Shown piece after piece: positions 1 to 64,000 of a DNA stretch of 64,000 bases; positions within the stretch are counted from its first letter, which is position 1, and each line of letters starts with the position of its first letter. Position numbers and translations under genes: made by a program. The notes below the pieces were generated by a model, which was given only the letters and a program-made list of their open reading frames with translations, was not told where the DNA came from and searched no databases. The stretch comes from Catellatospora methionotrophica (lineage in GTDB: Bacteria; Actinomycetota; Actinomycetes; Mycobacteriales; Micromonosporaceae): positions 310,001 to 374,000 of the forward strand of contig NZ_JAAOTJ010000001.1 in the NCBI RefSeq assembly GCF_011297335.1, in the 5' to 3' direction.

Positions 1-1
1 G

Positions 2-742
2 GCCGAGCTGGGCATGGCGCTCCCGGCGGCCTTGGCGGGGCCGCTGGGACACGGCCCGATGCCCGCCGACCGGGCCGGGCTTGCCGGGCGCACGGACCGG
101 GCCGACGGCACGGGACGTCATCAGCGCGCGGGCCACGCCGACAGCCCCGGTCCTGGTGAGCGCGCGGGCCACGACCGGGATGACGGCACGACCGACGTCT
201 GCGAGTTCCGGCGCGAGGACGCGACCTGGCGACTGCGGTACGCGGGCCGCACCGTGCACCTGCCCGACGCCAAGGGCCTGCGCGACCTGCACGAGCTGCT
301 AAGCCACCCTGGCACGGACATCCCGGCCGTGGAGCTGGCCGACCCGTCCGGCGGCGCGACGGCTGTCGCGGCGCGGCGCATGGGCGCGGACCCGGTGCTG
401 GACGAGACCGCCAAGGCGCACTACCGGCAGCGGCTCACCCAGCTCGACGACGCGCTCGACGCGGCCGCCCGGCGTGACGACGCGGCCCGGCGGGCGGCGC
501 TGGAGTCCGAACGCGACGCGCTGCTGGTGGAGCTGCGGGCGGCGGCGGGCCTGGGCGGGCGCGACCGGCGGCTCGGCGACGACGGCGAGCGGGCCCGCAA
601 GGCGGTCACCGCCCGTATCCGCGACACCCTGCGCCGCCTCGACGAGCTGCACCCGGAACTGGCCGCGCACCTGCGCGAGAGCGTGTCCACGGGCAACGCC
701 TGCGGCTACCACCCGCGCACGGCGCTGCCCTGGCAGCTGTGA
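2..742 (+). CDS. C-terminal part of a large ATPase-type transcriptional regulator (partial)
   Basis: The reading frame is open to the left edge, so this is the last 246 residues of a longer protein. The N-terminal part seen here (about residues 1–60) is low-complexity Ala/Gly/Pro/Arg linker. After it comes a compact domain beginning near 'CEFRREDATWRLRYAGR', followed by a helical Arg/Glu/Ala-rich stretch and the ending 'GYHPRTALPWQL'. This arrangement (a small winged-helix-like segment, coiled helices, 'R-T-G-x-x-C-x-Y' type ending) is one I know from the C-termini of large actinobacterial AAA/LuxR-like ATPase regulators. The ATPase itself lies outside the window, so the function rests on that resemblance. 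The gene converges on the ABC permease gene with only 21 bp between them. Confidence 0.6.
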   Translation, partial: AELGMALPAALAGPLGHGPMPADRAGLAGRTDRADGTGRHQRAGHADSPGPGERAGHDRDDGTTDVCEFRREDATWRLRYAGRTVHLPDAKGLRDLHELLSHPGTDIPAVELADPSGGATAVAARRMGADPVLDETAKAHYRQRLTQLDDALDAAARRDDAARRAALESERDALLVELRAAAGLGGRDRRLGDDGERARKAVTARIRDTLRRLDELHPELAAHLRESVSTGNACGYHPRTALPWQL

Positions 743-763
743 CAGCGGCCAGGGCAGCGTCGC

Positions 764-1612
764 TCACTTGCGGTTGTACCGGTGCATGGTCAGCGTGCCG
801 AACACGACCAGGCACACCGCGCTCGCGACCAGCACCCAGGTGATCGCCCCGGCGTCGGGTGCCCCGGCCATCACCGAGCGCACCGCCGCGACCAGCAGCG
901 TGATCGGGTTGACGTCCACGAACGCCTGCAGCCAGCCGGGCATCGTGGTGGGCTGCACGAACACGTTGCTGAGGAAGGTCAGCGGGAACAGCACCAGCAT
1001 GCTGACGCCCATCACCGACTTCTCGCTGCGCAGGATGAGGCCGAACCAGGTCCAGATCCAGGAGAACGCGAACGAGAACACGACCAGCAGCCCGATCCCG
1101 GCGGCCACGCCCATGACGCCGCCGCCGGGGCGGAAGCCGAGCACCAGGCCGACGCCCATGATGACCAGCGCGGCCAGCACGTAACGCAGCAGGTCGCCGA
1201 GGATCATGCCGACGAGCGCGGCGGGCCGCCATACGGGCAGGGTGCGGAAGCGGTCGAAGACGCCCTTCTCGATGTCGGTGTTGAGGCCGACGCCGGTGTA
1301 CATCGTGATCATGACGACGCTGGTGACCATGATGCCTGGCAGCAGGTACTGCAGGTACTCGCGCGGCGAACCGGCCAGTGCGCCGCCGAACAGGTACGTG
1401 AACATCAGCGTCATGATGATCGGGAACATCGTGACGTCGAACAGCTGCTCGGGCACGTGCTTGATCTTCAGCATGGCGCGCCAGCCGAAGGTCAGCGACG
1501 CCGACAGCGGGCCGGGCCGCCGCGGCTTCTCGCCGGGCGCGAGCACCGCGGCGATGCTCTCCGCCGAGGGCGTGTACGCCGTGGACTCCGGTGCGACGGT
1601 CGTCGTGCTCAC
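764..1612 (-). CDS. ABC-2 type exporter permease (DrrB-like)
   Basis: Integral membrane subunit of a two-component drug/lipid-type exporter, 282 aa. A hydrophilic N-terminus of about 50 residues precedes about six hydrophobic segments, the ABC-2 permease plan. The motif '[17 protein letters not shown]' (near residue 115) matches the cytoplasmic coupling helix of DrrB-like permeases. The GTG start at 1612 is chosen because its GTGA overlaps the TGA of the upstream ATPase gene by 4 bp, a classic translational coupling. It acts in the plasma membrane with the ATPase encoded at 1609–2631. The substrate cannot be told from sequence; daunorubicin-type families export diverse hydrophobic compounds. 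Confidence 0.88.
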
Positions 1613-2631
1613 GCGGCCACCTCCGTGCCGGTAGCGGCCTTGGCGGCCTTGTCGGTCAGGGCCAGGAAGACCTCGTCGAGGCTGGGCTGGCCGAGGGAGA
1701 ACTCGTCGACGACGATGCCCGCCCCGGCCAGCTCGGCCAGCGCCCGGGAACCGGCCGCTGCGGCGTCCACGGCCGCGCCCGAGCCGCCGACGCGCGCGGT
1801 CAGCGCGACCGGATCGGCCTCCGGCTGCACGGTCGTGTCCAGCACCTTGGCCAGCAGGCGCTCGGCCTCCGGCCGCTGGGCCGCGTCGCGCAGCCGCAGG
1901 TGCACGGTGCCCGCCCCGATCGAGGACTTGAGCTGGCCCGGCGTGCCCTCGGCGATGACCCGGCCCTCGTCGATGACCGCGATCCGGCCCGCGAGCTGGT
2001 CGGCCTCGTCGAGGTACTGGGTGGTCAGCAGCACCGTGGTGCCCTGCGCCACCACCGCGCGGATGATCTCCCACACCTGGTTGCGGCTGCGCGGGTCCAG
2101 GCCCGTCGTCGGCTCGTCCAGGAACAGCAGGTCCGGGGTGTTCAGGATGCTGGCGGCGATGTCGATACGCCGCCGCATGCCGCCGGAGTACTTCTTCACC
2201 TGCCGGTCGGCGGCCTCGGTCAGCCCGAACGCGGCCAGCAGCTGCGCGGCGCGCTCGCGGGCGACCGGTCGGCGGTAGCCGAGCAGCCTGCCGAGCAGGA
2301 CCAGGTTCTCGGTGCCGGTCAGGTCCTCGTCGACGGAGGCGAACTGGCCGGTGAGGCTGACGCGGGTGCGTACCGCGTCGGCCTCGGTGCGCAGGTCGTG
2401 CCCGAACACCCGGGCCTGTCCCCCGTCCGGGCGCAGCAGCGTGGCCAGCATGCGCACCGCCGTGGTCTTGCCCGCCCCGTTGGGCCCGAGCAGGCCGTAC
2501 ACCGTCCCGGCGGGGACCGCCAGGTCGAGCCCGTCCACCGCCCGGGTCTTGCCGAACGTCTTGACCAGTCCGGAGGTCTCCACCGCCAGGCTGGTGCTGT
2601 TCACCGCCATCACATTCCTCTCGTCGCCCAC
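1609..2631 (-). CDS. ABC exporter ATP-binding subunit (DrrA-like)
   Basis: Cytoplasmic ATPase of the exporter whose membrane subunit follows immediately, 340 aa, the usual DrrA length. Walker A 'GPNGAGKTT' lies near residue 50, the signature 'YSGGMRRR' near 145 and Walker B '[16 protein letters not shown]' near 167, followed by the H-loop region '[17 protein letters not shown]'. A C-terminal region of about 100 residues after the nucleotide-binding domain is the DrrA-type extension. All catalytic motifs are intact. It is the first gene of a two-gene operon transcribed leftward and coupled by a 4-bp overlap. A resistance or self-protection role is typical of the family but there is no biosynthetic cluster in the window to point to a substrate. 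Confidence 0.92.
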
Positions 2632-2684
2632 GTCAGCGGCCGGGTCGCACGGTGCACCGACCCCGCCACCCGATAGGCGCCAGA

Positions 2685-2713
2685 CGCCCCGCCAGATCGG
2701 ATCTGGCGGGGCG
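2685..2713. terminator. Perfect 13-bp hairpin downstream of the GH43 gene
   Basis: Arms 2685–2697 and 2701–2713 (CGCCCCGCCAGAT and its exact complement) are separated by 3 nt; a further CAG/CTG pairing sits outside a one-base bulge. It lies 50 bp past the stop of the leftward GH43 gene and just before the ABC operon start. No U-tract follows on either strand. Confidence 0.6.
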
Positions 2714-2762
2714 CTGGAGCCGCCACCCGGTCAACCGAGCGCGGGCGGCGAGCGGAAACGGG

Positions 2763-4682
2763 TCAGCCGAACACGCGCAGCTCGTAGATGCGGGTGGCGA
2801 TGTCGGCGTTCTGGGCCGGGGTGCCGACGTTGAGGCGGACGTAGCGGCCGGTGACGTTCACGGGGTGGGTGCTGGTCGCCGCGGTGTTTGCGGTGACGTT
2901 GACGGCCTGCGTCCAGGTCACCCCGTCGGCCGATACCGCGATGGTGAAGGCCCTGGTGTTGAAGGTCGACGACTCCCCGCCGGCCTGGGCGTGGGCGACC
3001 TCGAACCGGTTGATGGCCCGCGTCGCGCCGAGGTCGACGCGCAGCCACGCCCCGGACACGGCCGAGCAGAACTTGTCGGCGTTGCCGCCGTTGACGGCGC
3101 CGTTCACGGCCTTCTCCGGGCCTTCGGACGCGGTGCACGGGGTGGTGCCGGTCGCCGGGCGGTTCAGCGCCAGGTTGGTCCCCGCGCCGACGGGCGGGCC
3201 GACCGCGACGTTGTCGAAGGCGGCAGCGGCGTTGAACACCCGGACGCCGGTCGCGCCGGTGCCGTAGGTGCCGTCCGTGACGCTGATCTTCGGCGTGGCC
3301 ATGTCGTCGACGTACACCTTGATCGATGATCCGATCGCGGTGACCCGCAGCCGGTAGGTCGTGCCGACGGCGACGGTCATGGCGGGGGCCGCCAGCTGGG
3401 TCCAGTTGTTGTTGACCCGGCCGAGCACGACCCGGCCCGCCGGGCTGATGCCCGCGTAGTAGCCGGTGTAGGCGTCGGCGCCGGTGCCCGCGTTGGTGAC
3501 CCGGAAGATCAGCCCGGCGTCGCCGCCGCCCGAGGTCACGGTCACGTCGGCGTCGTAGGTGAGGTCGCCGAAGTTGGTGTCCAGCAGCGCCTTGCCGCCC
3601 AGCGAGCTTCCGGCCGTGTACCGGCCGCCGGTGGCCGCGAAGGAGCCGCCGTAGGTGCGCCAGCCGTAGGCGTTGTTGTCGGCGAAGTTGTCGCGCACCC
3701 GCATGGTCACCGGGGCGATCGTGCCGTCGGCGTTGAAGACCATCCGGTCGTACGCGAGCTGCCGGTGGTTGCCGTCGGTCTCACTGAGCGGGCGGCGGTG
3801 GTAGACGATGTACCAGGTGTCGGTGCCCGGGACGTTGACCACCGAGTTGTGCCCGGAGCCGCGCGCCACGGCGGAGTCCTGCGCGAGCACCCGACCCAGC
3901 CGGGTGAACGGGCCCAGCGGCGAGTTCGCGATGGCGTACGCGACGGAGTAGTCGGGGCCGGTCCAGCCGCCCTCGGACCACATCAGGTAGTACTTTCCGT
4001 TGCGCTTGAACATCTGCGGGCCCTCGGTGTAGCCCGCGGGCGTGATCTCCTTGTAGACGCTGCCGTCGGGGTGCGTGCCGAGGCTGATCATGTCCGCGTT
4101 GAGCTTGACCACGTTCGCGTGGCCCCAGCCGCCGTAGTACAGGTAGGCCTGGCCGTCGTCGTCGATGAAGACGTCCTGGTCGATGGGCTGCGCCCCGTTC
4201 TGGAACTGGGCGATCAGCGGGCGGCCCAGCGCGTCGACGTACGGGCCCTGGGGCTGGCTCGCCACGGCCACGCCGATGCCGCCGAGGCTGCTGTTGTTCT
4301 GGATGTCGTTGGCCGCGAAGTACAGGTAGTACTTGCCGTTGCGCTGGATCGGCGCGGGCGCCCACATGGCGTACGCCGCCCAGGAGACGTTCGCCTTGGT
4401 CAGCACGTTGGCGTGTTTGGTCCAGTTGACGAGGTCGGTCGAGGAGAACGCGTCGAGGTAGGTCTGCTCGGCGTAGCTCTTCGACGTCGTCGGGAACACC
4501 CAGAAGCGGTCGCCGTAGACGACGGTGTCGGGATCGGCGTACCAGCCGTCGGCGAACGGGTTGCCCGCCTCGCTGGTGGTGTAGTCCGGCGGCGCGGCGG
4601 GGGCCGCGGGCGCGCCGAGCAGCATGCCGGCGAGGACGGCGAGCAGGGTGGTGACGGCGATGCGGCGGGGACGGTGGCCCAT
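2763..4682 (-). CDS. Secreted GH43-type glycosidase with laminin-G-like and F5/8 type C domains
   Basis: Predicted extracellular hemicellulose/arabinan-degrading enzyme, 639 aa. Residues 1–30 are a signal peptide (Arg cluster, hydrophobic core, 'APAA'). The five-bladed propeller GH43 domain follows (about 40–340): 'WYADPD' supplies the candidate base Asp50, 'DQDVFIDDDGQAYLYYGG' the pKa-tuning Asp and 'YTEGPQMFKRNGKYYLMW' the acid Glu. Next is a beta-sandwich region (about 345–500, 'RDNFADNNAYGWRTYGG') of the laminin-G/DUF1080 type. The C-terminus ('NLALNRPATG...' to 'IYELRVFG') is an F5/8 type C (CBM32-like) carbohydrate-binding domain. The ATG at 4682 is preceded by GAGGGAGA, better placed than the in-frame codon 42 bp upstream. 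GH43 substrate specificity (xyloside, arabinofuranoside or galactan) cannot be read from these motifs. Confidence 0.87.
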   Translation of the reverse strand: MGHRPRRIAVTTLLAVLAGMLLGAPAAPAAPPDYTTSEAGNPFADGWYADPDTVVYGDRFWVFPTTSKSYAEQTYLDAFSSTDLVNWTKHANVLTKANVSWAAYAMWAPAPIQRNGKYYLYFAANDIQNNSSLGGIGVAVASQPQGPYVDALGRPLIAQFQNGAQPIDQDVFIDDDGQAYLYYGGWGHANVVKLNADMISLGTHPDGSVYKEITPAGYTEGPQMFKRNGKYYLMWSEGGWTGPDYSVAYAIANSPLGPFTRLGRVLAQDSAVARGSGHNSVVNVPGTDTWYIVYHRRPLSETDGNHRQLAYDRMVFNADGTIAPVTMRVRDNFADNNAYGWRTYGGSFAATGGRYTAGSSLGGKALLDTNFGDLTYDADVTVTSGGGDAGLIFRVTNAGTGADAYTGYYAGISPAGRVVLGRVNNNWTQLAAPAMTVAVGTTYRLRVTAIGSSIKVYVDDMATPKISVTDGTYGTGATGVRVFNAAAAFDNVAVGPPVGAGTNLALNRPATGTTPCTASEGPEKAVNGAVNGGNADKFCSAVSGAWLRVDLGATRAINRFEVAHAQAGGESSTFNTRAFTIAVSADGVTWTQAVNVTANTAATSTHPVNVTGRYVRLNVGTPAQNADIATRIYELRVFG

Positions 4683-4931
4683 CGGCTCTCCCTCGGGGTC
4701 GGGTCGGCTTCGTTCACGTTCCATCTCGAATCAACGAAACCGAACACACGGGAACGTGGAAAGTGGCCGCCGTACCACCGGCTGACACTATACGTCGACA
4801 CATGCCGATGTGGCGATACAGCGAGCACTTCCCTGCGACACGGGCGAACCGGCGATTACACCGATGCCGACGGCGGGCCGCTGCTCCGATGCTCGTTGGC
4901 ACTACGGCACCGTCCCCACGAAGGGCTCCCC
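4683..4931. promoter_or_regulatory. Divergent intergenic region between GH43 and lipase genes
   Basis: These 249 bp must hold the promoters of both divergent secreted-enzyme genes. It is less GC-rich than its flanks. The only symmetry I see is a weak inverted repeat CACAT-GCCG-ATGTG at 4799–4812. No convincing LacI- or AraC-type operator was recognised. Confidence 0.3.
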
Positions 4932-5606
4932 ATGCGTATCCGCCAACGCCTCATCGCCGTCGGCGCGGCCCTGGTCGCCGCCGCGGCACTCGTGGTCGCC
5001 CCGGCCGCACCCGCGAACGCGGCGACCAGCACCCCGGTCATCTTCGTACACGGCTTCATCGGCAACAGCTCGAACTGGACGACCGCACTGTCGGTCTTCC
5101 GGGCCGGCGGCTTCACCCGCCTCTACACCTACGACTACAACTGGGCCGGGTCCAACCAGATCAGCGCGGCCGGGCTGCGCGACAAGGTGAACCAGGTCAA
5201 GGCGCAGACCGGCGCGTCGAAGGTCGCCATCGTCAACCACTCGATGGGCGGCCTGGTCACCCGCTGGTACCTGGAGGAGATGGGCGGCTCGGCCAACGTC
5301 AGCCACGTCGCGTCCATCGCGGGCGCGAACCACGGCACCACGTACGCCGGGGCATGCCTGATCAACGTCTCGTGCATCGAGATGTATCCGGGCTCGCTGT
5401 TCCTGCTCGACCTCGCCGACGGGGACGAGACGCCCGGCACCGCCAAGTACCGCACCTGGTACTCGGCCTGCGACGGCATCATCATCCCGTACACCAGCAC
5501 CCGGCTGGACGGGGCGACCAACACCAACGTGCTGTGCGAGACCCACCTCGGATTCCTCACCAACACCAGCGTGCTGACCCAGATCCGCGGCTTCATCGCG
5601 GCCTGA
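4932..5606 (+). CDS. Secreted lipase/esterase of the alpha/beta hydrolase fold
   Basis: Extracellular lipase, 224 aa, the small Streptomyces/Bacillus LipA-like size. The signal peptide covers residues 1–30 with cleavage after 'PANA'. The oxyanion strand 'VIFVHGF' is at 36–42. The nucleophile is Ser104 in 'NHSMGG', a G/A/N-x-S-x-G elbow typical of this family. The acid Asp is probably in 'SACDGIIIPYTS' and the catalytic His in 'CETHLGF'. Cys pairs in the mature protein fit an exported, disulfide-bonded enzyme. The ATG at 4932 has GAAGGG about 6–8 nt upstream. The gene is divergent from the GH43 gene and ends at a strong hairpin. Confidence 0.9.
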   Translation: MRIRQRLIAVGAALVAAAALVVAPAAPANAATSTPVIFVHGFIGNSSNWTTALSVFRAGGFTRLYTYDYNWAGSNQISAAGLRDKVNQVKAQTGASKVAIVNHSMGGLVTRWYLEEMGGSANVSHVASIAGANHGTTYAGACLINVSCIEMYPGSLFLLDLADGDETPGTAKYRTWYSACDGIIIPYTSTRLDGATNTNVLCETHLGFLTNTSVLTQIRGFIAA

Positions 5607-5616
5607 CCACCGGACA

Positions 5617-5649
5617 CGGCGCTCCCCGCAGCCCGGGCGGGGAGCGCCG
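5617..5649. terminator. 13-bp perfect hairpin between convergent lipase and TRYPCO1 genes
   Basis: Arms 5617–5629 (CGGCGCTCCCCGC) and 5637–5649 are exact complements with a 7-nt loop. It sits between the stop codons of two convergent genes (5606 and 5656), so it can terminate both. Confidence 0.75.
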
Positions 5650-5655
5650 CCGCGT

Positions 5656-6012
5656 CTACTCCCCCGCCTGCCGGGGCGCCGGAATCGGGCCGCGCTCCGG
5701 ACCTGACCACTCCATGGTGAGGGTCAGGTGCCCCTCGCTGGCCGCCTTGGCGATCACCACCCCGGACTCGGCCGTGATCTTGATGCCGATCTCGACGGTG
5801 AACTTGTCCGGCCGCCGGGGCAGCGAACCGATCTGGTCGGTCACCGTCTGGATCACCGGGCGCAGCCGGCTCATCATCGTCTGGAAGCTGTCGCGGGCGG
5901 TGGTGATGTGGTCGCCGACGCCCGCCGCGACCAGCTCGTCACGGTCGCCGTCACTCGGCTCGACCAGCAGTTGCGTGCCGTCCTCGAGGGTCACTTCGAT
6001 CAGCGGTTGCAT
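5656..6012 (-). CDS. TRYPCO1-domain protein (CU044_2847 family)
   Basis: Small cytoplasmic protein of 118 aa. It has an N-terminal 'LIEVTLEDGTQLLVEPS' beta-hairpin, a central helix 'DSFQTMMSRLRPVIQTVTDQI' and a C-terminal pair of strands 'FTVEIGIKITAESGVVIAKAASEGHLTLTMEW'. This is the pattern of the trypsin-co-occurring domain 1 family, described next to trypsin-like peptidases in predicted NTP-dependent conflict systems. It is the downstream gene of a leftward pair: only 2 bp separate its start (6012) from the stop of the trypsin–nSTAND gene (6015), so the two are almost certainly cotranscribed. Its biochemical role is unknown; partner, substrate or regulator of the peptidase module are all possible. 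Confidence 0.82.
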   Translation of the reverse strand: MQPLIEVTLEDGTQLLVEPSDGDRDELVAAGVGDHITTARDSFQTMMSRLRPVIQTVTDQIGSLPRRPDKFTVEIGIKITAESGVVIAKAASEGHLTLTMEWSGPERGPIPAPRQAGE

Positions 6013-6014
6013 GG

Positions 6015-9000
6015 TCAGCCTTTCCAGCCGGGGCAGAGGTCCTCGTCGTCGGGGTGGATGGCGGCATGCTCCCGCTCAGCCGCGGTCAGCCCACGCCCGA
6101 CGATGTCGCACAGGTGCTGCCGCCAGCCCTGCGGATCGAGGTCGAACCGCTGCACGCCGAACGCGGTGCCGCTGACCGTCAGCGTGGTGCCGGCGCCGTC
6201 GATGCTGCTGCGCTCCAGGCCCTGGAAGTCCCGCGACTTGGGCAGCACCAGTGTGGACAGCACCTTCGCCGTGCCGATCTCCCACACCCGGAACTGCTCG
6301 CCACTCTGCAGGTAGATCAGGCCGCCGCGCAGCGCGTGCATCCGGCAGCACGATTCGATCAGCGTGTTCTGCGGCGCGGTCACCGTCGACACCGGCTGGC
6401 CGAGCATGTCCACGACCCGGACCTGGCCGCGTTCGCCGAGCACCGCGATGAGGTCCCCGGCCGGATCGAACGCGACCTGGCGTACGCTCTGCAACCCGTC
6501 GACGGAGAACGCGCCCAGCCGCTCGCCGGTGTCGGCGTTCCACATCGCGATGTCCGCATCCGAGGTGTTCACCGCCAGCACCTGCCGGGCCGTGTCGTAC
6601 GCGCAGGTGCCGGTCTGCGACCGGGGATCGACGCCGTCGGCGACGGTCGGGGTGACCGGCTCCAGCGGGCGCAGGCTCGGATACTCCCAGCGCCGGATCA
6701 CGCTGCCGTTGAAGTGCACCAGCATGCTGTCCGTACGCACGATGCACGCCCAGCCGAACCCGGTCCCACCGGTCGGCGGCGGCAGGCCGGGGCTGGGCGG
6801 CGTGGCCAGCTCGTGCCGGACCCGGCTCGGGTCGGCCGGGTCGCGCAGCGACAGCCTGGTGTGGGAGTCGTCCGCGGTGAACAGGTAGCGGTCGTCGGCG
6901 ATCAGCACCCGCTCCTGGGCGGGCAGGTCCGCGGTGATCCTGCGGCCCGAGGCCAGGTCCCACAGCCGGACCGGACGAGCCGCCCGCGCCACGGCCAGCG
7001 GGCCGATCAGGTCGACCGGTTCCGCGTCGTAGGCGGTCAGGTCGGCGCCGAGCTGCGTGAGGCTGTCGCGCGCGACGTCGGCGAGCACCACACCACCGCC
7101 CCCGGCGTACGCCACCAGCCAGCCCCCGGCGTGCGGCACGGCGACCGGCACGACCCGGTCGCCGAAGTCCTGAACGCCCAGCGGCAGCGCCAGCGTGGTC
7201 GCCTCACCGGTGTCGGTGAGCACGACCTGGATACGCTGACTTCCGGCCGCGTCCACATCCCAGGGCATGGCGAGCATGACCTCGCCCGCCGGGTCGAACC
7301 CGAGCTGGTTGCCGAACGCGCCCAGGCACGACGTGGTGAGCTTCCCGGCCTCCCGCATACCGGGCAGGGCGTACAGGCGCATCGCCGTCCGGTTGGTGGA
7401 CTTCGGGCAGCGGACCAGCCGGGTGCCGTCCGGGCTGACGCCCACCACGTCCTCGGTGATCCTCTGTACGACGCGGCCGGTCTTGACGTCCCAGACCTCG
7501 GTGTCGTCGAACTCCCGTTTGACGAGCACGGTGCCGGCATCCGGACCGAACCAGGCGGCGGTCGCGCCGACCTGCGGCAGCTCGGTGTCGGTGTCGGTGC
7601 CCAGGTCCCAGATCACGGTCCGGACCGGGTCCTCCGGGCGGGGCTGCACGCTCAGCAGCAGCGCCTGCCCGGACGGGTCGAACCGCTCCAGCCTGACCTT
7701 GTAGGTGAACTTGCGGGTCAACCGCCGCCCGTCGGGCTGGACGGCCGTCACCGTGTCCGCGCCGACGAAGGCCAGCCGGGTGCCCGACCGGTCGGTGACG
7801 ACGCTCTGCGCCCGGTCCGCCAGCTGCTCGGCAACCGGCCGACCGGCACCGTCCAGCCGCCACCGGCGCAGGTCGCGGCCTGCCGTGAGCAGTGACGGAG
7901 GGTCGGACATGACCGCCATGCCCGTCACGTCGCCGGTGTCGGGCAGGATGCGCTTGACCTGGTTGAACTGTGCGTACACCTGGAAGAGGGCGCTGGTCGA
8001 CTCGGGCAGCACCTTGCTCTGGTAGGCCGTCAGCGCGGTCAGCGCCGCCTTGTCGGGATCGGTCGACAGATGCCGCGTCGCCTCGGCCGCCAGGTCGCGG
8101 GCGCTGAATTCCCGCACCTGCGCCTGCAACTCCGCGTTGGCATCCTGCAGGAAGTAGGCGGATACACCGGTCGCGACCAGCAGCATCACCAGGGCGGCGG
8201 CGGCCGAGCGCCAGGCCCAGGTGAACCGGCGGCTGCGCTGCCGGCTGGCCAGGATGAAGTCGCGGTCGGCCGGGGTGAGGTCGTCGCCGTTGGTACGCAG
8301 CCAGGTGCGGGCCGCCTCCAGCCGCGCGCCGCGCAGTGGCTCCTGCTGCTCGCGGCTGACCCGCAGGGTCTCGTACCACTGCCAGAACTCGGCCGACTCC
8401 CTGAGCCAGTCCTCCAGCCGCTGCCAGCGGCGGGTCAGCGCGTCGTGGGTCAGTTCGTAGGTGACCGCGCCGGTGTCGCGGTCCTGCGACGTGACGACGA
8501 GCCGGGCGGCGGCGAGTTCGCGCGCGACGGCCAGCATCGGCGGGGTCAGCTCCTGGGCGCGCACCGGGCGGCGCAGCGCGGTCCCGGCCGCGGTCGGCTG
8601 CACCAGCCGCAGCATCAGCGCGCGCACCGCGGGCAGCTCGGCCTGCGGGATCCGTTCCCGCAGCACCTCCTCGGCGTACCCGGCGATGACGCCGCCGACC
8701 CCGCCGAGCGTGTCGTACGTTTCGTGGGTCAGCACGTCGCCGGGCTCGGAACGCCACAGCCGTTCCAGCAGGAACTCGACCATCGGCAGCGCGCCCGCAG
8801 TCGCGCCCGCGTCGGTGAGGATGCGGTCGGCGAGGCGGGGCTCGGCCGCGCGGCCCGCTGCCGACAGCGGCCCCTCGACGGCCTCGCGCAGCCCGTCGCC
8901 GGTCAGCGGGGCCAGGTAGGTGATCGCGTGCGTCCATGCCGGACCGAGCTCGGACAGGGCCGCGGCCTGATCGAGGAAGTCCGAGCGCAGCGTGACGATG

Positions 9001-10118
9001 ACCCGTACGGTCCGGGTCGACTCCCACAGCGCCCGCAGCAGCGTGAACAGCTCCGTCGCCTGGGCCGGGTCGTGGCCGACCAGCTCCTCCAGTTGGTCGA
9101 CGATGACGATGAGCCGCTGCGCGTACGCCTGGTCCAGGGCCCGCACGACGAGGTCGCCGACGTGCCCGGCGCGCAGCGCGGCGGCGATGTCGGCGGTCGT
9201 GACACCGGGCAGGTCGAAGGCCTGCGACAGGGCACGGGTGAGCACGCCCTCGGCGGTGACCCCGGCGGCGACGCGCAGGCCGACGATCACCGCGGGCCGG
9301 GCCCGCAGCCGGGGCAGCACTCCGGCCGACAGCAGCGACGACTTGCCGGTGCCGGACGCCCCGTTGAGCACCGTGAACGGCTCCCGCCACACGGTCTCGG
9401 CCAGCTCGGCGGCTTCGGCCGAACGTCCGAAGTAGAGCGGCGCGTCCTGCTCGCGGAACGGCTCCAGGCCGCGGAACGGGCTGTCGTCCCAGCGGCCCGG
9501 CGGCTCCGCCCAGCCGGCCAGTTCGGGCAGCGCGGCGAGCAGCGCCGCAGCGGGCTGGGCGTACGCGGTCCGCCGCCCGGCCAGGGCCTCCGTCGCGACG
9601 ATCATGCCGGTGACGGACTGGCGCTGGTCGTCCCAGACCGGGCCGCCGCTGAAACCCTGCGTCGCCCAGAATCCGGCGTTGCGGTCGTCGTCGATCTGCA
9701 GCCAGCCCGAACCCTGCCGGCCGTGCATGGTGCCCATCGCCCAGACGCCGTCGGGATGGTGCTCGGGGAAGCCGAACATCCGGCAGTGGTGCCCCCACGC
9801 GTCGGGTTCGTCGACCAGGCGGACCGGCCGCACCCGCTCCGGTGCGGGGCCGGTCAGCCGCAGGACGGCGATGTCGGTCTCGCGCCGGGGCTGCCACAGC
9901 TCGATCACGGCCGTGCCCGTGGTGCCGGTGGCCAGGAAACGGACCTCTACCGCTGTGCCCACGCCAGTCTCGCCACCCGAGCGCGCGAACAGCTTGGTGA
10001 TGACGTGCGCGGCGGTGCAGACCAGGTCCGGCGCCGCCACGAAGCCCGCACCGATCGGATGGCCGTTCGGAACGTTGATCGAGACCATGCTCGCGTTCAG
10101 CCGTTCCTCGGCAGACAT
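6015..10118 (-). CDS. Trypsin-like protease–nSTAND1 ATPase–beta-propeller signalling protein
   Basis: Large predicted conflict/defence protein, 1,367 aa. Residues 1–200 are a trypsin-like protease with an intact triad: His38 ('CTAAHV'), Asp82 ('RETDIAVL') and Ser157 ('GFSGGP'). The entry to the ATPase is the nSTAND1 hallmark 'PFRGLEPFREQDAPLYFGR' (214–232), then Walker A 'GASGTGKSS' (253–261) and Walker B 'LIVIVDQLEE' (336–345). A winged-helix/helical region leads to one transmembrane helix at about 630–652, followed by the conserved-type linker 'DLAAEATRHLSTDPDKAAL'. The remaining 700 residues are WD40-like blades, probably two propellers. The ATG at 10118 is preferred because the protease fold begins at once; upstream codons are low-complexity. 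NTP-driven assembly with propellers as sensor and protease as effector is the family model, not shown here. Confidence 0.88.
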   Translation of the reverse strand: MSAEERLNASMVSINVPNGHPIGAGFVAAPDLVCTAAHVITKLFARSGGETGVGTAVEVRFLATGTTGTAVIELWQPRRETDIAVLRLTGPAPERVRPVRLVDEPDAWGHHCRMFGFPEHHPDGVWAMGTMHGRQGSGWLQIDDDRNAGFWATQGFSGGPVWDDQRQSVTGMIVATEALAGRRTAYAQPAAALLAALPELAGWAEPPGRWDDSPFRGLEPFREQDAPLYFGRSAEAAELAETVWREPFTVLNGASGTGKSSLLSAGVLPRLRARPAVIVGLRVAAGVTAEGVLTRALSQAFDLPGVTTADIAAALRAGHVGDLVVRALDQAYAQRLIVIVDQLEELVGHDPAQATELFTLLRALWESTRTVRVIVTLRSDFLDQAAALSELGPAWTHAITYLAPLTGDGLREAVEGPLSAAGRAAEPRLADRILTDAGATAGALPMVEFLLERLWRSEPGDVLTHETYDTLGGVGGVIAGYAEEVLRERIPQAELPAVRALMLRLVQPTAAGTALRRPVRAQELTPPMLAVARELAAARLVVTSQDRDTGAVTYELTHDALTRRWQRLEDWLRESAEFWQWYETLRVSREQQEPLRGARLEAARTWLRTNGDDLTPADRDFILASRQRSRRFTWAWRSAAAALVMLLVATGVSAYFLQDANAELQAQVREFSARDLAAEATRHLSTDPDKAALTALTAYQSKVLPESTSALFQVYAQFNQVKRILPDTGDVTGMAVMSDPPSLLTAGRDLRRWRLDGAGRPVAEQLADRAQSVVTDRSGTRLAFVGADTVTAVQPDGRRLTRKFTYKVRLERFDPSGQALLLSVQPRPEDPVRTVIWDLGTDTDTELPQVGATAAWFGPDAGTVLVKREFDDTEVWDVKTGRVVQRITEDVVGVSPDGTRLVRCPKSTNRTAMRLYALPGMREAGKLTTSCLGAFGNQLGFDPAGEVMLAMPWDVDAAGSQRIQVVLTDTGEATTLALPLGVQDFGDRVVPVAVPHAGGWLVAYAGGGGVVLADVARDSLTQLGADLTAYDAEPVDLIGPLAVARAARPVRLWDLASGRRITADLPAQERVLIADDRYLFTADDSHTRLSLRDPADPSRVRHELATPPSPGLPPPTGGTGFGWACIVRTDSMLVHFNGSVIRRWEYPSLRPLEPVTPTVADGVDPRSQTGTCAYDTARQVLAVNTSDADIAMWNADTGERLGAFSVDGLQSVRQVAFDPAGDLIAVLGERGQVRVVDMLGQPVSTVTAPQNTLIESCCRMHALRGGLIYLQSGEQFRVWEIGTAKVLSTLVLPKSRDFQGLERSSIDGAGTTLTVSGTAFGVQRFDLDPQGWRQHLCDIVGRGLTAAEREHAAIHPDDEDLCPGWKG

Positions 10119-10618
10119 CTTCTGCCCACGTCCTCTCCACACCGGTCGGCGCGGACAGGTCCGGCACGACGAAGCCTCCATATTAGAGGTCCGTCGCGTC
10201 GCGCGAGGGCCCGGCGAGCTGGTCCGCGCGGTCCTTGCGCCGTGTGCGCGACGGCGGGTTCGGCGACCGGGCAGGGCTGCCGTAAAGGCCACTGATGTTC
10301 GCCGGTGCGACCGCGTAGAGTCAAGGCCATCGTCTGGGTCCCCTGGCCGCTGCTGGCTTCTCCGCCGCCCACGCGCGACCCTTCGGTCACCGGCCACACC
10401 CCAGGCTGGCAGCCGCATTCTCCGACCCGCGGTCTTCGCGCGTCTCCACACGACCGGGCATCCGACCGTGCCCGCCTGAACGTCCGACGACGCCATGAAC
10501 CGCGAGCGCGACGCCCGCCAGCGCCGGGCCTCCTGACTTCGGTGGGCCGGCCTGCCCGCCGAAGGCCGGTGACCGTGCCGCCGTTCGCCCGCACACCCGA
10601 CGCGTCCGAAAGGTCGAC
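10119..10618. other. 500-bp non-coding gap between nSTAND gene and sigma remnant
   Basis: I see no gene here. All open frames across it are antisense or low-complexity shadows. The one AT-rich island is at 10178–10187, where the minus strand reads TAATAT (10185–10180), 62 bp before the nSTAND start, a possible -10 element without an obvious -35. The right half may hold the promoter of the sigma-like gene, or debris of its missing N-terminal coding sequence, but I could not recognise any. Confidence 0.4.
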
Positions 10619-11062
10619 ATGACCGCACGTCCCTCCCTCACCTCCCCCCTCCGGCCGGTCAAGGCCATCGACAGGTTCGACCTCGGGCGCGGCCTGCCCT
10701 TCGCCGGATTTGCCGTGCCCACCGTCATCGGCGAGATCCGGCGGCATTTCCGCGACACCACCTGGGAGGTCCGGGTGCCGCGCCGCGTGCAGGAGCTCTA
10801 TCGCGACCTGGCCGAAACGACCGAGGACCTGACCGTCGAACTGCGGCACATGCCGAGCACGGCCCAGCTCGCCGCGGTCGACAGCCGGATGAGGCTGCGC
10901 CAGCGGCTCGCGGAGCTGTCCCCACGGGACAGGCGCATCATCGCGCTGCGCTTCGACGACGAGCTGACCCAGACGCAGATCGCCACCGAGCCGGGCATGT
11001 CCCAGATGCACATCTCGCGGCTGCTGACCCGCTCGCTGGACCAGCTGCGGCAGGCGGCGTGA
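10619..11062 (+). pseudogene. Internally deleted SigB/SigF-family sigma factor
   Basis: 147 aa against the usual 250–280 for the family. Residues 14–51 ('KAIDRFD', 'FAVPTVIGEIRRHFRDTTW') are the end of region 2 of a SigB/SigF sigma factor, 52–82 ('VPRRVQELYRDLAETTEDLT') are region 3, and 98–147 ('LSPRDRRIIALRF', 'TQTQIATEPGMSQMHISRLL') are region 4 with its helix-turn-helix. Missing are the core-binding first ~60 residues and about 50 residues between regions 3 and 4, the junction being near 'TAQLAA'/'VDSRM'. The reading frame is intact with an AAAGG-like ribosome site, and its end is coupled to the next gene (GTGA overlap), so it may still be translated. It is either decay or a promoter-binding competitor lacking core binding. 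Confidence 0.72.
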
Positions 11063-11733
11063 CCGGCACCGAGGTACGCCCCGTCCTCGCCGACTTCGGT
11101 CAGCCTTCGCTACGCGGCCGCCTGCACGTGTACGCCTTCTACGCCGCCGTCGTCGGCGGCACCGTCATGGGCGGCCTCGCCGCCACCCGGCCGGGCGCGG
11201 CTCCGCTGGTCAGCACGTCGGTCTACAGCGTGACGGTATGCGCGCTGTTCGGCGTCAGCGCGTTGTACCACCGGCGGGTGTGGAGCCCGCAGGGCTACCG
11301 GACCATGCGGCGCCTCGACCACGCGATGATCTACGTCTTCATCGCCGGCACCTACACCCCGCTCTGCGTGCTGCTGCTCAGTCCCGCCAAGGCGACCGCG
11401 CTGCTGGCGACCGTCTGGACCGGGGCTCTCGCCGGGGCCGTGATCGCGAGCGTCTGGCCGCACGCGCCACGCTGGGTGTCGGCCCCGCTGTACCTGATCC
11501 TCGGCTGGGCGGCGGTGCTCGTGCTGCGCGACTTCCTGAACGCGGGCGGAGTGCCCACCCTGGTGCTGCTCGCGATCGGCGGCCTCGGGTACAGCGTCGG
11601 CGCGGTCCTGTTCGCACTGCGCCGCCCGAACCCCTGGCCCGGCGTGTTCGGCCATCACGAGTTCTTCCACGCCTGCACGGTGGTCGCCGCGGCCTGCCAC
11701 CACGCCGCCATCTACTTCGCCCTGTTCGCCTGA
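11059..11733 (+). CDS. Hemolysin III / PAQR-family membrane protein (TrhA-like)
   Basis: Seven-helix membrane protein of 224 aa, the family's usual length. The conserved metal-site motifs are present: 'SALYHRRVW' near residue 68, 'LDHAMIYVFIAGTYTP' near 92 and 'GHHEFFHACTVVAAACHHAAI' at 195–218, supplying the Ser/His/Asp ligands typical of PAQR-type proteins. Bacterial relatives (YqfA/TrhA) influence membrane fluidity and energetics; actual haemolysis is not a safe inference. Start is GTG at 11059, overlapping the stop of the truncated sigma gene by 4 bp, so the two are cotranscribed. It is followed by a hairpin that overlaps its own stop codon. Confidence 0.9.
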   Translation: MTGTEVRPVLADFGQPSLRGRLHVYAFYAAVVGGTVMGGLAATRPGAAPLVSTSVYSVTVCALFGVSALYHRRVWSPQGYRTMRRLDHAMIYVFIAGTYTPLCVLLLSPAKATALLATVWTGALAGAVIASVWPHAPRWVSAPLYLILGWAAVLVLRDFLNAGGVPTLVLLAIGGLGYSVGAVLFALRRPNPWPGVFGHHEFFHACTVVAAACHHAAIYFALFA

Positions 11734-11752
11734 CGGCGCGGGCCGCGCCGTC
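11732..11752. terminator. 10-bp hairpin overlapping the hemolysin III stop codon
   Basis: GACGGCGCGG at 11732–11741 pairs with 11743–11752 around one central base. It lies between convergent genes ending at 11733 and 11770, so it can act for both. Confidence 0.6.
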
Positions 11753-11769
11753 AGCCGCAGGCGGCGGAG

Positions 11770-12204
11770 TCAGGCCGGGTCGAGGACGAACACCGGGATC
11801 TCGCGGGTGACCTTGCGCTGGTAGTCGGCGTAGGTCGGGAACGCCTGGACCGCCCGGTCCCACCACACGCGGCGCTCGTCACCGGTGGCCAGCCGGACCG
11901 TGTACGCCCGGCGCACCGGGCCGTCCTGGAGCATGACGTCGGTGTGCGCGACGAGATTGTGGTACCAGTCGGGGTTGCTCGGCCGGCCGCCGACCGACGC
12001 GACCAGGGCGTAGCTGCCGTCGTGCTCGACCCGCATCAGCGGGGTCTTGCGGATCTTCCCGGACTTCGCGCCCCGCATCGTCACGACCACGACGGGCTTA
12101 CCCATGATCGTGGTGCCCTTCGTGCCCCCGCTGGACTCGTAGGCCTCGACCTGCTTGACGGACATGTCCCAGGTTCCGGGCACGTACTCCCCTGTCAGCT
12201 CCAT
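11770..12204 (-). CDS. Ddn-type nitroreductase / F420H2-dependent quinone reductase
   Basis: Small split-beta-barrel oxidoreductase of 144 aa. The sequence 'KPVVVVTMRGAKSGKIRKTPLMRVEHDGSYALVAS' (about 35–70) and 'NPDWYHNLVAHTDVMLQDG' (about 77–95) are the cofactor-binding core of the deazaflavin-dependent nitroreductase family (M. tuberculosis Ddn). It probably reduces quinones or similar substrates with F420H2 in the cytoplasm or at the membrane face. The C-terminal 'VPVFVLDP'-like ending is typical ('REIPVFVLDPA'). It is transcribed alone, convergent with hemolysin III and divergent from the molybdoenzyme gene 237 bp away. FMN-using members exist, so F420 use is inference. Confidence 0.87.
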   Translation of the reverse strand: MELTGEYVPGTWDMSVKQVEAYESSGGTKGTTIMGKPVVVVTMRGAKSGKIRKTPLMRVEHDGSYALVASVGGRPSNPDWYHNLVAHTDVMLQDGPVRRAYTVRLATGDERRVWWDRAVQAFPTYADYQRKVTREIPVFVLDPA

Positions 12205-12332
12205 TCGTCACACCTTAGGCGAACCGGCCGCCGGGTCGCGATCGGCGGCGACCGACTGCCAGGAGGCGTCGGCGGCCGGAGAGATGCCTGGCGGGCGGCG
12301 GTACGGCAGCGTTTGGCAGGACTGCGTCCGTT

Positions 12333-12360
12333 TTCACCATACAGTACATTAGATGGTGAA
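12333..12360. promoter_or_regulatory. 8-bp inverted repeat upstream of the YdeP-type oxidoreductase gene
   Basis: TTCACCAT at 12333–12340 and ATGGTGAA at 12353–12360 flank an AT-rich 12-nt spacer (ACAGTACATTAG). It ends 80 bp before the start at 12441 in the shared 5' region of two divergent genes. A regulator operator is likely; which protein binds is unknown. Confidence 0.4.
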
Positions 12361-12440
12361 TTCAGTCTTTCCTGAAGTCAGGTGTGCGTCGGCTGCGGCC
12401 CTGATCTGGTGGATAGGTCACCGCGAGGAAGGTCGAGCCC

Positions 12441-14798
12441 ATGGCACCGTCACCGGAACCCGCAGCAGACGCCGAGCAGCTGATGATGGGCGCCGTGCCC
12501 GGAGCCGCCGCGCTCGGGCGCGGGCCGGTCCCGGACGGCGACTACTCCCGGCACGAGTACCACCACCCGGCCGCGGGCTGGGGCGCGGCACGCAGCGTCG
12601 GCAAGGTGCTGCTGCGCTCCCCCGAACCGGTCGAGGGCGTGAAGGCGCTGCTGGTGATGAACCACGAGGACGGCGGTTTCGACTGCCCCGGCTGCGCCTG
12701 GCCCGACGACCCGACCGGGCTGCGCCTGGACATCTGCGAGAACGGCATCAAGCACGTCACGTGGGAGATGGCCCCGCCACGGGCCGACCGGCAGTTCTTC
12801 GCCGCGCACCCGGTCGCCGAGCTGATGAACTGGACCGACTACGACCTGGAGGCCGTGGGGCGGCTCGCCGAGCCGATGACCTACGACCCGGACACCGACC
12901 GCTACGTCCCGATCTCCTGGGAGGACGCGTACGCCATGGTCGGCACCACGCTGCGCGGCCTGGGCAGCCCGAACGAGGCGGCGTTCTACACCTCCGGGCG
13001 GCTGAGCAACGAGGCAACGTTCCTCTACCAGCTGTGGGTACGCGAGTTCGGCACGAACAACCTGCCCGACTGCTCGAACATGTGCCACGAGGCCAGCGGC
13101 CGGGCGCTGCAGGCAGCCATCGGCTCCGGCAAGGGCACCACCGACCTGGAGGACTGGGAGCAGGCCGACGCGATCTGGCTGATGGCCGACAACGCGGGCA
13201 GCAACGCGCCCCGCATGCTGACCTGGCTCGCCGAAGCCGACCGGCGCGGCGCGACCCTGGTGCACATCAACCCGCTGATCGAGGCCGCGTCGCGGCGCAC
13301 CATCGTGCCGCACGAACTCGTCGACATGGCCACCTTCCGCACCACCCGCACCGGGACCAGGAACGTGCAGGTCAACATCGGCGGCGACCTGGCCCTGTTG
13401 CGCGGGGTGGCCAAGGCCGTGTTCGAGGCCGCGGACGGCGACCCGACCGTGCTGGACCGGGAGTTCATCGACAGCCACACGTCCGGCTTCGAGGACTACC
13501 GGGCGGCCGTCGACGCCACGTCGTGGGCCGACATCGTGCGCGACTCCGGGATCACCGAGGTCGACATCCGGGCGCTGGCCGGGTCGTACATCGCCTCGCA
13601 GCGCGTCATCATCGCCTGGTGCCTCGGGCTGACCCAGCACGAGCACGGCGTCGACACGGTCCGCGAGATCGCCAACGTGCTGCTGCTGCGCGGCAACATC
13701 GGCCGCCCCGGCACCGGGCCGTCGCCGGTGCGCGGGCACAGCAACGTGCAGGGCAACCGCACCTGCGGCGTCAACCACCGGCCACCCAAGGCCTTCCTGG
13801 ACCGGCTGGCCCAGGCGTGCGGCATCGACCCGCCGCGCGAGCACGGCCTGGGCACGGTGGACGCGATCGAGGCGATGCGGCGCGGCGAGCTGAAGGTGTT
13901 CGTCGCGATGGGCGGCAACTTCGTGCTGGCCGCGCCCGACCTGCCGCGCACCTTCGAGGCGCTGCGCAACTGCGACCTGACCGTGCAGGTCAGCACGAAA
14001 CTGAACCGCAGCCACCTGGTACACGGGCGGCGCGCGCTGATCCTGCCCTGCCTGGGTCGGTCCGAACGCGACATACAGGCGGCCGGGGAGCAGGGCGTCA
14101 CCGTCGAGGACTCGATGGCGATGGTGCACATCTCGTTCGGGATGAAGGACCCGGTGTCGCCGCACCTGCGCTCGGAGTGCGCCATCCTCGGCGGGATGGC
14201 GCAGGCCACCCTGCCGGACAGCCGTACGCCGTGGCAGGACTACGTCGACGACTACGACCGGATCCGCGACATCATGTCCCGGGCGCTGGAGGGGTTCGAG
14301 GACTTCAACGCCCGCGCCCGCCGCCCGCACGGCTTCCGGCTCGACCAGCCCGCCCGCGAGCGGGTGTTCCTGACCCCGTCGGGCCGGGCGGAGTTCTGGA
14401 CCGGGCCGCTGCCCGACGACGTCGACCCCGGCGAGGGCCGCCTGACGTTGACGACGGTCCGCTCGCACGACCAGTTCAACACGACGATCTACTCCAATGA
14501 CGACCGTTACCGCGGCGTGAAGGGCCTGCGCACCATCATTTTCATGAACGCCGACGACATGCGGGCGCGCGGGCTGGCCGAGTTCGACCTGATCGACGTG
14601 ACCAGCTTCTCCCGCGACGGCTCGCAGCGCACCGTGTACGGCTACCGGGCCGTCGAGCATCCGATCCCGCCGGGCAACGCGGCCGGGTACATGCCGGAGC
14701 TGAACGTGCTGTGCGGGCTCGCCGACACCAGCACCCAGAGCGAGCAGCCGGTGACCAAGCACCTGGTCGTCGAGGTGACCAAGCAGGCGACCGCCTGA
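12441..14798 (+). CDS. FdhF/YdeP-family molybdopterin oxidoreductase
   Basis: Formate-dehydrogenase-like molybdoenzyme of 785 aa, matching the E. coli YdeP size. An N-terminal 'GGFDCPGCAWPDDPTG' CxxC segment (about 75–90) precedes the molybdopterin domains. 'DCSNMCHEASGRAL' (about 212–225) places a Cys-His where FdhF has Sec-His, so this is the cysteine form. 'LLLRGNIGRPGTGPSPVRGHSNVQG' (about 414–438) and the C-terminal dinucleotide-binding domain 'TTVRSHDQFNTTIYS' are family-typical. GAGGAAGG stands about 8 nt before ATG 12441. YdeP is linked to acid resistance in E. coli, but the substrate is unknown and no FdhD or electron-transfer subunit is encoded nearby. Confidence 0.9.
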   Translation: MAPSPEPAADAEQLMMGAVPGAAALGRGPVPDGDYSRHEYHHPAAGWGAARSVGKVLLRSPEPVEGVKALLVMNHEDGGFDCPGCAWPDDPTGLRLDICENGIKHVTWEMAPPRADRQFFAAHPVAELMNWTDYDLEAVGRLAEPMTYDPDTDRYVPISWEDAYAMVGTTLRGLGSPNEAAFYTSGRLSNEATFLYQLWVREFGTNNLPDCSNMCHEASGRALQAAIGSGKGTTDLEDWEQADAIWLMADNAGSNAPRMLTWLAEADRRGATLVHINPLIEAASRRTIVPHELVDMATFRTTRTGTRNVQVNIGGDLALLRGVAKAVFEAADGDPTVLDREFIDSHTSGFEDYRAAVDATSWADIVRDSGITEVDIRALAGSYIASQRVIIAWCLGLTQHEHGVDTVREIANVLLLRGNIGRPGTGPSPVRGHSNVQGNRTCGVNHRPPKAFLDRLAQACGIDPPREHGLGTVDAIEAMRRGELKVFVAMGGNFVLAAPDLPRTFEALRNCDLTVQVSTKLNRSHLVHGRRALILPCLGRSERDIQAAGEQGVTVEDSMAMVHISFGMKDPVSPHLRSECAILGGMAQATLPDSRTPWQDYVDDYDRIRDIMSRALEGFEDFNARARRPHGFRLDQPARERVFLTPSGRAEFWTGPLPDDVDPGEGRLTLTTVRSHDQFNTTIYSNDDRYRGVKGLRTIIFMNADDMRARGLAEFDLIDVTSFSRDGSQRTVYGYRAVEHPIPPGNAAGYMPELNVLCGLADTSTQSEQPVTKHLVVEVTKQATA

Positions 14799-14806
14799 CC
14801 TTCTCG

Positions 14807-15178
14807 TTACTGCGGAGAGCCGAACACGCCAGGGTTGCGGGCGGTCCAGTCGAACAGCGGCTGCAGGGCGTCCATCAGCTCGACGGCACGCGCCGTGGGC
14901 GAGTACAGGATCTGCACCGGGGTGGTGGGGATGACCTGCCGCTCGATGAGTCCGTGCTGTTCGAGTTCGCGCAGGCGCTGGGTCAGGACGCGGTCGGAGA
15001 TGCCGTCGGCGAACGCGCGGTAGTGCCCGAACCGGCGTGCGCCCCGCCGCCCGGCCAGCATGATCATGCCCACCCAGCGGCGGCCCAGCAGCTCCAGGAC
15101 CGGCTGGAAGCCGCGGCACGCCGCGTCGCTGGCGCCATGGTGGTCGGGCACGTACGCGGAGAGCCTGGCAGTCGTCAC
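14807..15178 (-). CDS. HxlR-family winged-helix regulator
   Basis: Transcription factor of 123 aa. The HxlR signature runs from 'CRGFQPVLELLGRRWVGMIM' (about 21–40) through 'RFGHYRAFADGISDRVLTQRLRELEQHGLIERQ' (about 49–81), which holds the recognition helix, to the wing 'PVQILYSPTARAVELMDAL'. HxlR proteins bind short palindromes as dimers and often sense electrophiles or redox changes; a Cys (Cys21) precedes the helix. The gene ends 8 bp from the convergent molybdoenzyme gene. Start is GTG 15178, which has no clear ribosome site; a perfect short palindrome touches it, suggesting autoregulation. An internal start further downstream is possible. Confidence 0.88.
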   Translation of the reverse strand: MTTARLSAYVPDHHGASDAACRGFQPVLELLGRRWVGMIMLAGRRGARRFGHYRAFADGISDRVLTQRLRELEQHGLIERQVIPTTPVQILYSPTARAVELMDALQPLFDWTARNPGVFGSPQ

Positions 15179-15192
15179 TTACCGATAGTAAG
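15178..15192. promoter_or_regulatory. HxlR operator candidate (CTTAC-N5-GTAAG)
   Basis: A perfect 5-bp inverted repeat around CGATA, of the TTAC...GTAA type bound by HxlR-family proteins, immediately upstream of and overlapping the first base of the HxlR gene's start codon. Confidence 0.5.
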
Positions 15193-15279
15193 CAGCTAAC
15201 CGGGGTCTGCCCACCCACCCGAGCCACGCCAGGCTGGATCGGTTCGCCCGCACCGTGGACCGGGCTGACGCAGCGGCTC

Positions 15280-15310
15280 TTGACCTGAACCTGACTTGAA
15301 CTTCTAGGTT
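15280..15310 (+). promoter_or_regulatory. MerR-type promoter with 19-bp spacer for the VOC gene
   Basis: TTGACC (15280–15285) and TAGGTT (15305–15310) are separated by exactly 19 bp. A dyad AACCT-N13-AGGTT (15288–15310) lies within the spacer and over the -10. Over-long spacers with internal dyads are the hallmark of MerR/SoxR-activated promoters. No MerR gene is in the window, so the regulator acts in trans. Confidence 0.55.
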
Positions 15311-15353
15311 GCGTTAAGGGCCGCGACAGCCGCTGCCCACCGAGGAGGCACCG

Positions 15354-15827
15354 ATGACCGCGCAGACCGAGATCCCCGACCGCTACCGGTATGCCGTGAT
15401 CCCGCACATCATGGTCGACGACGCGGCCGCGGCGATCGACTTCTACCAGCGGGCGTTCGGCGCGACGGAGGACATCAGGATCGGCGCGCCCGGCGGCGGC
15501 ATCCTGCACGCCGAGGTCACCATCGGGCGGTCGGTGCTGATGCTCGGCGACGCCAGCGTCGAGGAGGCCGAAGCCGGCTCGTTCGCCGCGCCGACGGCAC
15601 TCGGTGGCGGCACCTCGGTCACCCTGCACGTGTACGTGCCGGACGTGGACAGCCTGGCCAGGCGGGCGGAAGCGGCCGGTGCCGTGATCCTGCAGCCGCC
15701 GACGGACATGTTCCACGGCGACCGCACGGTCATCCTCCGAGACCCGGCGGGCCACCTGTGGGTGTTCCTCACCCACCTGGAGGACGTGTCGGAGGAGGAG
15801 CTACACCGCCGCATCGGCCGGGGGTGA
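15354..15827 (+). CDS. VOC-family (glyoxalase-fold) protein, PhnB-like
   Basis: 157-aa protein with two beta-alpha-beta-beta-beta halves. 'RYAVIPHIMVDDAAAAIDFYQRAFGATE' (about 8–35) opens the first half and 'TSVTLHVYVPDVDSLARRAEAAGAVILQPPTDMFHGDRTVILRDPAGHLWVFLTH' forms the second. Candidate metal ligands are His15 and Glu50-type residues ('LHAEVTIG') in the first half and His/Asp in 'DPAGHLW'. PhnB-like members of this fold include uncharacterised stress or resistance proteins. GAGGAGG sits 4–5 nt before ATG 15354. The promoter looks MerR-controlled, so the gene is probably induced by a small molecule or oxidant sensed elsewhere. Confidence 0.85.
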   Translation: MTAQTEIPDRYRYAVIPHIMVDDAAAAIDFYQRAFGATEDIRIGAPGGGILHAEVTIGRSVLMLGDASVEEAEAGSFAAPTALGGGTSVTLHVYVPDVDSLARRAEAAGAVILQPPTDMFHGDRTVILRDPAGHLWVFLTHLEDVSEEELHRRIGRG

Positions 15828-16000
15828 TCCGGCTGCCGTGCCCGGCGTCGACAGAGCGAGCCCGGCCGAGCGGTCACCTACATTGCGTAGGATCGTTTCG
15901 GCTGGCGCTCGTTGTGCGATATGTGGCGGGCTCGGTCGAGAACTATCTCGCGCCGCACCCGGAGATGCTCAACGAGTGATCCACCGACAGGTGCTCACGG

Positions 16001-16531
16001 TCAGCGGTCGAGCGCCTTCGCCATGATCTGTTCCCGAAACACCCCGTCCGGCATCAGGTCACCGGGTTCAGCGGTGAGCTGGAAGCCGTGGCGTCGGTAG
16101 AGCGCGGCGGCGGCATCGTTGCCGTCGGCCACGGCCAGTTTCAGCACGTCCGCGCCGCCCTGCCGGGCCCAGGCCTCGACCGCCGCCAGCAGCCGGTCCG
16201 CCACTCCCCGGCCTCGGGCGGCCGGAGCCACCCACATCGAGATCAGCTCAGCCACGGCCCGGTCGTCGGTCGGCACGCCGCCGGCCATGCCCGACGGGCG
16301 GCCGTCGAGCGTCGCCACCAGGTTGTACGAGCCTGGGATGGCGAGCCGGGCCCGCCACCGCTCGGGGCGGTCGCCGTCGCCCTGCCAGTCCGCCAGCCGG
16401 GACCCGAAGGCGTACGGCGCCTCCGTGAGCGCGGCGAGCCGCAGTTCCCGCCAGACGGGCCAGTCGTCGGTGGTCAGCACCCGAAGTTCGATCACGGGAG
16501 CAGCCTGCCCGTGCGGCGGTGCGCCCGCCAC
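16001..16531 (-). CDS. GNAT-family N-acetyltransferase
   Basis: 176-aa acetyl-CoA-dependent acetyltransferase. The acetyl-CoA loop is 'MWVAPAARGRGVADRLL' (about 106–122, R/Q-x-x-G-x-G/A), followed by 'VEAWARQGGADVLKLAVADGNDAAAALYRRHGFQ', the classic last strands of the fold. The start is uncertain: GTG 16531 has a GGGG-containing leader, while GTG 16495 would begin directly at the fold ('VIELRVLTTDDW'). It lies 18 bp downstream of the LysA-like decarboxylase gene on the same strand, so the two are probably cotranscribed, and an amine product of the decarboxylase is a reasonable but unproven substrate. Confidence 0.85.
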   Translation of the reverse strand: MAGAPPHGQAAPVIELRVLTTDDWPVWRELRLAALTEAPYAFGSRLADWQGDGDRPERWRARLAIPGSYNLVATLDGRPSGMAGGVPTDDRAVAELISMWVAPAARGRGVADRLLAAVEAWARQGGADVLKLAVADGNDAAAALYRRHGFQLTAEPGDLMPDGVFREQIMAKALDR

Positions 16532-16549
16532 CGCTTTACCCCGGCCCGG

Positions 16550-17863
16550 TCATGCGGCGTCCCGGCGCAGGATGTCGTCGAGGGTCTCCCGGCGTACGAG
16601 CAGCCGTGCCCGACCCTCGCGGACCGCGATCAGGGGCGGGCGGCCGACCAGGTCGTAGTTCGACGCGAGCGGGAAGTGGTACGCGCCGCAGCCGGGCACC
16701 GCGAGCAGGTCACCGGGCCGCAGGTCGCCGGGCAGCGGTTCGTCGCGGACGAGCACGTCTCCGGTCTCGTCGTGGCGGCCGACGACCGTCGTCGGCACCG
16801 TGTCCGCGTGGCTCGGCCGTCCGACCAGGACGGCGGTGTAGCGGGCGCCGTACAGCGCGGGACGCGGGTTGTCGCTCAGGCCGCCGTCGACGGCCACGAG
16901 CTGGTGGCCCGGCTCGTGGCGTACGGCCAGGACGCGGTAGAGCGCCACGCCCGCGCGGGCGACGACGGCCCGGCCCGGGGTCACCGACAGCCGAGGCCGT
17001 GGCACTCCCGCGCGGTCGCAGGCCAGGGACAGCACCCGGCGCATCCGGGCCGCGAACGGGTCGACGGGCAGCGTGCTGTCCTGCCCCGGGTGCGCGACGG
17101 CGAACCCGCCGCCGAGGTTGATCTCCTCGATGCGTACGCCGTGGGTCCGGCGCAGTTCCGCGCAGGCGGCGATGAGCTGGGTGATCGCGTGTTCGTAGCC
17201 GCCGAACTGGGCGAGCTGCGAGCCGAGGTAGACGTCGAGCCCGGCGAGTTCCAGCAGCGGGCTGGACGTGATCTCGTCGACGAGCGCGGCGAGTTCGGCC
17301 CCGGCGGTGGGCACGCCGAAGCGGTCCTCGCTCGGGCAGGCGGGCAGGCCCGGCGCGGTGAAGCCGAGCTGCGCGGGCAGCAGCCGCAGCATGACCCGCT
17401 GCCGCAGCGGCCGCCGGGTGCAGGTCAGCCGGGCGATGTCGGCGGCGGACTCGATGACGACCCGGCCCGCGCCGCGCGCGTCGACGTCGCCGTGCACCAC
17501 GATGCGCTCGGGCGGGAAACCGGCGGCCAGCGCCAGGCGCCACTGGCCGGTGGAGTACACGGCCAGGCCCAGGCCGGCTTCGTCGATCCAGCGCAGCAGG
17601 CCACGGCTGAGCAGTGCCTTCGCCGCGTAGTAGACCTGCGCGGGGCCGAACGCGGCGGCGTACGCGGTGCAGCGTTCCCGGACGTCGGCCTCGTCCAGGA
17701 CGTAGGCGGGCGTGCCGTACTCCTGCTCGATCTCCACCAGCGGCACGCCGCCGACGCTGAGGCCCGCGCGCCCGTGGGCGGTGGTGAGCGGCCACAGCTC
17801 GCGGTCGACTCCACGGGGCGGCAGGGACGAGCGCAGGGACGGCAGGACGTCGCCGAGGGTCAT
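16550..17863 (-). CDS. LysA-like PLP-dependent amino-acid decarboxylase (divergent)
   Basis: Fold-III (alanine-racemase-like) decarboxylase of 437 aa. PLP-lysine is Lys82 in 'VYYAAKAL'. 'GLDVYLGSQLAQF' and 'EINLGGGFAVAH' are the phosphate/PLP-binding segments and 'VAVDGGLSDNPRPALYGARYTA' is the signature of diaminopimelate decarboxylases. Two otherwise conserved features are changed: the 'CESGD' substrate-contact motif reads 'DETGD', losing the catalytic-site Cys, and 'EPGR' reads 'TPGR'. The usual 'HGNNK' reads 'HGDVD'. So a housekeeping role in lysine synthesis is doubtful; a different amino-acid substrate is more likely. GGAGGG lies 8 nt before ATG 17863. A GNAT gene follows 18 bp downstream. 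Confidence 0.82.
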   Translation of the reverse strand: MTLGDVLPSLRSSLPPRGVDRELWPLTTAHGRAGLSVGGVPLVEIEQEYGTPAYVLDEADVRERCTAYAAAFGPAQVYYAAKALLSRGLLRWIDEAGLGLAVYSTGQWRLALAAGFPPERIVVHGDVDARGAGRVVIESAADIARLTCTRRPLRQRVMLRLLPAQLGFTAPGLPACPSEDRFGVPTAGAELAALVDEITSSPLLELAGLDVYLGSQLAQFGGYEHAITQLIAACAELRRTHGVRIEEINLGGGFAVAHPGQDSTLPVDPFAARMRRVLSLACDRAGVPRPRLSVTPGRAVVARAGVALYRVLAVRHEPGHQLVAVDGGLSDNPRPALYGARYTAVLVGRPSHADTVPTTVVGRHDETGDVLVRDEPLPGDLRPGDLLAVPGCGAYHFPLASNYDLVGRPPLIAVREGRARLLVRRETLDDILRRDAA

Positions 17864-18009
17864 CGCGAACCCTCCGGCGGCAGTGCGGGGTGGCTCAAGG
17901 GCGGCCTGGTCGTTGTCACGCCACCATGACATCCGGCCCGGACGCCTGCACGCCAGGGCCTTGACGCGATCACTACGGCGGCGGCCCGTTTCTTGACGCG
18001 GCGGCGGCG

Positions 18010-19140
18010 TCAGCTGTCCCGCAGCCGGGCGACCAGCTCCCCGGCGCGCCGCCACCAGTACTCGTAGCGTCCCGGATACAGGTCGTTCAGCGCGTTCAGG
18101 CGCTCGTACGCCTCGGCGGCGTAGGCCGGGTCGTCCTCGGCGTCGCCGATGAGCAGGCACACGTTGGCCAGCGAGCCCGCGACCAGCGCGGGAGCGCGCT
18201 CGGCGTACTCCCGCAGGATCGGCTCGGCCTGCCGCGCGGAGCGGGCGGCGTCCGCCCGGCGGCCCTGGGCCAGCAGGACCTCGGCCTCGGTGGACAGCGG
18301 CATCGCCCAGCGGCGGCGCTGGGCCGCGGTGGCCGGTTCGCCGTCGACGTCGCGCAGCACGGCCATCGCCGCGCCGACCTCGGCCAGGGCCTCGTCGAGG
18401 CGGCGCATGCGGGTCAGTGTCGTGGCGTGGTTGGTCAGCGCGGTGGCCAGCAGGTGCCGGGCGGCGCGGCCGGTCTGCGTACGGGCGAGGTCGATCGCCT
18501 CGGTCTCGGCGGCCTCGGCTTCGGCGAAGCGGCCGAGCAGGGTCAGCGACGTGCCCCGCAGCACCAGCAGCTCGATCTCGATCTCGGGGTGGCTGCGCGG
18601 CGCGGCGGTGCGCAGCACGTCGAGGGCCTGGGCCAGCGGTGCGAGGGACTCGGCGGTCCGGCCCAGGTCGCCCAGCGCCGCGCCCCGGTTGAGCAGCAGC
18701 GGCACCTGCCCCACCGCCGACAGCACCTCCGGGGCGGTCTGCTCCAGCTCGGTGAACAGGGCCAAGGCCTGCTCCCCCGCTGCCAGGCTCTCGGCGGCGA
18801 GGCCCAGCTGGCGCAGCACGAAGCTGCGCAGCGACATGAGTTCGGCGCCGAGCACGTGCACCATCTCCGAGCCCTGTACGGCGGCCGAGCGCCAGACCTG
18901 CTCGGCGGCGTCGAGTTCGGCCAGCGCGGCGGGCCGGTCCGGTTCCTGCTGCACGGCCAGCCAGCGGGCCATGCACAGCCGTACCCAGACGAGCAGGGTC
19001 GCGCCGTCGTCGCCGTCGGCGGCGTACCCGGCTTCGAGTTCGCGGGCGAGCCGGAGCGCCCCGGCGTGGTCACCGAGGCTGGCGAGCCGCTGGGCGGAGA
19101 TGAGGGGATCCTGCTGCACCCGCCCAGCCTGCCACATCAT
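18010..19140 (-). CDS. Tetratricopeptide-repeat protein
   Basis: 376-aa all-helical protein made of repeating Ala/Leu-rich helix pairs, for example 'ASLGDHAGALRLARELEAGY', 'LNRGAALGDLGRTAESLAPL' and 'TNHATTLTRMRRLDEALAEV', spaced about 34–40 residues. There is no catalytic domain, signal peptide or membrane segment. Such proteins are usually scaffolds or the sensor halves of actinobacterial regulators; this one lacks a DNA-binding or ATPase part. The start could be at 19140 or at the GTG seven codons in ('VQQDPLISAQ'). The promoter region is shared with the divergent PadR gene. The function is unknown. Confidence 0.75.
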   Translation of the reverse strand: MMWQAGRVQQDPLISAQRLASLGDHAGALRLARELEAGYAADGDDGATLLVWVRLCMARWLAVQQEPDRPAALAELDAAEQVWRSAAVQGSEMVHVLGAELMSLRSFVLRQLGLAAESLAAGEQALALFTELEQTAPEVLSAVGQVPLLLNRGAALGDLGRTAESLAPLAQALDVLRTAAPRSHPEIEIELLVLRGTSLTLLGRFAEAEAAETEAIDLARTQTGRAARHLLATALTNHATTLTRMRRLDEALAEVGAAMAVLRDVDGEPATAAQRRRWAMPLSTEAEVLLAQGRRADAARSARQAEPILREYAERAPALVAGSLANVCLLIGDAEDDPAYAAEAYERLNALNDLYPGRYEYWWRRAGELVARLRDS

Positions 19141-19171
19141 GATCGCCGAGCCGGGATTGCACCGGCCGACA

Positions 19172-19205
19172 CCTAGATCTAGTATGCATAGCAGTTCTAG
19201 GTATA
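19172..19205. promoter_or_regulatory. Palindrome cluster upstream of padR-type gene
   Basis: An AT-rich island with CTAGATCTAG (perfect 10-bp palindrome), TATGCATA (perfect 8-bp) and an outer CCTAGA...TCTAGG inverted repeat (19172–19177, 19196–19201). It lies 17 bp before the PadR start, so it is the likely autoregulatory operator and overlaps the promoter. Confidence 0.55.
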
Positions 19206-19217
19206 GGCGGTGTCCTC

Positions 19218-19592
19218 GTGCACATCACGAAAGATCTCGTCGCGGCCTCGGCGACCCCCCTCGTGCTGGGCATCCTGGCCGAGGGAGAGAGCTACGGGTA
19301 CGCGATCCTCAAACAGGTCAACGAGCTGTCCGGCGGGCACCTCGAATGGACCGACGGCCTGCTCTACCCGCTGCTGCACCGGCTGGAGCGGCTCGGCCAC
19401 GTCGAGGCGACCTGGCACACCCCGATCGAGGGGCGGCGGCGCAAGTACTACCGCATCACCGAGCAGGGCCTCGGTGAGCTGGCCGAGCAGCGCCGCCAGT
19501 GGGCGGCCGTCGTGGAGACCCTGCGGGGCGTGTGGAACGCGGGCGCGGCGCTGCGCCCGATCCCCGCGCCGAACTGGGGGGTGACCGGATGA
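19218..19592 (+). CDS. PadR-family transcriptional regulator
   Basis: 124-aa winged-helix repressor of the short PadR class. 'TPLVLGILAEGESYGYAILKQV' (about 13–34) and 'LEWTDGLLYPLLHRLERLGHVEA' (about 41–63) hold the helix-turn-helix, and 'GRRRKYYRITEQGLGELAEQRRQW' the wing and dimer helix. PadR proteins bind palindromes and sense aromatic or amphipathic compounds. Start is GTG 19218. Its ATGA overlaps the next gene by 4 bp, so repressor and membrane protein form one unit, the usual actinobacterial arrangement in which PadR controls the linked permease-prefix protein. Confidence 0.92.
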   Translation: MHITKDLVAASATPLVLGILAEGESYGYAILKQVNELSGGHLEWTDGLLYPLLHRLERLGHVEATWHTPIEGRRRKYYRITEQGLGELAEQRRQWAAVVETLRGVWNAGAALRPIPAPNWGVTG

Positions 19593-20959
19593 CCGTGGAC
19601 AGCAACAGCGACCTGGAGCAGCAGATCGCCGAATGGCGGGCGTACATGCGCCGCCGCCGCGAGCTGCACCAGACCGACGCCGAGGAGCTGGAGGACCACC
19701 TCCGCGACCGGATCACCGAGCTGACCTCCGCCGGGCTGCACCCCGACGAGGCGTTCCTGATCGCCGTCAAGCGCATGGGCAGCCTCGACGAGCTGTCCCG
19801 CGAGTTCGCCCGCGAACACTCCGAGCGGCTGTGGAAGCAGCTCGTGCTGACCGGCGACGACGCCGCCACGGCGAGCACCGGCAAGCGGCGCGACCTGCTG
19901 ATCATGATCGCGTTCGCGGCGGCGGCCGCGCTCGCCATCAAGGCGCCCGCCCTGTTCGGCGTGGACATGACCGACGACGACAGCGGCTTCTACCTGCGCA
20001 ACATGGGGCTGTTCGCGCTCGCGCCGCTGGCCGCCTACTTCGCGTGGCGGCGCGGCCTGAAGCCGGGGCTCATCGCCGTGCTGGCGGGATTGTTCGCCCT
20101 CGGGGCGGTGGCCGTCAACGCGTACCCGATGGGCATGGACACGCAGACGATCGTGCTGAGCACGATCCACCTGCCGATCGCGCTGTGGCTCGTGGTCGGC
20201 GTCGCCTACACCGGCGGCGAGTGGCGCTCGGACCGCAGGCGGATGGACTTCATCCGGTTCACCGGCGAGTGGCTCATCTACTTCGTGCTCATCGCGCTGG
20301 GCGGCGGCGTGCTGACCGCGTTCACCGTGAACATCTTCTCGGCCATCGGCATCGACGCCGAGACGTTCGTCGGGACGTGGCTGGTGCCCTGCGGCGCGAT
20401 GGCCGCGATCGTCGTCGCGGCCTGGCTGGTCGAGGCGAAGCAGAGCGTCATCGAGAACATGGCGCCGGTGCTGACCCGGGTGTTCACCCCGCTGTTCACG
20501 GTCACGCTGCTGGTGCTGCTGGGCGCCATCGCCTGGACCACCAACGGCATCGACGTGCAGCGCGACGTGCTCATCATCTTCGACCTGCTGCTGGTCGTGG
20601 TGCTCGGCCTGGTGCTGTACTCCATCTCCGCCCGCGACCCGGCGGCCCCGCCCGGTGTCTTCGACAAGCTGCAACTGGCCCTGGTGGTCGCCGCGCTGCT
20701 CATCGACGTGCTGGTGCTGGCCGCGATCACCGGCCGGATCACCGAGTTCGGGTTCACCGCGAACAAGACCGCCGCGCTCGGCGAGAACCTGGTGCTGCTG
20801 GCCAACCTGGCCTGGTCGGCGTGGCTGCTGCTCGGATTCGTCCGCGGCCGGCTGCCCTTCGGGCGCATGGAGCACTGGCAGACCCGCTACCTGGCCGTGT
20901 ACGCGGCCTGGGCCTGGGTCGTGCTGCTGGTGTTCCCGCCGCTGTTCCGCTTCGCCTGA
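19589..20959 (+). CDS. Permease-prefix-domain-containing membrane protein
   Basis: 456-aa protein. The first 95 residues are cytoplasmic and match the permease prefix domain ('EQQIAEWRAYMRRRRELH', 'EELEDHLRDRITELTSAGL', 'DEAFLIAVKRMGS'). About ten hydrophobic segments follow, from 'LLIMIAFAAAAALAI' to 'WAWVVLLVFPPLF'. No ABC ATPase is linked, so transport activity is not established. The ATG at 19589 overlaps the PadR stop. PadR-linked proteins of this kind are thought to respond to membrane-active compounds. It ends at a strong bidirectional hairpin. Confidence 0.82.
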   Translation: MTVDSNSDLEQQIAEWRAYMRRRRELHQTDAEELEDHLRDRITELTSAGLHPDEAFLIAVKRMGSLDELSREFAREHSERLWKQLVLTGDDAATASTGKRRDLLIMIAFAAAAALAIKAPALFGVDMTDDDSGFYLRNMGLFALAPLAAYFAWRRGLKPGLIAVLAGLFALGAVAVNAYPMGMDTQTIVLSTIHLPIALWLVVGVAYTGGEWRSDRRRMDFIRFTGEWLIYFVLIALGGGVLTAFTVNIFSAIGIDAETFVGTWLVPCGAMAAIVVAAWLVEAKQSVIENMAPVLTRVFTPLFTVTLLVLLGAIAWTTNGIDVQRDVLIIFDLLLVVVLGLVLYSISARDPAAPPGVFDKLQLALVVAALLIDVLVLAAITGRITEFGFTANKTAALGENLVLLANLAWSAWLLLGFVRGRLPFGRMEHWQTRYLAVYAAWAWVVLLVFPPLFRFA

Positions 20960-20971
20960 TCAGGGGCGATC

Positions 20972-21013
20972 TACGAGACGGCGCGATGCCCCTTCGGGCC
21001 GCGCCGTCTCGTA
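20972..21013. terminator. 14-bp perfect hairpin between convergent genes
   Basis: TACGAGACGGCGCG (20972–20985) pairs exactly with 21000–21013 across a 14-nt loop. It lies between stops at 20959 (+) and 21035 (-) and can serve both. No U-tract. Confidence 0.8.
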
Positions 21014-21034
21014 TGTGCCACCGACTGTGCGTGG

Positions 21035-21661
21035 TCATCCGCCCAGGGCCACCGCCGCGCCCAGGCACAGCAGGGTGCCGCCGGTGAGCAGTTGCAGTCC
21101 GCGGTGTACGGCGGGCTTCGACACCAGCGTGCGGCCACGGTTCACCGTCCAGGTGAACACGACGTACCAGGCGGCGGTGACCAGCGCCCACAGCGCTCCC
21201 AGGGCGACGCTGGAGGCGAAAACCGGCCCGTCGTGCGTGACGAACTGCGGCAGCAGCGAGATCGCGAAGACCCCGGCCTTGGGGTTGCCGAGGTTGGTGG
21301 CGAGCCCGGCGGTGTACGCGCCCCAGTAGCCCGTGGTGCGGACTCCCGCCGACGGGCTGGGATCGAACGCGGGGCGGCGGCGTACGGAGCGCAGGGTGCT
21401 GAGGCCGAGCACGGCGAGCACGACGCCCCCGGCCACGCGCAGCGCCTGGTAGGCGTGAGGGTTGGCGAGCAGGACGGCCGACAGTCCCGCGGCGGCGGCC
21501 ACGGTCCATGCGAGCAGGCCGGTGCAGGTGCCCGCGATGCTGGCCCAGGCGGCACGGGGTCCGCCGTGCAGGGTCTGGCGCAGCATGAGCGCCTGTCCCG
21601 CGCCGGGCAGCATGGCCAGCAGCCAGGTGGTGCCGATGAACAGCGGAAGATGCGTGGGCAT
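21035..21661 (-). CDS. LysE/RhtB-family amino-acid exporter
   Basis: 208-aa membrane protein with about six hydrophobic segments. The family motif 'GTTWLLAMLPGAGQALMLRQTLHGGPRAAWASIAGTCTG' (about 10–48) carries the conserved 'PGP'-type turn as 'PGAG', and 'TNLGNPKAGVFAISLLPQF' (about 124–142) is the conserved second repeat. LysE/RhtB proteins export amino acids such as lysine, arginine, threonine or homoserine. GGAG precedes ATG 21661. A LysR-type regulator is encoded divergently 70 bp away, the usual LysE–LysG arrangement, so export is probably induced by an intracellular amino acid sensed by that regulator. Confidence 0.9.
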   Translation of the reverse strand: MPTHLPLFIGTTWLLAMLPGAGQALMLRQTLHGGPRAAWASIAGTCTGLLAWTVAAAAGLSAVLLANPHAYQALRVAGGVVLAVLGLSTLRSVRRRPAFDPSPSAGVRTTGYWGAYTAGLATNLGNPKAGVFAISLLPQFVTHDGPVFASSVALGALWALVTAAWYVVFTWTVNRGRTLVSKPAVHRGLQLLTGGTLLCLGAAVALGG

Positions 21662-21699
21662 GGCTCCACGATGGCAAACCGTCGGCCTTCAGAGAAGTT

Positions 21700-21731
21700 A
21701 AAGATCAAGCCCTCTGACTTAAGATTCGTGT
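21700..21731 (+). promoter_or_regulatory. Leaderless-type promoter for the LysR gene
   Basis: TAAGAT at 21720–21725 is followed by 6 nt and the ATG at 21732, with no ribosome-binding site, the spacing of a leaderless actinobacterial transcript. AAGTTA (21696–21701) and TGACTT (21715–21720) form a five-of-six inverted repeat that may be part of the LysR operator. Confidence 0.4.
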
Positions 21732-22679
21732 ATGCCACCGGGGCCTGACACCTTGCGACTGCTGGCGCTGATCGGCCGCCACGGTTCGCTGGCGGCTGCC
21801 GCGCAGGCGCTCGGCCTGACGCCCGCGGCGGTGACGCAGCAACTGGCCAGGGCCGAGCGCGACTGCCGAGCGCCCCTGGTGCGCCGCGGTCCACGGGGAG
21901 CGAGCCTGACCGAGGCGGGCATGATGCTGGCCGAGCACGGCCGCGTCGTCGACGAGGCGGCCGCGAGCGCCACTGCCGCACTCGACGGCCTGCTGGGCCG
22001 GCTGTCGCTGCGGCTGCGCATCGGCGCGTTCCAGGCGGCGGCGCTGCGGCTGCTGCCACCAGCGCTGACGGCCCTGCGGCACCGCTATCCCGACACCGAC
22101 CTGTCGATCATGGACATCACCTCCGATCGCGGCGTGGACGCGGTCGCCGCGGGCGAGATGGACGTCGCGGTCATCGCGGCGTGGGATCAGCCGCCCGTGC
22201 CGCCCGGCCACGTACGGCTGCATCCGCTCCTGATCGACCCGATGGTCGCCGTGCTCCCCGACGACCACCCGCTCGCCCGCGACGCCGCCGCGCCCGCGAT
22301 CGACCTGGGCAGCCTGCGCGACGAGGCGTGGGTGACGATCCGTGCCGGTCACGCGGCACGGGCCCAGTTCGACCGGGCGGCCGCCGCGGCGGGCTTCGTG
22401 CCACGGGTGCGGTTCGAGACCGAGTCGTACGACGTGGCGCAGGCGTTCGTGGCCACCGGAGTCGCCGTGGCCCTGGTGTCGCGCCTGGCCCTGAGCCGCC
22501 TGCCGGGGACCGTCCACCGTGAACTGACCGGATCGGGGCTGAGCCGCAGCATCCACGCGGTCACACTCGCCGAACACGGCGTGACGCCCATGGTGGCGAC
22601 GTTCCTGCGGCTGCTACACGACGTCACCGGGGACCTCACCGCATCGTGGCCGGGCACGAGTGCGGCGGGAACGGACTAG
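21732..22679 (+). CDS. LysR-type regulator (LysG/ArgP-like)
   Basis: 315-aa LysR-family activator. The N-terminal helix-turn-helix is 'LALIGRHGSLAAAAQALGLTPAAVTQQLARAER' (about 11–43), followed by a linker helix and a two-lobed effector domain ('SLRLRIGAFQAAALRLLPPAL', 'MDVAVIAAWDQPPVPPGHVRLHPLLIDPM'). The effector is probably a small amino-acid-like ligand because the divergent neighbour is a LysE-type exporter. It converges on the debranching-enzyme gene with 9 bp between stops. Regulation is probably autogenous from the 70-bp shared promoter region. Confidence 0.9.
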   Translation: MPPGPDTLRLLALIGRHGSLAAAAQALGLTPAAVTQQLARAERDCRAPLVRRGPRGASLTEAGMMLAEHGRVVDEAAASATAALDGLLGRLSLRLRIGAFQAAALRLLPPALTALRHRYPDTDLSIMDITSDRGVDAVAAGEMDVAVIAAWDQPPVPPGHVRLHPLLIDPMVAVLPDDHPLARDAAAPAIDLGSLRDEAWVTIRAGHAARAQFDRAAAAAGFVPRVRFETESYDVAQAFVATGVAVALVSRLALSRLPGTVHRELTGSGLSRSIHAVTLAEHGVTPMVATFLRLLHDVTGDLTASWPGTSAAGTD

Positions 22680-22688
22680 CCGCCCGCG

Positions 22689-26387
<3,699 letters not shown>

Positions 26388-26393
26388 TTCAGG

Positions 26394-26448
26394 CGAAGGA
26401 AGGGCACCTTCTTAACGCTCCCGCGTTGTGGAAGGTGCCCTTCCTTCG
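26394..26448. terminator. 18-bp perfect hairpin with nested stem between convergent genes
   Basis: CGAAGGAAGGGCACCTTC (26394–26411) pairs exactly with 26431–26448. Inside the 19-nt loop, AACGC and GCGTT pair again. It separates argG (stop 26387) from the convergent HelD-like gene (stop 26454). Confidence 0.82.
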
Positions 26449-26453
26449 TCACC

Positions 26454-28751
26454 TCACGGTCGCGCTGGCGGCTCGCTCGCGAGGGCGGCGGGCAGCGGCT
26501 CGTGGTGCAGAATCTCCAGGCTCGCGACGGCGCGGGTCAGCACCACGTACAGCCGCTGCTGGCCGCGCGGTTCGGCCGCCACGATCGCGGCGGGCTCCAC
26601 CACGATCACGTGGTCGTATTCGAGTCCCTTGACCAGCCCCGCGGGCACCACCGTGACGTGGGGCGCGTCGACGGCCGCCGCGATCGCGTCGCTCATGTGG
26701 TCGGCCACGACGACCGCGACACTGCCCTCGCCCGGCGCGCGGCGTGCGGCCTCACGGGCCGCGGCGGCCAGTTCCTCGACCTGCCGGACCGACAGGTCTC
26801 CCCCGGGCCGGTACGACCGGGTCGGCGCGATGCCCGGGGCGAGCATCCGGGCCGCGAACGCGGCCAGCACCTGCGGCACCCGGTAACCGGTACGCAGGTC
26901 GAGGGTCCGCGCGTCGCGCCGGGCGAGCCGCGCCAGCAGCACCCGCCACGTCGCGGCGGCCAGCGGATGGGTCGCCTGGCCGAGGTCGCCGACGATCGTC
27001 ATCGACGCGTACGCCGCCCGGCGCGCGATCATCCGGCACTCCATCGGCGACAGGTCCTGCGCCTCGTCAAGGATCACGTGCGCGTAGTCGTCCCAGGTGG
27101 CGGGCTCGTCGTCGGGTTCGGCGACCGGCAGCGGCTCGGCCAGCACCGGCACGTAACCGTCCTCGCCGTACGGGTCGTACCCGTCGGTCCAGCTCACCAC
27201 CTGGTGACCCTCGCGCAGGATGATCGCCGCCGCCCAGCGCTGCGCCTGCGCAATCGCGTCGTTGTCGATCGACTGCCCGGCGACGGCCATCGGGGTCGGC
27301 AGGCCGGGCGCGTACAGGCTCCAGCCGTCGTGCAGCCCCAGGCTGAGCACGAACGTGTCGACCAGTTGCGGGCCCATGGTCAGCTCCCGCAGCCGCGCCG
27401 GCTCGATCCGGGCCGCCGGGGCGGCCGGCGGCTCGCCGAGCAGCTCGTTCAGCTCGTCGAGCAGCGGCACGTCGTCGACCGACCAGTCGCCGCCGTAGGA
27501 GGCTGCCAGCGTCTCGGCGGCGTCGCCGAGCACGCCGCGCGACCGGTCGGCGTCGCCGAGCCACGCCAGCACGTCCGCCGGGGTCAGCCGGGGCCACCAG
27601 GCGGCCAGGAAGCGCCGGAACTCGGGGCGGTCGCCGACGTCGTCGGTGAACAGGTCCCGTTCCAGGTGCTCGCCGTCGACCACCGCCCACAGCGCCTCCA
27701 GCAGCGCCTTGGCGGCCAGCGGGCGGGCGGCGTTGGGCAGCGTGGCGGTGGACGCGGCAAGCGTGCGCACCCGTTCCCGCACCCCGGCCAGTTCGACCGG
27801 GCCAAACTTGAGGACCTGGCCCGCGTACACCAGCTTGAACTCCTGCGGCGCGGTCGGCGGGGCCTGCCAGATCAGCTCGCCCAGCACCTCGTCCATCCAG
27901 GTGCTGCCCTTGATCTCGGCGACGGCGGCGGGGTCGCGGCGTACGGCGGTCACGCCTTCGACGAGTTCGCCGATGGCGCGCAGGTGGATGCTGTCCTCGC
28001 CGAGAGCGGGCAGCACCCGGCTGATGTAGTTGGTGAACACCGTGGACGGGCCGACGACCAGCACCCGGCCGTCGGCGAACCGGCCCCGGTCGGTGTAGAG
28101 CAGGTACGCCGCGCGGTGCAGCGCGACCTGGGTCTTGCCGGTGCCCGGCCCGCCGGTGATCAGGGTGACGCCCCGGGCGGGCGCGCGGATCGCCTCGTCC
28201 TGCTCGCGCTGGATGGTGGTGACGATGTCGCGCATCTGCGGGCCACGGGCCCGCTGCAGGGCGGCGAGCAGCGAGCCCTCGCCGAGAACGCGCAGGTCGC
28301 CGGCGTCGTCCGGGGACAGCAGGTCGTCGTCGAGGTCGACGACCTCGCGGCCGCGGCTGATGATGACGCGGCGGCGTACGACGCCGAGCGGTTCGCCGGG
28401 CGTGGCCCGGTAGAACGCCGCGGCGGCGGGCGCGCGCCAGTCGATGAGCAGCGGCTCGCGGTCCTCGTCGCGTACGCCGAGGCGGCCGATGTGGTAGGTC
28501 TCGCCGTCGTCGAAGTCGAGCCGCCCGAACACGAGCCCTTCGGCTTCGGCGTCCAGCGCCCGCAGCTTGCCCGCCGCGTGGTGGACCATCGCGTCGCGTT
28601 CCACCAGCCCACCTGCGGGCCCGGCGGCGGCGCGCCCGTGTCCGTCGGCGGCCACCATCCGGGCCTGTTCCCGCATGGCCTCGGTGCGGTCGTACACCCG
28701 GTCGACGAGCTGCTGTTCGGCGGCGATCTCGGCTGTTCTGGCGTCAGACAC
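26454..28751 (-). CDS. HelD-like superfamily 1 ATPase (RNA-polymerase recycling type)
   Basis: 765-aa UvrD/Rep-like ATPase. An N-terminal coiled region ('TAEIAAEQQLVDRVYDRTEAMREQ') and 'VFGRLDFDDGETYHIGRLGV...PLLIDWRAP' are typical of actinobacterial HelD. Walker A is 'ITGGPGTGKTQVALHRAAYLL' (about 218–238), the DExx box 'HVILDEAQDLSPMECRM' (about 560–576), and 'YVVLTRAVASLEIL' closes helicase domain 2. HelD proteins remove stalled RNA polymerase from DNA, and HelR members give rifamycin tolerance; which of these applies cannot be read here. GTG 28751 is chosen because GGGAG lies 5 nt upstream; upstream in-frame codons run through the regulatory region shared with the winged-helix gene. Confidence 0.87.
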   Translation of the reverse strand: MSDARTAEIAAEQQLVDRVYDRTEAMREQARMVAADGHGRAAAGPAGGLVERDAMVHHAAGKLRALDAEAEGLVFGRLDFDDGETYHIGRLGVRDEDREPLLIDWRAPAAAAFYRATPGEPLGVVRRRVIISRGREVVDLDDDLLSPDDAGDLRVLGEGSLLAALQRARGPQMRDIVTTIQREQDEAIRAPARGVTLITGGPGTGKTQVALHRAAYLLYTDRGRFADGRVLVVGPSTVFTNYISRVLPALGEDSIHLRAIGELVEGVTAVRRDPAAVAEIKGSTWMDEVLGELIWQAPPTAPQEFKLVYAGQVLKFGPVELAGVRERVRTLAASTATLPNAARPLAAKALLEALWAVVDGEHLERDLFTDDVGDRPEFRRFLAAWWPRLTPADVLAWLGDADRSRGVLGDAAETLAASYGGDWSVDDVPLLDELNELLGEPPAAPAARIEPARLRELTMGPQLVDTFVLSLGLHDGWSLYAPGLPTPMAVAGQSIDNDAIAQAQRWAAAIILREGHQVVSWTDGYDPYGEDGYVPVLAEPLPVAEPDDEPATWDDYAHVILDEAQDLSPMECRMIARRAAYASMTIVGDLGQATHPLAAATWRVLLARLARRDARTLDLRTGYRVPQVLAAFAARMLAPGIAPTRSYRPGGDLSVRQVEELAAAAREAARRAPGEGSVAVVVADHMSDAIAAAVDAPHVTVVPAGLVKGLEYDHVIVVEPAAIVAAEPRGQQRLYVVLTRAVASLEILHHEPLPAALASEPPARP

Positions 28752-28867
28752 AGTGCTCCCAGGCAGTGACGAATGGGGTTGAGTCACGAGCATATGGGCG
28801 GCTGCGCGCGCAAAGATCGTCATTCGGGCGGATTCGAAGCGGGTGACACGTCCGTTAGAATGAAAGT

Positions 28868-28913
28868 GCGGGAGGGACAAGCGAAGGGCTTGCACACCTC
28901 CCTTTCGCGTATC
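28868..28913. promoter_or_regulatory. Palindrome CAAGC-N5-GCTTG within a larger dyad
   Basis: CAAGCGAAGGGCTTG (28878–28892) is flanked by GGAGG/CCTCC and GAAAG/CTTTC outer arms. It lies between the divergent HelD-like (start 28751) and winged-helix (start 29064) genes. The core matches 34262–34277 near the paralogous regulator in 16 of 20 bases. Confidence 0.5.
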
Positions 28914-29063
28914 CGGTGAAGCGCCCCGGCCCCCGCCAAGAATCATGGCCGTGAATGTTTCCATCATCGCCGCATGCCACTAGGGTCAGGGCACCGATTG
29001 AGGATCTTTCGGCCGGTGGCATGGAAATCACACGCAATCATGGAGAACCGGAGGGGCGGGCAG

Positions 29064-29573
29064 ATGCGGGGAATTCCGGTCGCCTCGCTGGTCATCGGCA
29101 TCGCGTCGTCGCCCGCGCAGCGCCGCCAGCTCGCCCGGACGCTCGGCGGCAGCCCCGCCCTGCTGATCGTGTCGAGCGTCGAGCAGGCCCGCGACTTCCT
29201 CGGCGTGGCCGAGCCTGCCCCGACCGCCGTCCCGACCCCGGCCCCGGCCGTGCCGGTGCGCGCTGCGGAGCCCGTGCCGCCGCCACCGGCGGAACTGGCC
29301 GTCGACTCCGACCGCCGGTTGCTGCGCTGGCGCGACCGGGAGGTCGGCCTCACCCGGCTGGAGCACGACTTCCTGGTCTGCCTGACCGAGACGCCCGGCC
29401 AGGTCTGGACCTACGAGCGGCTGCACCAGGAGGTGTGGGGCAACAAGCACCTCGGCCGCGGCTCCGACATGCACTCGGTGGTACGGCGGGTCCGGCACAA
29501 GCTCACCCGGCTGGACGCGCCGGTGACGGTCCTCGCGGTGCGCGGGGTCGGGTTCCGGCTCGCCCCGGTCTGA
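29064..29573 (+). CDS. OmpR-type winged-helix regulator without a phosphorylatable receiver (paralogue A)
   Basis: 169-aa DNA-binding protein. Residues 1–40 ('VASLVIGIASSPAQRRQLARTLGGSPALLIVSSVEQARDFLG') resemble a receiver-like alpha/beta start but there is no phospho-acceptor domain; a Pro/Ala linker (about 45–75) follows. The C-terminal 90 residues are an OmpR/PhoB winged helix: 'GLTRLEHDFLVCLTETPGQVWTYERLHQEVWG', recognition helix 'SDMHSVVRRVRHKLTRL' and wing 'VTVLAVRGVGFRLAPV'. GGAGGGG is 7 nt before ATG 29064. It is clearly paralogous to the protein at 34339–34863, and the pair brackets the giant subtilase gene, which suggests they regulate it. The signal sensed is unknown. Confidence 0.8.
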   Translation: MRGIPVASLVIGIASSPAQRRQLARTLGGSPALLIVSSVEQARDFLGVAEPAPTAVPTPAPAVPVRAAEPVPPPPAELAVDSDRRLLRWRDREVGLTRLEHDFLVCLTETPGQVWTYERLHQEVWGNKHLGRGSDMHSVVRRVRHKLTRLDAPVTVLAVRGVGFRLAPV

Positions 29574-29594
29574 GCGCGGCCACCCCGGACGCGG

Positions 29595-29631
29595 CCCGGC
29601 CCGCCCGATCGGGGTGATCGGGCGGGCCGGG
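29595..29631. terminator. 16-bp perfect hairpin between convergent genes
   Basis: CCCGGCCCGCCCGATC (29595–29610) pairs exactly with 29616–29631 around a 5-nt loop, between the winged-helix stop (29573) and the subtilase stop (29650). Confidence 0.82.
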
Positions 29632-29649
29632 TCATTCAGCGGTCAGGCG

Positions 29650-32600
29650 TCAACACTTGATCGGCGACAGCGTGAAGTTCTCCACTGTCGGCGTCGTGAC
29701 GTTGATCCTCGTCTGACGGGTCTGGGGCTTCCAGCCGTCCTTGGCGACGATCAGCGTCAGCGGGTTGTTGCGCTTGTCCATCCAGTAGGCGTACTTGCCC
29801 TGGGCGTCGGTCGCGAACGTCCACGAGTTCGCCCACGAGTCGACCTGGACGACCGCACCCGCGATCGGCGCGCCCGCACCCTGGCAGCTGGTCCCGGTGA
29901 CGGTGCCCAGCAGCTTGCCCCAGGTCTTCGGAGGCGTCACGTTCATGGTCACCGCGACCGGCGCCACCGTGTACGGCGTGTTCTCCTTGATCGAGACCGA
30001 GGCGGTGTAGGTGCCCGGCTGGTCGACGTTGGCCGACATGCCGACCGTGACGACGACCTTCGCGCCCGGCGCCAGCGTGACCGCGGTCTTGTCGACCGTC
30101 AGCCAGCTCACGTCGGCCGCGGCCGCGGCACAGCCCTCCAGACCCGGCAGCACCTCGCTGTCGGGCATCGCGCTGAAGTTGCCCGAGGAACCACCGATCT
30201 TGTAGAAGCCGCACGCCGCGCCGCCGCGGTACCGGGCGGTGTTGGCGTTGGGCAGGTTGGACCACGAGCCGGTGGCCGGGTCGAACGCGAAGCCCGCGTT
30301 GGTGATGGCACCACCCTGCGAGCCGCCGACGACCAGCAGCTTGCCGCTGGCCACCGCGAACGAGCTGGCCCAGCTGTCGACCGGCGCGTCGGCGATCGGC
30401 GTCCAGCTGTCAGCGCCGGGGTCGTAGGCGTAACCGGCCTTCTGCGCGGCCGTGCCGTCGTTGCCGCCGGTGCAGTAGACCGTGCCGTCGATCCCGCCGC
30501 AGGAGGCGAACGCCACCGACTTCGGGTAGTCGGCCACGGCCGCCCAGGTGTCGGTCGCCGGGTCGTAGCGGACCACGTCGTTCGACATCGGGGTGCAGGC
30601 GGCGGTGGTGCAGCCGCCGATGGCGTACAGCTTGCCGTCGGCCACGGCCTGACCGGCCGCGGCGCGCGGCGCGGGGTTGGCGGCCTTCGCCGTCCAGGTG
30701 TTGGCGGCCGGGTCGTACGACCAGGTGCCCGCGTCCGGACCGGAGGCACCCCAGCCGCCGGTCGCGATGATCTTCCCGCCGACGACGCCCACGCTCATGG
30801 CGTTGCGGGCTCCGGGCAGGTCGGCGATCGCCGTCCAGGTCTGCGCGACCGGGTCGTAGACGTAGTTCTTCGCCGACGAGGCCGTGCCGTTGCCGCCCGC
30901 GATCGAGTAGACCTTGCCGTCGAGGACGACGACCCGGTTGTCCATCACGTTGGCCGGGTAGTCGGCGATGTCGGTCCACGGGTCGGCCTGCGGGCCCACC
31001 GCGGGCGACGCCGCGTCGGAGGACTTGCCGGACGCCGCGTTCGCGGCGAACGACGTCGGCGCGGTGAGCCGCTGCACCGGAGCCCCGGCACTGCCGAGGA
31101 TCTGCTGCTTGGTGATCCGCGAACCGTCGGCGCGCAGCAGTTCGAAGCCGCCCTCGCGCTCACCGAACTCGACCTCGACCGGCGCGCCGCCGGTGTTGGT
31201 CACGGTGAACGTCCTGGTGGCCGCGCCCGTGGGCATCTGCACCGTGGCGCTGACCGCGGTCGGCGCCACCTTGAGCCGGCCCGCCGCGAGCACGAAGTTC
31301 GCCGCGGTCGCCCAGTCGGGCTGTACGCCGACCTGCTTGGTCTGGCTGACGTAGTTGCCCGCCGAGGCGGTGAACGGGATCGTGCCGGTCAGCGACGAGA
31401 ACAGCCAGTAGAAGCCGTCGGCCAGTTCCGGGTCGTCCGGGGTGGCCGTGGTGACGGCCTTCTCGGCCGGCCTGGAGCCGCTGGTGACGGTCGCGCCGTT
31501 GATGTAGCTGTCGTCGTTCTTGTCGCGGACGTTGCCGACGACCAGGCCGCCGTCGGTCGGAGCGCAGGTGACCTGGCTGCCGATCAGCACGTTGTCGACC
31601 GACCACCACCACTCGTACGACGCGTCGTAGTAGTGGAAGCGGACCTGCACCTGCGCCTTGCCCGCGGCCTGCGGGATCGCGATCTCGGTGGTGCGCGGAC
31701 CGCGGAAGTCCGCCGCCTGCCGGAGCACGTTCGTCCAGGTCGCGCCGTTGTCGATGCTCAGGTCGACGTCGGCCCGGTCCGAGCCCAGCTGGTTGAAGTC
31801 CTGGTTGAACCGGATGACCGGAGCGGTGACGGCCGTCAGGTTGACCACGGGGCTGATCAGCGAGGAGTCCTGCGCCCCGCCGAGCCCGTAGTCATCGCTG
31901 TCGATGATGGCGAAGCCGCCGCTGCCACCGGTCAGGTTGCCCCGGTTGCCGTCGTCGGTGAACTTCCAGACCTGGCCCTTGCCCGCGTTGTCCACCACGG
32001 ACCAGCCGGACGGGACGGTCGTGCCGTCGAAGGTCTCGTACTCGCCGTCCGAGCCGTAGCCGTAACCGGGAGCCGTGGTGCACTTGGTCGCGTCGACCGG
32101 CACCGCGACGTTCGCGGTGACGTTGCCCGAACCCACGACGACCTGCTTGGTGACGGTCTGGTAACCGGGGTACAGCGTCTCGACCTTCAGGTTGTACGTC
32201 GCACCCGCCGGCACCTTGACCGTGTAGCGGCCGTTGACCGGGGTGGTGTGGTCGTAGACGCCCGACTGGCCCTCGACGGTGACCTTCGCGTACAGCGGCC
32301 AGCCGTGCCCGGAGCCGTCGGTCACCGAACCGCTGACGTTGACGCTGGGGACAGGGCTCAGCGCGACGTCGACGGTGGTGGTCGCGCCGTCGGCGACGGT
32401 CGCCGCCCGCGTCACGCCGGAGTACCCGAACTGCGCGAACGCCACCTGGTAGTCCCCGACCGGGAGCAGGGTGGAGTACGTGCCGTTCGCCCCGGTGGTG
32501 ACCTCGCGGTCGACCGAGCCGGTGATGGTCACCGTGACGCCGGCCAGCGGGCTGCCGGTCGTGGCGTCGGTGACGGTGCCCGCCAGGGTGCCGGTGTCGC

Positions 32601-34050
32601 CGATCGGGGCCGAGTTGAGCAGCACCAGCGCGTCCAGGCGACCCTCGCCGTAGACGTTGTTGTCGGCGGCGGTGCCGCCGCACTGGCTGTCGGCCTTGTC
32701 GATCGCCGCGCCGTTGAGCAGCGTACGGGTCGCGTCGATGTCACCGACCAGCGCCGGAGCCGCCGACCACAGCAGCGCGATCGCGCCCGCGAGGTGCGGG
32801 GCCGCCATCGAGGTGCCGCTGAAGCTGGCGTATCCGTCACCCGGCACGCTCGACCGCACGTTCACGCCGGGCGCGGAGATGTTCGGCTTGATCTCCCCGC
32901 CCTGCCCGGTGCCGCGCGAGGAGAAGCCCGCGATGTTGTTGTTGACGTCGTACGCGCCGGTCGAGTAGTTGCTGATCCGGCTGCCCGGCGAGCCGCTGGT
33001 CTGGCACGCCGAACCGTTGTTGCCGTTCGACCACGTGCCGAAGATGCCGGACGCGGCCCAGGCCAGCGTCACGTCCTCCATGAACGGGTCGTTGGACGGC
33101 AGCTCGGTGCCCCACGAGTTGTTGATGATGTTGGGGCGCTTGGCGGCGTTGGGGTTCTGGCCGTTGAGGTCCGTCGGCTCCAGCATCCACTCGCCGGAGG
33201 TGATCAGCGCGGCGTCGCTGGGGCAGCAGCCGTTCGCGGCGATCCACCTGACGCCGGGGGCGACGCCGATCTGGTTCGCGCCGTCGGAGCCCGCCATGGT
33301 GCCCATGGTGTGCGTGCCGTGGCCGTCGTCGTCGCAGGGCGCGGTCGCGCAGGCGCCGGCGGCGTCGAACCAGTTGTAGTTGTGGTCGAACGTGCCGTCG
33401 CCGTTGTTGCCCCGGTAGGAGGCGACCAGCGCCGGGTGGTCGAACTGGACCCCGGTGTCGATGTTGGCGATGGTGATGCCCTCGCCCTTGACGCCGTACT
33501 GGGACCAGACGTCATCGGCGTTGATGTTGGCGATGCCCCACTCCAGGGCGTTGACCGTCTGCTCGTCGGTGCCCTGGGTCGTCTCGGGCACCTGGTAGAC
33601 GATCGGCGCGTAGAGGCCCTCGACCTCGGCGTGGGCGGCGAACTTCTGCACCGTGGCCAGCGAGCCGCCGGACACCTTGATCGCGTTGGACGCCCAGAAC
33701 GTCTCGTACTTCAGGCCCGCGGCGTCGAGCTCGTCGCGCACCTTGGCCTGGCTCTGCTCGGCGGTCTTGCGCAGGGCGTCGGCGACGGCGGTGCCGCGCT
33801 GCGCCCAGTCCTTGATGTCCTTGGCCTTGCTGAGATCGGCCCGGTCCGTGAACCGGATCCAGAAGTCGCTCTCGCTCTTGGCCTGGAGCTGTTTGGCGAG
33901 CTCCGGTCGTATCTTGTCCGCTGCGGCGGTCCCCGGCGCGGCGAGCGCGGCCGAGCCCGTGGCCGCCACCCCCGTCACGGCGAGGATCATCGCCGCTGCG
34001 GCGCCGACCAGTGATCTGGCCGAGCGCCGCTGTGGTGGACGTCTGAACAT
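29650..34050 (-). CDS. Giant secreted S8 subtilisin-like protease with Kelch repeats
   Basis: 1,466-aa extracellular protease. Residues 1–38 are a signal peptide ('AALAAPG' cleavage region). About 40–150 resemble an I9-type propeptide. The S8 domain has Asp196 ('ANIDTGVQFDHP'), His244 ('DGHGTHTMG') and Ser414 ('FSGTSMAAPH'), all intact. After it come carboxypeptidase-regulatory-like beta-sandwich domains ('GTLAGTVTDATTGSPLAGVTVTI', 'VSGSVTDGSGHGW'), an MAM/jelly-roll-like region, Kelch repeats at about 1000–1290 ('RVVVLDGKVYSIAGGNGT', 'KLYAIGGCTTAACTPM'), and a final regulatory-like domain at 1380–1466. No sortase motif or membrane anchor is seen. Two paralogous winged-helix genes flank it, one divergent. 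The substrate is unknown; bacillopeptidase F-type architecture is the nearest match. Confidence 0.92.
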   Translation of the reverse strand: MFRRPPQRRSARSLVGAAAAMILAVTGVAATGSAALAAPGTAAADKIRPELAKQLQAKSESDFWIRFTDRADLSKAKDIKDWAQRGTAVADALRKTAEQSQAKVRDELDAAGLKYETFWASNAIKVSGGSLATVQKFAAHAEVEGLYAPIVYQVPETTQGTDEQTVNALEWGIANINADDVWSQYGVKGEGITIANIDTGVQFDHPALVASYRGNNGDGTFDHNYNWFDAAGACATAPCDDDGHGTHTMGTMAGSDGANQIGVAPGVRWIAANGCCPSDAALITSGEWMLEPTDLNGQNPNAAKRPNIINNSWGTELPSNDPFMEDVTLAWAASGIFGTWSNGNNGSACQTSGSPGSRISNYSTGAYDVNNNIAGFSSRGTGQGGEIKPNISAPGVNVRSSVPGDGYASFSGTSMAAPHLAGAIALLWSAAPALVGDIDATRTLLNGAAIDKADSQCGGTAADNNVYGEGRLDALVLLNSAPIGDTGTLAGTVTDATTGSPLAGVTVTITGSVDREVTTGANGTYSTLLPVGDYQVAFAQFGYSGVTRAATVADGATTTVDVALSPVPSVNVSGSVTDGSGHGWPLYAKVTVEGQSGVYDHTTPVNGRYTVKVPAGATYNLKVETLYPGYQTVTKQVVVGSGNVTANVAVPVDATKCTTAPGYGYGSDGEYETFDGTTVPSGWSVVDNAGKGQVWKFTDDGNRGNLTGGSGGFAIIDSDDYGLGGAQDSSLISPVVNLTAVTAPVIRFNQDFNQLGSDRADVDLSIDNGATWTNVLRQAADFRGPRTTEIAIPQAAGKAQVQVRFHYYDASYEWWWSVDNVLIGSQVTCAPTDGGLVVGNVRDKNDDSYINGATVTSGSRPAEKAVTTATPDDPELADGFYWLFSSLTGTIPFTASAGNYVSQTKQVGVQPDWATAANFVLAAGRLKVAPTAVSATVQMPTGAATRTFTVTNTGGAPVEVEFGEREGGFELLRADGSRITKQQILGSAGAPVQRLTAPTSFAANAASGKSSDAASPAVGPQADPWTDIADYPANVMDNRVVVLDGKVYSIAGGNGTASSAKNYVYDPVAQTWTAIADLPGARNAMSVGVVGGKIIATGGWGASGPDAGTWSYDPAANTWTAKAANPAPRAAAGQAVADGKLYAIGGCTTAACTPMSNDVVRYDPATDTWAAVADYPKSVAFASCGGIDGTVYCTGGNDGTAAQKAGYAYDPGADSWTPIADAPVDSWASSFAVASGKLLVVGGSQGGAITNAGFAFDPATGSWSNLPNANTARYRGGAACGFYKIGGSSGNFSAMPDSEVLPGLEGCAAAAADVSWLTVDKTAVTLAPGAKVVVTVGMSANVDQPGTYTASVSIKENTPYTVAPVAVTMNVTPPKTWGKLLGTVTGTSCQGAGAPIAGAVVQVDSWANSWTFATDAQGKYAYWMDKRNNPLTLIVAKDGWKPQTRQTRINVTTPTVENFTLSPIKC

Positions 34051-34259
34051 CGGTGCTACCTCCCTCAGAACGACCCAGAGTGAAACAGGCCATGGTGAGG
34101 GTGCAGGGGGTAGCGCCGCGACGTTGCGAACCGGCGAACCACCTCCATGCCCACCAACAAAACCGCGCGGGTCACGCCGGTTGCCCGTTTGGACACTATG
34201 ATCGAGCAGAAAGGACGATCAATAACCTGACGTGAGCAACTTGTCGCTAACGGTTGCCA

Positions 34260-34279
34260 GGCAAGCGACGCGCTTGCCC
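34260..34279. promoter_or_regulatory. Palindrome GCAAGCG-ACG-CGCTTGC shared with 28876–28895
   Basis: An 8-bp perfect inverted repeat around ACG, in the 288-bp region between the divergent subtilase (start 34050) and winged-helix gene B (start 34339 or 34360). Sixteen of twenty bases equal the palindrome before winged-helix gene A. A second, weaker dyad GTGGGC-GACGA-GCCCAC is at 34303–34319. Confidence 0.55.
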
Positions 34280-34338
34280 ATCACTGTCAGGACCATGACG
34301 AGAGTGGGCGACGAGCCCACCGATGCCGGGCGGTTACG

Positions 34339-34863
34339 GTGACCGAGGACGACGAACGAATGGCAACGGGGTCCGATCAGGACGGTGGGCCGTTCCCGCT
34401 GCTGATCGCGGTCGCACCCTCCCCTGACGAGCGGATCCGGCTCGCCGAGCGCCTGGACGGCATCGCCCCGCTGCTGCTGGTGGCCGACCTGGACGAGCTG
34501 CGGCGGCTGATCGCCCCCGTGCAGCAGCGGGCCGAGGCGTCCGCCGCCGCTGACGCGTCCCTGGTCATCGACGCGGCCCGGTCCACGGCCCGCTGCCGCA
34601 ACCGCGAGATCGACCTGACCCGCCTGGAACTCGACCTGCTGACCTGCCTTACCACCGAGCCGGTCCGGGTCTGGAGCTACGCCGAACTGCACCGCACGGT
34701 ATGGCGTGACGCGGCGCTGGACGGCAAGTCCGACGTGCAGTCCGTGGTCAAGCGCCTGCGGCACAAGCTGCGCCAGCTCGGCACCGGCGCCACCATCGAC
34801 GCGGTACGCGGCATCGGCCTGCGCCTGACCGACCGGCGGCAACCCCGGATCGGCCGTGCCTGA
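34339..34863 (+). CDS. OmpR-type winged-helix regulator without a phosphorylatable receiver (paralogue B)
   Basis: 174-aa protein with the same plan as the one at 29064–29573: a short alpha/beta start ('PLLIAVAPSPDERIRLAERLDGIAPLLLVADLDELRRL'), a linker, and a C-terminal winged helix ('DLTRLELDLLTCLTTEPVRVWSYAELHRTVW', recognition helix 'SDVQSVVKRLRHKLRQL', wing 'ATIDAVRGIGLRLTD'). No receiver Asp pocket is present. The start is GTG 34339 or ATG 34360; the latter has GAGGA ten nt upstream. It is divergent from the subtilase and shares its regulatory region, so it is the best candidate regulator of that gene. Confidence 0.8.
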   Translation: MTEDDERMATGSDQDGGPFPLLIAVAPSPDERIRLAERLDGIAPLLLVADLDELRRLIAPVQQRAEASAAADASLVIDAARSTARCRNREIDLTRLELDLLTCLTTEPVRVWSYAELHRTVWRDAALDGKSDVQSVVKRLRHKLRQLGTGATIDAVRGIGLRLTDRRQPRIGRA

Positions 34864-35031
34864 TTCCTGCCCGAATTGAGCAGCCACACCGAAGCGCTCG
34901 ACCCCACAGACGCTTCCTGAGCCGTTCTCAGCTCTTCACTTCGCCGTCGGAATACCGACATGCACCCACCGCACACCCGCGTCAACGCCAGCGGCGCCTC
35001 CCGCGCCGGCATCCAGCCGGACCACCCACCC

Positions 35032-35102
35032 CTGCCGCAACTCTTAAAGACTCGCGGCCTCGCTGCGGTCGGGATGCCGCGACTCTTTAAGAGTTGCGGC
35101 AG
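35032..35102. repeat. 26-bp near-perfect inverted repeat in the gap after winged-helix gene B
   Basis: Arms 35032–35057 and 35077–35102 match at 25 of 26 bases, with a 19-nt loop. It lies between convergent genes (34863 and 35159), so it may terminate both, but it is 170 bp from the first and is embedded in otherwise empty sequence. The AT-rich core AACTCTTAAAGA stands out. Confidence 0.7.
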
Positions 35103-35158
35103 AGGGGGCGGGCGGGCGCGTCGGCCTGGTGAAGGTGGTCGGCCGGGTGGCTGGGCGG

Positions 35159-36493
35159 TCAGGCGTGGTCGTGTCCGGTCGGGGATGGGTGCCGGGGGGT
35201 GGTCTGCTCCGGTGGTAGTCCCCAGGCCTGCTCCAGCGCGTCTGCTGGGCGCGGGCGGGACCGGCGCGGCGGGGTGACCTTTCCGGTGGTGCCATGGCTG
35301 ACCATGGCCGCCAGGGCGGTGGTGATCGGCACGGCGGAGATGAGCCCGATGGTGCCGACCACCGAGCGTACGATCTCCTGCGCCAGGAACTCGTTGGTCA
35401 GCATCTCCCCCAGCGGCGCTCCGCCCGCGGTGAGCAGCAGCAGGGTCGGCAGCGACGCACCGGCGTACGCCAGCACGATGGTGTTGATGACCGAGGTGAT
35501 GTGCGCGCGGCCGACCCGCGACGCCGCCCGGTACAGGCCCCCGAAGCCCAGGTTCGGGTTCGCGCTGGCCAGTTCGGCGACCGTGTAGGCCTGGGTGACG
35601 GTGACGTCGTCGAGCACGCCGAGCGCGCCGATGAGGATGCCCGCCAGCAGCAGCCCCGGCATGTTGATGTCGGCGTTGACGAACGTGACGTACAGCGACT
35701 CCTCGCTGGCCATACCGGTCAGGTGCAGCAGCGACACCGACAGCGCGGACAGCCCGCCGGTCAGCGCCAGCGCGATCAGCGTGCCCAGTACGGCCATCGA
35801 TGTGGGCGCGTTGAAGCCGTGCGTCAGGTAGAGCACCACCAGCATGATCGCCGCCGAGCCGACGATCGCGACCAGCAGCGGCGAGCTGCCCTCCAGGATC
35901 GCGGGCACGACGAACATCAGCAGCACGGCGAACGTGAACGCCAGCCCGGCCAGCGCCCACACACCGCGCCAGCGCCCGAACGCGATCACCGCGCCGACGA
36001 ACGCCAGCACCAGCGCCCAGAGCCCGTCGGTGCGGTCGTGGTCGGCGATGTCGTACGTGATCACGCCCGACCCGTCGAACGACTCCGTCTCCATCACCAC
36101 GACCTTGTCGCCCGCCTCGACCTCGGGCGCGCCCGGCCCGGACGGGATCGTGGTGGTGACCGCCTTGCCGTCGGCGAGCCGTACGACGACCTCGCCGCAC
36201 ACCGGTGGCGCGGTCTGCTCGGGGGTCTGCACCGGCGGCTCGGCGGCGTCGGCGCAGTCGATGACCTTCACGGACGCCACGACGCCGTCGTGGTTGACCG
36301 CACCGGTCCACGGTTCGGCCTTGAGGTCGCCGGGCCACAGCAGGATCAGGCCGAGCAGTGTGACCACGGCGGCGGGGATCAGCGCGGCCAGGGTCAGCCG
36401 GGTGGCTCGCCGCGACACCGGGACCGGGCCGTGCGCGTGGGCGTGGGAGTGCTCGGCGTGCTCACCGGCGGCGTCGAGGTCGTGGGGGGTCAC
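35159..36493 (-). CDS. YibE/F-family membrane protein
   Basis: 444-aa membrane protein. A His-rich cytoplasmic start ('HAEHSHAHAHG', about 12–22) precedes the first helix, then an external beta-rich domain of about 100 residues ('VNHDGVVASVKVIDCADAAEPP', 'CGEVVVRLADGK'), then about seven more helices from 'GLWALVLAFVGAVIAFG' to 'GTIGLISAVPITTALAAMV'. 'GALGVLDDVTVTQAYTVAELASANP' is the YibE/F signature. The function is unknown; some relatives are linked to metal or peptide export. GAGGAG lies 6–7 nt before GTG 36493. It is placed beside the arsenic genes but 120 bp away, so cotranscription is uncertain. Confidence 0.87.
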   Translation of the reverse strand: MTPHDLDAAGEHAEHSHAHAHGPVPVSRRATRLTLAALIPAAVVTLLGLILLWPGDLKAEPWTGAVNHDGVVASVKVIDCADAAEPPVQTPEQTAPPVCGEVVVRLADGKAVTTTIPSGPGAPEVEAGDKVVVMETESFDGSGVITYDIADHDRTDGLWALVLAFVGAVIAFGRWRGVWALAGLAFTFAVLLMFVVPAILEGSSPLLVAIVGSAAIMLVVLYLTHGFNAPTSMAVLGTLIALALTGGLSALSVSLLHLTGMASEESLYVTFVNADINMPGLLLAGILIGALGVLDDVTVTQAYTVAELASANPNLGFGGLYRAASRVGRAHITSVINTIVLAYAGASLPTLLLLTAGGAPLGEMLTNEFLAQEIVRSVVGTIGLISAVPITTALAAMVSHGTTGKVTPPRRSRPRPADALEQAWGLPPEQTTPRHPSPTGHDHA

Positions 36494-36612
36494 CGGATGC
36501 TCCTCGGCGTGGGGTCGACGTCGTGGCACCCGGGGCGTGGCGCGATGGCGTCGCTGTCAGCGTCCGGCGAAGTGTAATCGCTGCTCCCGCCACCGCTTGC
36601 GGCCCGGGCCGG

Positions 36613-37023
36613 TCAGCCGGCGGGGCGGAGCTCGGCGACCAGTGCCCGGACCCGGTCGCCGATCTCGTCGCGGATCAGGCGGACGGCTGCGATGTCCTGT
36701 CCGGCGGGGTCGTCGAGTTTCCAGTCCTCGTGGCGCTGGCCGGGGAAGTAGGGGCAGACGTCGCCGCAGCCCATCGTGATCACCACGGTGGAGGCCGCCG
36801 CGTCCTGCGGGGTCACGATCTTCGGCGCCTGCCCGGTGATGTCGATGCCGACCTCGCGCATCGCCTCGACGGCGACGGGATTGACCTGGTCGGCGGGCGC
36901 CGACCCGGCGGAGCGAACCTCGACGGCGTCACCGGCGAGGTGTCTCAGCCACCCGGCCGCCATCTGGGATCGGCCCGCGTTGTGCACGCACACGAACAGG
37001 ACGCTGGGTGTCGGGTCGGTCAT
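36613..37023 (-). CDS. arsC: Arsenate reductase, thioredoxin-coupled low-molecular-weight phosphatase type
   Basis: Cytoplasmic enzyme of 136 aa reducing arsenate to arsenite. The P-loop is Cys12-X5-Arg18 in 'VCVHNAGRSQM'. The second and third redox cysteines are in 'MGCGDVCPYFPG' (about 84–95), the disulfide cascade of the ArsC/Wzb-like family. A conserved Asp follows ('KLDDPAG'). ATG 37023 has GAGGAG 7 nt upstream, and the GTG immediately before is less likely. It is the last gene of a leftward arsR–arsR–aquaporin–arsC unit and its first 95 bp overlap the 3' end of the aquaporin gene in another frame. Confidence 0.93.
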   Translation of the reverse strand: MTDPTPSVLFVCVHNAGRSQMAAGWLRHLAGDAVEVRSAGSAPADQVNPVAVEAMREVGIDITGQAPKIVTPQDAAASTVVITMGCGDVCPYFPGQRHEDWKLDDPAGQDIAAVRLIRDEIGDRVRALVAELRPAG

Positions 37024-37723
37024 CACGGTTCTCCTCGAAAGGGTTCGCGGCGAGCGGGTAGAGGGCGAGCACCAGCGCGACGCCGATCAGCGCTCCGGCG
37101 AGCTGCGCCGTCACGAACGCGGGCACGCTGGCCGGGGCGATCCCGGCGAAGGACTCGGTGAAGGCGCGGCCGATGGTGACGGCGGGGTTGGCGAAGCTGG
37201 TGGAACTGGTGAACCAGTAGGCGGCCCCGATGTACGCCGCGACCGTGGGCGCGGCGAGGGCGGTGCGGCCGGTGCGCACCAGCGCGAAGACGAGCAGCAG
37301 CAGCCCGGCCGTGGCGACGGTCTCGCCGAGCCACAGCCGGGGCCCGGTCCGGACCGTCGCGGACAGGCCCTGGGCGACCCCGAACATCGCGTTGGCCAGC
37401 ACCGCGCCGCAGATCGCCCCGAGCGTCTGCGCCACGACGTACCCGGTGGCGTCCCTGCCCGGCAGTCCCGCGCCATCCCGGCGGCCCAACCACCACGCCG
37501 CGACTGTGACCACCGGGTTGAAATGGGCGCCCGACAGCGGGCCGAGGATCACGATCAGCACCGCCAGGGCGAACACGGTCGCCGTGGAGTTCTCCAGCAA
37601 CTGCAGGCCCATGTCGTACGGGGACAGCCGGGTCGCCGCCATCCCGGATCCGGCGACGGCGGTCACCAGCAGCGTGGTGCCGAGACATTCGGCTAGCAGC
37701 CGTCGGGGAAGCGGAGCGGCCAT
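36929..37723 (-). CDS. MIP-family aquaglyceroporin of the arsenic operon
   Basis: 264-aa channel with six membrane helices and two half-helices. The pore motifs are both present: 'SGAHFNPVVTV' (NPV, about 67–77) and 'TSFANPAVTIGRAF' (NPA, about 183–196). It lacks any ArsB/Acr3 neighbour, so like S. meliloti AqpS it probably lets arsenite (and possibly methylarsenite) leave down its gradient after ArsC reduction. The start ATG 37723 overlaps the ArsR stop by one base (TGATG). Its hydrophilic C-terminus of about 35 residues overlaps the arsC start by 95 bp, which is unusual and may couple the two. Confidence 0.88.
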   Translation of the reverse strand: MAAPLPRRLLAECLGTTLLVTAVAGSGMAATRLSPYDMGLQLLENSTATVFALAVLIVILGPLSGAHFNPVVTVAAWWLGRRDGAGLPGRDATGYVVAQTLGAICGAVLANAMFGVAQGLSATVRTGPRLWLGETVATAGLLLLVFALVRTGRTALAAPTVAAYIGAAYWFTSSTSFANPAVTIGRAFTESFAGIAPASVPAFVTAQLAGALIGVALVLALYPLAANPFEENRDDRPDTQRPVRVRAQRGPIPDGGRVAETPRR

Positions 37724-38037
37724 CAGCACTCCCGGCGGTCGCCGGAGGTGGCCCGCGCCCGCGCGGCAAGCACGCTCAGGTGTGCGGCGGCGGCATCGAG
37801 GACGTCGGGGTCGAGGTGGTAGTAGGTGTAGCGGCCGTGCGGTTCGGCCCTGACCACCCCGGCGTGACGCAGCACGCGCAGGTGGTTGGAGATGTTGGGC
37901 TGCGTCAGGCCCAGGTCCTCGACGAGATGGCAGGTGCAGGCGGGACCTGCGGCGAGCACGTCGACGATGGCGGCGCGTGCCGGATCGGCCAGCAGCCGCA
38001 CCACCTCCGAGGCATCACCGGGAACTGATATCACCAC
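37723..38037 (-). CDS. ArsR-family repressor (copy 1)
   Basis: 104-aa winged-helix metalloregulator. 'ARAAIVDVLAAGPACTCHLVEDLGLTQPNISNHLRVLRHAGVVRAEPHGRYTYYHL' (about 20–76) holds the helix-turn-helix. The inducer site is 'ACTCHL', a CxC(H) pair in the alpha-3 position like the As(III) site of the 'ELCVCDL' type. The GTG start is 38037. It is translated just upstream of the aquaporin (TGATG overlap). Most probably it represses this operon and is released by arsenite or antimonite. Confidence 0.88.
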   Translation of the reverse strand: MVISVPGDASEVVRLLADPARAAIVDVLAAGPACTCHLVEDLGLTQPNISNHLRVLRHAGVVRAEPHGRYTYYHLDPDVLDAAAAHLSVLAARARATSGDRREC

Positions 38038-38109
38038 CCGCTTATGAGACAGGGCGGGACGTCAGCGCCGCAAGTTCGCAGACATGAACATCCGGTGCCG
38101 GGCTGACCG

Positions 38110-38463
38110 TCAGTCGGCCGGCGTGACGTCCAGGACAGCCGACAGGGCCGCCAGCCGCGAGCGGTTGGCCCGGTACCAGACCCACGTGCCGCGGCGGTCC
38201 GACTCGACCAGACCTGCTTCACGCAGCACCTTCAGGTGATGCGAGATGGTGGGCCCGGTCAGCTCGAAGGCCGGGGTGAGGTCGCAGACGCAGATCTCCC
38301 CCGCCGCCGCCGAGGTGATCATCGACAGCAGCTGCAACCGCACCGGGTCACCCATGGCCTTGAACGCGGCGGCGACATCCGCGGCGGCGTCCGCCGGAAC
38401 GGCAGCGGTGGCCAGGGGCGCGCAGCACACCTCGGCATCGAGCACGGTCAGCTGCTTGGGCAT
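38110..38463 (-). CDS. ArsR-family repressor (copy 2)
   Basis: 117-aa metalloregulator. The winged helix is 'DPVRLQLLSMITSAAAGEICVCDLTPAFELTGPTISHHLKVLREAGLVESDRRGTWVWYRA' and the sensor is 'EICVCDL' (CxC in the alpha-3 helix), the classic As(III) pair. An additional N-terminal Cys pair 'EVCCAPLA' (about 12–13) could complete a three-coordinate site. It is the first gene of the leftward ars unit, starting at ATG 38463. It is divergent from the flavoprotein gene across an 79-bp region with two direct repeats, so it likely controls both. Confidence 0.9.
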   Translation of the reverse strand: MPKQLTVLDAEVCCAPLATAAVPADAAADVAAAFKAMGDPVRLQLLSMITSAAAGEICVCDLTPAFELTGPTISHHLKVLREAGLVESDRRGTWVWYRANRSRLAALSAVLDVTPAD

Positions 38464-38471
38464 ACGTCTAG

Positions 38472-38534
38472 GTTGACAGGTTTCGAAGCAGGCGGCAACG
38501 TGCTGAGTTGACAGATGTCTAAGTAGGCGGCAAC
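38472..38534. promoter_or_regulatory. Two 28-bp direct repeats in the divergent ars regulatory region
   Basis: GTTGACAG...AGGCGGCAAC at 38472–38499 recurs at 38507–38534 with 24 of 28 identical bases, 35 bp apart. Each starts with a TTGACA hexamer. Direct repeats in this short divergent region are likely the ArsR binding sites, with promoters for both directions. Confidence 0.6.
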
Positions 38535-38542
38535 CTGGAACC

Positions 38543-39949
38543 ATGATTAGAGAATCTTCTAAGCAAGCAGGCCAGAGTCACCTTCCCGTCGTGGTGGTCG
38601 GCGCGGGGCCCGTCGGCCTCGCCGCCGCCGCCCACCTGGCTGAGCGCGGCCTCGACTTCCTGGTCCTGGAGGCCGGCGACGGCCCGGCCGCGGCCATGGC
38701 CGGCTGGGGGCATGTGCGGCTGTTCAGCCCCTGGCGGTTCAACCTCGACCAGGCGGCCCGCCGGCTGCTGGAGGCCGACGGCTGGACCGCGCCGGACCTG
38801 GCCGACCTGCCGCTGGGCGCGCAGATCGTGACCGGCTACCTGGAACCGCTCACCGCACTGCCCGCGCTGGCGGGCCGCGTGCGATACGGCGCGAAGGTGG
38901 TCGCGATCAGCCGCGACGGCGTCGACCGGATCCGCACCGACGGCCGGGAGCACACCCCGTTCCTGATCCGCCTGGCCACGGGCGAGGAACTCACCGCACG
39001 AGCCGTCGTCGACGCCTCCGGCACCTGGCCCACCCCGAACGTCCTGGGCGGCTCCGGCCTGCCCGCCCACGGCGAGCCCCAGGCAGCGGCATACCTCGAC
39101 AGCGCGCTGCCCGACGTGCTGGGCGCCGACCGCGACCGCTTCGCCGGGCGACACACCCTGGTCGTCGGCGCTGGCCACTCCGCCGCCAACACGCTGCTCG
39201 CCCTGGCACAACTCGCGGCGCAGGCGCCAGGCACCGCGGTGAGCTGGGCGATCCGCACCGGCGCGGCGACCCGCACCTACGGCGGCGGCGACGCCGACGC
39301 CCTGCCCGCGCGCGGCGCGCTCGGGTCCCGCGTACGGGCGCTGGTCGACTCCGGTGTGATCACGCTGCACGCCGGGTTCTCGGTGCGGTCGGTCAGTGTG
39401 GACGGCGGCCGGGTGACGGTGACCGCCCGCAGCGGCGAGCGCGTCACCGCCGACCGGATCGTGGCGGCCACCGGCTTTCGGCCCGACCACACGATCGCCT
39501 CCGAGCTGCGGCTCGACCTCGACCCCGTGCTCGGCTCGACCCGCGCGCTCGCGCCGCTGATCGACCCGAACCGGCACTCCTGCGGCACCGTGCCACCGCA
39601 CGGCGTCGACGAGCTCACCCATCCCGAACCCGGCTACTTCACCGTCGGCGCGAAGTCGTACGGACGCGCGCCGACGTTCCTCATGGCCACCGGGTACGAG
39701 CAGGTCCGCTCGGTGGTCGCCGCTCTGGCCGGAGACTGGGCCGCCGCCCGCGACGTGCGACTGGAACTGCCCGAGACCGGGGTGTGCTCCAGCAGCGCCG
39801 CGCTGAGCGCCGACGACGCCGCGTGCTGCGGCACGCCCGCATCGGCTGCGGAAGGTCCGCGCGGCCTGTCCACCGGAATCGCGGGCGACCTGCTGACCCT
39901 GCCGGTGGTGCGGGCGGCCACGGCAGCGACCGGCGGATGCTGCGGCTGA
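38543..39949 (+). CDS. NAD(P)/FAD-dependent flavoprotein of the arsenic island (ArsO-like) with Cys-rich tail
   Basis: 468-aa oxidoreductase. The FAD fingerprint is 'VVVVGAGPVGLAAAAHLAERG' (about 16–36), a second dinucleotide motif is 'HTLVVGAGHSAANTLLAL' (about 205–222), and 'RIVAATGFRPD' and 'GYFTVGAKSYGRAPTFLMATGYEQ' close the FAD domain. It is placed in the family of flavoproteins found in ars operons. The last 65 residues carry Cys pairs ('VCSSSAALSADDAACCG' and the terminal 'GGCCG'), which could bind As(III). Whether it oxidises trivalent arsenicals or sulfur compounds is unknown. It is divergent from arsR copy 2. Confidence 0.85.
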   Translation: MIRESSKQAGQSHLPVVVVGAGPVGLAAAAHLAERGLDFLVLEAGDGPAAAMAGWGHVRLFSPWRFNLDQAARRLLEADGWTAPDLADLPLGAQIVTGYLEPLTALPALAGRVRYGAKVVAISRDGVDRIRTDGREHTPFLIRLATGEELTARAVVDASGTWPTPNVLGGSGLPAHGEPQAAAYLDSALPDVLGADRDRFAGRHTLVVGAGHSAANTLLALAQLAAQAPGTAVSWAIRTGAATRTYGGGDADALPARGALGSRVRALVDSGVITLHAGFSVRSVSVDGGRVTVTARSGERVTADRIVAATGFRPDHTIASELRLDLDPVLGSTRALAPLIDPNRHSCGTVPPHGVDELTHPEPGYFTVGAKSYGRAPTFLMATGYEQVRSVVAALAGDWAAARDVRLELPETGVCSSSAALSADDAACCGTPASAAEGPRGLSTGIAGDLLTLPVVRAATAATGGCCG

Positions 39950-40022
39950 TAACGCAGGCGGCCACGCCGGAACCCGCGACGCAGCCGCACCCGCGTCGCC
40001 CCACCGCGCGGCACGGCTGAGC

Positions 40023-40718
40023 TCACTCCGGGCCGCGCGCCTGGGCGACGACCCGACCTCGCTCGGACTGCGGGAAGCGGTCGAGCCGGGCGCGGACCTC
40101 GGCGGCGTCGACGTCCGCGCCGAACAGCTCCGTGCCGGGTTCGAAGCTGACGCCCCGCGCCAGTGGCCCGGCGAGGACCGGGTCGAAGCCGAGCGCGTCG
40201 ACCAGCGCGGCGACCTCCGCCACGTCGGCGGGGTCGTCGCCCGCTATCGCGACCGCCGTACGCCCCGCCGCCCCGGCGGGGCGGGCCTGCTCCTCGATGT
40301 CGTGGTAGCCGACGTGGTTGAACGCCTTCACCACCCGTGCCCCGGCCAGGTGCGCCTGGACGGTCTCGCTGGAGGAGGTGCGCGGGTCGGTGAGGTCGTC
40401 GCGGCTGCCGTCGACCTCCCACCAGTAGTTCATCGCGTCGACGACGAGCCTGCCGCGCAACGTGTCCGCGTCGAGGCTGCGATACCTGCCCAGCGGCAGG
40501 GCGAGCACGACGATGTCCGCGCGGGCTGCCGCGTCGGCGGCCGTGGTCGCGACCGCGCCGGGGGTCAGCACCTCCACCGTCAGCGCGATCTTCGCCGGGT
40601 CGCCGGAACCGGCGATGAGCACCCGGTATCCGGCGGCCACGGCGAGCCGCCCGAGCACGGTGCCCAGTTTGCCCGCGCCGAGGATGGCGAGGGTCAAGTG
40701 ACCGTCCGAGCCGTTCAC
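40023..40718 (-). CDS. NADPH:F420 oxidoreductase-like NAD(P)-binding protein
   Basis: 231-aa Rossmann-fold protein. '[32 protein letters not shown]' (about 9–40) is the dinucleotide site and '[33 protein letters not shown]' (about 67–99) matches the F420-dependent NADP oxidoreductase (Fno-like) family. It probably transfers hydride between NADPH and F420, or is a redox-sensing paralogue. GAAGGAGATCAC precedes GTG 40718. It lies 17 bp after two luciferase-like monooxygenase genes on the same strand, so the three are likely one operon that reduces and uses a deazaflavin or flavin. Confidence 0.78.
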
Positions 40719-40735
40719 GTGATCTCCTTCGGGGT

Positions 40736-41764
40736 TCAGGCGAGCAGGTCGCGGACCATGGGGACGACCTTCGCGCCGTACAGCTCGACGGCGCGCAGGC
40801 GGGCGCTGACCGGCTGCGCGCCGGCGGTGTAGATCAGGTCGAACCGGCCCACGCCGAGCGCGCCGACGGTACGGACGATCTTGCGGGCGACGGTCTCCGG
40901 TGAGCCGATGTAGAGCGAGCCGTGCTCGACCTCGCTGTCGAACTCGGCGCGCCGGATCGGCGGCCAGCCGCGCAGCGCGCCGATCCGGTCGCGGATGACC
41001 CGGTAGTGCGGCCAGAAGATCTCTTTGGCCTGCTCGTCGGTGTCGGCGACGAAACCGGGCGAGTGCATGCCGACCGGGTGCGCGGTGGTGCCGTGCTGCT
41101 CGGCGGCGCGCCGGTAGAGGTCGATGTAGGGGGCGAACCGGCTGGGCTGCCCGCCGATGACGGCGAGCATGAGCGGCAGGCCGTAGCGGGCCGTGCGCAC
41201 CACCGACTGCGGGGAGCCGCCGACCCCGACCCAGGTTTTCAGGCGGCCCGCGTCGGTCTTCGGGAACACGTCGGCGTCGCGCAGCGGAGGGCGTACGGTC
41301 CCGCTCCAGGTGACCGGCCGCTCGTCGAGCAGCTTCACGAACAGGTCGATCTTCTCCTCGAACAGCACGTCGTAGTCGGCCAGGTCGTAGCCGAACAGCG
41401 GGAACGACTCGGTGAACGAGCCCCGGCCGAGGATGACCTCGGCGCGGCCCTGCGACAGCGCGTCGACGGTGGCGAAGCGCTGGAACACCCGGACCGGGTC
41501 GTCGGAGCTGAGCACGGTCACCCCGGAGCCGAGCCGGATGCGCGAGGTGCGGGTCGCGATTCCGGCCAGCACGGTCTCGGGCGTCGAGACGGAGTACTCC
41601 GGGCGGTGGTGCTCGCCGACGGCGAAGGCGTCGACGCCGAGGTCGTCGGCGAGCACCGCCTCCTCGACGACCTGCCGGATCGCGGCGGCGTACGACACCG
41701 GGCGGCCGTGGTCGTCGTCGGGCACGTCACCGAAGGTGTCGAGGCCGAACACGAGGTCAGACAT
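40736..41764 (-). CDS. LLM-class (luciferase-like) flavin/F420-dependent oxidoreductase (copy 2)
   Basis: 342-aa TIM-barrel enzyme. The bacterial luciferase-like fold is recognised by '[74 protein letters not shown]' (about 43–116) and by '[29 protein letters not shown]' (about 180–208). These enzymes use reduced FMN or F420 for monooxygenation or hydride transfer. ATG 41764 overlaps the upstream LLM stop by 8 bp, so translation is coupled. Copy 1 is about half identical by eye, suggesting tandem duplication. The substrate is not evident. Confidence 0.9.
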
Positions 41765-42806
41765 GGCTGGGCTCCCTACTGAGCAGTTCGCGCACCCGCG
41801 GGGCGACCTCGCGGCCGAACAGCTCGATGCTGCGAGCGCGGGCCTGCCGGGGCAGGCGCATGATGTCGTACTTGAGGTCGAAGCGGCTGATCCGCAGGTC
41901 ACGGACCATCGTGGCGATCTTTCGGGCGACCGTCTCGGGCGAACCGACGAACAGCGCACCGCCGTCGATCTCGGCCTCGTAGCGTTCGCGGGACGGGCTG
42001 TAGAAGCCGCGTTCGCGGGCGAGTTCGGCCACGACCGGCTGCCAGTGCCGCCACCAGGTCTCCACGGCTTCGGTGTCGGTGTCGGCGACCAGGCCGAGCG
42101 AGTGCTGCCCGATCGGCAGCGGCGGGTGCCCGAACTGTTCGAGGGCGCGCCGGTAGAGCGCCACGTTGCCGGCGAAGCGCTGCGGCCGGCCGCCGATGAT
42201 CGCCATCATGAGCGGCAGCCCGTAGCGGGCGGCGCGCAGCACCGAGTTCGGGCTGCCGCCCACCCCGATCCAGGTCGGGATGCCGCCCTCGGGCATGCGC
42301 GGGTGCAGCCGCTGGGCGGTGAGCGGGCTGCGTACGGTGCCCGACCAGGTGACCGTGTCCTGGCGCTGGAGCCGCATGAACAGGTCGAGCTTCTCCTCGA
42401 ACAGGCGCTCGTAGTCGGCCAGGTCGTAGCCGAACAGCGGGAACGACTCCGTCGCCGAGGCACGGCCGAGGACGAGCTGGGCCCGCCCGCCGGACACCGC
42501 GTCGAGGGTCGAGAACTCGTGGTAGAGGCGTACGGGGTCGTTGGTGCTGAGCACGGTGACCGAGGTGCCGAGCCGGGTCCGCTCGGTGGCCTTGGCGATC
42601 GCGGCGAGCAGCACGGGCGTCGCCGAGTCGGTGAAGCCGTCGCGGTAGTGCTCGCCGACGCTGAACACGTCCAGCCCGACGGCGTCGGCGAGCTGTGCCT
42701 CCTCGACGATCAGCCGTACGGTCTCGGCGTCGCTGAGCACCCGGTCGCCGTCGGTGGCCACCTCGCCGAACGAGTTGAGGCCCAGCTGGAAGCCCTCGGT
42801 GGTCAT
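41757..42806 (-). CDS. LLM-class (luciferase-like) flavin/F420-dependent oxidoreductase (copy 1)
   Basis: 349-aa enzyme of the same subgroup as copy 2. 'VGLDVFSVGEHYRDGFTDSATPVLLAAIAKATERTRLGTSVTVLSTNDPVRLYHEFSTLDAVSGGRAQLVLGRA' (about 41–115) and '[27 protein letters not shown]' (about 290–316) are its LLM signatures. It is the first gene of the operon. ATG 42806 has GGGGGAG 4 nt upstream; an in-frame codon 39 bp earlier is less likely because it would run over the operators. Transcription is divergent from the MarR gene across two perfect palindromes, so MarR repression is very likely. Confidence 0.9.
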   Translation of the reverse strand: MTTEGFQLGLNSFGEVATDGDRVLSDAETVRLIVEEAQLADAVGLDVFSVGEHYRDGFTDSATPVLLAAIAKATERTRLGTSVTVLSTNDPVRLYHEFSTLDAVSGGRAQLVLGRASATESFPLFGYDLADYERLFEEKLDLFMRLQRQDTVTWSGTVRSPLTAQRLHPRMPEGGIPTWIGVGGSPNSVLRAARYGLPLMMAIIGGRPQRFAGNVALYRRALEQFGHPPLPIGQHSLGLVADTDTEAVETWWRHWQPVVAELARERGFYSPSRERYEAEIDGGALFVGSPETVARKIATMVRDLRISRFDLKYDIMRLPRQARARSIELFGREVAPRVRELLSREPSHV

Positions 42807-42832
42807 GATCTCCCCCTCACTGCGGGCCACTG

Positions 42833-42876
42833 ATTGACATGTCAATTAGTAGCTCCGGTATGATTGACATGTCAAT
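42833..42876. promoter_or_regulatory. Twin MarR operators (ATTGACATGTCAAT x2)
   Basis: The 14-bp perfect palindrome ATTGACATGTCAAT occurs at 42833–42846 and again at 42863–42876, exactly 30 bp apart, placing both on one face of the helix. They fill the 80 bp between the divergent LLM and MarR genes, consistent with repression in both directions. Confidence 0.85.
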
Positions 42877-42886
42877 CGGAGGCGGG

Positions 42887-43414
42887 ATGACCCAGAACAC
42901 ACCACGGCCGCGCCGGACCCGGCAGCTGCCGACCACCGAGCAGCTGCGGATCTGGCGCGACTTCATCGAGACGGCCGACGCGCTGCGGGCCGAGCTGACC
43001 GCACGGCTGCAGAGCGAGTCGTCGCTGTCGTCGGGCGACTACGCGGTGCTGCTCGCGCTCAGCGAGGCCGAGGGGCAGCGGATGCGCTCGTCCGAGCTAG
43101 CGGCCCACATCGACTGGGAGCGCAGTCGTCTGTCGCATCACCTGGGGCGGATGGAGCGGCGCGAGCTGATCCGCCGCGAGGAGTGCGCCGCCGACAGCCG
43201 GGGCGCGGAGATCGTGCTGACACCGACCGGCCTGCAGGCGTTCCGCGCCTCGACCGTGCCGCACCTGCGCGCCATCCGCGAGCTGTTCGTGGACCCGCTC
43301 ACCGAGCAGGAGCTGATCGCGGCCGGCGACCTGGCCACGACACTGCGAGCACAACTCGGCACGGTGGGCCGGAGGCGAAACCCGACCACCCCGCCGACGA
43401 CAACCCGAACCTGA
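42887..43414 (+). CDS. MarR-family transcriptional regulator
   Basis: 175-aa winged-helix dimer. 'SLSSGDYAVLLALSEAEGQRMRSSELAAHIDWERSRLSHHLGRMERRELIRREECAADSRGAEIVLTPTG' (about 45–114) contains the helix-turn-helix and the Arg/Asp wing of MarR proteins. Ligands of MarR repressors are usually phenolic or hydrophobic compounds. GGAGG lies 4 nt before ATG 42887. Twin palindromes immediately upstream mark it as the regulator of itself and the divergent luciferase-like operon. The C-terminal tail is Pro/Thr-rich. Confidence 0.92.
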   Translation: MTQNTPRPRRTRQLPTTEQLRIWRDFIETADALRAELTARLQSESSLSSGDYAVLLALSEAEGQRMRSSELAAHIDWERSRLSHHLGRMERRELIRREECAADSRGAEIVLTPTGLQAFRASTVPHLRAIRELFVDPLTEQELIAAGDLATTLRAQLGTVGRRRNPTTPPTTTRT

Positions 43415-43451
43415 CCGCCCGAGCAGAGCTGACCCGACCCGACCCCCATGA

Positions 43452-43516
43452 ATAGACGCTGGCCTATCTCATCGAGAATTCGTAGATCGAACTCGATGAG
43501 ATAGGCCAGCGTCTAT
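43452..43516. terminator. 25-bp perfect hairpin between convergent genes
   Basis: Arms 43452–43476 and 43492–43516 are exact complements (ATAGACGCTGG...CATCGAG) with a 15-nt loop that itself holds TTCG/CGAA. It is notably less GC-rich than its surroundings. It lies in the 183-bp gap between the MarR gene (stop 43414) and the DUF948-type gene (stop 43598); nothing else is seen in the gap. Confidence 0.85.
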
Positions 43517-43597
43517 GTTGGAAGGGCCGAGGGGGCGAGCTGCCCACGTGGGGGCGTGGGGGGCCGGGCCCGTACGCCGGGCCCGGCCGTCACGTCG

Positions 43598-43993
43598 TCA
43601 CCGGTTGTTGCGTGCCGCGAGCGCGCGGCGGATGCCGAACGCCAGGGTCGCGGCCTTGCCGATCGGCGAGTTCGACGCTCCGGTCACCGCGGTGGCGACC
43701 TTGGCGACGTTCGCCGCGGCGGCCGACAGCGGACCGGTCACCGCGTCGACGCGTACCAGCTGCAGGTTGATGCCGTCCAAGGTGGTCTGCACCTGGCCCA
43801 CGGTGGTGTTGACCTCGCCCACCGTCTGGTTGACGTTGTCCAGCAGCGGACCGGTCTTCGCGGTCACCTCGCGGATCATGTCGGTGGTCGCGTCGACCGT
43901 GCGGCGCAGCCGCAGGATCGGCACGGCGAGCACCAGCACGAGCATCGCGAAGGCTCCCGAGGCGATCAGCGCCGCGATCTCCGTACCCGACAT
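43598..43993 (-). CDS. DUF948-like membrane-anchored coiled-coil protein
   Basis: 131-aa protein. Residues 5–28 ('EIAALIASGAFAMLVLVLAVPIL') form one membrane helix; the rest ('RRTVDATTDMIREVTAKTGPLLDNVNQTVGEVNTTVGQVQTTLDGIN') is a long amphipathic coiled coil typical of DUF948 proteins. The C-terminus is basic. Function is not known. It begins 6 bp after the stop of the next gene upstream on the same strand, so they form an operon with the 120-aa helical protein. Confidence 0.8.
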   Translation of the reverse strand: MSGTEIAALIASGAFAMLVLVLAVPILRLRRTVDATTDMIREVTAKTGPLLDNVNQTVGEVNTTVGQVQTTLDGINLQLVRVDAVTGPLSAAAANVAKVATAVTGASNSPIGKAATLAFGIRRALAARNNR

Positions 43994-43999
43994 CGGCGG

Positions 44000-44362
44000 T
44001 TACTTCTTCGACCCGGCCGCGCTGCGGCCCAGCAGCCAGCCGACCAGGAACACCGCGCCGACGGCGGCCCACGAGGCGGGGTTGCGGCGGATGCTGTCGA
44101 GCACGTCGCGGCCCGCGGCCTCCCACTCGTCGGCCGTACGCGGCAGCTTGTCGTTGACCGCCGTGATCGCCTCGGCCGCCGCGTCCTTGGCCGCCACCGC
44201 GGTGTGGGCGACGTTGGCCTTGAGCTCGCCCGCACCGGCGGCCAGGGCGTGTCCGGTGTCGATCGCGGCCTGCTTGGCCTCGGCGGCCTTCTCGGCGACG
44301 ACGGCGGAGGCCGTGCTCAGCGCGTCCTGCGCACTGGCGACGGCGTCATCCTTGCTCGGCAT
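44000..44362 (-). CDS. Small Ala/Lys-rich helical protein with C-terminal membrane helix
   Basis: 120-aa protein. An Ala/Glu/Lys-rich amphipathic helix of about 65 residues ('AAEAKQAAIDTGHALAAGAGELKANVAHTAVAAKDAA') precedes 'RRNPASWAAVGAVFLVGWLLGRSAAGSKK', a membrane anchor with 'R-R-N-P' of the DUF3618 or YtxH/ElaB-like sort. ATG 44362 is chosen because GGGGAG is 6 nt upstream; the ATG two codons earlier would sit on the ribosome site. Cotranscribed with the DUF948-type gene. A role in envelope stress or ribosome anchoring is conceivable but untested. Confidence 0.72.
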   Translation of the reverse strand: MPSKDDAVASAQDALSTASAVVAEKAAEAKQAAIDTGHALAAGAGELKANVAHTAVAAKDAAAEAITAVNDKLPRTADEWEAAGRDVLDSIRRNPASWAAVGAVFLVGWLLGRSAAGSKK

Positions 44363-44500
44363 GGTCATCTCCCCTTGATGGTGTGGTGTTGGCAGGCCGA
44401 TACCCGTCCGGCGACCGCTTATGCGGCTCCGGTCGCTCCGTCACGGCGGCCGCGCCGGAGCGGAAGTTAGCGCGGGTGGGGCCGGCGGTATGGCAGGACC

Positions 44501-45493
44501 ATGAAGCCCGACCCCTCGTCCAAGCCCGTGCCCGCGCCGCCGCCCGACGCCGGTCCGCGCAGCCCCACCGACCTCAGCCTGCGGTCCTGGTGGCAGGTGC
44601 TGGTCCGGACCGTCAAGGAGTTCGACACCGACAGCCTGCAGGTGTGGGCCGCCGCCCTGACCTACTACGGTGTGCTGTCGCTGTTCCCCGGCATCCTCGT
44701 GCTGGCCGCCGCCGTCGGCCTGTTCGACGACCGGCTCGTCGACTCCGTACTCGACGACGTCACCCCGATCATGCCGACCGCGGTCCGCGAGGTGTTCACC
44801 GCCGCCCTGGACAACGTGCAGGCCAACGACAGCAAGGCGGGCATCGCCGCGATCATCGGCCTGGCGGTGGCGATGTGGTCCGCGTCGGGTTACGTCGACG
44901 CGTTCATGCAGGCGTCCAACGCCATCTACGACGTGCCCGAGGGCAGACCACTGTGGAAGCGGCTGCCGATCCGGCTCGCGGTGACCCTGGCGACCGGGGT
45001 GCTGCTGGTCGCCAGCGTGCTGATCGTCGTGGTCAGCGGGCGGCTCGCCGAGGCGCTCGGCGGCGCGCTCGGGCTGTCCGGGCCGGTGGTGACCGCCTGG
45101 CAGATCTTCAAGTGGCCGGTGCTGATCGTGCTGATCGCGCTGCTGTTCGCGATCCTGTACTGGGCCTCCCCCAACGCCCGCCAGGGCGGCTTCCGCTGGA
45201 TCAGCCCCGGCGGGCTGGTCGCGGTCGTGCTGTGGATCGCCGCGTCCGCCGGGTTCGGCTACTACGCCGCCAACTTCGGCTCGTACGCCGAGACATACGG
45301 CAGCCTGGGCGGCATCATCGTCTTCCTGGTCTGGCTGTGGATCTCGAACCTGGCGATCCTGTTCGGCGCGGAACTCGACGCCGAACTCGAACGCCAGCGC
45401 GCGATCGTCGCGGGCCACCCCGCCGACAGCGAGCCCTACCTGCAGATGCGGGACAGCTCGGCGATCGACCACGGCGACAAGCAGCAGCTCTGA
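44501..45493 (+). CDS. YihY/BrkB-family membrane protein
   Basis: 330-aa integral membrane protein with about six helices. The family core 'QVWAAALTYYGVLSLFPGILVLAAAVGLF' (about 47–75) and 'RWISPGGLVAVVLWIAASAGFGYYAANFGSYAETYGSLGGIIVFLVWLWISNLAILFGAELDAELE' (about 233–298) match YihY/BrkB proteins (RNase BN is a misnomer). Its function is not settled; envelope integrity or ion handling have been suggested. It is a single gene divergent from the small helical-protein operon and ends at a strong hairpin. Confidence 0.9.
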   Translation: MKPDPSSKPVPAPPPDAGPRSPTDLSLRSWWQVLVRTVKEFDTDSLQVWAAALTYYGVLSLFPGILVLAAAVGLFDDRLVDSVLDDVTPIMPTAVREVFTAALDNVQANDSKAGIAAIIGLAVAMWSASGYVDAFMQASNAIYDVPEGRPLWKRLPIRLAVTLATGVLLVASVLIVVVSGRLAEALGGALGLSGPVVTAWQIFKWPVLIVLIALLFAILYWASPNARQGGFRWISPGGLVAVVLWIAASAGFGYYAANFGSYAETYGSLGGIIVFLVWLWISNLAILFGAELDAELERQRAIVAGHPADSEPYLQMRDSSAIDHGDKQQL

Positions 45494-45514
45494 CGAACCG
45501 GGATCGGGTCGCCT

Positions 45515-45562
45515 CCCGGCCGCCCTTCCATCGCCTTCGCGGGCGTCGGAAGGGCGGCCGGG
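45515..45562. terminator. 15-bp perfect hairpin between convergent YihY and kinase genes
   Basis: CCCGGCCGCCCTTCC (45515–45529) pairs exactly with 45548–45562. It lies 22 bp past the YihY stop and 5 bp before the kinase stop (45568), so it can act for both. Confidence 0.8.
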
Positions 45563-45567
45563 CCCGC

Positions 45568-47082
45568 CTAGGGCTTCTTCTTGGGCTTGGGCTTCGGCTT
45601 GGGTTTGCCGTGCGGCTCGGCAGGGCCGACCGGCTCACGCTTCACGGGCTCGGTCGCGGCCGCCGGTGACGGCGCGGCGCTGAACACGTTGACGTTGCTC
45701 TGGCAGGCGGTGCCGTCGAGCACGAACCGCGCCGGAGCGGCGTTCGCCGTCTTCGCCGACCCGACCAGGCCGACGGTGACCGGCTTGCCCGCGACGAGGT
45801 CGACGGGGCCGGTCACGATGGTCTGCGGTCCGTCCTGCTGGACCGTCGCCGGCCGCTGGCCGCCGACCTTCCAGCCGTCGCCGACCGTGAAGGTCAGCCG
45901 CCACGGCCGGGGCCGGTCGCGGAAGCTGTTGACGGCCAGCGTCGCCGTATAGCCGGTGCCGGTGGCGTGGACCTGCAGGCTGACCTGGCAGCCGTCCGGC
46001 GGCACGGGCACCTGGGCGGCGCCCGCTTCCGCCACCGGTCCCCCGTTGACCACCAGCGCACCGGTAAGGACAGCGACGGCGACCGCACCGGCCGACAGGC
46101 CGACCCGGCGCTCGGCCGGCATGGTCCGCACCGAGGCGGCCAGCCGGGTGCGCAGTCCGGGAACCGGTTGGCGGTCGCGCCGGGTGAGTTCGGCCGGCAC
46201 GGCCAGCAGCCTGGTGCTCTCCTCCGCCGGGGCCGCCCCCGCCGCGCGGGATTCCGGCACGCTCCACCGGCCCAGCGCGGTGGCGATCCGCGCGGCGCTC
46301 GGCCGGTCGGCGGGGTCCTTCGCGAGGCAGCTCAGGCACAGTTCGACCACCTCCTGCGGCATGCCCGGCACCGGCGGCAGCTCCTGCGGCGGGGTGAACA
46401 CATGCTGGCGCAGCCGCCGGGTGGGTGTCGTGCGCTCCCAGGGCAGCCGCCCCGACAGGCAGCGGTACATGACCATGCCGAGGGAGTACACGTCGCTGGC
46501 GGCCGTCACGGCGCTGCGGCCGGTGACCCGCTCGGGCGCGACGTAGTCGACGGTCCCCACCAGTTCGTCGGATGCGCCGTCGTCGAAGCCGGTGAGCACG
46601 CAGATGCCGAAGTCGAGCACCTTCACCCCGTCCGCGGTCAGCATGATGTTGGCGGGGGTGACGTCGCGGTGCACGATGCCCCGCGCGTGGGCGGCGGCGA
46701 GGGCCGCCGCGACCTGCCCGGTGATCGACGCCACGTCCTGCCAGGACAGCCCGGACGGGGTGTCCCGCAGCGCCTGGCGCAGCGTGACGCCGTCGACCAG
46801 CTCCATCACGAGGTACGGCTGCTCGTGGCCGTCGAGCAGCTGCTGCCCGTAGTCGTAGACGCTGGTGATCCGTGGATGGGCCAGGCCCGCGACCGCCAGC
46901 GCCTCGGTGCGCAGCAGCTGGAGGTGGTGCGGCTCGGCGGCCAGGTGCGGCGAGAGCATCTTGACCGCGACCGTACGGTGCAGGACCTGGTCGTGGGCGC
47001 GCCACACCACCGCCATGCCGCCGGAGCCGATCCGCTCGACGAGGCGGTAGCGCTTGCCGAGGACCACAGGTTGCTCAGTCAC
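45568..47082 (-). CDS. Transmembrane Ser/Thr kinase with CBM2-like extracellular domain
   Basis: 504-aa eukaryotic-type (Hanks) kinase. Gly loop 'RIGSGGMAVVWRA', ATP lysine in 'VAVKML', catalytic 'HRDVTPANIML' (Thr in place of the usual Lys of HRDxKPxN), 'DFG' in 'KVLDFGICV' and 'VAPERV' are all present in the first 270 residues. One membrane helix ('VGLSAGAVAVAVLTGALVV', about 330–348) leads to an extracellular domain (about 360–465) bounded by two Cys ('DGCQVSLQVHATGTGY', 'VLDGTACQS') that looks like a CBM2-type cellulose-binding sandwich. A Lys-Pro tail ends the protein. It may sense polysaccharide or cell wall; that is inference. Confidence 0.88.
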   Translation of the reverse strand: MTEQPVVLGKRYRLVERIGSGGMAVVWRAHDQVLHRTVAVKMLSPHLAAEPHHLQLLRTEALAVAGLAHPRITSVYDYGQQLLDGHEQPYLVMELVDGVTLRQALRDTPSGLSWQDVASITGQVAAALAAAHARGIVHRDVTPANIMLTADGVKVLDFGICVLTGFDDGASDELVGTVDYVAPERVTGRSAVTAASDVYSLGMVMYRCLSGRLPWERTTPTRRLRQHVFTPPQELPPVPGMPQEVVELCLSCLAKDPADRPSAARIATALGRWSVPESRAAGAAPAEESTRLLAVPAELTRRDRQPVPGLRTRLAASVRTMPAERRVGLSAGAVAVAVLTGALVVNGGPVAEAGAAQVPVPPDGCQVSLQVHATGTGYTATLAVNSFRDRPRPWRLTFTVGDGWKVGGQRPATVQQDGPQTIVTGPVDLVAGKPVTVGLVGSAKTANAAPARFVLDGTACQSNVNVFSAAPSPAAATEPVKREPVGPAEPHGKPKPKPKPKKKP

Positions 47083-47134
47083 CCCCCTCGCTTACCCGGT
47101 TGATCGTGGGGTTAACGCCGATGGGAGGACACGG

Positions 47135-47166
47135 GCAGGGCCCGGGACAACCGTCCCGGGCCCTGC
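47135..47166. terminator. 14-bp perfect hairpin downstream of the GlsB-like gene
   Basis: GCAGGGCCCGGGAC (47135–47148) pairs exactly with 47153–47166 around AACC. It follows the leftward stop at 47184 by 17 bp and precedes the kinase gene start. Confidence 0.8.
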
Positions 47167-47183
47167 TGGTGACGTACGGCGGC

Positions 47184-47453
47184 TCAGACGACCGAGCGGC
47201 CGCGCACCCCGGCGATGAGCGCGACGCCCAGCGCGGCGAGGCCGATCTGGAACACCAGCTCGATCCAGTCGATGCCGTCGGTGACAGCCACACCGACCGC
47301 CTGGGCGATGGCGGTGCCGATGAGCGCGGCGACGATGCCGACGATGATGGTCAGCCAGATCGGCAGGTTCTGCCGGCCGGGCACGACCAGCCGGCCGAGA
47401 GCGCCGATGACGAGGCCGACGATGATGGCCGAGATGATTCCGGCGACGGTCAT
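47184..47453 (-). CDS. GlsB/YeaQ/YmgE-family small membrane protein
   Basis: 89-aa protein with three hydrophobic segments: 'GIISAIIVGLVIGALGRLVVPG', 'IWLTIIVGIVAALIGTAIAQAVGV' and 'ELVFQIGLAALGVALIAGV'. The glycine-zipper 'GLVIGALGRLVVPGRQ' near the N-terminus is the family signature. Such proteins are induced by stationary phase or general stress in many bacteria. ATG 47453 has GGAGAACAGGTC before it. It is transcribed alone and terminated by the hairpin at 47135–47166. Confidence 0.9.
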   Translation of the reverse strand: MTVAGIISAIIVGLVIGALGRLVVPGRQNLPIWLTIIVGIVAALIGTAIAQAVGVAVTDGIDWIELVFQIGLAALGVALIAGVRGRSVV

Positions 47454-47555
47454 GACCTGTTCTCCTTCTGCGCGTGGGACCTTGCTACAGCACTGGGGTG
47501 CCCGCTCGAGCCGCTCGGTAAACAACCTTCACCGGTATCCGCGCCCGGCTTCGGC

Positions 47556-48953
47556 TCAGAGGGTCGGCACGACGGGCTGGATGGTGCCGTCGGTGTTGAA
47601 GCGCAGCTGGTCGACGGTCACCTCGCGGTTCATGCCGTCTCCGGCCGGGATGGCGAACCGGTGGTAGGCGATGTGCCAGGTGTCGCTGTTCGGGGCCCTG
47701 ACCACGGAGTGGTGGCCCGGGCCCTTGACACCGAGGCTGAGGTTCTTGGACAGGATCGTGCCGCGATGGGTCCACGGCCCGAACGGCGAGGCGGCGGTGG
47801 CGTACTCGACGTGGTAGTTCTCCGAGCGGGTGTCGTCGACCGAGTAGGACAGGTAGTAGACGCCGTTGCGCTTGAACGTGAACGGGGCCTCCCGGAAGTT
47901 CGGCAGGCTGAACGTACGGACCTGGGCCGCGTCGAAGGAGATCATGTCGGCGTTGAGGCGCACCCCGTAGGCGTAGCCGTTGCCCCAGTACAGGTAGGAC
48001 ACGCCGTCGTCGTCGGTGAAGACGTGCGGGTCGATCATCTGGCCGCTGCGGAACCCGGCAGCCACCAGCGGCCGCCCGAGCGGGTCTGTGAACGGGCCGG
48101 TCGGGCTGGTCGAGGTCGCGACGCCGATGCTGGTGTCGGCGCAGAAGTAGAAGTAGTACCGGCCGTCGCGGTAGGCGATCGTCGGCGCCCAGGCCCGGCT
48201 GTCCGCCCAGCTGACCTGCGGCCCGAGGTCCAGGATCGTGCCGTGGTCGGTCCAGGTGACCAGGTCCGTCGACGAGAACGCCTTGAACCGCGCCGAGCTC
48301 CAGCCCGCGTAGCCGTCGGTGGTCGGGTAGACGTAGTAGCGGCCGTTGAGGTAGGCGATGTTCGGGTCGCCGTACAGGCCTTTGATGACCGGGCTGCGGC
48401 GGCCCGCGACCCATGGGGCCGTCACCTGGAACGAGCTGTCCGCGGCGAAGGTGCCCGCGTTGGTGGCCGGCGGGTCGATCCAGAGTTCACTGTCGCGGTG
48501 GCGCAGGTAGCGGCCGGGAAAGTTGGACGACTCCAGGCGCACCGAGCCGGAGGCCGACCCGTCGCGCACGCAGAAGGTGGCGTCCGCCAAGAACGTGGCG
48601 CTGCCGTTGTTGGCCTCCAGGCGTACGCGATAGTCCCGGTGGCGCAGCCACATGCCGTTGGCGGCCTGGAACGACACGCACCCGGCGCCGCCCGCCAGGC
48701 CGGGTGCGACGGTGAAGGTGGCGTCGCTCCTGGCCTGCGCGGAGCTGCCGGAACCCACCACGGCGACACTGCCGAGATAGTTGCTGTGCCGGAGATAGGA
48801 ACCGGGCAGGTTGACCGACTGCAGCGACCGCGCGCCGGTCGGGATCGTGGCCGCCGACGCGGGTTCACCGGCGGCCACGGTCAGCAGGGACGCGCCCAGG
48901 CACACGGCGAGCGCTCGGGAGACCGCCCGGCGTCGGTGGTGGAAGGTTGTCAC
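47556..48953 (-). CDS. Secreted AbfB–GH43 arabinan-type glycosidase (binding domain first)
   Basis: 465-aa extracellular enzyme. Signal peptide 1–34 (ends 'ASA'). An AbfB (CBM42-like) beta-trefoil spans about 38–178, recognised by repeated 'LPGSYLRHSNYLG', 'NGMWLRHRDYRVRLEAN' and 'FPGRYLRHRDSELWID' units. The GH43 propeller follows: 'GLYGDPNIAYLNGRYYVYPTTDG' (base Asp), 'GQMIDPHVFTDDDGVSYLYWGNG' (pKa-tuning Asp) and 'NFREAPFTFKRNGVYYLSYS' (acid Glu). It probably binds and cleaves arabinose-containing polymers. GTG 48953 begins with a twin-Arg-containing signal ('HHRRRAVSRAL'). It is 26 bp downstream of a second AbfB protein gene; the LacI-type operator is upstream of that one. Confidence 0.88.
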   Translation of the reverse strand: MTTFHHRRRAVSRALAVCLGASLLTVAAGEPASAATIPTGARSLQSVNLPGSYLRHSNYLGSVAVVGSGSSAQARSDATFTVAPGLAGGAGCVSFQAANGMWLRHRDYRVRLEANNGSATFLADATFCVRDGSASGSVRLESSNFPGRYLRHRDSELWIDPPATNAGTFAADSSFQVTAPWVAGRRSPVIKGLYGDPNIAYLNGRYYVYPTTDGYAGWSSARFKAFSSTDLVTWTDHGTILDLGPQVSWADSRAWAPTIAYRDGRYYFYFCADTSIGVATSTSPTGPFTDPLGRPLVAAGFRSGQMIDPHVFTDDDGVSYLYWGNGYAYGVRLNADMISFDAAQVRTFSLPNFREAPFTFKRNGVYYLSYSVDDTRSENYHVEYATAASPFGPWTHRGTILSKNLSLGVKGPGHHSVVRAPNSDTWHIAYHRFAIPAGDGMNREVTVDQLRFNTDGTIQPVVPTL

Positions 48954-48979
48954 GGAACCTCGCTCTCGGAAACGGCGGA

Positions 48980-50428
48980 TCAGCTGGTGACGAGTCGGAA
49001 CGTGGCGTCGGCGCGCTCGGTGGCGGTGGCCGCCGGGTCGAGGCGCAGCAGGTAGTTGTAGTGGCGGAGATAGCGGCTGGTGTTGTTGTAGGACTGGAAG
49101 GACACCGCGGAGGCGTCGGCCAGCCCGGCGACCTGCCGGAAGGTGGCGTCGGCGGCGAACTGCGCGGAGCCGTCGCCGCGTACCAGGGCGAAGTCGTAGT
49201 TGCTGTGCCGCAGGTAGTGGCCGGGGAAGTTCACCGACTCGAACGACACGTAGCCGGAGGCCGCGTTCGCCAGGCCAGGCACGAGCCGCCACTGCGAGTC
49301 GGCGAGCGGGCTGACGTTCGGGTCGATGCGCACGTCGAAGTTGGCGTGCCGGACGTAGCGGTCGGTGAAGTTGAACGACTGCAGCCGCCGGGCGGTGCCG
49401 CTGCCCCACTTGCCGCGCAGCCGGTCGTACTGTGCCTGGGTGATGCCGATGATGGAGCCGTGCCGCTTGTGGCTCGCGCCGAGCGCGTACTCCGAGGCCG
49501 CGCGAGTGCGGTAGGTGCCGGTGGCGGCCAGGTTGGTGGAGGTGAGCGGGAGGTAACCCCGGCCGGTGGCGTACTGGTCGACCCAGAGTCCCCACTCGTT
49601 GCGGTTGTTGTACTGGTGCATGATCGGGCCTTCGACCTGCGCGCCGGTCAGCCCGAGGTGGGCGATGTCGCCGAGCCTGGTCCAGCCGCTGAGCAGCTGG
49701 TTGCTGCCCTCGATCGAGATCTGCCCGTCGCCGGAGGCGCGGATGTAGCGGTAGCCGCCGACGCTGCCGGGAATCTCGATGAGCTGAGTGTCGATGATGC
49801 CCTGGCTGCCGGGCCGGTCGATGTAGGGCTGGGCGGTGGTGAAGGTGCGGAAGTCGGTGGTCCGGGAGTACCAGATGCGCGCCTTGTCGACACCGTTGCG
49901 CGGGGAGATGGTCGCCCAGTAGACGAGGTAGTTGCCCGCGGCGGGGTCCCAGATCGCCTCGGGCGCCCAGGCGCAGCCCGCCGAGGCGATGCTGCCCGCG
50001 ACGTTGACCAGGCGCGGCGCGGACCAGGTGACCAGGTCGGTGGACTCCCAGACGACCAGGGACGTGCTGCCCGCGTGCTGCGCGGCGTCCCAGCCCTTGC
50101 CGCTGGCGATGCGCAGGTCGGTGGCGAGCAGGAAGAACCTGTCCCCGTTCGGCGAGCGCACGAGGCTGGGGTCGCGTACGCCGAGTTCGCCGACGGTGGA
50201 GCGCAGCACCGGCTGGGAGTAGTTGAGGTCGGTCCAGTGCAGACCGTCGGTGCTGGCGGAGAAGTAGATCTGCTCGCCGCTGGCGCTCTCGCCGGTGAAG
50301 TGGGCCATGAGGTAGGCCGCGTAGGTCTCGGCGGCGACCGCGGGCTGCGGCAGCGCGGTGAGGCCGAGGGACAGCAGCAGGGTGGCGGCGAGTGCGCCGA
50401 GCCCGAACCGCCGTGGTCGGTGTGTCAT
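48980..50428 (-). CDS. Secreted GH43-like–AbfB protein (binding domain last)
   Basis: 482-aa extracellular enzyme, mirror of its neighbour. Signal peptide 1–33 (ends 'AVAA'). A five-bladed propeller domain spans about 34–330: 'LGVRDPSLVRSPNGDRFFLLATDLR' (candidate base Asp), 'GIIDTQLIEIPGSVGGYRYIRA' and 'AQVEGPIMHQYNNRNEWGLWVDQYA' (candidate acid Glu). The C-terminal AbfB trefoil (about 345–482) has 'FTDRYVRHANFDVRIDPN', 'FPGHYLRHSNYDFALVRGD' and 'YNNTSRYLRHYNYLLRLDP'. GAGGAG is 6 nt before ATG 50428. It is the first gene of the operon, with the downstream AbfB–GH43 gene 26 bp away. An arabinofuranosidase/arabinanase role is likely; exact linkage specificity is not readable. Confidence 0.87.
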   Translation of the reverse strand: MTHRPRRFGLGALAATLLLSLGLTALPQPAVAAETYAAYLMAHFTGESASGEQIYFSASTDGLHWTDLNYSQPVLRSTVGELGVRDPSLVRSPNGDRFFLLATDLRIASGKGWDAAQHAGSTSLVVWESTDLVTWSAPRLVNVAGSIASAGCAWAPEAIWDPAAGNYLVYWATISPRNGVDKARIWYSRTTDFRTFTTAQPYIDRPGSQGIIDTQLIEIPGSVGGYRYIRASGDGQISIEGSNQLLSGWTRLGDIAHLGLTGAQVEGPIMHQYNNRNEWGLWVDQYATGRGYLPLTSTNLAATGTYRTRAASEYALGASHKRHGSIIGITQAQYDRLRGKWGSGTARRLQSFNFTDRYVRHANFDVRIDPNVSPLADSQWRLVPGLANAASGYVSFESVNFPGHYLRHSNYDFALVRGDGSAQFAADATFRQVAGLADASAVSFQSYNNTSRYLRHYNYLLRLDPAATATERADATFRLVTS

Positions 50429-50639
50429 GCGTTGCTCCTCGGTACGTGGAGTGCGGGCCTGATGATCGGGTCCGGACTTCAGCGCACGGCAGGGCAGCGC
50501 ACGGCACGGACTGTTACCGGCCACACCTGCGCCTGCGCGCTCCGGCATCCGATGCCGATCCAGAGTCGAGCCGGTTGACTGCAGGTCCGGGCGCGGTGTT
50601 TCCCGTACCTCACGGGGAGGTCAGATCCGTGTTAAAAGA

Positions 50640-50655
50640 ATGTTAGCGATAACAT
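50640..50655 (-). promoter_or_regulatory. LacI-type operator upstream of the arabinan-enzyme operon
   Basis: ATGTTA-GCGA-TAACAT: 6-bp perfect arms of the LacI/GalR family kind seen at actinobacterial arabinose and arabinan genes. It lies 212 bp before the start at 50428 in an AT-rich island of the 273-bp intergenic region; the rest of that gap shows short direct repeats AGCGCACGGCA near 50480–50500. No LacI gene is in the window. Confidence 0.6.
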
Positions 50656-50701
50656 CGAGAGTGTCAAGAGTGTCGATGAATTGGCTCGAAACAATTTCGA
50701 C

Positions 50702-51157
50702 CTACGCGGGCGGCCGGCTGATGCCGGTCTCGTAGCAGATACGCCAGCCGTCGCTCTCGTCATAGAGCACGTAGTGCCAGAGCTGGGTGCGGCCGTCGGC
50801 GTAGCGCAGGTCGGCGTCGACGGAGTAGCTCGCGGGAGCCTCGGTGAGGTCCTGAATCACCACGTCGGTGATCGTGTAACTCTCGATGTCGGGCTCGTCG
50901 TGGTAGCGGCTCCACTGCTCCAGCGGATACTTCTCCTGCTCGCTCGCGCAGACCCACCGGTAGGCCGCGGGCAGGTCGCCGTCGCGCAACGCGTCGAGGT
51001 AGGCCGTGGCGGCCTCGGTCATGCCCGCCTTGGTGCGCGGGTCGGCCCACTGCCGGTAGAACACCCACGCCGGGGTGCCCACGCACAGCAGCAGAGCCAC
51101 GATGACCAGCATCGGGCCCAGGCCGCGTTCCTTCGACGCTGCGGAGTCGGCCACCAC
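50702..51157 (-). CDS. Small membrane-anchored protein (Mce-associated-like or NTF2-like)
   Basis: 151-aa protein. A short cytoplasmic start, one membrane helix ('LGPMLVIVALLLCVGTPAWVFY', about 12–33) and an external domain ('TEAATAYLDALRDGDLPAAYRWVC...QLWHYVLYDESDGWRICYETG') with an NTF2/cystatin-like pattern of alpha helix then four strands. Two Cys in the outer domain could pair. I do not recognise a named family with confidence. Its GTG start (51157 or 51154) and GAAGGG ribosome site lie inside the right arm of a 21-bp perfect inverted repeat, so expression may be translationally gated. Confidence 0.7.
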   Translation of the reverse strand: MVADSAASKERGLGPMLVIVALLLCVGTPAWVFYRQWADPRTKAGMTEAATAYLDALRDGDLPAAYRWVCASEQEKYPLEQWSRYHDEPDIESYTITDVVIQDLTEAPASYSVDADLRYADGRTQLWHYVLYDESDGWRICYETGISRPPA

Positions 51158-51202
51158 GTACCCTTCGATCGACCTGCGACTATCGAAGGGTACGTGGTGG
51201 CC
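51149..51202 (-). terminator. 21-bp perfect inverted repeat spanning the intergenic region and the start of the membrane-protein gene
   Basis: Arms 51149–51169 and 51182–51202 are exact complements with a 12-nt loop. It follows the ion-channel stop (51214) by 11 bp and its downstream arm contains the ribosome site and GTG start of the next gene (51157). It can act as terminator, attenuator or translation lock. Confidence 0.8.
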
Positions 51203-51213
51203 GCCACCCGAGA

Positions 51214-52149
51214 TCAGCCGCGAGCCGGCTCGCGGTCCGGGCGCGTGGACCCGCCGTCCCGGTCGGCCAGGTCCTGTTCCAGCTCGTCCAGGAGCCTTCG
51301 CAGATCACCTAGCCGCTGGTTGATCACGACCGGATCGGCGCGGACGGGCACGGTCTCAACAGCCTCGCTGGAGCCGGACGCTTCTTCCTGCTCCAGCCGC
51401 CGCGCCTCCTCCATCGAGTTGATGATGACGCCGACCAGGATGTTGACCAGCAGGTTCGCCGTGATGAGGACGTAGCTGATGTAGTAGACGAGCGTCCACG
51501 GCGAGATCGCGATGCCCTGCTCAATGAGGTCGGGCAGGTTCTCCAGGGAAAGCAGCACGAACAGGGTGAGCACGGCGCGGCCGATGGTGCCGTACTGCTC
51601 GGGCTGGTGCTCGGCGAAGATCAGCCATCCGCCCATGCCGTAGACGTACAGCGTGACGATCGCCAGGGCGAGGAAGCCGCCCACGCCCGGCAGGCTGCGC
51701 AGCAGGGCGGTGACGATGGTGCGCAGACCCGGCATGAAACGCATCAGGCGCACCACCCGCGCGATCCGGACGACCCGCAGGATCGCCGAGTCGCCGTGCA
51801 GGCCGGGGATGAACGCCGCAGCGACCACCGCCAGGTCGAAGACGTTCCAGCCGCTGCGGAAGAAGTCCTGCGGACGCCTGCCGTAGCTGAGCAGGCGCAC
51901 CGTGATCTCGGCGATGAACAGCGCCCGGAACAGCCACTCCAGCGCGTTCAGCCATGCCGACGACCGGAGGCTGGGATAGGTCTCCAGGCCGAGCAGCACC
52001 GCGTTGGCCGCGATGGCTCCCATGATGGTGATTTCGAAGCCACGCGACTGGGCGATCCTGGCACACCAGGCCGTGATCCCGAGCGGTGGCGGCGACGGCG
52101 GTGCGGCGACGATGTCGTCCTGCGGACCGCGTACGAGAACCTGGCTCAT
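51214..52149 (-). CDS. Voltage-gated-type ion channel (six-helix, NaChBac/Kv-like)
   Basis: 311-aa single-domain channel. S1–S3 are at about 38–115. S4 is 'ILRVVRIARVVRLMRFMPGLRTIV' with Arg every third residue (about 122–145). The pore between S5 and S6 is 'GRAVLTLFVLLSLENLPDLIEQG' (about 188–210), whose 'LSLEN' resembles the 'TLESW' filter of bacterial sodium channels more than the 'TVGYG' of potassium channels, but with Asn for Ser/Trp. S6 is 'YYISYVLITANLLVNILVGVIINSM'. A Glu-rich coiled coil ends the protein and would join four subunits. Ion selectivity is not certain. Confidence 0.85.
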   Translation of the reverse strand: MSQVLVRGPQDDIVAAPPSPPPLGITAWCARIAQSRGFEITIMGAIAANAVLLGLETYPSLRSSAWLNALEWLFRALFIAEITVRLLSYGRRPQDFFRSGWNVFDLAVVAAAFIPGLHGDSAILRVVRIARVVRLMRFMPGLRTIVTALLRSLPGVGGFLALAIVTLYVYGMGGWLIFAEHQPEQYGTIGRAVLTLFVLLSLENLPDLIEQGIAISPWTLVYYISYVLITANLLVNILVGVIINSMEEARRLEQEEASGSSEAVETVPVRADPVVINQRLGDLRRLLDELEQDLADRDGGSTRPDREPARG

Positions 52150-52318
52150 GCCCCGATCCGGGCCGTCGTCCGGTGGGCGTGTGTCTGAACCGGACGGACG
52201 GCCCGGTGAAGCGGAGGAAGCATGGGCAACACCCTAAGGGCAGCGGCTGCCGGTGACTTCGGCGGACACGCGCGACGGCACCGGTGAGTGATCTTTCACC
52301 CACCTGCGTGGACTTCCC

Positions 52319-53278
52319 TCACCCGAACGTGAACGCGTACGCCCGCGCACCCGGCGCGCCGAAAGTGATCCGCAGGCTCCGCTCGCCGACCGTGCCGCGC
52401 TCGCGCAGCAGCTGGTACAGCCGTCCCTGCTGGAGCAGTCCCTCGCCGTTCGCGTCGACGTCGCCGCCGTGCGAGTCGCCGGGTGGCGCGCCGTCGACCA
52501 GCACGCGGAACGGGATGGGGCCGCCGTCGCCCGGGGACATGACCAGGTGCGCGTCACGGGCGTGGAACCGGCAGGCGATGCTGCCGCCAGCCGCGTCCAG
52601 CAGCACGTTCTCCCGCTCGGCCGTCCACGGCCCGGCCAGCGCCCAGTGGTTCGGCCGCAGGTCGGCGGGCACGTCGTAGTCGCGGCGCTCGTCGTACGCG
52701 ATGCCGCCGGCGGAGGCGAAGTTCTCGCCGCGCGCGTAGCCGAGGTAGGTCTCCGGCGAGCGCAGCTGCTGCCAGTCGGCCTCCGCCTCCACGCCGCGCC
52801 CTTCGACGAGCGGGGAGACGAGCTCGCGCCGCACCCCGAGCATCCGCTGGATGACCTGCTCCGACCGGTCGTAGCGGCCCTCGCCGAAGTGCTCGTCGCG
52901 GACCACCCCGGCGTCGTCGACGAAGTACAGGGCGGGCCAGTAGTGGTTGTCGAACGCGCGCCATACGGCGTAGTCGTTGTCGATCGCGACCGGGTAGTCG
53001 ATCCGGCGTGCGGCGACCGCCTGCCGGACCCGGTCGACGTCGCGTTCGAAGGTGAACTCCGGGGTGTGCACGCCGATCACGATCAGGCCGTCGTCGCGGT
53101 AGGCCTGCGACCAGGCGCGCACGTAAGGCACCGTACGCAGCCAGTTGATGCACGTCAGCGTCCAGAAGTCGACCAGGACGGCCTTGCCGCGCAGCTCGGG
53201 CGGGCCGAGTGGCTCGGTGTTGAGCCACGCGGCCGCCCCGCCGAACGCGGGCAGGCGCACCCGCTCGAAGGCTGTCAT
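52319..53278 (-). CDS. Redoxin/thioredoxin-like protein (DipZ C-terminal type) with CxxW
   Basis: 319-aa protein. A thioredoxin-fold domain (about 10–145) contains 'VLVDFWTLTCINWLRTVPYVRAW': the first Cys is kept but the resolving Cys of CxxC is Trp, as in many actinobacterial relatives. 'DGLIVIGVHTPEFTFERDVDRV' is typical of the DipZ-like redoxin. The C-terminal half (about 190–319) is the beta-rich DipZ extension ('YFVDDAGVVRDEHFGEG' then 'ERSLRITFGAPGARAYAFTFG'). It is probably a single-Cys thiol oxidoreductase or peroxidase-like protein. ATG 53278 is preferred over an upstream TTG. It follows the ribosomal-protection gene by 31 bp on the same strand. Confidence 0.82.
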   Translation of the reverse strand: MTAFERVRLPAFGGAAAWLNTEPLGPPELRGKAVLVDFWTLTCINWLRTVPYVRAWSQAYRDDGLIVIGVHTPEFTFERDVDRVRQAVAARRIDYPVAIDNDYAVWRAFDNHYWPALYFVDDAGVVRDEHFGEGRYDRSEQVIQRMLGVRRELVSPLVEGRGVEAEADWQQLRSPETYLGYARGENFASAGGIAYDERRDYDVPADLRPNHWALAGPWTAERENVLLDAAGGSIACRFHARDAHLVMSPGDGGPIPFRVLVDGAPPGDSHGGDVDANGEGLLQQGRLYQLLRERGTVGERSLRITFGAPGARAYAFTFG

Positions 53279-53309
53279 CAGTGCGGCGACCGTATCCGAG
53301 ACCGACCAG

Positions 53310-55235
53310 TCATGATCTGGACCCCTCAACCCATCTTAGAGTCGACGCGTCGCGGACCGGCCGGTATCCCGCGAACGCCGACTCCAGCACACCTTCGCCC
53401 CCGGTCGCCTCCGGCAGGAGCCGGTGCAGCCGCTGCGCATACGCGGCGGTCAGCGTCGCGACGACGGTCATCTCGTCGCCGCGCGCCACCTGCTCGGCCA
53501 CCGTCGACTGCAACCTGCTGAGCGCGCTCAGCACCGGCCCGAGCGACCACGCGGGGATGTCGAGGGTCACCCGGGCCAGCGGCTCGCAGACGACGGTGCC
53601 GCACGCGGCCAGCGCCTGCGCCATGACCTGCGGCGTCAGCTTGCGGAAGTCCGCGGCGGTGCTCGCCGGCCCGCGCAGTGACGGCGGTCCGTCCACGACG
53701 CTGTACCGGGACTCGGTCATCGTCACCACGCAGTCGGTCACCGGCCAGCCGTGCGGGCCCGCGTACAGCGCGTCGCGCACGTACTCGCCCATGCTCTCCT
53801 TGAACACGTCCAGGGTGCGGTAGACGTACAGGGGTGCGTACCGGTAGTCGACCGGCACCCGGACCTCGACTCCGGATTCGGGCGGCCCGGGTTCGATCCG
53901 CAGCCCGATGGTCGCCTGGTACGGGTTGGACGGTGTGTTGAGCCGCTCGACCGCCTCGCCGACGCCGGCCGGGCGCTCGACGCACAGCGTCGTCGTCTCG
54001 TGGAAGTCGGCCTCGACGCCGAACTCGGCCAGCAGGGTCGCCCGGATGACCTCCTTCTGCACCTCGCCGTAGAGCGAGACCGCGGTGCCGAGGTTGGCGT
54101 CGGCGCGTACGCCGATCAGCGGGTCCTGCTCGGCGAGCTGCGCCAGGGCCGAGCGCAGCCGGGCCCCGTCGCCGGGGGACGCGGGCACCACCAGCGCTTC
54201 GAGCATCGGCGGGGCGAAATGGTGTCCGGGCAGCGTCCGCGCCGCGCCGAGGGCGTCGCCGACCCGTACGGCGGCCAGGCCGCGCAGGGTGGCGATGCCG
54301 CCCGCGGTGACGCTGTCGCACGGTGTCCACGTGCCGCGTTCCAGCATGTGCAGCGCGGTGATCCGGTCCCGCCCGCCGGTCGGGTGGTCCCGCACGTGCA
54401 GGGTGCCGTCGAACAGGCGCACGTAGGCGACCTTCTCCCCCGCCGCGCCGCGCTCGATCTTGAAGATCCGGCCGTTCGCCGCCGCCGCCGGGTCCCCGGC
54501 CGCCGCAGGGAGCAAGTCGGCCAGCCCCGCCATCAGCGCGTCCACTCCCGCGCCGGTCATCGCCGAACCCGCGAACACCGGATGCACCGCGCACCGGGCC
54601 GTCTGGGCGGCCAGCTCCGCGCGCAGCCGCCGCGCCGTCAGGCTGGACTCGTCCGCGACGTACTCCGCCAGCAGCGCTTCGTTCTCGCGGGTCAGCACGT
54701 CGGCGAGGGTGCGGGTGTCGGGCCGGGCCCGCGCGGCGCGTTCGCCGGGACGGTCGACCCGGGTCATCGGCGCGGTCGCCACGCCCAGGCGGCGGGTCAG
54801 CTCGGCCAGGGTGCGCTCGGCGTCCGCGCCACCACGGTCGATCTTGTTGATGAAGATCAGCGTCGGTACGGCGAGCCGCCGCAGCGCGCGCATGAGCAGC
54901 CGGGTCTGCGGCTGCACTCCCTCGACCGCGGACACGACGAGCACCGCCCCGTCGAGCACCCCGAGGACACGGTCGACCTCGGCGATGAAGTCCGGGTGAC
55001 CGGGCGTGTCGATGATGTTGACAGCGGTGTCGCCGATGCGCAGCGACGCCACCGCCGAGCGGATCGTGATGCCCCGCTCGCGCTCCAGCGCCAGCGAGTC
55101 GGTCTGCGTCGTGCCGGAGTCGACACTGCCGACCGCGTCGATGACCCCGGCCGCGTACAGCAGCCGTTCGGTCAGGGACGTCTTACCGGCGTCGACATGG
55201 GCCAAGATCCCGAGATTGAGCGTACGGAGCGACAA
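53310..55235 (-). CDS. Tetracycline-resistance-type ribosomal protection GTPase (OtrA/Tet(M)-like)
   Basis: 641-aa EF-G-like GTPase. G1 'AHVDAGKTSL' (about 12–21), switch II 'DTPGHPDF' (about 76–83) and 'NKID' (about 129–132) are intact. The C-terminus has the ribosomal-protection layout and ends 'LPEATGGEGVLESAFAGYRPV', the 'GEGVLES' motif of Tet(M)/OtrA relatives. It releases tetracyclines from the ribosome in the family model; real resistance is untested here. The start is TTG 55235, with GAAGGA 8 nt upstream, and it overlaps an upstream leader ORF in another frame. Cotranscribed with the redoxin gene that follows. Confidence 0.88.
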   Translation of the reverse strand: MSLRTLNLGILAHVDAGKTSLTERLLYAAGVIDAVGSVDSGTTQTDSLALERERGITIRSAVASLRIGDTAVNIIDTPGHPDFIAEVDRVLGVLDGAVLVVSAVEGVQPQTRLLMRALRRLAVPTLIFINKIDRGGADAERTLAELTRRLGVATAPMTRVDRPGERAARARPDTRTLADVLTRENEALLAEYVADESSLTARRLRAELAAQTARCAVHPVFAGSAMTGAGVDALMAGLADLLPAAAGDPAAAANGRIFKIERGAAGEKVAYVRLFDGTLHVRDHPTGGRDRITALHMLERGTWTPCDSVTAGGIATLRGLAAVRVGDALGAARTLPGHHFAPPMLEALVVPASPGDGARLRSALAQLAEQDPLIGVRADANLGTAVSLYGEVQKEVIRATLLAEFGVEADFHETTTLCVERPAGVGEAVERLNTPSNPYQATIGLRIEPGPPESGVEVRVPVDYRYAPLYVYRTLDVFKESMGEYVRDALYAGPHGWPVTDCVVTMTESRYSVVDGPPSLRGPASTAADFRKLTPQVMAQALAACGTVVCEPLARVTLDIPAWSLGPVLSALSRLQSTVAEQVARGDEMTVVATLTAAYAQRLHRLLPEATGGEGVLESAFAGYRPVRDASTLRWVEGSRS

Positions 55236-55296
55236 ACGTCAAATCCTTCGAATGAGTGGACAGGAGAGCCTCGAAAGATCCGAACGTCGCTCGCAT
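55183..55296 (-). CDS. Leader ORF of the ribosomal protection gene
   Basis: A 37-codon ORF starts at ATG 55296 with a strong GAGGAG 6 nt upstream ('MRATFGSFEALLSTHSKDLT...') and ends at 55183, inside the protection gene, in another frame. It overlaps that gene's TTG start (55235) by 53 bp. Such leaders control tetracycline-type resistance genes by attenuation or reinitiation. Its product is probably not functional as a protein. Confidence 0.55.
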   Translation of the reverse strand: MRATFGSFEALLSTHSKDLTFVAPYAQSRDLGPCRRR

Positions 55297-55388
55297 GTCC
55301 TGCTCCTCACTCGTGGAACGGCTGTCCCGTCCTACGTAACCACCATCCCTCCCGCGCCGCGACCTCATTTCGCCGCGCCGCGCCGAGG

Positions 55389-56183
55389 TCAGTGGCAGTC
55401 CCCCTGGCGGCCGAGGGTCTGCTCGGGGGTCGCACCGTGGCGGGTCCACTGCGGCGTCGGGCGGCTGGTGGGGCCCCAGTCGGCGGTCCCGTCCGCGTCC
55501 GTACGCCAGTACCAGCAGATCGGCGCGCCGTGGCCGCCCACCGGCGAACCCGCCTCAGGCGGCGCGGGCCAGCCCTCGGGGTCGTCCTGCCACCCCTCGC
55601 GGCGGCCGTAGGCCGTCATGTCGAGCAGCCCGAACATCGGGACGGCCGGCTCGTTGCCGCGGCCCGTCGTGGCGTAGGTGAGGAAGGCACGGTCGCCGTC
55701 GCGCAGGAAGCAGGTGATCGAGCCCATGCTCTCCCCGATCGGGGCCGGCAGGTCACGGACCGAGTACCACGGCTGGGTGTAGCCCATGAACGCGACGTAG
55801 TCGGCGACCTCGTCCCACCGGCCCGTGGTCAGCACCGCGAACGAGACGCCGCGGGCGTTGAGGTAGACGGCGTCGCGCACGTGCCAGGCGGTGGTGGTGC
55901 AGCCTTCGCACTGGCCCTGGTGCGGTGCGCCGTCGTGCCACATGTGCTTGTAGACCACGAGTTCGTCGCGCCCCTGGAACAACTCCAGAAACGGGACCGG
56001 ACCGTCGGCACCGACCACCTTGACCGACGGGTCGAACTCGACCATCGGCAGCCTGCGGCGGGCCGCGGCGATGGCGTCGCCCTCGCGGGTGTGGGCCTTC
56101 TCGCGGATCAGCAGCTCGTCGCGAGCGGCTTGCCAGGTGGCCAGGTCGGCAACGGGCGGGCGGCCGTGCGGTGCGGTGGTCAT
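55389..56183 (-). CDS. DUF899-family thioredoxin-fold protein
   Basis: 264-aa cytoplasmic protein. 'VYKHMWHDGAPHQGQCEGCTTTAWHVRDAVYLNARGVSFAVLTTGRWDEVADYVAFMGYTQPWYSVRD' (about 79–145) is the DUF899 core with a CxxC (Cys93, Cys96). 'GSITCFLRDGDRAFLTYATTGRGNE' and 'DMTAYGRREGWQDDPEGWP' are also family-typical. It is thought to be a thioredoxin-like or iron-binding protein, but the reaction is not known. GGAGG lies 6 nt before ATG 56183. It is 150 bp upstream of the leader of the resistance gene and separate from it. Confidence 0.88.
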   Translation of the reverse strand: MTTAPHGRPPVADLATWQAARDELLIREKAHTREGDAIAAARRRLPMVEFDPSVKVVGADGPVPFLELFQGRDELVVYKHMWHDGAPHQGQCEGCTTTAWHVRDAVYLNARGVSFAVLTTGRWDEVADYVAFMGYTQPWYSVRDLPAPIGESMGSITCFLRDGDRAFLTYATTGRGNEPAVPMFGLLDMTAYGRREGWQDDPEGWPAPPEAGSPVGGHGAPICWYWRTDADGTADWGPTSRPTPQWTRHGATPEQTLGRQGDCH

Positions 56184-56355
56184 GGTGTCCTCCGGGGTCC
56201 GGCGTCGCGCGACGCCTCTTCTCAGGTCACCAGACAAGACGAACGAGAAACCCGAAACTCATCGCGACACGGCGACCGAGTCGACGAGCAGGCCGGATAT
56301 GGTCGGTGTCTGACGACCGTGGGGGCGAGATGACCAGCCGTACAGGTCCGCGCCG

Positions 56356-57363
56356 ATGAGCCGGCCCGGCCTGCCGCCGGAGCCGGGACCGGACGAGGAG
56401 CCCTTCAGCCTGGGCTTCGCGATCAGCCGTGACGCGCCGGGGTCCGACAGCGTGCTCACCGTGGCCGTCGCGCTCGGCGCGAACCTGCTGATCGCGGTCG
56501 CCAAGACCTTCGCCGCGCTGGTCACCAGGTCGGCGTCGCTGACCGCGGAGGCCGCGCACTCCTGGGCGGACACCGGCAACGAGGTGTTCCTGGTGGTGGC
56601 GAACCGCCGCGCGGCCCGCCCGCCGGACCGGGGCCATCCGCTCGGCCACGGGCGTGAGGCGTACGTGTGGTCGCTGTTCGCGGCGGTCGGGCTGTTCGTG
56701 GCCGGTGGCGCGTTCTCGGTCACCCACGGCGTCAGCCAGCTGCGCTCACCCGAACCCGCCGGCGACTTCCTGCTCGGGTACGCCGTGCTGGCCCTGTCCT
56801 TCCTGCTGGAAGGGGTGTCGTTCCTGCAGTCGGTGCGCCAGGCCAGGGCGGACGCCAGGGTCATGGAACGCGACCTGGTCGAGCACGTGCTGGCCACCTC
56901 CGACCCGGCGCTGCGGGCCGTGTTCGCCGAGGACGCCGCCGCGCTGATCGGCCTGGTCATCGCCGGGGCCGGGCTGGGCGCGCACCAGCTCACCGGCTCG
57001 CCGGTGCCCGACGCCGTCGGGTCGATCCTGGTCGGGGTGCTGCTCGTCGTCGTCGCGGGCGTGCTGATCAACCGCAACCGCAGGTTCCTCGTCGGGCAGG
57101 AGGCCGATCCGCGGGTGCGGGCCGCCGTCCTGCGCTCGCTGCTGGCCATGCCCGAGGTCACCCGGGTCACCTACCTGCGGCTGGAGGTCGTCGGCCCGCG
57201 CATGATCTCCGTGGTGGGCGACGTCGACCTGGCCGGTGACGACACCGAATCCCACCTGGCCGTACGCCTGCGCGCGCTGGAGGCGCGGGTCAGCTCCTCG
57301 CCCGCGGTGGTGGGCACGGTGCTGAGCCTGTCCGCCCCGGACGAACCGTCGCTGACGCCGTGA
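56356..57363 (+). CDS. Cation diffusion facilitator transporter
   Basis: 335-aa membrane protein with six helices. 'SLTAEAAHSWADTGNEVFLVVANRRAARPPDRGHPLGHGREAYVWSLFAAVGLF' (about 56–112) includes the metal-site 'H-S-x-x-D' and 'HxxGHG' signature of the CDF family, and 'VFAEDAAALIGLVIAGAG' (about 195–212) gives the second ExxD. The C-terminal cytoplasmic domain (about 255–335) is the CDF dimer fold. It likely exports Zn(II) or Fe(II)/Co(II) by proton exchange. ATG 56356 follows no strong ribosome site. Nearly touches the convergent ABC gene (3 bp between). Confidence 0.9.
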   Translation: MSRPGLPPEPGPDEEPFSLGFAISRDAPGSDSVLTVAVALGANLLIAVAKTFAALVTRSASLTAEAAHSWADTGNEVFLVVANRRAARPPDRGHPLGHGREAYVWSLFAAVGLFVAGGAFSVTHGVSQLRSPEPAGDFLLGYAVLALSFLLEGVSFLQSVRQARADARVMERDLVEHVLATSDPALRAVFAEDAAALIGLVIAGAGLGAHQLTGSPVPDAVGSILVGVLLVVVAGVLINRNRRFLVGQEADPRVRAAVLRSLLAMPEVTRVTYLRLEVVGPRMISVVGDVDLAGDDTESHLAVRLRALEARVSSSPAVVGTVLSLSAPDEPSLTP

Positions 57364-57366
57364 GCC

Positions 57367-59139
57367 TCAGGCCTTGTCGCCGTGCCAGGAGTGCCACAGC
57401 GCGGCGTACGCCCCGCCCGCGCGGACCAGCTCGTCGTGGCTGCCCAGCTCGGTGATCCGGCCCTGTTCGAGCACGGCCACCCGGTCAGCGTCGTGCGCGG
57501 TGTAGAGCCGGTGCGCGATGGCGATCACGGTCCGGCCGTGCAGGACCGCGGCCAGGGACCGTTCGGTGCGCCGTGCCGTCGTCGGGTCCAGCGCGGCCGT
57601 CGCCTCGTCCAGGATCAGCGTGTGCGGGTCGGCCAGCACCAGCCGGGCCAGCGCGAGCTGCTGCGCGTCGGCCGGGTGCAGCGCCCGCGCGCCGTCGCCG
57701 AGCGCGGTGTCGAGGCCGTCGGGCAGCTCGGCGAACCAGTCGGCGTCGACGGCGGCCAGGGCCCGGCACATGTCCTGGTCGCTCGCGCCGGGCGCGGCGA
57801 AGGCCAGGTTGTCGCGCACCGTGCCGATGAACACGTGGTGTTCCTGGGTGACCAGGGCGATGCGGCGGCGGCGTTCGGCGGGGTCGAGATCGGTCACCGC
57901 GACGCCACCCAGGCTGACCACGCCCTCGCGGGGCAGGTCGATTCCGGCCAGCAGGCGGGCCAGCGTCGACTTGCCCGCGCCCGACGGGCCGACGACGGCG
58001 AGCCGTTCACCGGGCCGCACCTCCAGGTCGATGCCGTGAAGCACGTCGCGGCCGCCGGGATAGCAGAACCGCGCCCCGCGTACGACCAGGCGCTGGCCGG
58101 GCGGGGCCGTGGCGACGCCGCGGGGTTCGGGCGCGACCAGGCCGATGCCGAGGATCCGGGACAGTGAGGCGACGCCGCGCTGCGCCTGCTCGAGGAAGAT
58201 CATGATGTGGTCGATCGGTTCGATCGACTGCTGGGCGTAGAGCGTGGCCGCCACGACCGCGCCGAGGGTCACCCATCCTTCGCTGAGGAAGTAGCCCCCG
58301 GCGAGCAGCATCGCCGCCGCGGGCAGCGCGTATCCGGTCTCGACCACGGGGAAGAAGACGGTGCGCAGGGCCAGGGTCGCCCGGCGGGTCTGCCACTGCC
58401 GGGCGATGCGCGCGGTGCCCTCGCGGGTGCGGGCGCCGGCCAGCCGCAGCGCCTCCACGGTGCGCGCGCCCTCGGCGGTCGCGGTCAGCGACTCCGTCAG
58501 CTCCGAACCGGCTTCGCCCTCGGCCAGGTAGGCCTGCGGGGCGCGGCGCAGGTACCAGCGGGCCACGGTCAGCGATGTCGGGGCCCCGGCGAGGATGAGG
58601 ATGCCGAGCGCCGGGTGCAGCAGGAAGGCCGCGCCGACGATCAGGAGCAGCCGGATCGCCGCGATCAGCACGGTCGGCACGACCTGGCGGACGGCGTTGC
58701 CGACGGTCGTGACGTCGACGGAGCTGCGGGTCGCCAGGTCGCCGGTGCCGGCCCGCTCGACGACGCCGATCGGCAGGCGCAGCGTACGGGCGACGAAGTC
58801 CTCGCGCAGCGTGGCGTTGGCGCGTTCGCCGAACCGGTTGCCGACGTTCTGCGCGGTGCGCGACAGCAGGATCTGCGCCACCACGCAGCCCGCGATGGCC
58901 AGGGCGAGCACGTCCACGCCGGAGGCGGGCGCACCGGCGCTGACCCGGTCGACGATCCGGCCGATGAACCACGGCGCGGCGAGCCCGGCGACCGCGGCGG
59001 CGATGTGCAGCGCCAGCGCCAGACTCACCGAGCGTTTCTCGGCGCGGGCCAGCTCGGCCACCGAGCGGCGTACGGTGCCGCGGTCGGCGACGGGCAGGGC
59101 CTGGGCCGGGCCCGCGGTGTGCGTGGCGTCGCCGGTCAT
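57367..59139 (-). CDS. ABC exporter half-transporter with active ATP site but degenerate signature
   Basis: 590-aa type IV-exporter half. Six membrane helices (about 30–310) then the nucleotide-binding domain. Walker A 'GPSGAGKSTLARLL' (about 382–395), Walker B 'LILDEATAALD' (about 505–515) and the H-loop 'AIAHRLYTAHD' are canonical. The signature is degraded: 'LHPADAQQLALAR' in place of LSGGQ. Its partner, the preceding gene, has a canonical LSGGQ but no Walker A, so the two form one working composite site. ATG 59139 overlaps the partner's stop by 4 bp. The substrate is unknown. Confidence 0.88.
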   Translation of the reverse strand: MTGDATHTAGPAQALPVADRGTVRRSVAELARAEKRSVSLALALHIAAAVAGLAAPWFIGRIVDRVSAGAPASGVDVLALAIAGCVVAQILLSRTAQNVGNRFGERANATLREDFVARTLRLPIGVVERAGTGDLATRSSVDVTTVGNAVRQVVPTVLIAAIRLLLIVGAAFLLHPALGILILAGAPTSLTVARWYLRRAPQAYLAEGEAGSELTESLTATAEGARTVEALRLAGARTREGTARIARQWQTRRATLALRTVFFPVVETGYALPAAAMLLAGGYFLSEGWVTLGAVVAATLYAQQSIEPIDHIMIFLEQAQRGVASLSRILGIGLVAPEPRGVATAPPGQRLVVRGARFCYPGGRDVLHGIDLEVRPGERLAVVGPSGAGKSTLARLLAGIDLPREGVVSLGGVAVTDLDPAERRRRIALVTQEHHVFIGTVRDNLAFAAPGASDQDMCRALAAVDADWFAELPDGLDTALGDGARALHPADAQQLALARLVLADPHTLILDEATAALDPTTARRTERSLAAVLHGRTVIAIAHRLYTAHDADRVAVLEQGRITELGSHDELVRAGGAYAALWHSWHGDKA

Positions 59140-60863
59140 CGGCGGGCTCCGGTGGCGGCGTCGGGTTCACCGGCGGTGCGTACGACCAGCGCCCGGTAGC
59201 CCGGTTCGGTGGCCAGCAGCTCGTCGTGGGTGCCGACCGCGGCGACCTTGCCGTCGCGCAGGTAGGCCACCAGGTCGGTGCGGTCCAGCAGCAGCGGTGA
59301 CGTGGCGAGCACGACGGTGGTGCGGCCGGTGCGGTACGCGTGCAGCCGGTCGGCGATGCGCGCCTCGGTGTGCGAGTCGACGGCCGAGGTCGGGTCGACC
59401 AGGATCAGCACGTCCGGCTCGGCGAGCAGGTGCTGGGCCAGGCGGATCCGCTGGCGCTGGCCGCCGGACAGGTTGCGGCCGCGCGCCTCGACCGCCGCGT
59501 CGAGCCCACCGGGCAGCGACTCGACGATGTCGTCGGCGGAGGCGGTGCGGATCGCCGCGGCGAGCTGCGCGTCGGTGAGCCCGTCATGGACCCGCAGCAC
59601 CTCGCGCAGCGTGCCGGGGAACAGGTAGGAGTCGTGCTCGACGACGAGGATCCGGGCCCGGACCGCGGCCGGGTCGACGCCACCGAGCGGCCGCCCGCCC
59701 CAGGTCACCTCGCTGGGGGTGTAGCGGCCGAGGCGGTCGGCCAGGGCGATGGCGTCGGCCGGGTCCTCGGCGGCCACGCCGATCATCCGGCCGATCGGGA
59801 CGGTCAGTCCCGACTGCGGGTCGTGCAGTTCGGCCGGGCCGTCGGGAGCGTGGCCGGTGGTGCCGGGCTCGGGCGGGATGCGCAGCACCGCGATGATCCG
59901 GCGGGCCGCCACGACGCCCCGCACGGCCATGAAGCCGCCCTCCAGCAGGAACCAGACCGGCACCGACAGGATCGCGGCGTATCCGTACACGGCGACCATC
60001 TCCCCGACGGTGATCTGACCCTCGGCGGCCATCCGGGCGGCCAGCCAGACGATCGCCGCCAGGAACAGGGCGGGGATGCCGACGGTCAGCGCCTGCACCC
60101 AGCTCACGATCGCGCCGACCCGGTAACCCTGCCGGAGCAGGCGCTGCGACCGGTCGGCGTAGCGGCGGGCGAACAGGTCCCGGCCGCCGACCCCGGCCAG
60201 CACCCGCAGCCCGGCGACGATGTCCCCGGCCCGGTTGGTCAGTTCGCCCAGCTCGTGCCGGTAGTCGGTGTCGACGCCCTGCAGCCGGTTGAGCAGCGGG
60301 CCCACCACGAGCACGACCGCGGGCACACCGAGCAGCACGAACGCGGCCAGCATCGGGTCGACCTCCCACAGCACCACGGACGCGACGGCGTAGGTCAGGA
60401 CAGCGCCGACGCCCGGCCCGGTCATCGTCAGCGCCCACGACGCCTGGGACATGTCGGTGCCGCACACCGTCGCGATCTCCCCGGCCGGGACCCGGCCCGG
60501 CAGCACCGCGCCCAGCCGGGCGAGGTGGCGCAGCATCACCTGCGCGGAGCGGGCCGTGGCGTCCTCGCGCAGGAAGGTCATCGTGCGGTGCCGGATGATG
60601 CCCAGCCAGGCGACGACCGCCCCCGCGCCGATGATCGCGGCGACCCAGGTCAGCAGGGCCCTGGTGTCACCTTTGCGCAGCCCGTCGTCGATGGCCCGGG
60701 CGATCAGGTACGGCCGGACGGCGAGGCCGATCATCCACGCGCTGCCGACGACGCTGCCGCGCAGCGCCCGTGGCCACTGGCTGGCGACCAGCCACCACAG
60801 ATACCGCACCGGGCCCCTCGTATCCGGAATGCCAGGATCGGGGTGCGGCAGGCGTGGGGGCAT
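59136..60863 (-). CDS. ABC exporter half-transporter with degenerate ATP site
   Basis: 575-aa membrane half with helices at about 35–330. Where Walker A should be, at about 354–366, the sequence reads 'GRMIGVAAEDPADAIAL' with no GK[ST]. Walker B reads 'LILVDPTSAVD' (catalytic pair VD, not DE) and the H-loop His is Ser ('LATSPLLL'). The signature 'LSGGQRQRIRLAQ' (about 463–475) is intact. So it cannot hydrolyse ATP alone; it supplies the LSGGQ that completes the other half's ATP site. It is the first gene of the pair, reading leftward from ATG 60863. Confidence 0.88.
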   Translation of the reverse strand: MPPRLPHPDPGIPDTRGPVRYLWWLVASQWPRALRGSVVGSAWMIGLAVRPYLIARAIDDGLRKGDTRALLTWVAAIIGAGAVVAWLGIIRHRTMTFLREDATARSAQVMLRHLARLGAVLPGRVPAGEIATVCGTDMSQASWALTMTGPGVGAVLTYAVASVVLWEVDPMLAAFVLLGVPAVVLVVGPLLNRLQGVDTDYRHELGELTNRAGDIVAGLRVLAGVGGRDLFARRYADRSQRLLRQGYRVGAIVSWVQALTVGIPALFLAAIVWLAARMAAEGQITVGEMVAVYGYAAILSVPVWFLLEGGFMAVRGVVAARRIIAVLRIPPEPGTTGHAPDGPAELHDPQSGLTVPIGRMIGVAAEDPADAIALADRLGRYTPSEVTWGGRPLGGVDPAAVRARILVVEHDSYLFPGTLREVLRVHDGLTDAQLAAAIRTASADDIVESLPGGLDAAVEARGRNLSGGQRQRIRLAQHLLAEPDVLILVDPTSAVDSHTEARIADRLHAYRTGRTTVVLATSPLLLDRTDLVAYLRDGKVAAVGTHDELLATEPGYRALVVRTAGEPDAATGARR

Positions 60864-60934
60864 GGGGTCAGGCTACCGACGGTCCCGTTGCCCTGGCTTG
60901 CCAGTTTTGCCCTGGCGGGTGACGAATCCGGGGA

Positions 60935-62512
60935 TCAGGCGTGCGTGTCCTCGGCCGCGTACGCGGCGAGCAGCCTGCGTTCCTCGGCGCGCGACGGGAA
61001 GAAGGCGTACACCAGGGCCGCGCCGATCAGGACGGCGATGACGCCGGCGAGATACGCCCACTGGTCGCCCTGCAGGAACGCGGCCTTCGCCCCGGCGACG
61101 ATCTGCGCGGAGTACTGCGGGTACTGCTCGGCGGTGGCCGCGGCGCTGGAGAACGACTTGGTGAGCTGCGTCTGCACGCTGTCGGTGACCGCCGCGCTGG
61201 GCGGGGCGGCGCTGACGGCGGCCGCGGCGGCGCTGGCGTACCCCGCGGTGAGCAGCGCCCCGAAGATCGACTGCATGACCGCGCCGCCCAGGTCGCGCTG
61301 CAGGTCGGCAGTGCCCGAGGCCATGCCCGCCTTGGTCACCGGCACCGACCCGGTCAGCGAGTGGGAGGCGGGCGTGCCCGCGAAGCCGACCCCCGCGCCG
61401 ATCAGCGCGTACCCGAGCCCCACCTGCCAGTAGCCGATGCCCTCGCGCCACAGCAGCAGCATCGTCAGGAAGCCGCCCAGCACGAACACGTATCCGGTGA
61501 GCAGCGTGAACCGGGCTCCGTGCGTCTCCACCAGCTTCGCCGAACGCGGCGCGATGAGCACCATGAGGACCGCGGCCGGCAGGATCGCCGTCCCGGCCTG
61601 CACCGTGGAGTAGCCGAGCACGTTCTGCAGGAACTGCTGGCCGATGAACATCGCGCCCATCAGCGAGCCGAACACGATGACGCCCGCGCAGGCGGCCACC
61701 CAGAACACCCGCCGCGAGGCGATACGCAGGTCGTAGAGCGGGTTGGCGGCGCGGCGCTCGCGCAGCACGAACGCGGCGACGGCGGCCAGGGCGAGCACGG
61801 CCAGTCCGGCGACCAGGGCTGCGGCGTTCGGCACGGGCGCGAAGTTGATGGCCAGGATCGCCGCGCCGACCAGCACGACCGACAGCACGCCGCCGAGGTT
61901 GTCGACGGGTTCGGTGGTCTCGTTGACGTGCGCGGGCACCAGCATCACGGCCATCACCAGCGCCAGCGCCGCCAGTGGCAGGGTGATGAGGAAGACCGAG
62001 CCCCACCAGAACCGCTCCAGCGCGAAGCCCGCCGCCAGCGGGCCGAGTGAGGCGATCGCGCCGCCGATCGCCGACCAGAGCGCGATCGAGCGGGTGCGCG
62101 CCGGGCCCGACCACAGCGCCGCGATGAGGGCCAGGGTCGTCGGATACGCCATGCCCGCCGACAGTCCCCCGAGCAGCCGGGCGACGATCAGCGTCGTGTC
62201 GCTCGGGGCGTACGCGGCGAGCAGGCACGCGGGCACGGACAGCGCGATGCCGGTGACCAGCATGAGTTTGCGCCCGTACCGGTCCCCCAGCGCACCCAGG
62301 TAGATCACCGAGCAGGCCAGGCCGAGCGAGTACGCGACCGCGACGAGGTTGAGCGCCGTCTGTGACGAGTCGAAGGCCCGGCCGATGTCGGGCAGGGCCA
62401 CATTGGCCACGGCCAGGTTCAGGTTGGCGACCGCCGCGACCATGATCAGCGCTGCGAGCACCGCGCCCGGACGCGCCGGGGCGGAGGATCCCGGTGCGGG
62501 CGTAGGGGTCAT
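60935..62512 (-). CDS. MFS efflux pump, DHA2 family
   Basis: 525-aa transporter with 14 hydrophobic segments, the drug:H+ antiporter-2 plan. The signature 'VNLNLAVANVALPDIGRAFD'-like start (about 29–48), 'YLGALGDRYGRKLMLVTG' between TM2 and TM3 (about 71–88) and 'LLGGLSAGMAYPTTLALIAALW' (about 113–134) are typical. 'GPLAAGFALERFWWGSVFLITLPLA' is motif C. It exports a hydrophobic or antibiotic-like compound. It lies 71 bp upstream of the heterodimeric ABC pair on the same strand, and transcription may continue into it. No dedicated regulator is adjacent. Confidence 0.9.
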   Translation of the reverse strand: MTPTPAPGSSAPARPGAVLAALIMVAAVANLNLAVANVALPDIGRAFDSSQTALNLVAVAYSLGLACSVIYLGALGDRYGRKLMLVTGIALSVPACLLAAYAPSDTTLIVARLLGGLSAGMAYPTTLALIAALWSGPARTRSIALWSAIGGAIASLGPLAAGFALERFWWGSVFLITLPLAALALVMAVMLVPAHVNETTEPVDNLGGVLSVVLVGAAILAINFAPVPNAAALVAGLAVLALAAVAAFVLRERRAANPLYDLRIASRRVFWVAACAGVIVFGSLMGAMFIGQQFLQNVLGYSTVQAGTAILPAAVLMVLIAPRSAKLVETHGARFTLLTGYVFVLGGFLTMLLLWREGIGYWQVGLGYALIGAGVGFAGTPASHSLTGSVPVTKAGMASGTADLQRDLGGAVMQSIFGALLTAGYASAAAAAVSAAPPSAAVTDSVQTQLTKSFSSAAATAEQYPQYSAQIVAGAKAAFLQGDQWAYLAGVIAVLIGAALVYAFFPSRAEERRLLAAYAAEDTHA

Positions 62513-62603
62513 CGCCGGCCCGCCGCTCGGTTCGCCATGGCAGTCAGATTATCGACCACGGATCGCCGACGCTGGTCAAAGCGCCATCCCGCGCGTGGTG
62601 GCC

Positions 62604-62834
62604 CTACTCGGCGAGCAGGGCGGTCAGCCGACCGGCGAACAGCTGCGCCTCGATGTCGCTGACCTCGTCGCCGAGCTCGTGGACCAGCATCCGCTGCGTG
62701 CAGACGACCCTGTCGTCGTCGCCGACCTCGGCCTCGGCAATCACCCGCACTTCGCCGCCGACCACCGCCAGCACCGGCTCGTGGTCCCGGGACCGCGCGA
62801 GCACCCGCACGTCGTTGGACGTCACCGTGATCAT
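62604..62834 (-). CDS. Small conserved-type hypothetical protein
   Basis: 76-aa protein of alternating beta-rich ('MITVTSNDVRVLARSRDHEPVLAVVGGEVRVIAEAEVGDDDRVVCTQ') and helical ('DEVSDIEAQLFAGRLTALLAE') character. No family is recognised. It sits between the MFS gene and the divergent dehydrogenase. GAGGG is very close to ATG 62834, so a start a few codons later is possible. Frame and codon composition look like genuine coding DNA. Confidence 0.55.
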   Translation of the reverse strand: MITVTSNDVRVLARSRDHEPVLAVVGGEVRVIAEAEVGDDDRVVCTQRMLVHELGDEVSDIEAQLFAGRLTALLAE

Positions 62835-62937
62835 GCCCTCAAGGTACCCAACCCCCGGCCGTCGGCGAGGGCCGAATGCCGCACCCGGCCCCCGCGGCGC
62901 GTTTAGGTTGGACGGGAGCGGCCGAAGGGAGCAGGCG

Positions 62938-63813
62938 ATGAGCGCGATCGGTTACGTGGGCCTCGGGACGATGGGCGGCCGGATGGCCGGTCGCCTGCTC
63001 GGCCTCGGTCACCAGGTGTACGGCACCAACCGCACCCGGGCCAAGGCGGACCCGCTGGCCGAACGCGGTCTCATCTGGTGTGACACGCCACGCGCGGCCG
63101 CCGCCGCCGCGCCGGTCGTGTTCAGCATGGTGACCGACGACGACGCCCTGGCGGCGATCACCTCCGGCCCGGACGGCATCCTCGCGGGCCTGACGCCGGG
63201 AAAGCTCTACATCGACATGAGCACCGTCAGCCCCACCGCCAGCAGCCGCCTGGGCGAGCAGGTCCGCGCGACCGGCGCGCACATGCTGGCCGCCCCGGTC
63301 TCGGGCAGCGTCCGCGCCGTGGACGCGGGCAGCCTCGCCATCATCGTCGGCGGCGACACCGCACCGTTCGACCAGGCCGAGCCGCTACTGCGTCAGCTCG
63401 GCACGCAGGTGACGCACGTCGGCGACAACGCCCAGGCGCTGCTGCTGAAACTCGCCATCAACGACAGCCTCGCCGTGCAGCTGCTGGCGTTCAGCGAGGG
63501 CGTGCTGCTGGCCGAGCGGGGCGGCGTGGACCGCGAGAAGGCGATCGAGGTGATGCTGGGCAGCGCCGTCGGCTCGCCCTCCCTGCGCGCCCGCGCCGGC
63601 TTCCTGCTCGACCCGCTCGCGGACGCGTGGTTCGACGTGGCGCTGATGCAGAAGGACATCCGCCTCGCGCTGGCCGCCGCTGCCCCGTCCGGCCTGGCCC
63701 TGCCGGCGGCGACAGTCGCCGACGGCGTCCTCACCCGGGCACGGGACCTGGGTTACGCCGACCGCGACATCGCCGTGATGATCGAGGTGCTGGGCCGGGC
63801 CGCACCGTCCTAA
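62938..63813 (+). CDS. NAD(P)-dependent beta-hydroxyacid dehydrogenase (HIBADH family)
   Basis: 291-aa Rossmann enzyme. 'IGYVGLGTMGGRMAGRLLGLGHQVYGTNRT' (about 4–33) is the cofactor site; 'APVSGSVRAVDAGSLAIIVGG' (about 119–139) is the substrate-binding signature, and 'LLLKLAINDSLAVQLLAFSEG' (about 169–189) carries the catalytic Lys. GAAGGGAG precedes ATG 62938. Family members reduce or oxidise 3-hydroxyisobutyrate, tartronate semialdehyde, phosphogluconate-like or imine substrates; the actual one is not defined. It ends 4 bp inside the convergent secreted-protein gene. Confidence 0.9.
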   Translation: MSAIGYVGLGTMGGRMAGRLLGLGHQVYGTNRTRAKADPLAERGLIWCDTPRAAAAAAPVVFSMVTDDDALAAITSGPDGILAGLTPGKLYIDMSTVSPTASSRLGEQVRATGAHMLAAPVSGSVRAVDAGSLAIIVGGDTAPFDQAEPLLRQLGTQVTHVGDNAQALLLKLAINDSLAVQLLAFSEGVLLAERGGVDREKAIEVMLGSAVGSPSLRARAGFLLDPLADAWFDVALMQKDIRLALAAAAPSGLALPAATVADGVLTRARDLGYADRDIAVMIEVLGRAAPS

Positions 63814-64000
63814 CAGGTCGTGTGGCTGTGCAGCACCCAGCCCGTCCGGTTGGGGTGCTCGGCGCCGTGACCCCGCAGCCAGTTACGGCCGTACACGTCG
63901 TTGTATCCCGCGCCGTCGGCCCGGAAGCCCCGCCCGGGGCTGAGCGTGAACAGGTAGCCGGTCCCGCCGTAGCCGTCGATCGACGCGTAGAACGGCGCGT
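63810..64000 (-). CDS. C-terminus of a secreted protein (partial, family not recognised)
   Basis: The frame is open to the right edge; the last 62 residues are visible. They are Gly/Tyr/Trp/His-rich ('SIDGYGGTGYLFTLSPG', 'GYNDVYGRNWLRGHG', 'RTGWVLHSHTTC') and end at Cys, which fits an extracellular, disulfide-closed domain. I do not recognise the family. The stop TAG (63812–63810) overlaps the convergent dehydrogenase stop by 4 bp. Confidence 0.5.
   Translation of the reverse strand, partial: APFYASIDGYGGTGYLFTLSPGRGFRADGAGYNDVYGRNWLRGHGAEHPNRTGWVLHSHTTC

Follow-up and report, generated by a model that had tools for sequence, protein, structure and literature searches.

A probable membrane-spanning protein of a soil actinobacterium with a predicted outward, fast-changing sensor, an inward protease switch and a small partner protein suggests a sensor-swapping bacterial receptor

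We found that two adjoining minus-strand genes of Catellatospora methionotrophica, lying in a 64-kb window (the whole stretch of DNA analysed), encode a large protein composed of a trypsin-like protease, an nSTAND1 ATPase, a membrane helix and a propeller region, and a small Trypco1 protein. We read the pair, with a probability of somewhat less than 0.6, as a one-protein outside-in receptor with a cytosolic Trypco1 partner and an exchangeable sensor cassette. This reading is backed by comparison of sequences, which points to the domain make-up, the conserved catalytic triad, the charge and cysteine signatures of topology, the link between Trypco1 and trypsin, and the mosaic structure of the sensor. 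In the mechanism that we propose, the trypsin domain and the ATPase would lie in the cytoplasm, one helix would pass through the membrane, and the C-terminal propellers would be displayed outside, braced by disulfides. Binding of a cell-surface ligand by the propeller would be followed by ATP-dependent clustering of the STAND module, which would switch the protease on; the protease would then act on a target in the cytosol, where Trypco1 would be its cofactor, adaptor or substrate. Recombination at the helix would exchange sensor alleles among strains. Of these steps, we infer the binding of the ligand, the clustering of STAND modules, the activation of the protease and the part played by Trypco1.

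Domain Composition of the Gene Pair

The nSTAND1 profile (PF20703) matched the large protein (P0001) with 285.5 bits against a cut-off of 27.1 and both Walker motifs are present, which assigns the protein to the nSTAND1 family (Table 1). Its protease domain is recognized above the Pfam cut-offs by both Trypsin_2 (residues 23-172, E 2.2e-10) and Trypsin (E 1.5e-9), and H38, D82 and S157 are invariant in all 15 aligned trypsin-nSTAND1 proteins. The Trypco1 gene begins 2 bp downstream; its product (P0002) matched PF19493 with E 1.3e-24 and 87.1 bits (cut-off 24.6), as well as the NCBIfam CU044_2847 family with 75.6 bits (cut-off 23), and the profile score together with the trypsin gene next door identifies it as a Trypco1 protein. 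An earlier note on this DNA had listed the triad, both Walker motifs, one helix and the neighboring Trypco1 gene, and all of them were recovered, the triad at the places it gave.

The same note had described a long propeller region, a claim that holds for the family better than for the single protein. A profile of 15 relatives retrieved solved WD40 propellers from PDB over its positions 738-912 and 1134-1353 (E values down to 9.6e-36), whereas with P0001 alone all propeller matches in Pfam fall below the cut-offs (best 6.7e-9, residues 1134-1248) and those in PDB are weak (best E 0.002). The propeller is the weakest part of the assignment, poorly backed for P0001 alone and well backed for the profile of its relatives. 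The region contains cysteines 904, 931, 1125, 1172, 1257 and 1258. Among the matches listed, the closest full-length relatives of P0001 are four Catellatospora proteins sharing 72-83% identity with it.

Table 1. Features of the gene pair and its surroundings; positions are those of the window.
Feature	Positions	Strand	Evidence
Trypsin–nSTAND1–TM–propeller protein (P0001), 1,367 aa	6015-10118	-	ORF reading from ATG, Pfam, motif/helix scan
Trypco1 protein (P0002), 118 aa	5656-6012	-	ORF reading, Pfam
Trypsin-like protease domain, residues 1-200, triad H38/D82/S157	9519-10118	-	Pfam and triad positions
nSTAND1 ATPase, residues 214-589	8352-9479	-	Pfam, E 1.2e-84
Walker A GASGTGKS, residues 253-260	9339-9362	-	Motif scan
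Walker B VIVDQLEE, residues 338-345	9084-9107	-	Motif scan
Single membrane helix, residues 639-657, basic stretch before it	8148-8204	-	Hydrophobicity scan
Predicted extracytoplasmic propeller region, probably of two propellers, residues 741-1330	6129-7898	-	Pfam, profile against PDB
C-terminal motif with cysteine pair 1337/1362	6033-6110	-	Comparison of relatives
Variable sensor cassette (putative)	6015-8147	-	DNA identity in 300-bp bins and protein comparison
Sigma-70-type factor gene	10619-11059	divergent, upstream of the P0001 gene	Neighbor scan

Predicted Membrane Topology

Among the relatives listed for P0001, 109 carry the Walker A pattern and 106 of these possess a helix 300-560 residues beyond it. 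In this first set, whose counts, like those of the second set below, overstate independence since the sequences are related, lysine and arginine are more frequent in the 20 residues before the helix than in the 20 after it in 101 of 106 proteins (reverse in one, equal in four). The number of cysteines after the helix is even in 97 (14 of these have none at all), as compared to 55 of 106 for the part before it; thinning at 60% identity (n = 86) gave 78 and 43, respectively. A second set was drawn from 80 named loci, the best 80 of 562, of Streptomyces, Nostoc, Chloroflexota and others, and comprises 81 nSTAND1 ORFs of at least 700 aa. Of its 77 proteins with a helix, 71 are richer in positive charges before the helix (reverse in one, equal in five), 67 have an even cysteine number after it (18 without any cysteine) and 35 before it. 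In turn, 20 Trypco1-linked trypsin-WD40 proteins of soluble classes, which served as the control, show 9 even and 11 odd numbers after residue 640, or 6 and 8 once six proteins with a hydrophobic stretch elsewhere are removed.

The C-terminal cysteine pair follows the helix. In 63 trypsin-nSTAND1 proteins it occurs in 52 of the 58 with a helix and in none of the five without; the clean relatives among these five are P0010 and P0013, both of which retain the C-terminal motif but not its cysteines; the other three are a member of another STAND class (L078), a protein ending in an unrelated domain (L075) and one with masked letters (L140). Disulfides occur in about 64% of exported mycobacterial proteins, and an even cysteine number serves as a sign of such bonds there, according to the accessible text of one study (PMC12421883). 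Given the charge bias, the cysteine parity and the behavior of the soluble control, the protease and ATPase are most likely cytosolic and the propeller extracytoplasmic. The sequence signatures of a single-pass outside-in receptor, i.e., one transmembrane segment with the enzyme inside and the sensor outside as judged from charge and cysteine statistics, are therefore present, and the suggestion of the earlier note that sensor and protease occupy opposite sides of the membrane is supported by comparison of relatives.

The Sensor as an Exchangeable Cassette

Mean pairwise identity among the five Catellatospora proteins is 89% in the trypsin domain and 94% in nSTAND1, as compared to 59-63% in the propellers, where all eight sensor cysteines are nonetheless invariant. 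For the six pairs formed by four of the loci, dN/dS amounts to 0.13-0.17 in the part preceding the helix and to 0.48-0.73 in the part following it, the sensor values remaining below 1. The drop is equally visible in DNA: against three loci of other allele classes, the bins at 6001-8100 share 64-77% identity, with about 90% on either side. Identity is 78-84% in the helix bin, 86-95% at 8401-9900, 91% in the Trypco1 bin and mostly 84-97% in the downstream flank; values above position 10200 are not meaningful, as the upstream genes differ in other strains. Within the allele class of the window, represented by C. citrea, the sensor retains 75-90% DNA identity. The bin at 5101-5400 is 34% identical to that of locus L049.

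The clearest mosaic is formed by the proteins of strain NPDC049111 and C. aurea (P0003/P0005), which are 98-99% identical in the trypsin and ATPase parts and 57-58% in the propellers. The NPDC049111 sensor resembles those of the window and C. citrea, while the C. aurea sensor resembles that of C. coxensis. Informative sites in the four proteins favor one grouping 15:0 up to residue 620 and the other 2:129 after residue 660 (the third grouping has 3). Judging from these sites, a recombination breakpoint is located at the membrane helix, between residues 620 and 661, and the sensor behaves as a replaceable allelic cassette that is swapped between strains, with the protease, ATPase and Trypco1 kept constant. 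A milder drop was observed in three trypsin-nSTAND1 proteins of Nostoc (95-96% identity in the ATPase part, 69-79% in the sensor); several nSTAND1 pairs without trypsin showed no faster-changing sensor. That sensor alleles are exchanged while the locus keeps its place suggests that the receptor recognizes something variable among strains or adversaries, and for this reason we favor a biotic ligand (phage, competitor or kin) over an abiotic one.

Trypco1 and Its Protease Partner

Trypco1 was detected in 95 of 150 Micromonosporaceae genomes. In 80 Trypco1 loci taken from the matches listed, mostly top-scoring ones with some on short contigs passed over, a trypsin ORF was found by profile in 67, and in 57 of the 80 it lies on the same strand within 300 bp; these counts use distance and strand only, orientation being unreliable where the Trypco1 frame overextends upstream over its neighbor (L049, L051). 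Thirteen loci had no trypsin by profile, and Pfam later revealed Trypsin_2 in two of them (L101, L102). Two Catellatospora copies of Trypco1 adjoin a patatin gene. The trypsins at Trypco1 loci (27 proteins analysed with Pfam) are fused to NA-iREase3-WD40, VMAP, NACHT-HEAT, NB-ARC-TPR, CHAT, TPR, HEAT or SBP-vWA, in addition to the nSTAND1 class. Hence, pairing of Trypco1 with housekeeping genes only, which the earlier note had named as a finding that would speak against its proposal, is not what we observed, as its partners are trypsins fused to many NTPases of predicted conflict systems. The pairing with trypsin that it had pointed out is also seen in numbers: among the named loci (the best 80 of 562), Trypco1 is located within 1 kb of 25 of 40 trypsin-nSTAND1 genes and 0 of 41 other nSTAND1 genes (Fisher 8e-11). 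As Trypco1 tracks trypsin, its link is to the protease, irrespective of the chassis that carries the sensor. Its presence may be optional, since 15 of the 40 trypsin-nSTAND1 genes, some of them near contig ends, had no Trypco1 in reach by profile. Small ORFs neighbor these 15 loci, and Trypco2 was considered as the partner there.

The Trypco1 protein of the window is devoid of a hydrophobic helix (best 19-residue window 1.09) and only 2 of 120 family members reach a hydrophobicity of 1.7, so we place it in the cytoplasm along with the protease. It is 92-94% identical in the four other Catellatospora loci, and its sequence retrieved no significant relative from PDB (best E 0.1). The same genome carries a second, soluble Trypco1 system at G000:C1:1037750. 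Distances between Trypco1 proteins correlate with those between trypsins (86 pairs, r 0.74, 0 of 2000 permutations), and within 42 nSTAND1 pairs they follow nSTAND1 (r 0.79) slightly better than trypsin (0.74), the propeller giving 0.69; most of this mirror-tree correlation is explained by shared descent and we do not take it as a sign of Trypco1-trypsin contact. A Trypco1 tree of 108 rows required 29 partner changes by parsimony, a count derived from few columns, with many forks unresolved and partner labels set by ourselves; we used it for the single conclusion that the Trypco1 cassette probably moves between chassis. In AVAST and Hachiman systems the gene neighboring a trypsin-like protease encodes a pro-nuclease that is cut by the protease (PMC12799240, accessible text). 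By analogy, Trypco1 could be a protease substrate; a role as cofactor or adaptor is as likely, since it possesses no known enzyme domain.

Genetic Context and Distribution

Orthologs are encoded by 5 of 11 genomes of the genus (in G129 the gene is split into two frames), and the flanking GH43 gene is present in all 11. Both flanks are retained around the pair in the window and in loci L048, L049, L050 and L051, except for two genes at 10619-11733, encoding the sigma-70-type factor and an HlyIII protein, which had no match in these four loci. In genome G125, both genes were lost in one deletion that spared just the ~20 initial codons of the gene for the large protein; both flanks remain, and so do the sigma-70-type factor and HlyIII genes. 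The scanned neighbors encode GH43, a class 2 lipase, an ABC transporter, the sigma factor, HlyIII, an F420H2-dependent reductase, a molybdopterin oxidoreductase, an HxlR regulator, a glyoxalase and unknown proteins; none is a known defense gene by name. A minus-strand frame at 5138-5710 is probably not a gene, the class 2 lipase being encoded there on the opposite strand. Distant relatives were found in 117 of 72,556 plasmid records (81 of the 117 from Streptomyces), and 3 of 50,697 phages gave matches in and around the ATPase.

The earlier note had proposed that the pair senses an invader or stress, and had looked to enrichment in defense islands as a check. With PADLOC at 1e-10, the flanks of Trypco1 loci matched 22 families and comparison regions 50, for 140 genes each (sampled from 242 and 235 candidates, with genes above 700 aa dropped), the tallies being by family and not by gene, each listed family having one or two members and 25 of the 50 comparison families displayed. 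Loci without trypsin by profile were dropped from the flanks, and the comparison regions, 20 hand-picked stretches in 20 of the same genomes, are not random. The flanks are thus no richer in PADLOC families, and invader sensing, the reading of the pair as part of a defense island and the defense label find no support so far. In the five Catellatospora genomes that have it, the pair sits at a fixed position among genes of metabolism, transport and regulation.

Alternative Explanations

Ordinary envelope or nutrient signaling is a serious rival, because the same ATPase is joined in relatives to DNA-binding domains of the SARP and XRE types, to Ser/Thr kinases and to cyclases. Here PknD and ToxR would be the receptor models, and the trypsin domain would cleave a transcription factor or an anti-sigma factor in a regulated manner; the helix in 106 of the 109 relatives with Walker A, the conserved place of the locus and the divergent sigma-70-type factor gene upstream all fit. 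We consider this explanation possible, if tentative. In the other four loci of Catellatospora no match to the sigma-factor gene lies beside the receptor, yet the gene persists in the receptor-less G125. Housekeeping signaling, moreover, would not usually show replacement of whole sensors between close strains or a loss such as that in G125. A doubtful proposal, in our view, is an anti-phage or anti-invader suicide switch, in which infection would turn the protease on and the cell would be killed or arrested, Trypco1 being an adaptor or a proteolytically released effector. Trypco1 and trypsins do belong to predicted conflict systems (PMC7159879), and the protease partner of Avs1 activates the neighboring pro-nuclease by cleavage during phage infection (PMC12799240), as far as the available parts of both papers state. 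The VMAP, NACHT, NB-ARC and CHAT chassis of Trypco1-trypsin pairs and the fast evolution of the sensor are likewise in its favor. Against it stand the absence of any sign of defense-gene enrichment in the 140 sampled flank genes relative to the 140 comparison genes and the fixed place among non-defense genes. Known Avs proteins sense intracellularly; the predicted outward position of the sensor differs from theirs and would make the recognition of intracellular phage proteins less likely.

The two remaining objections concern the structure of the receptor. WD40 propellers are mostly cytosolic, and the hydrophobic segment might be a tether alone, leaving the propeller in the cytoplasm; within the first 100 residues of P0001 the most hydrophobic window (1.57) stays below the threshold used for a helix, and an outside propeller would require the export of 700 residues behind a long cytosolic part. 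We nevertheless hold this to be very unlikely in view of the charge bias, the cysteine parity with its controls, and the joint absence of helix and cysteine pair. Equally, the divergence of the sensor could reflect relaxed constraint rather than exchange. A sensor dN/dS below 1 was counted in favor of this option, which appears most unlikely given the P0003/P0005 mosaic, where each sensor matches those of other strains, the reversal at the informative sites and the eight invariant cysteines.

Implications

Bacterial STAND NTPases and eukaryotic NLRs are usually regarded as monitors of what happens within the cell. If this family senses outside and signals inside through one helix, many annotated "conflict" proteins, including kinase, TIR, caspase, SARP and trypsin versions, would have to be re-read as cell-surface receptors, and the search for ligands would shift to the cell surface. 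Moreover, the natural swaps at the membrane helix indicate where chimeras are tolerated, making ligand mapping by domain exchange directly testable in a laboratory actinomycete. The nSTAND1-TM-propeller proteins might even constitute a large class of bacterial transmembrane NLR-like receptors, with the trypsin/Trypco1 version at this fixed locus serving allorecognition (of kin or hyphal contact) in mycelial bacteria by means of whole-sensor alleles swapped at the membrane helix, in analogy to fungal STAND-WD40 incompatibility genes; this broader idea is unlikely as it stands.

Comparison With Known Systems

Our literature search, which covered titles and abstract openings with subscription papers mostly outside reach, retrieved no description of such a topology or sensor exchange. 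PknD combines a cytosolic enzyme, one transmembrane segment and an extracellular propeller. PknD/PkwA-type receptor kinases resemble the present protein in layout and propeller only, a STAND ATPase and protease being found here and a kinase there; the WD40 chain of PkwA (5yzv) is among the PDB matches of the relatives' profile.

The earlier note was right that TRYPCO domains were named for their co-occurrence with peptidases in predicted conflict systems; more precisely, as given in the accessible text, VMAP (MoxR-vWA) ternary systems gave rise to the names Trypco1/2 (Kaur et al., 2020; PMC7159879), and nSTAND1 received its name in a 2021 paper (PMC8195603). Like the VMAP pairs of the former, our locus has a Trypco1 gene of the same Pfam family, above the cut-off, next to a trypsin that is joined to an NTP-dependent system, but the chassis is a membrane-spanning nSTAND1-propeller; P0001 gave no VMAP match, and no MoxR or vWA was found among the neighbors scanned (window 14-15824). 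The combination of an nSTAND1 ATPase with an exchangeable N-terminal effector is shared with nSTAND1/EACC1 caspase systems, for which the authors note membrane association, including transmembrane helices followed by an extracellular PBP domain (PMC7159879). Trypsin and Trypco1 stand here in place of caspase and EACC1, neither of which was matched in the pair or its scanned neighbors, and the available text of both papers (PMC7159879, PMC8195603) does not describe an outward propeller with cysteine evidence, or sensor swapping, for those systems.

STAND sensors diversified by DGRs belong to nSTAND1 or NACHT systems whose sensor changes fast; some of these systems have links to trypsin, EAD8 or Trypco1/2, and one NACHT target is predicted to face the periplasm (PMC10907252, accessible part). 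In those systems a retroelement mutates a C-lectin sensor, while here the propeller appears to be replaced blockwise by recombination, and no retroelement was found among the ten scanned neighbors. In AVAST type 1 (Avs1a/Avs1b), too, a STAND system includes a trypsin-like protease, and a gene of its own next door encodes the partner, but in the text available that partner is an MBL nuclease and not Trypco1, and the helix and propeller are features of our protein (PMC12799240). The Avs1b model NF041810 scored 19.4 bits against a cut-off of 1500, and no MBL gene was found among the scanned neighbors. Outward and diversified sensors as such were already proposed for EACC1 and GAP1-N2 (PMC7159879) and for DGR targets (PMC10907252), to go by the accessible portions. 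Finally, fungal STAND-WD40 incompatibility genes likewise join a STAND NTPase to a polymorphic WD40 sensor in a filamentous organism. Yet, in the parts of the fungal papers at hand (PMC2873952, PMC12222747), these NLRs are intracellular and vary via their WD repeats, whereas in Catellatospora the sensor is predicted to lie outside and to be exchanged as a block.

Gene context of Trypco1

The genome that holds the window encodes another Trypco1 system (locus L039, G000:C1:1028750-1047040), in which Trypco1 adjoins a trypsin-STAND-WD40 protein of 1,396 aa. The STAND part of this protein appears NACHT-like by eye, and a membrane helix past the ATPase is absent. At L111 in Catellatospora genome G051, the Trypco1 neighbor is a trypsin protein with a C-terminal NUDIX domain and an nSTAND5-like ATPase, the match to the latter being below the cut-off. 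Trypco1 also adjoins trypsin-SBP-vWA proteins, assigned by Pfam for L037 and by likeness for L042, and solute-binding proteins at L038, L044 and L055, where a trypsin ORF is positioned about 6 kb away. In two Catellatospora loci, L060 (G071) and L062 (G051), a patatin-like phospholipase gene and a small gene of unknown kind are found near Trypco1, with no trypsin detected close to it; this arrangement possibly points to another effector for Trypco1.

Receptor loss, divergence and possible decay

Upstream of the receptor gene lies a divergent gene pair, which has no match in the four other Catellatospora loci with receptor and Trypco1 (L048-L051) and is present in G125, where the receptor has been lost.

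Divergent genes upstream of the receptor gene
Feature	Window position	Orientation
Sigma-70-type factor gene and adjoining HlyIII gene	10619-11733	divergent from receptor

The G125 locus (L196) is a deletion scar retaining the upstream region and the first ~20 receptor codons, the remainder of the gene and Trypco1 having been lost together. In C. citrea (G129, L050), the receptor orthologue is in two frames (residues 1-427 and 424-1367) beside an intact Trypco1, reflecting either decay or a sequencing error.

Among phage records, nSTAND1-like stretches with 30-32% identity occur in MT835531, MT836049 and MT836527 (H9-H11), all unannotated and originating from faecal samples. Trypsin-nSTAND1-TM proteins with Trypco1 are also encoded in Nostoc (L125, L138, L142); these share 95-96% identity in the ATPase part, but 69-79% in the sensor.
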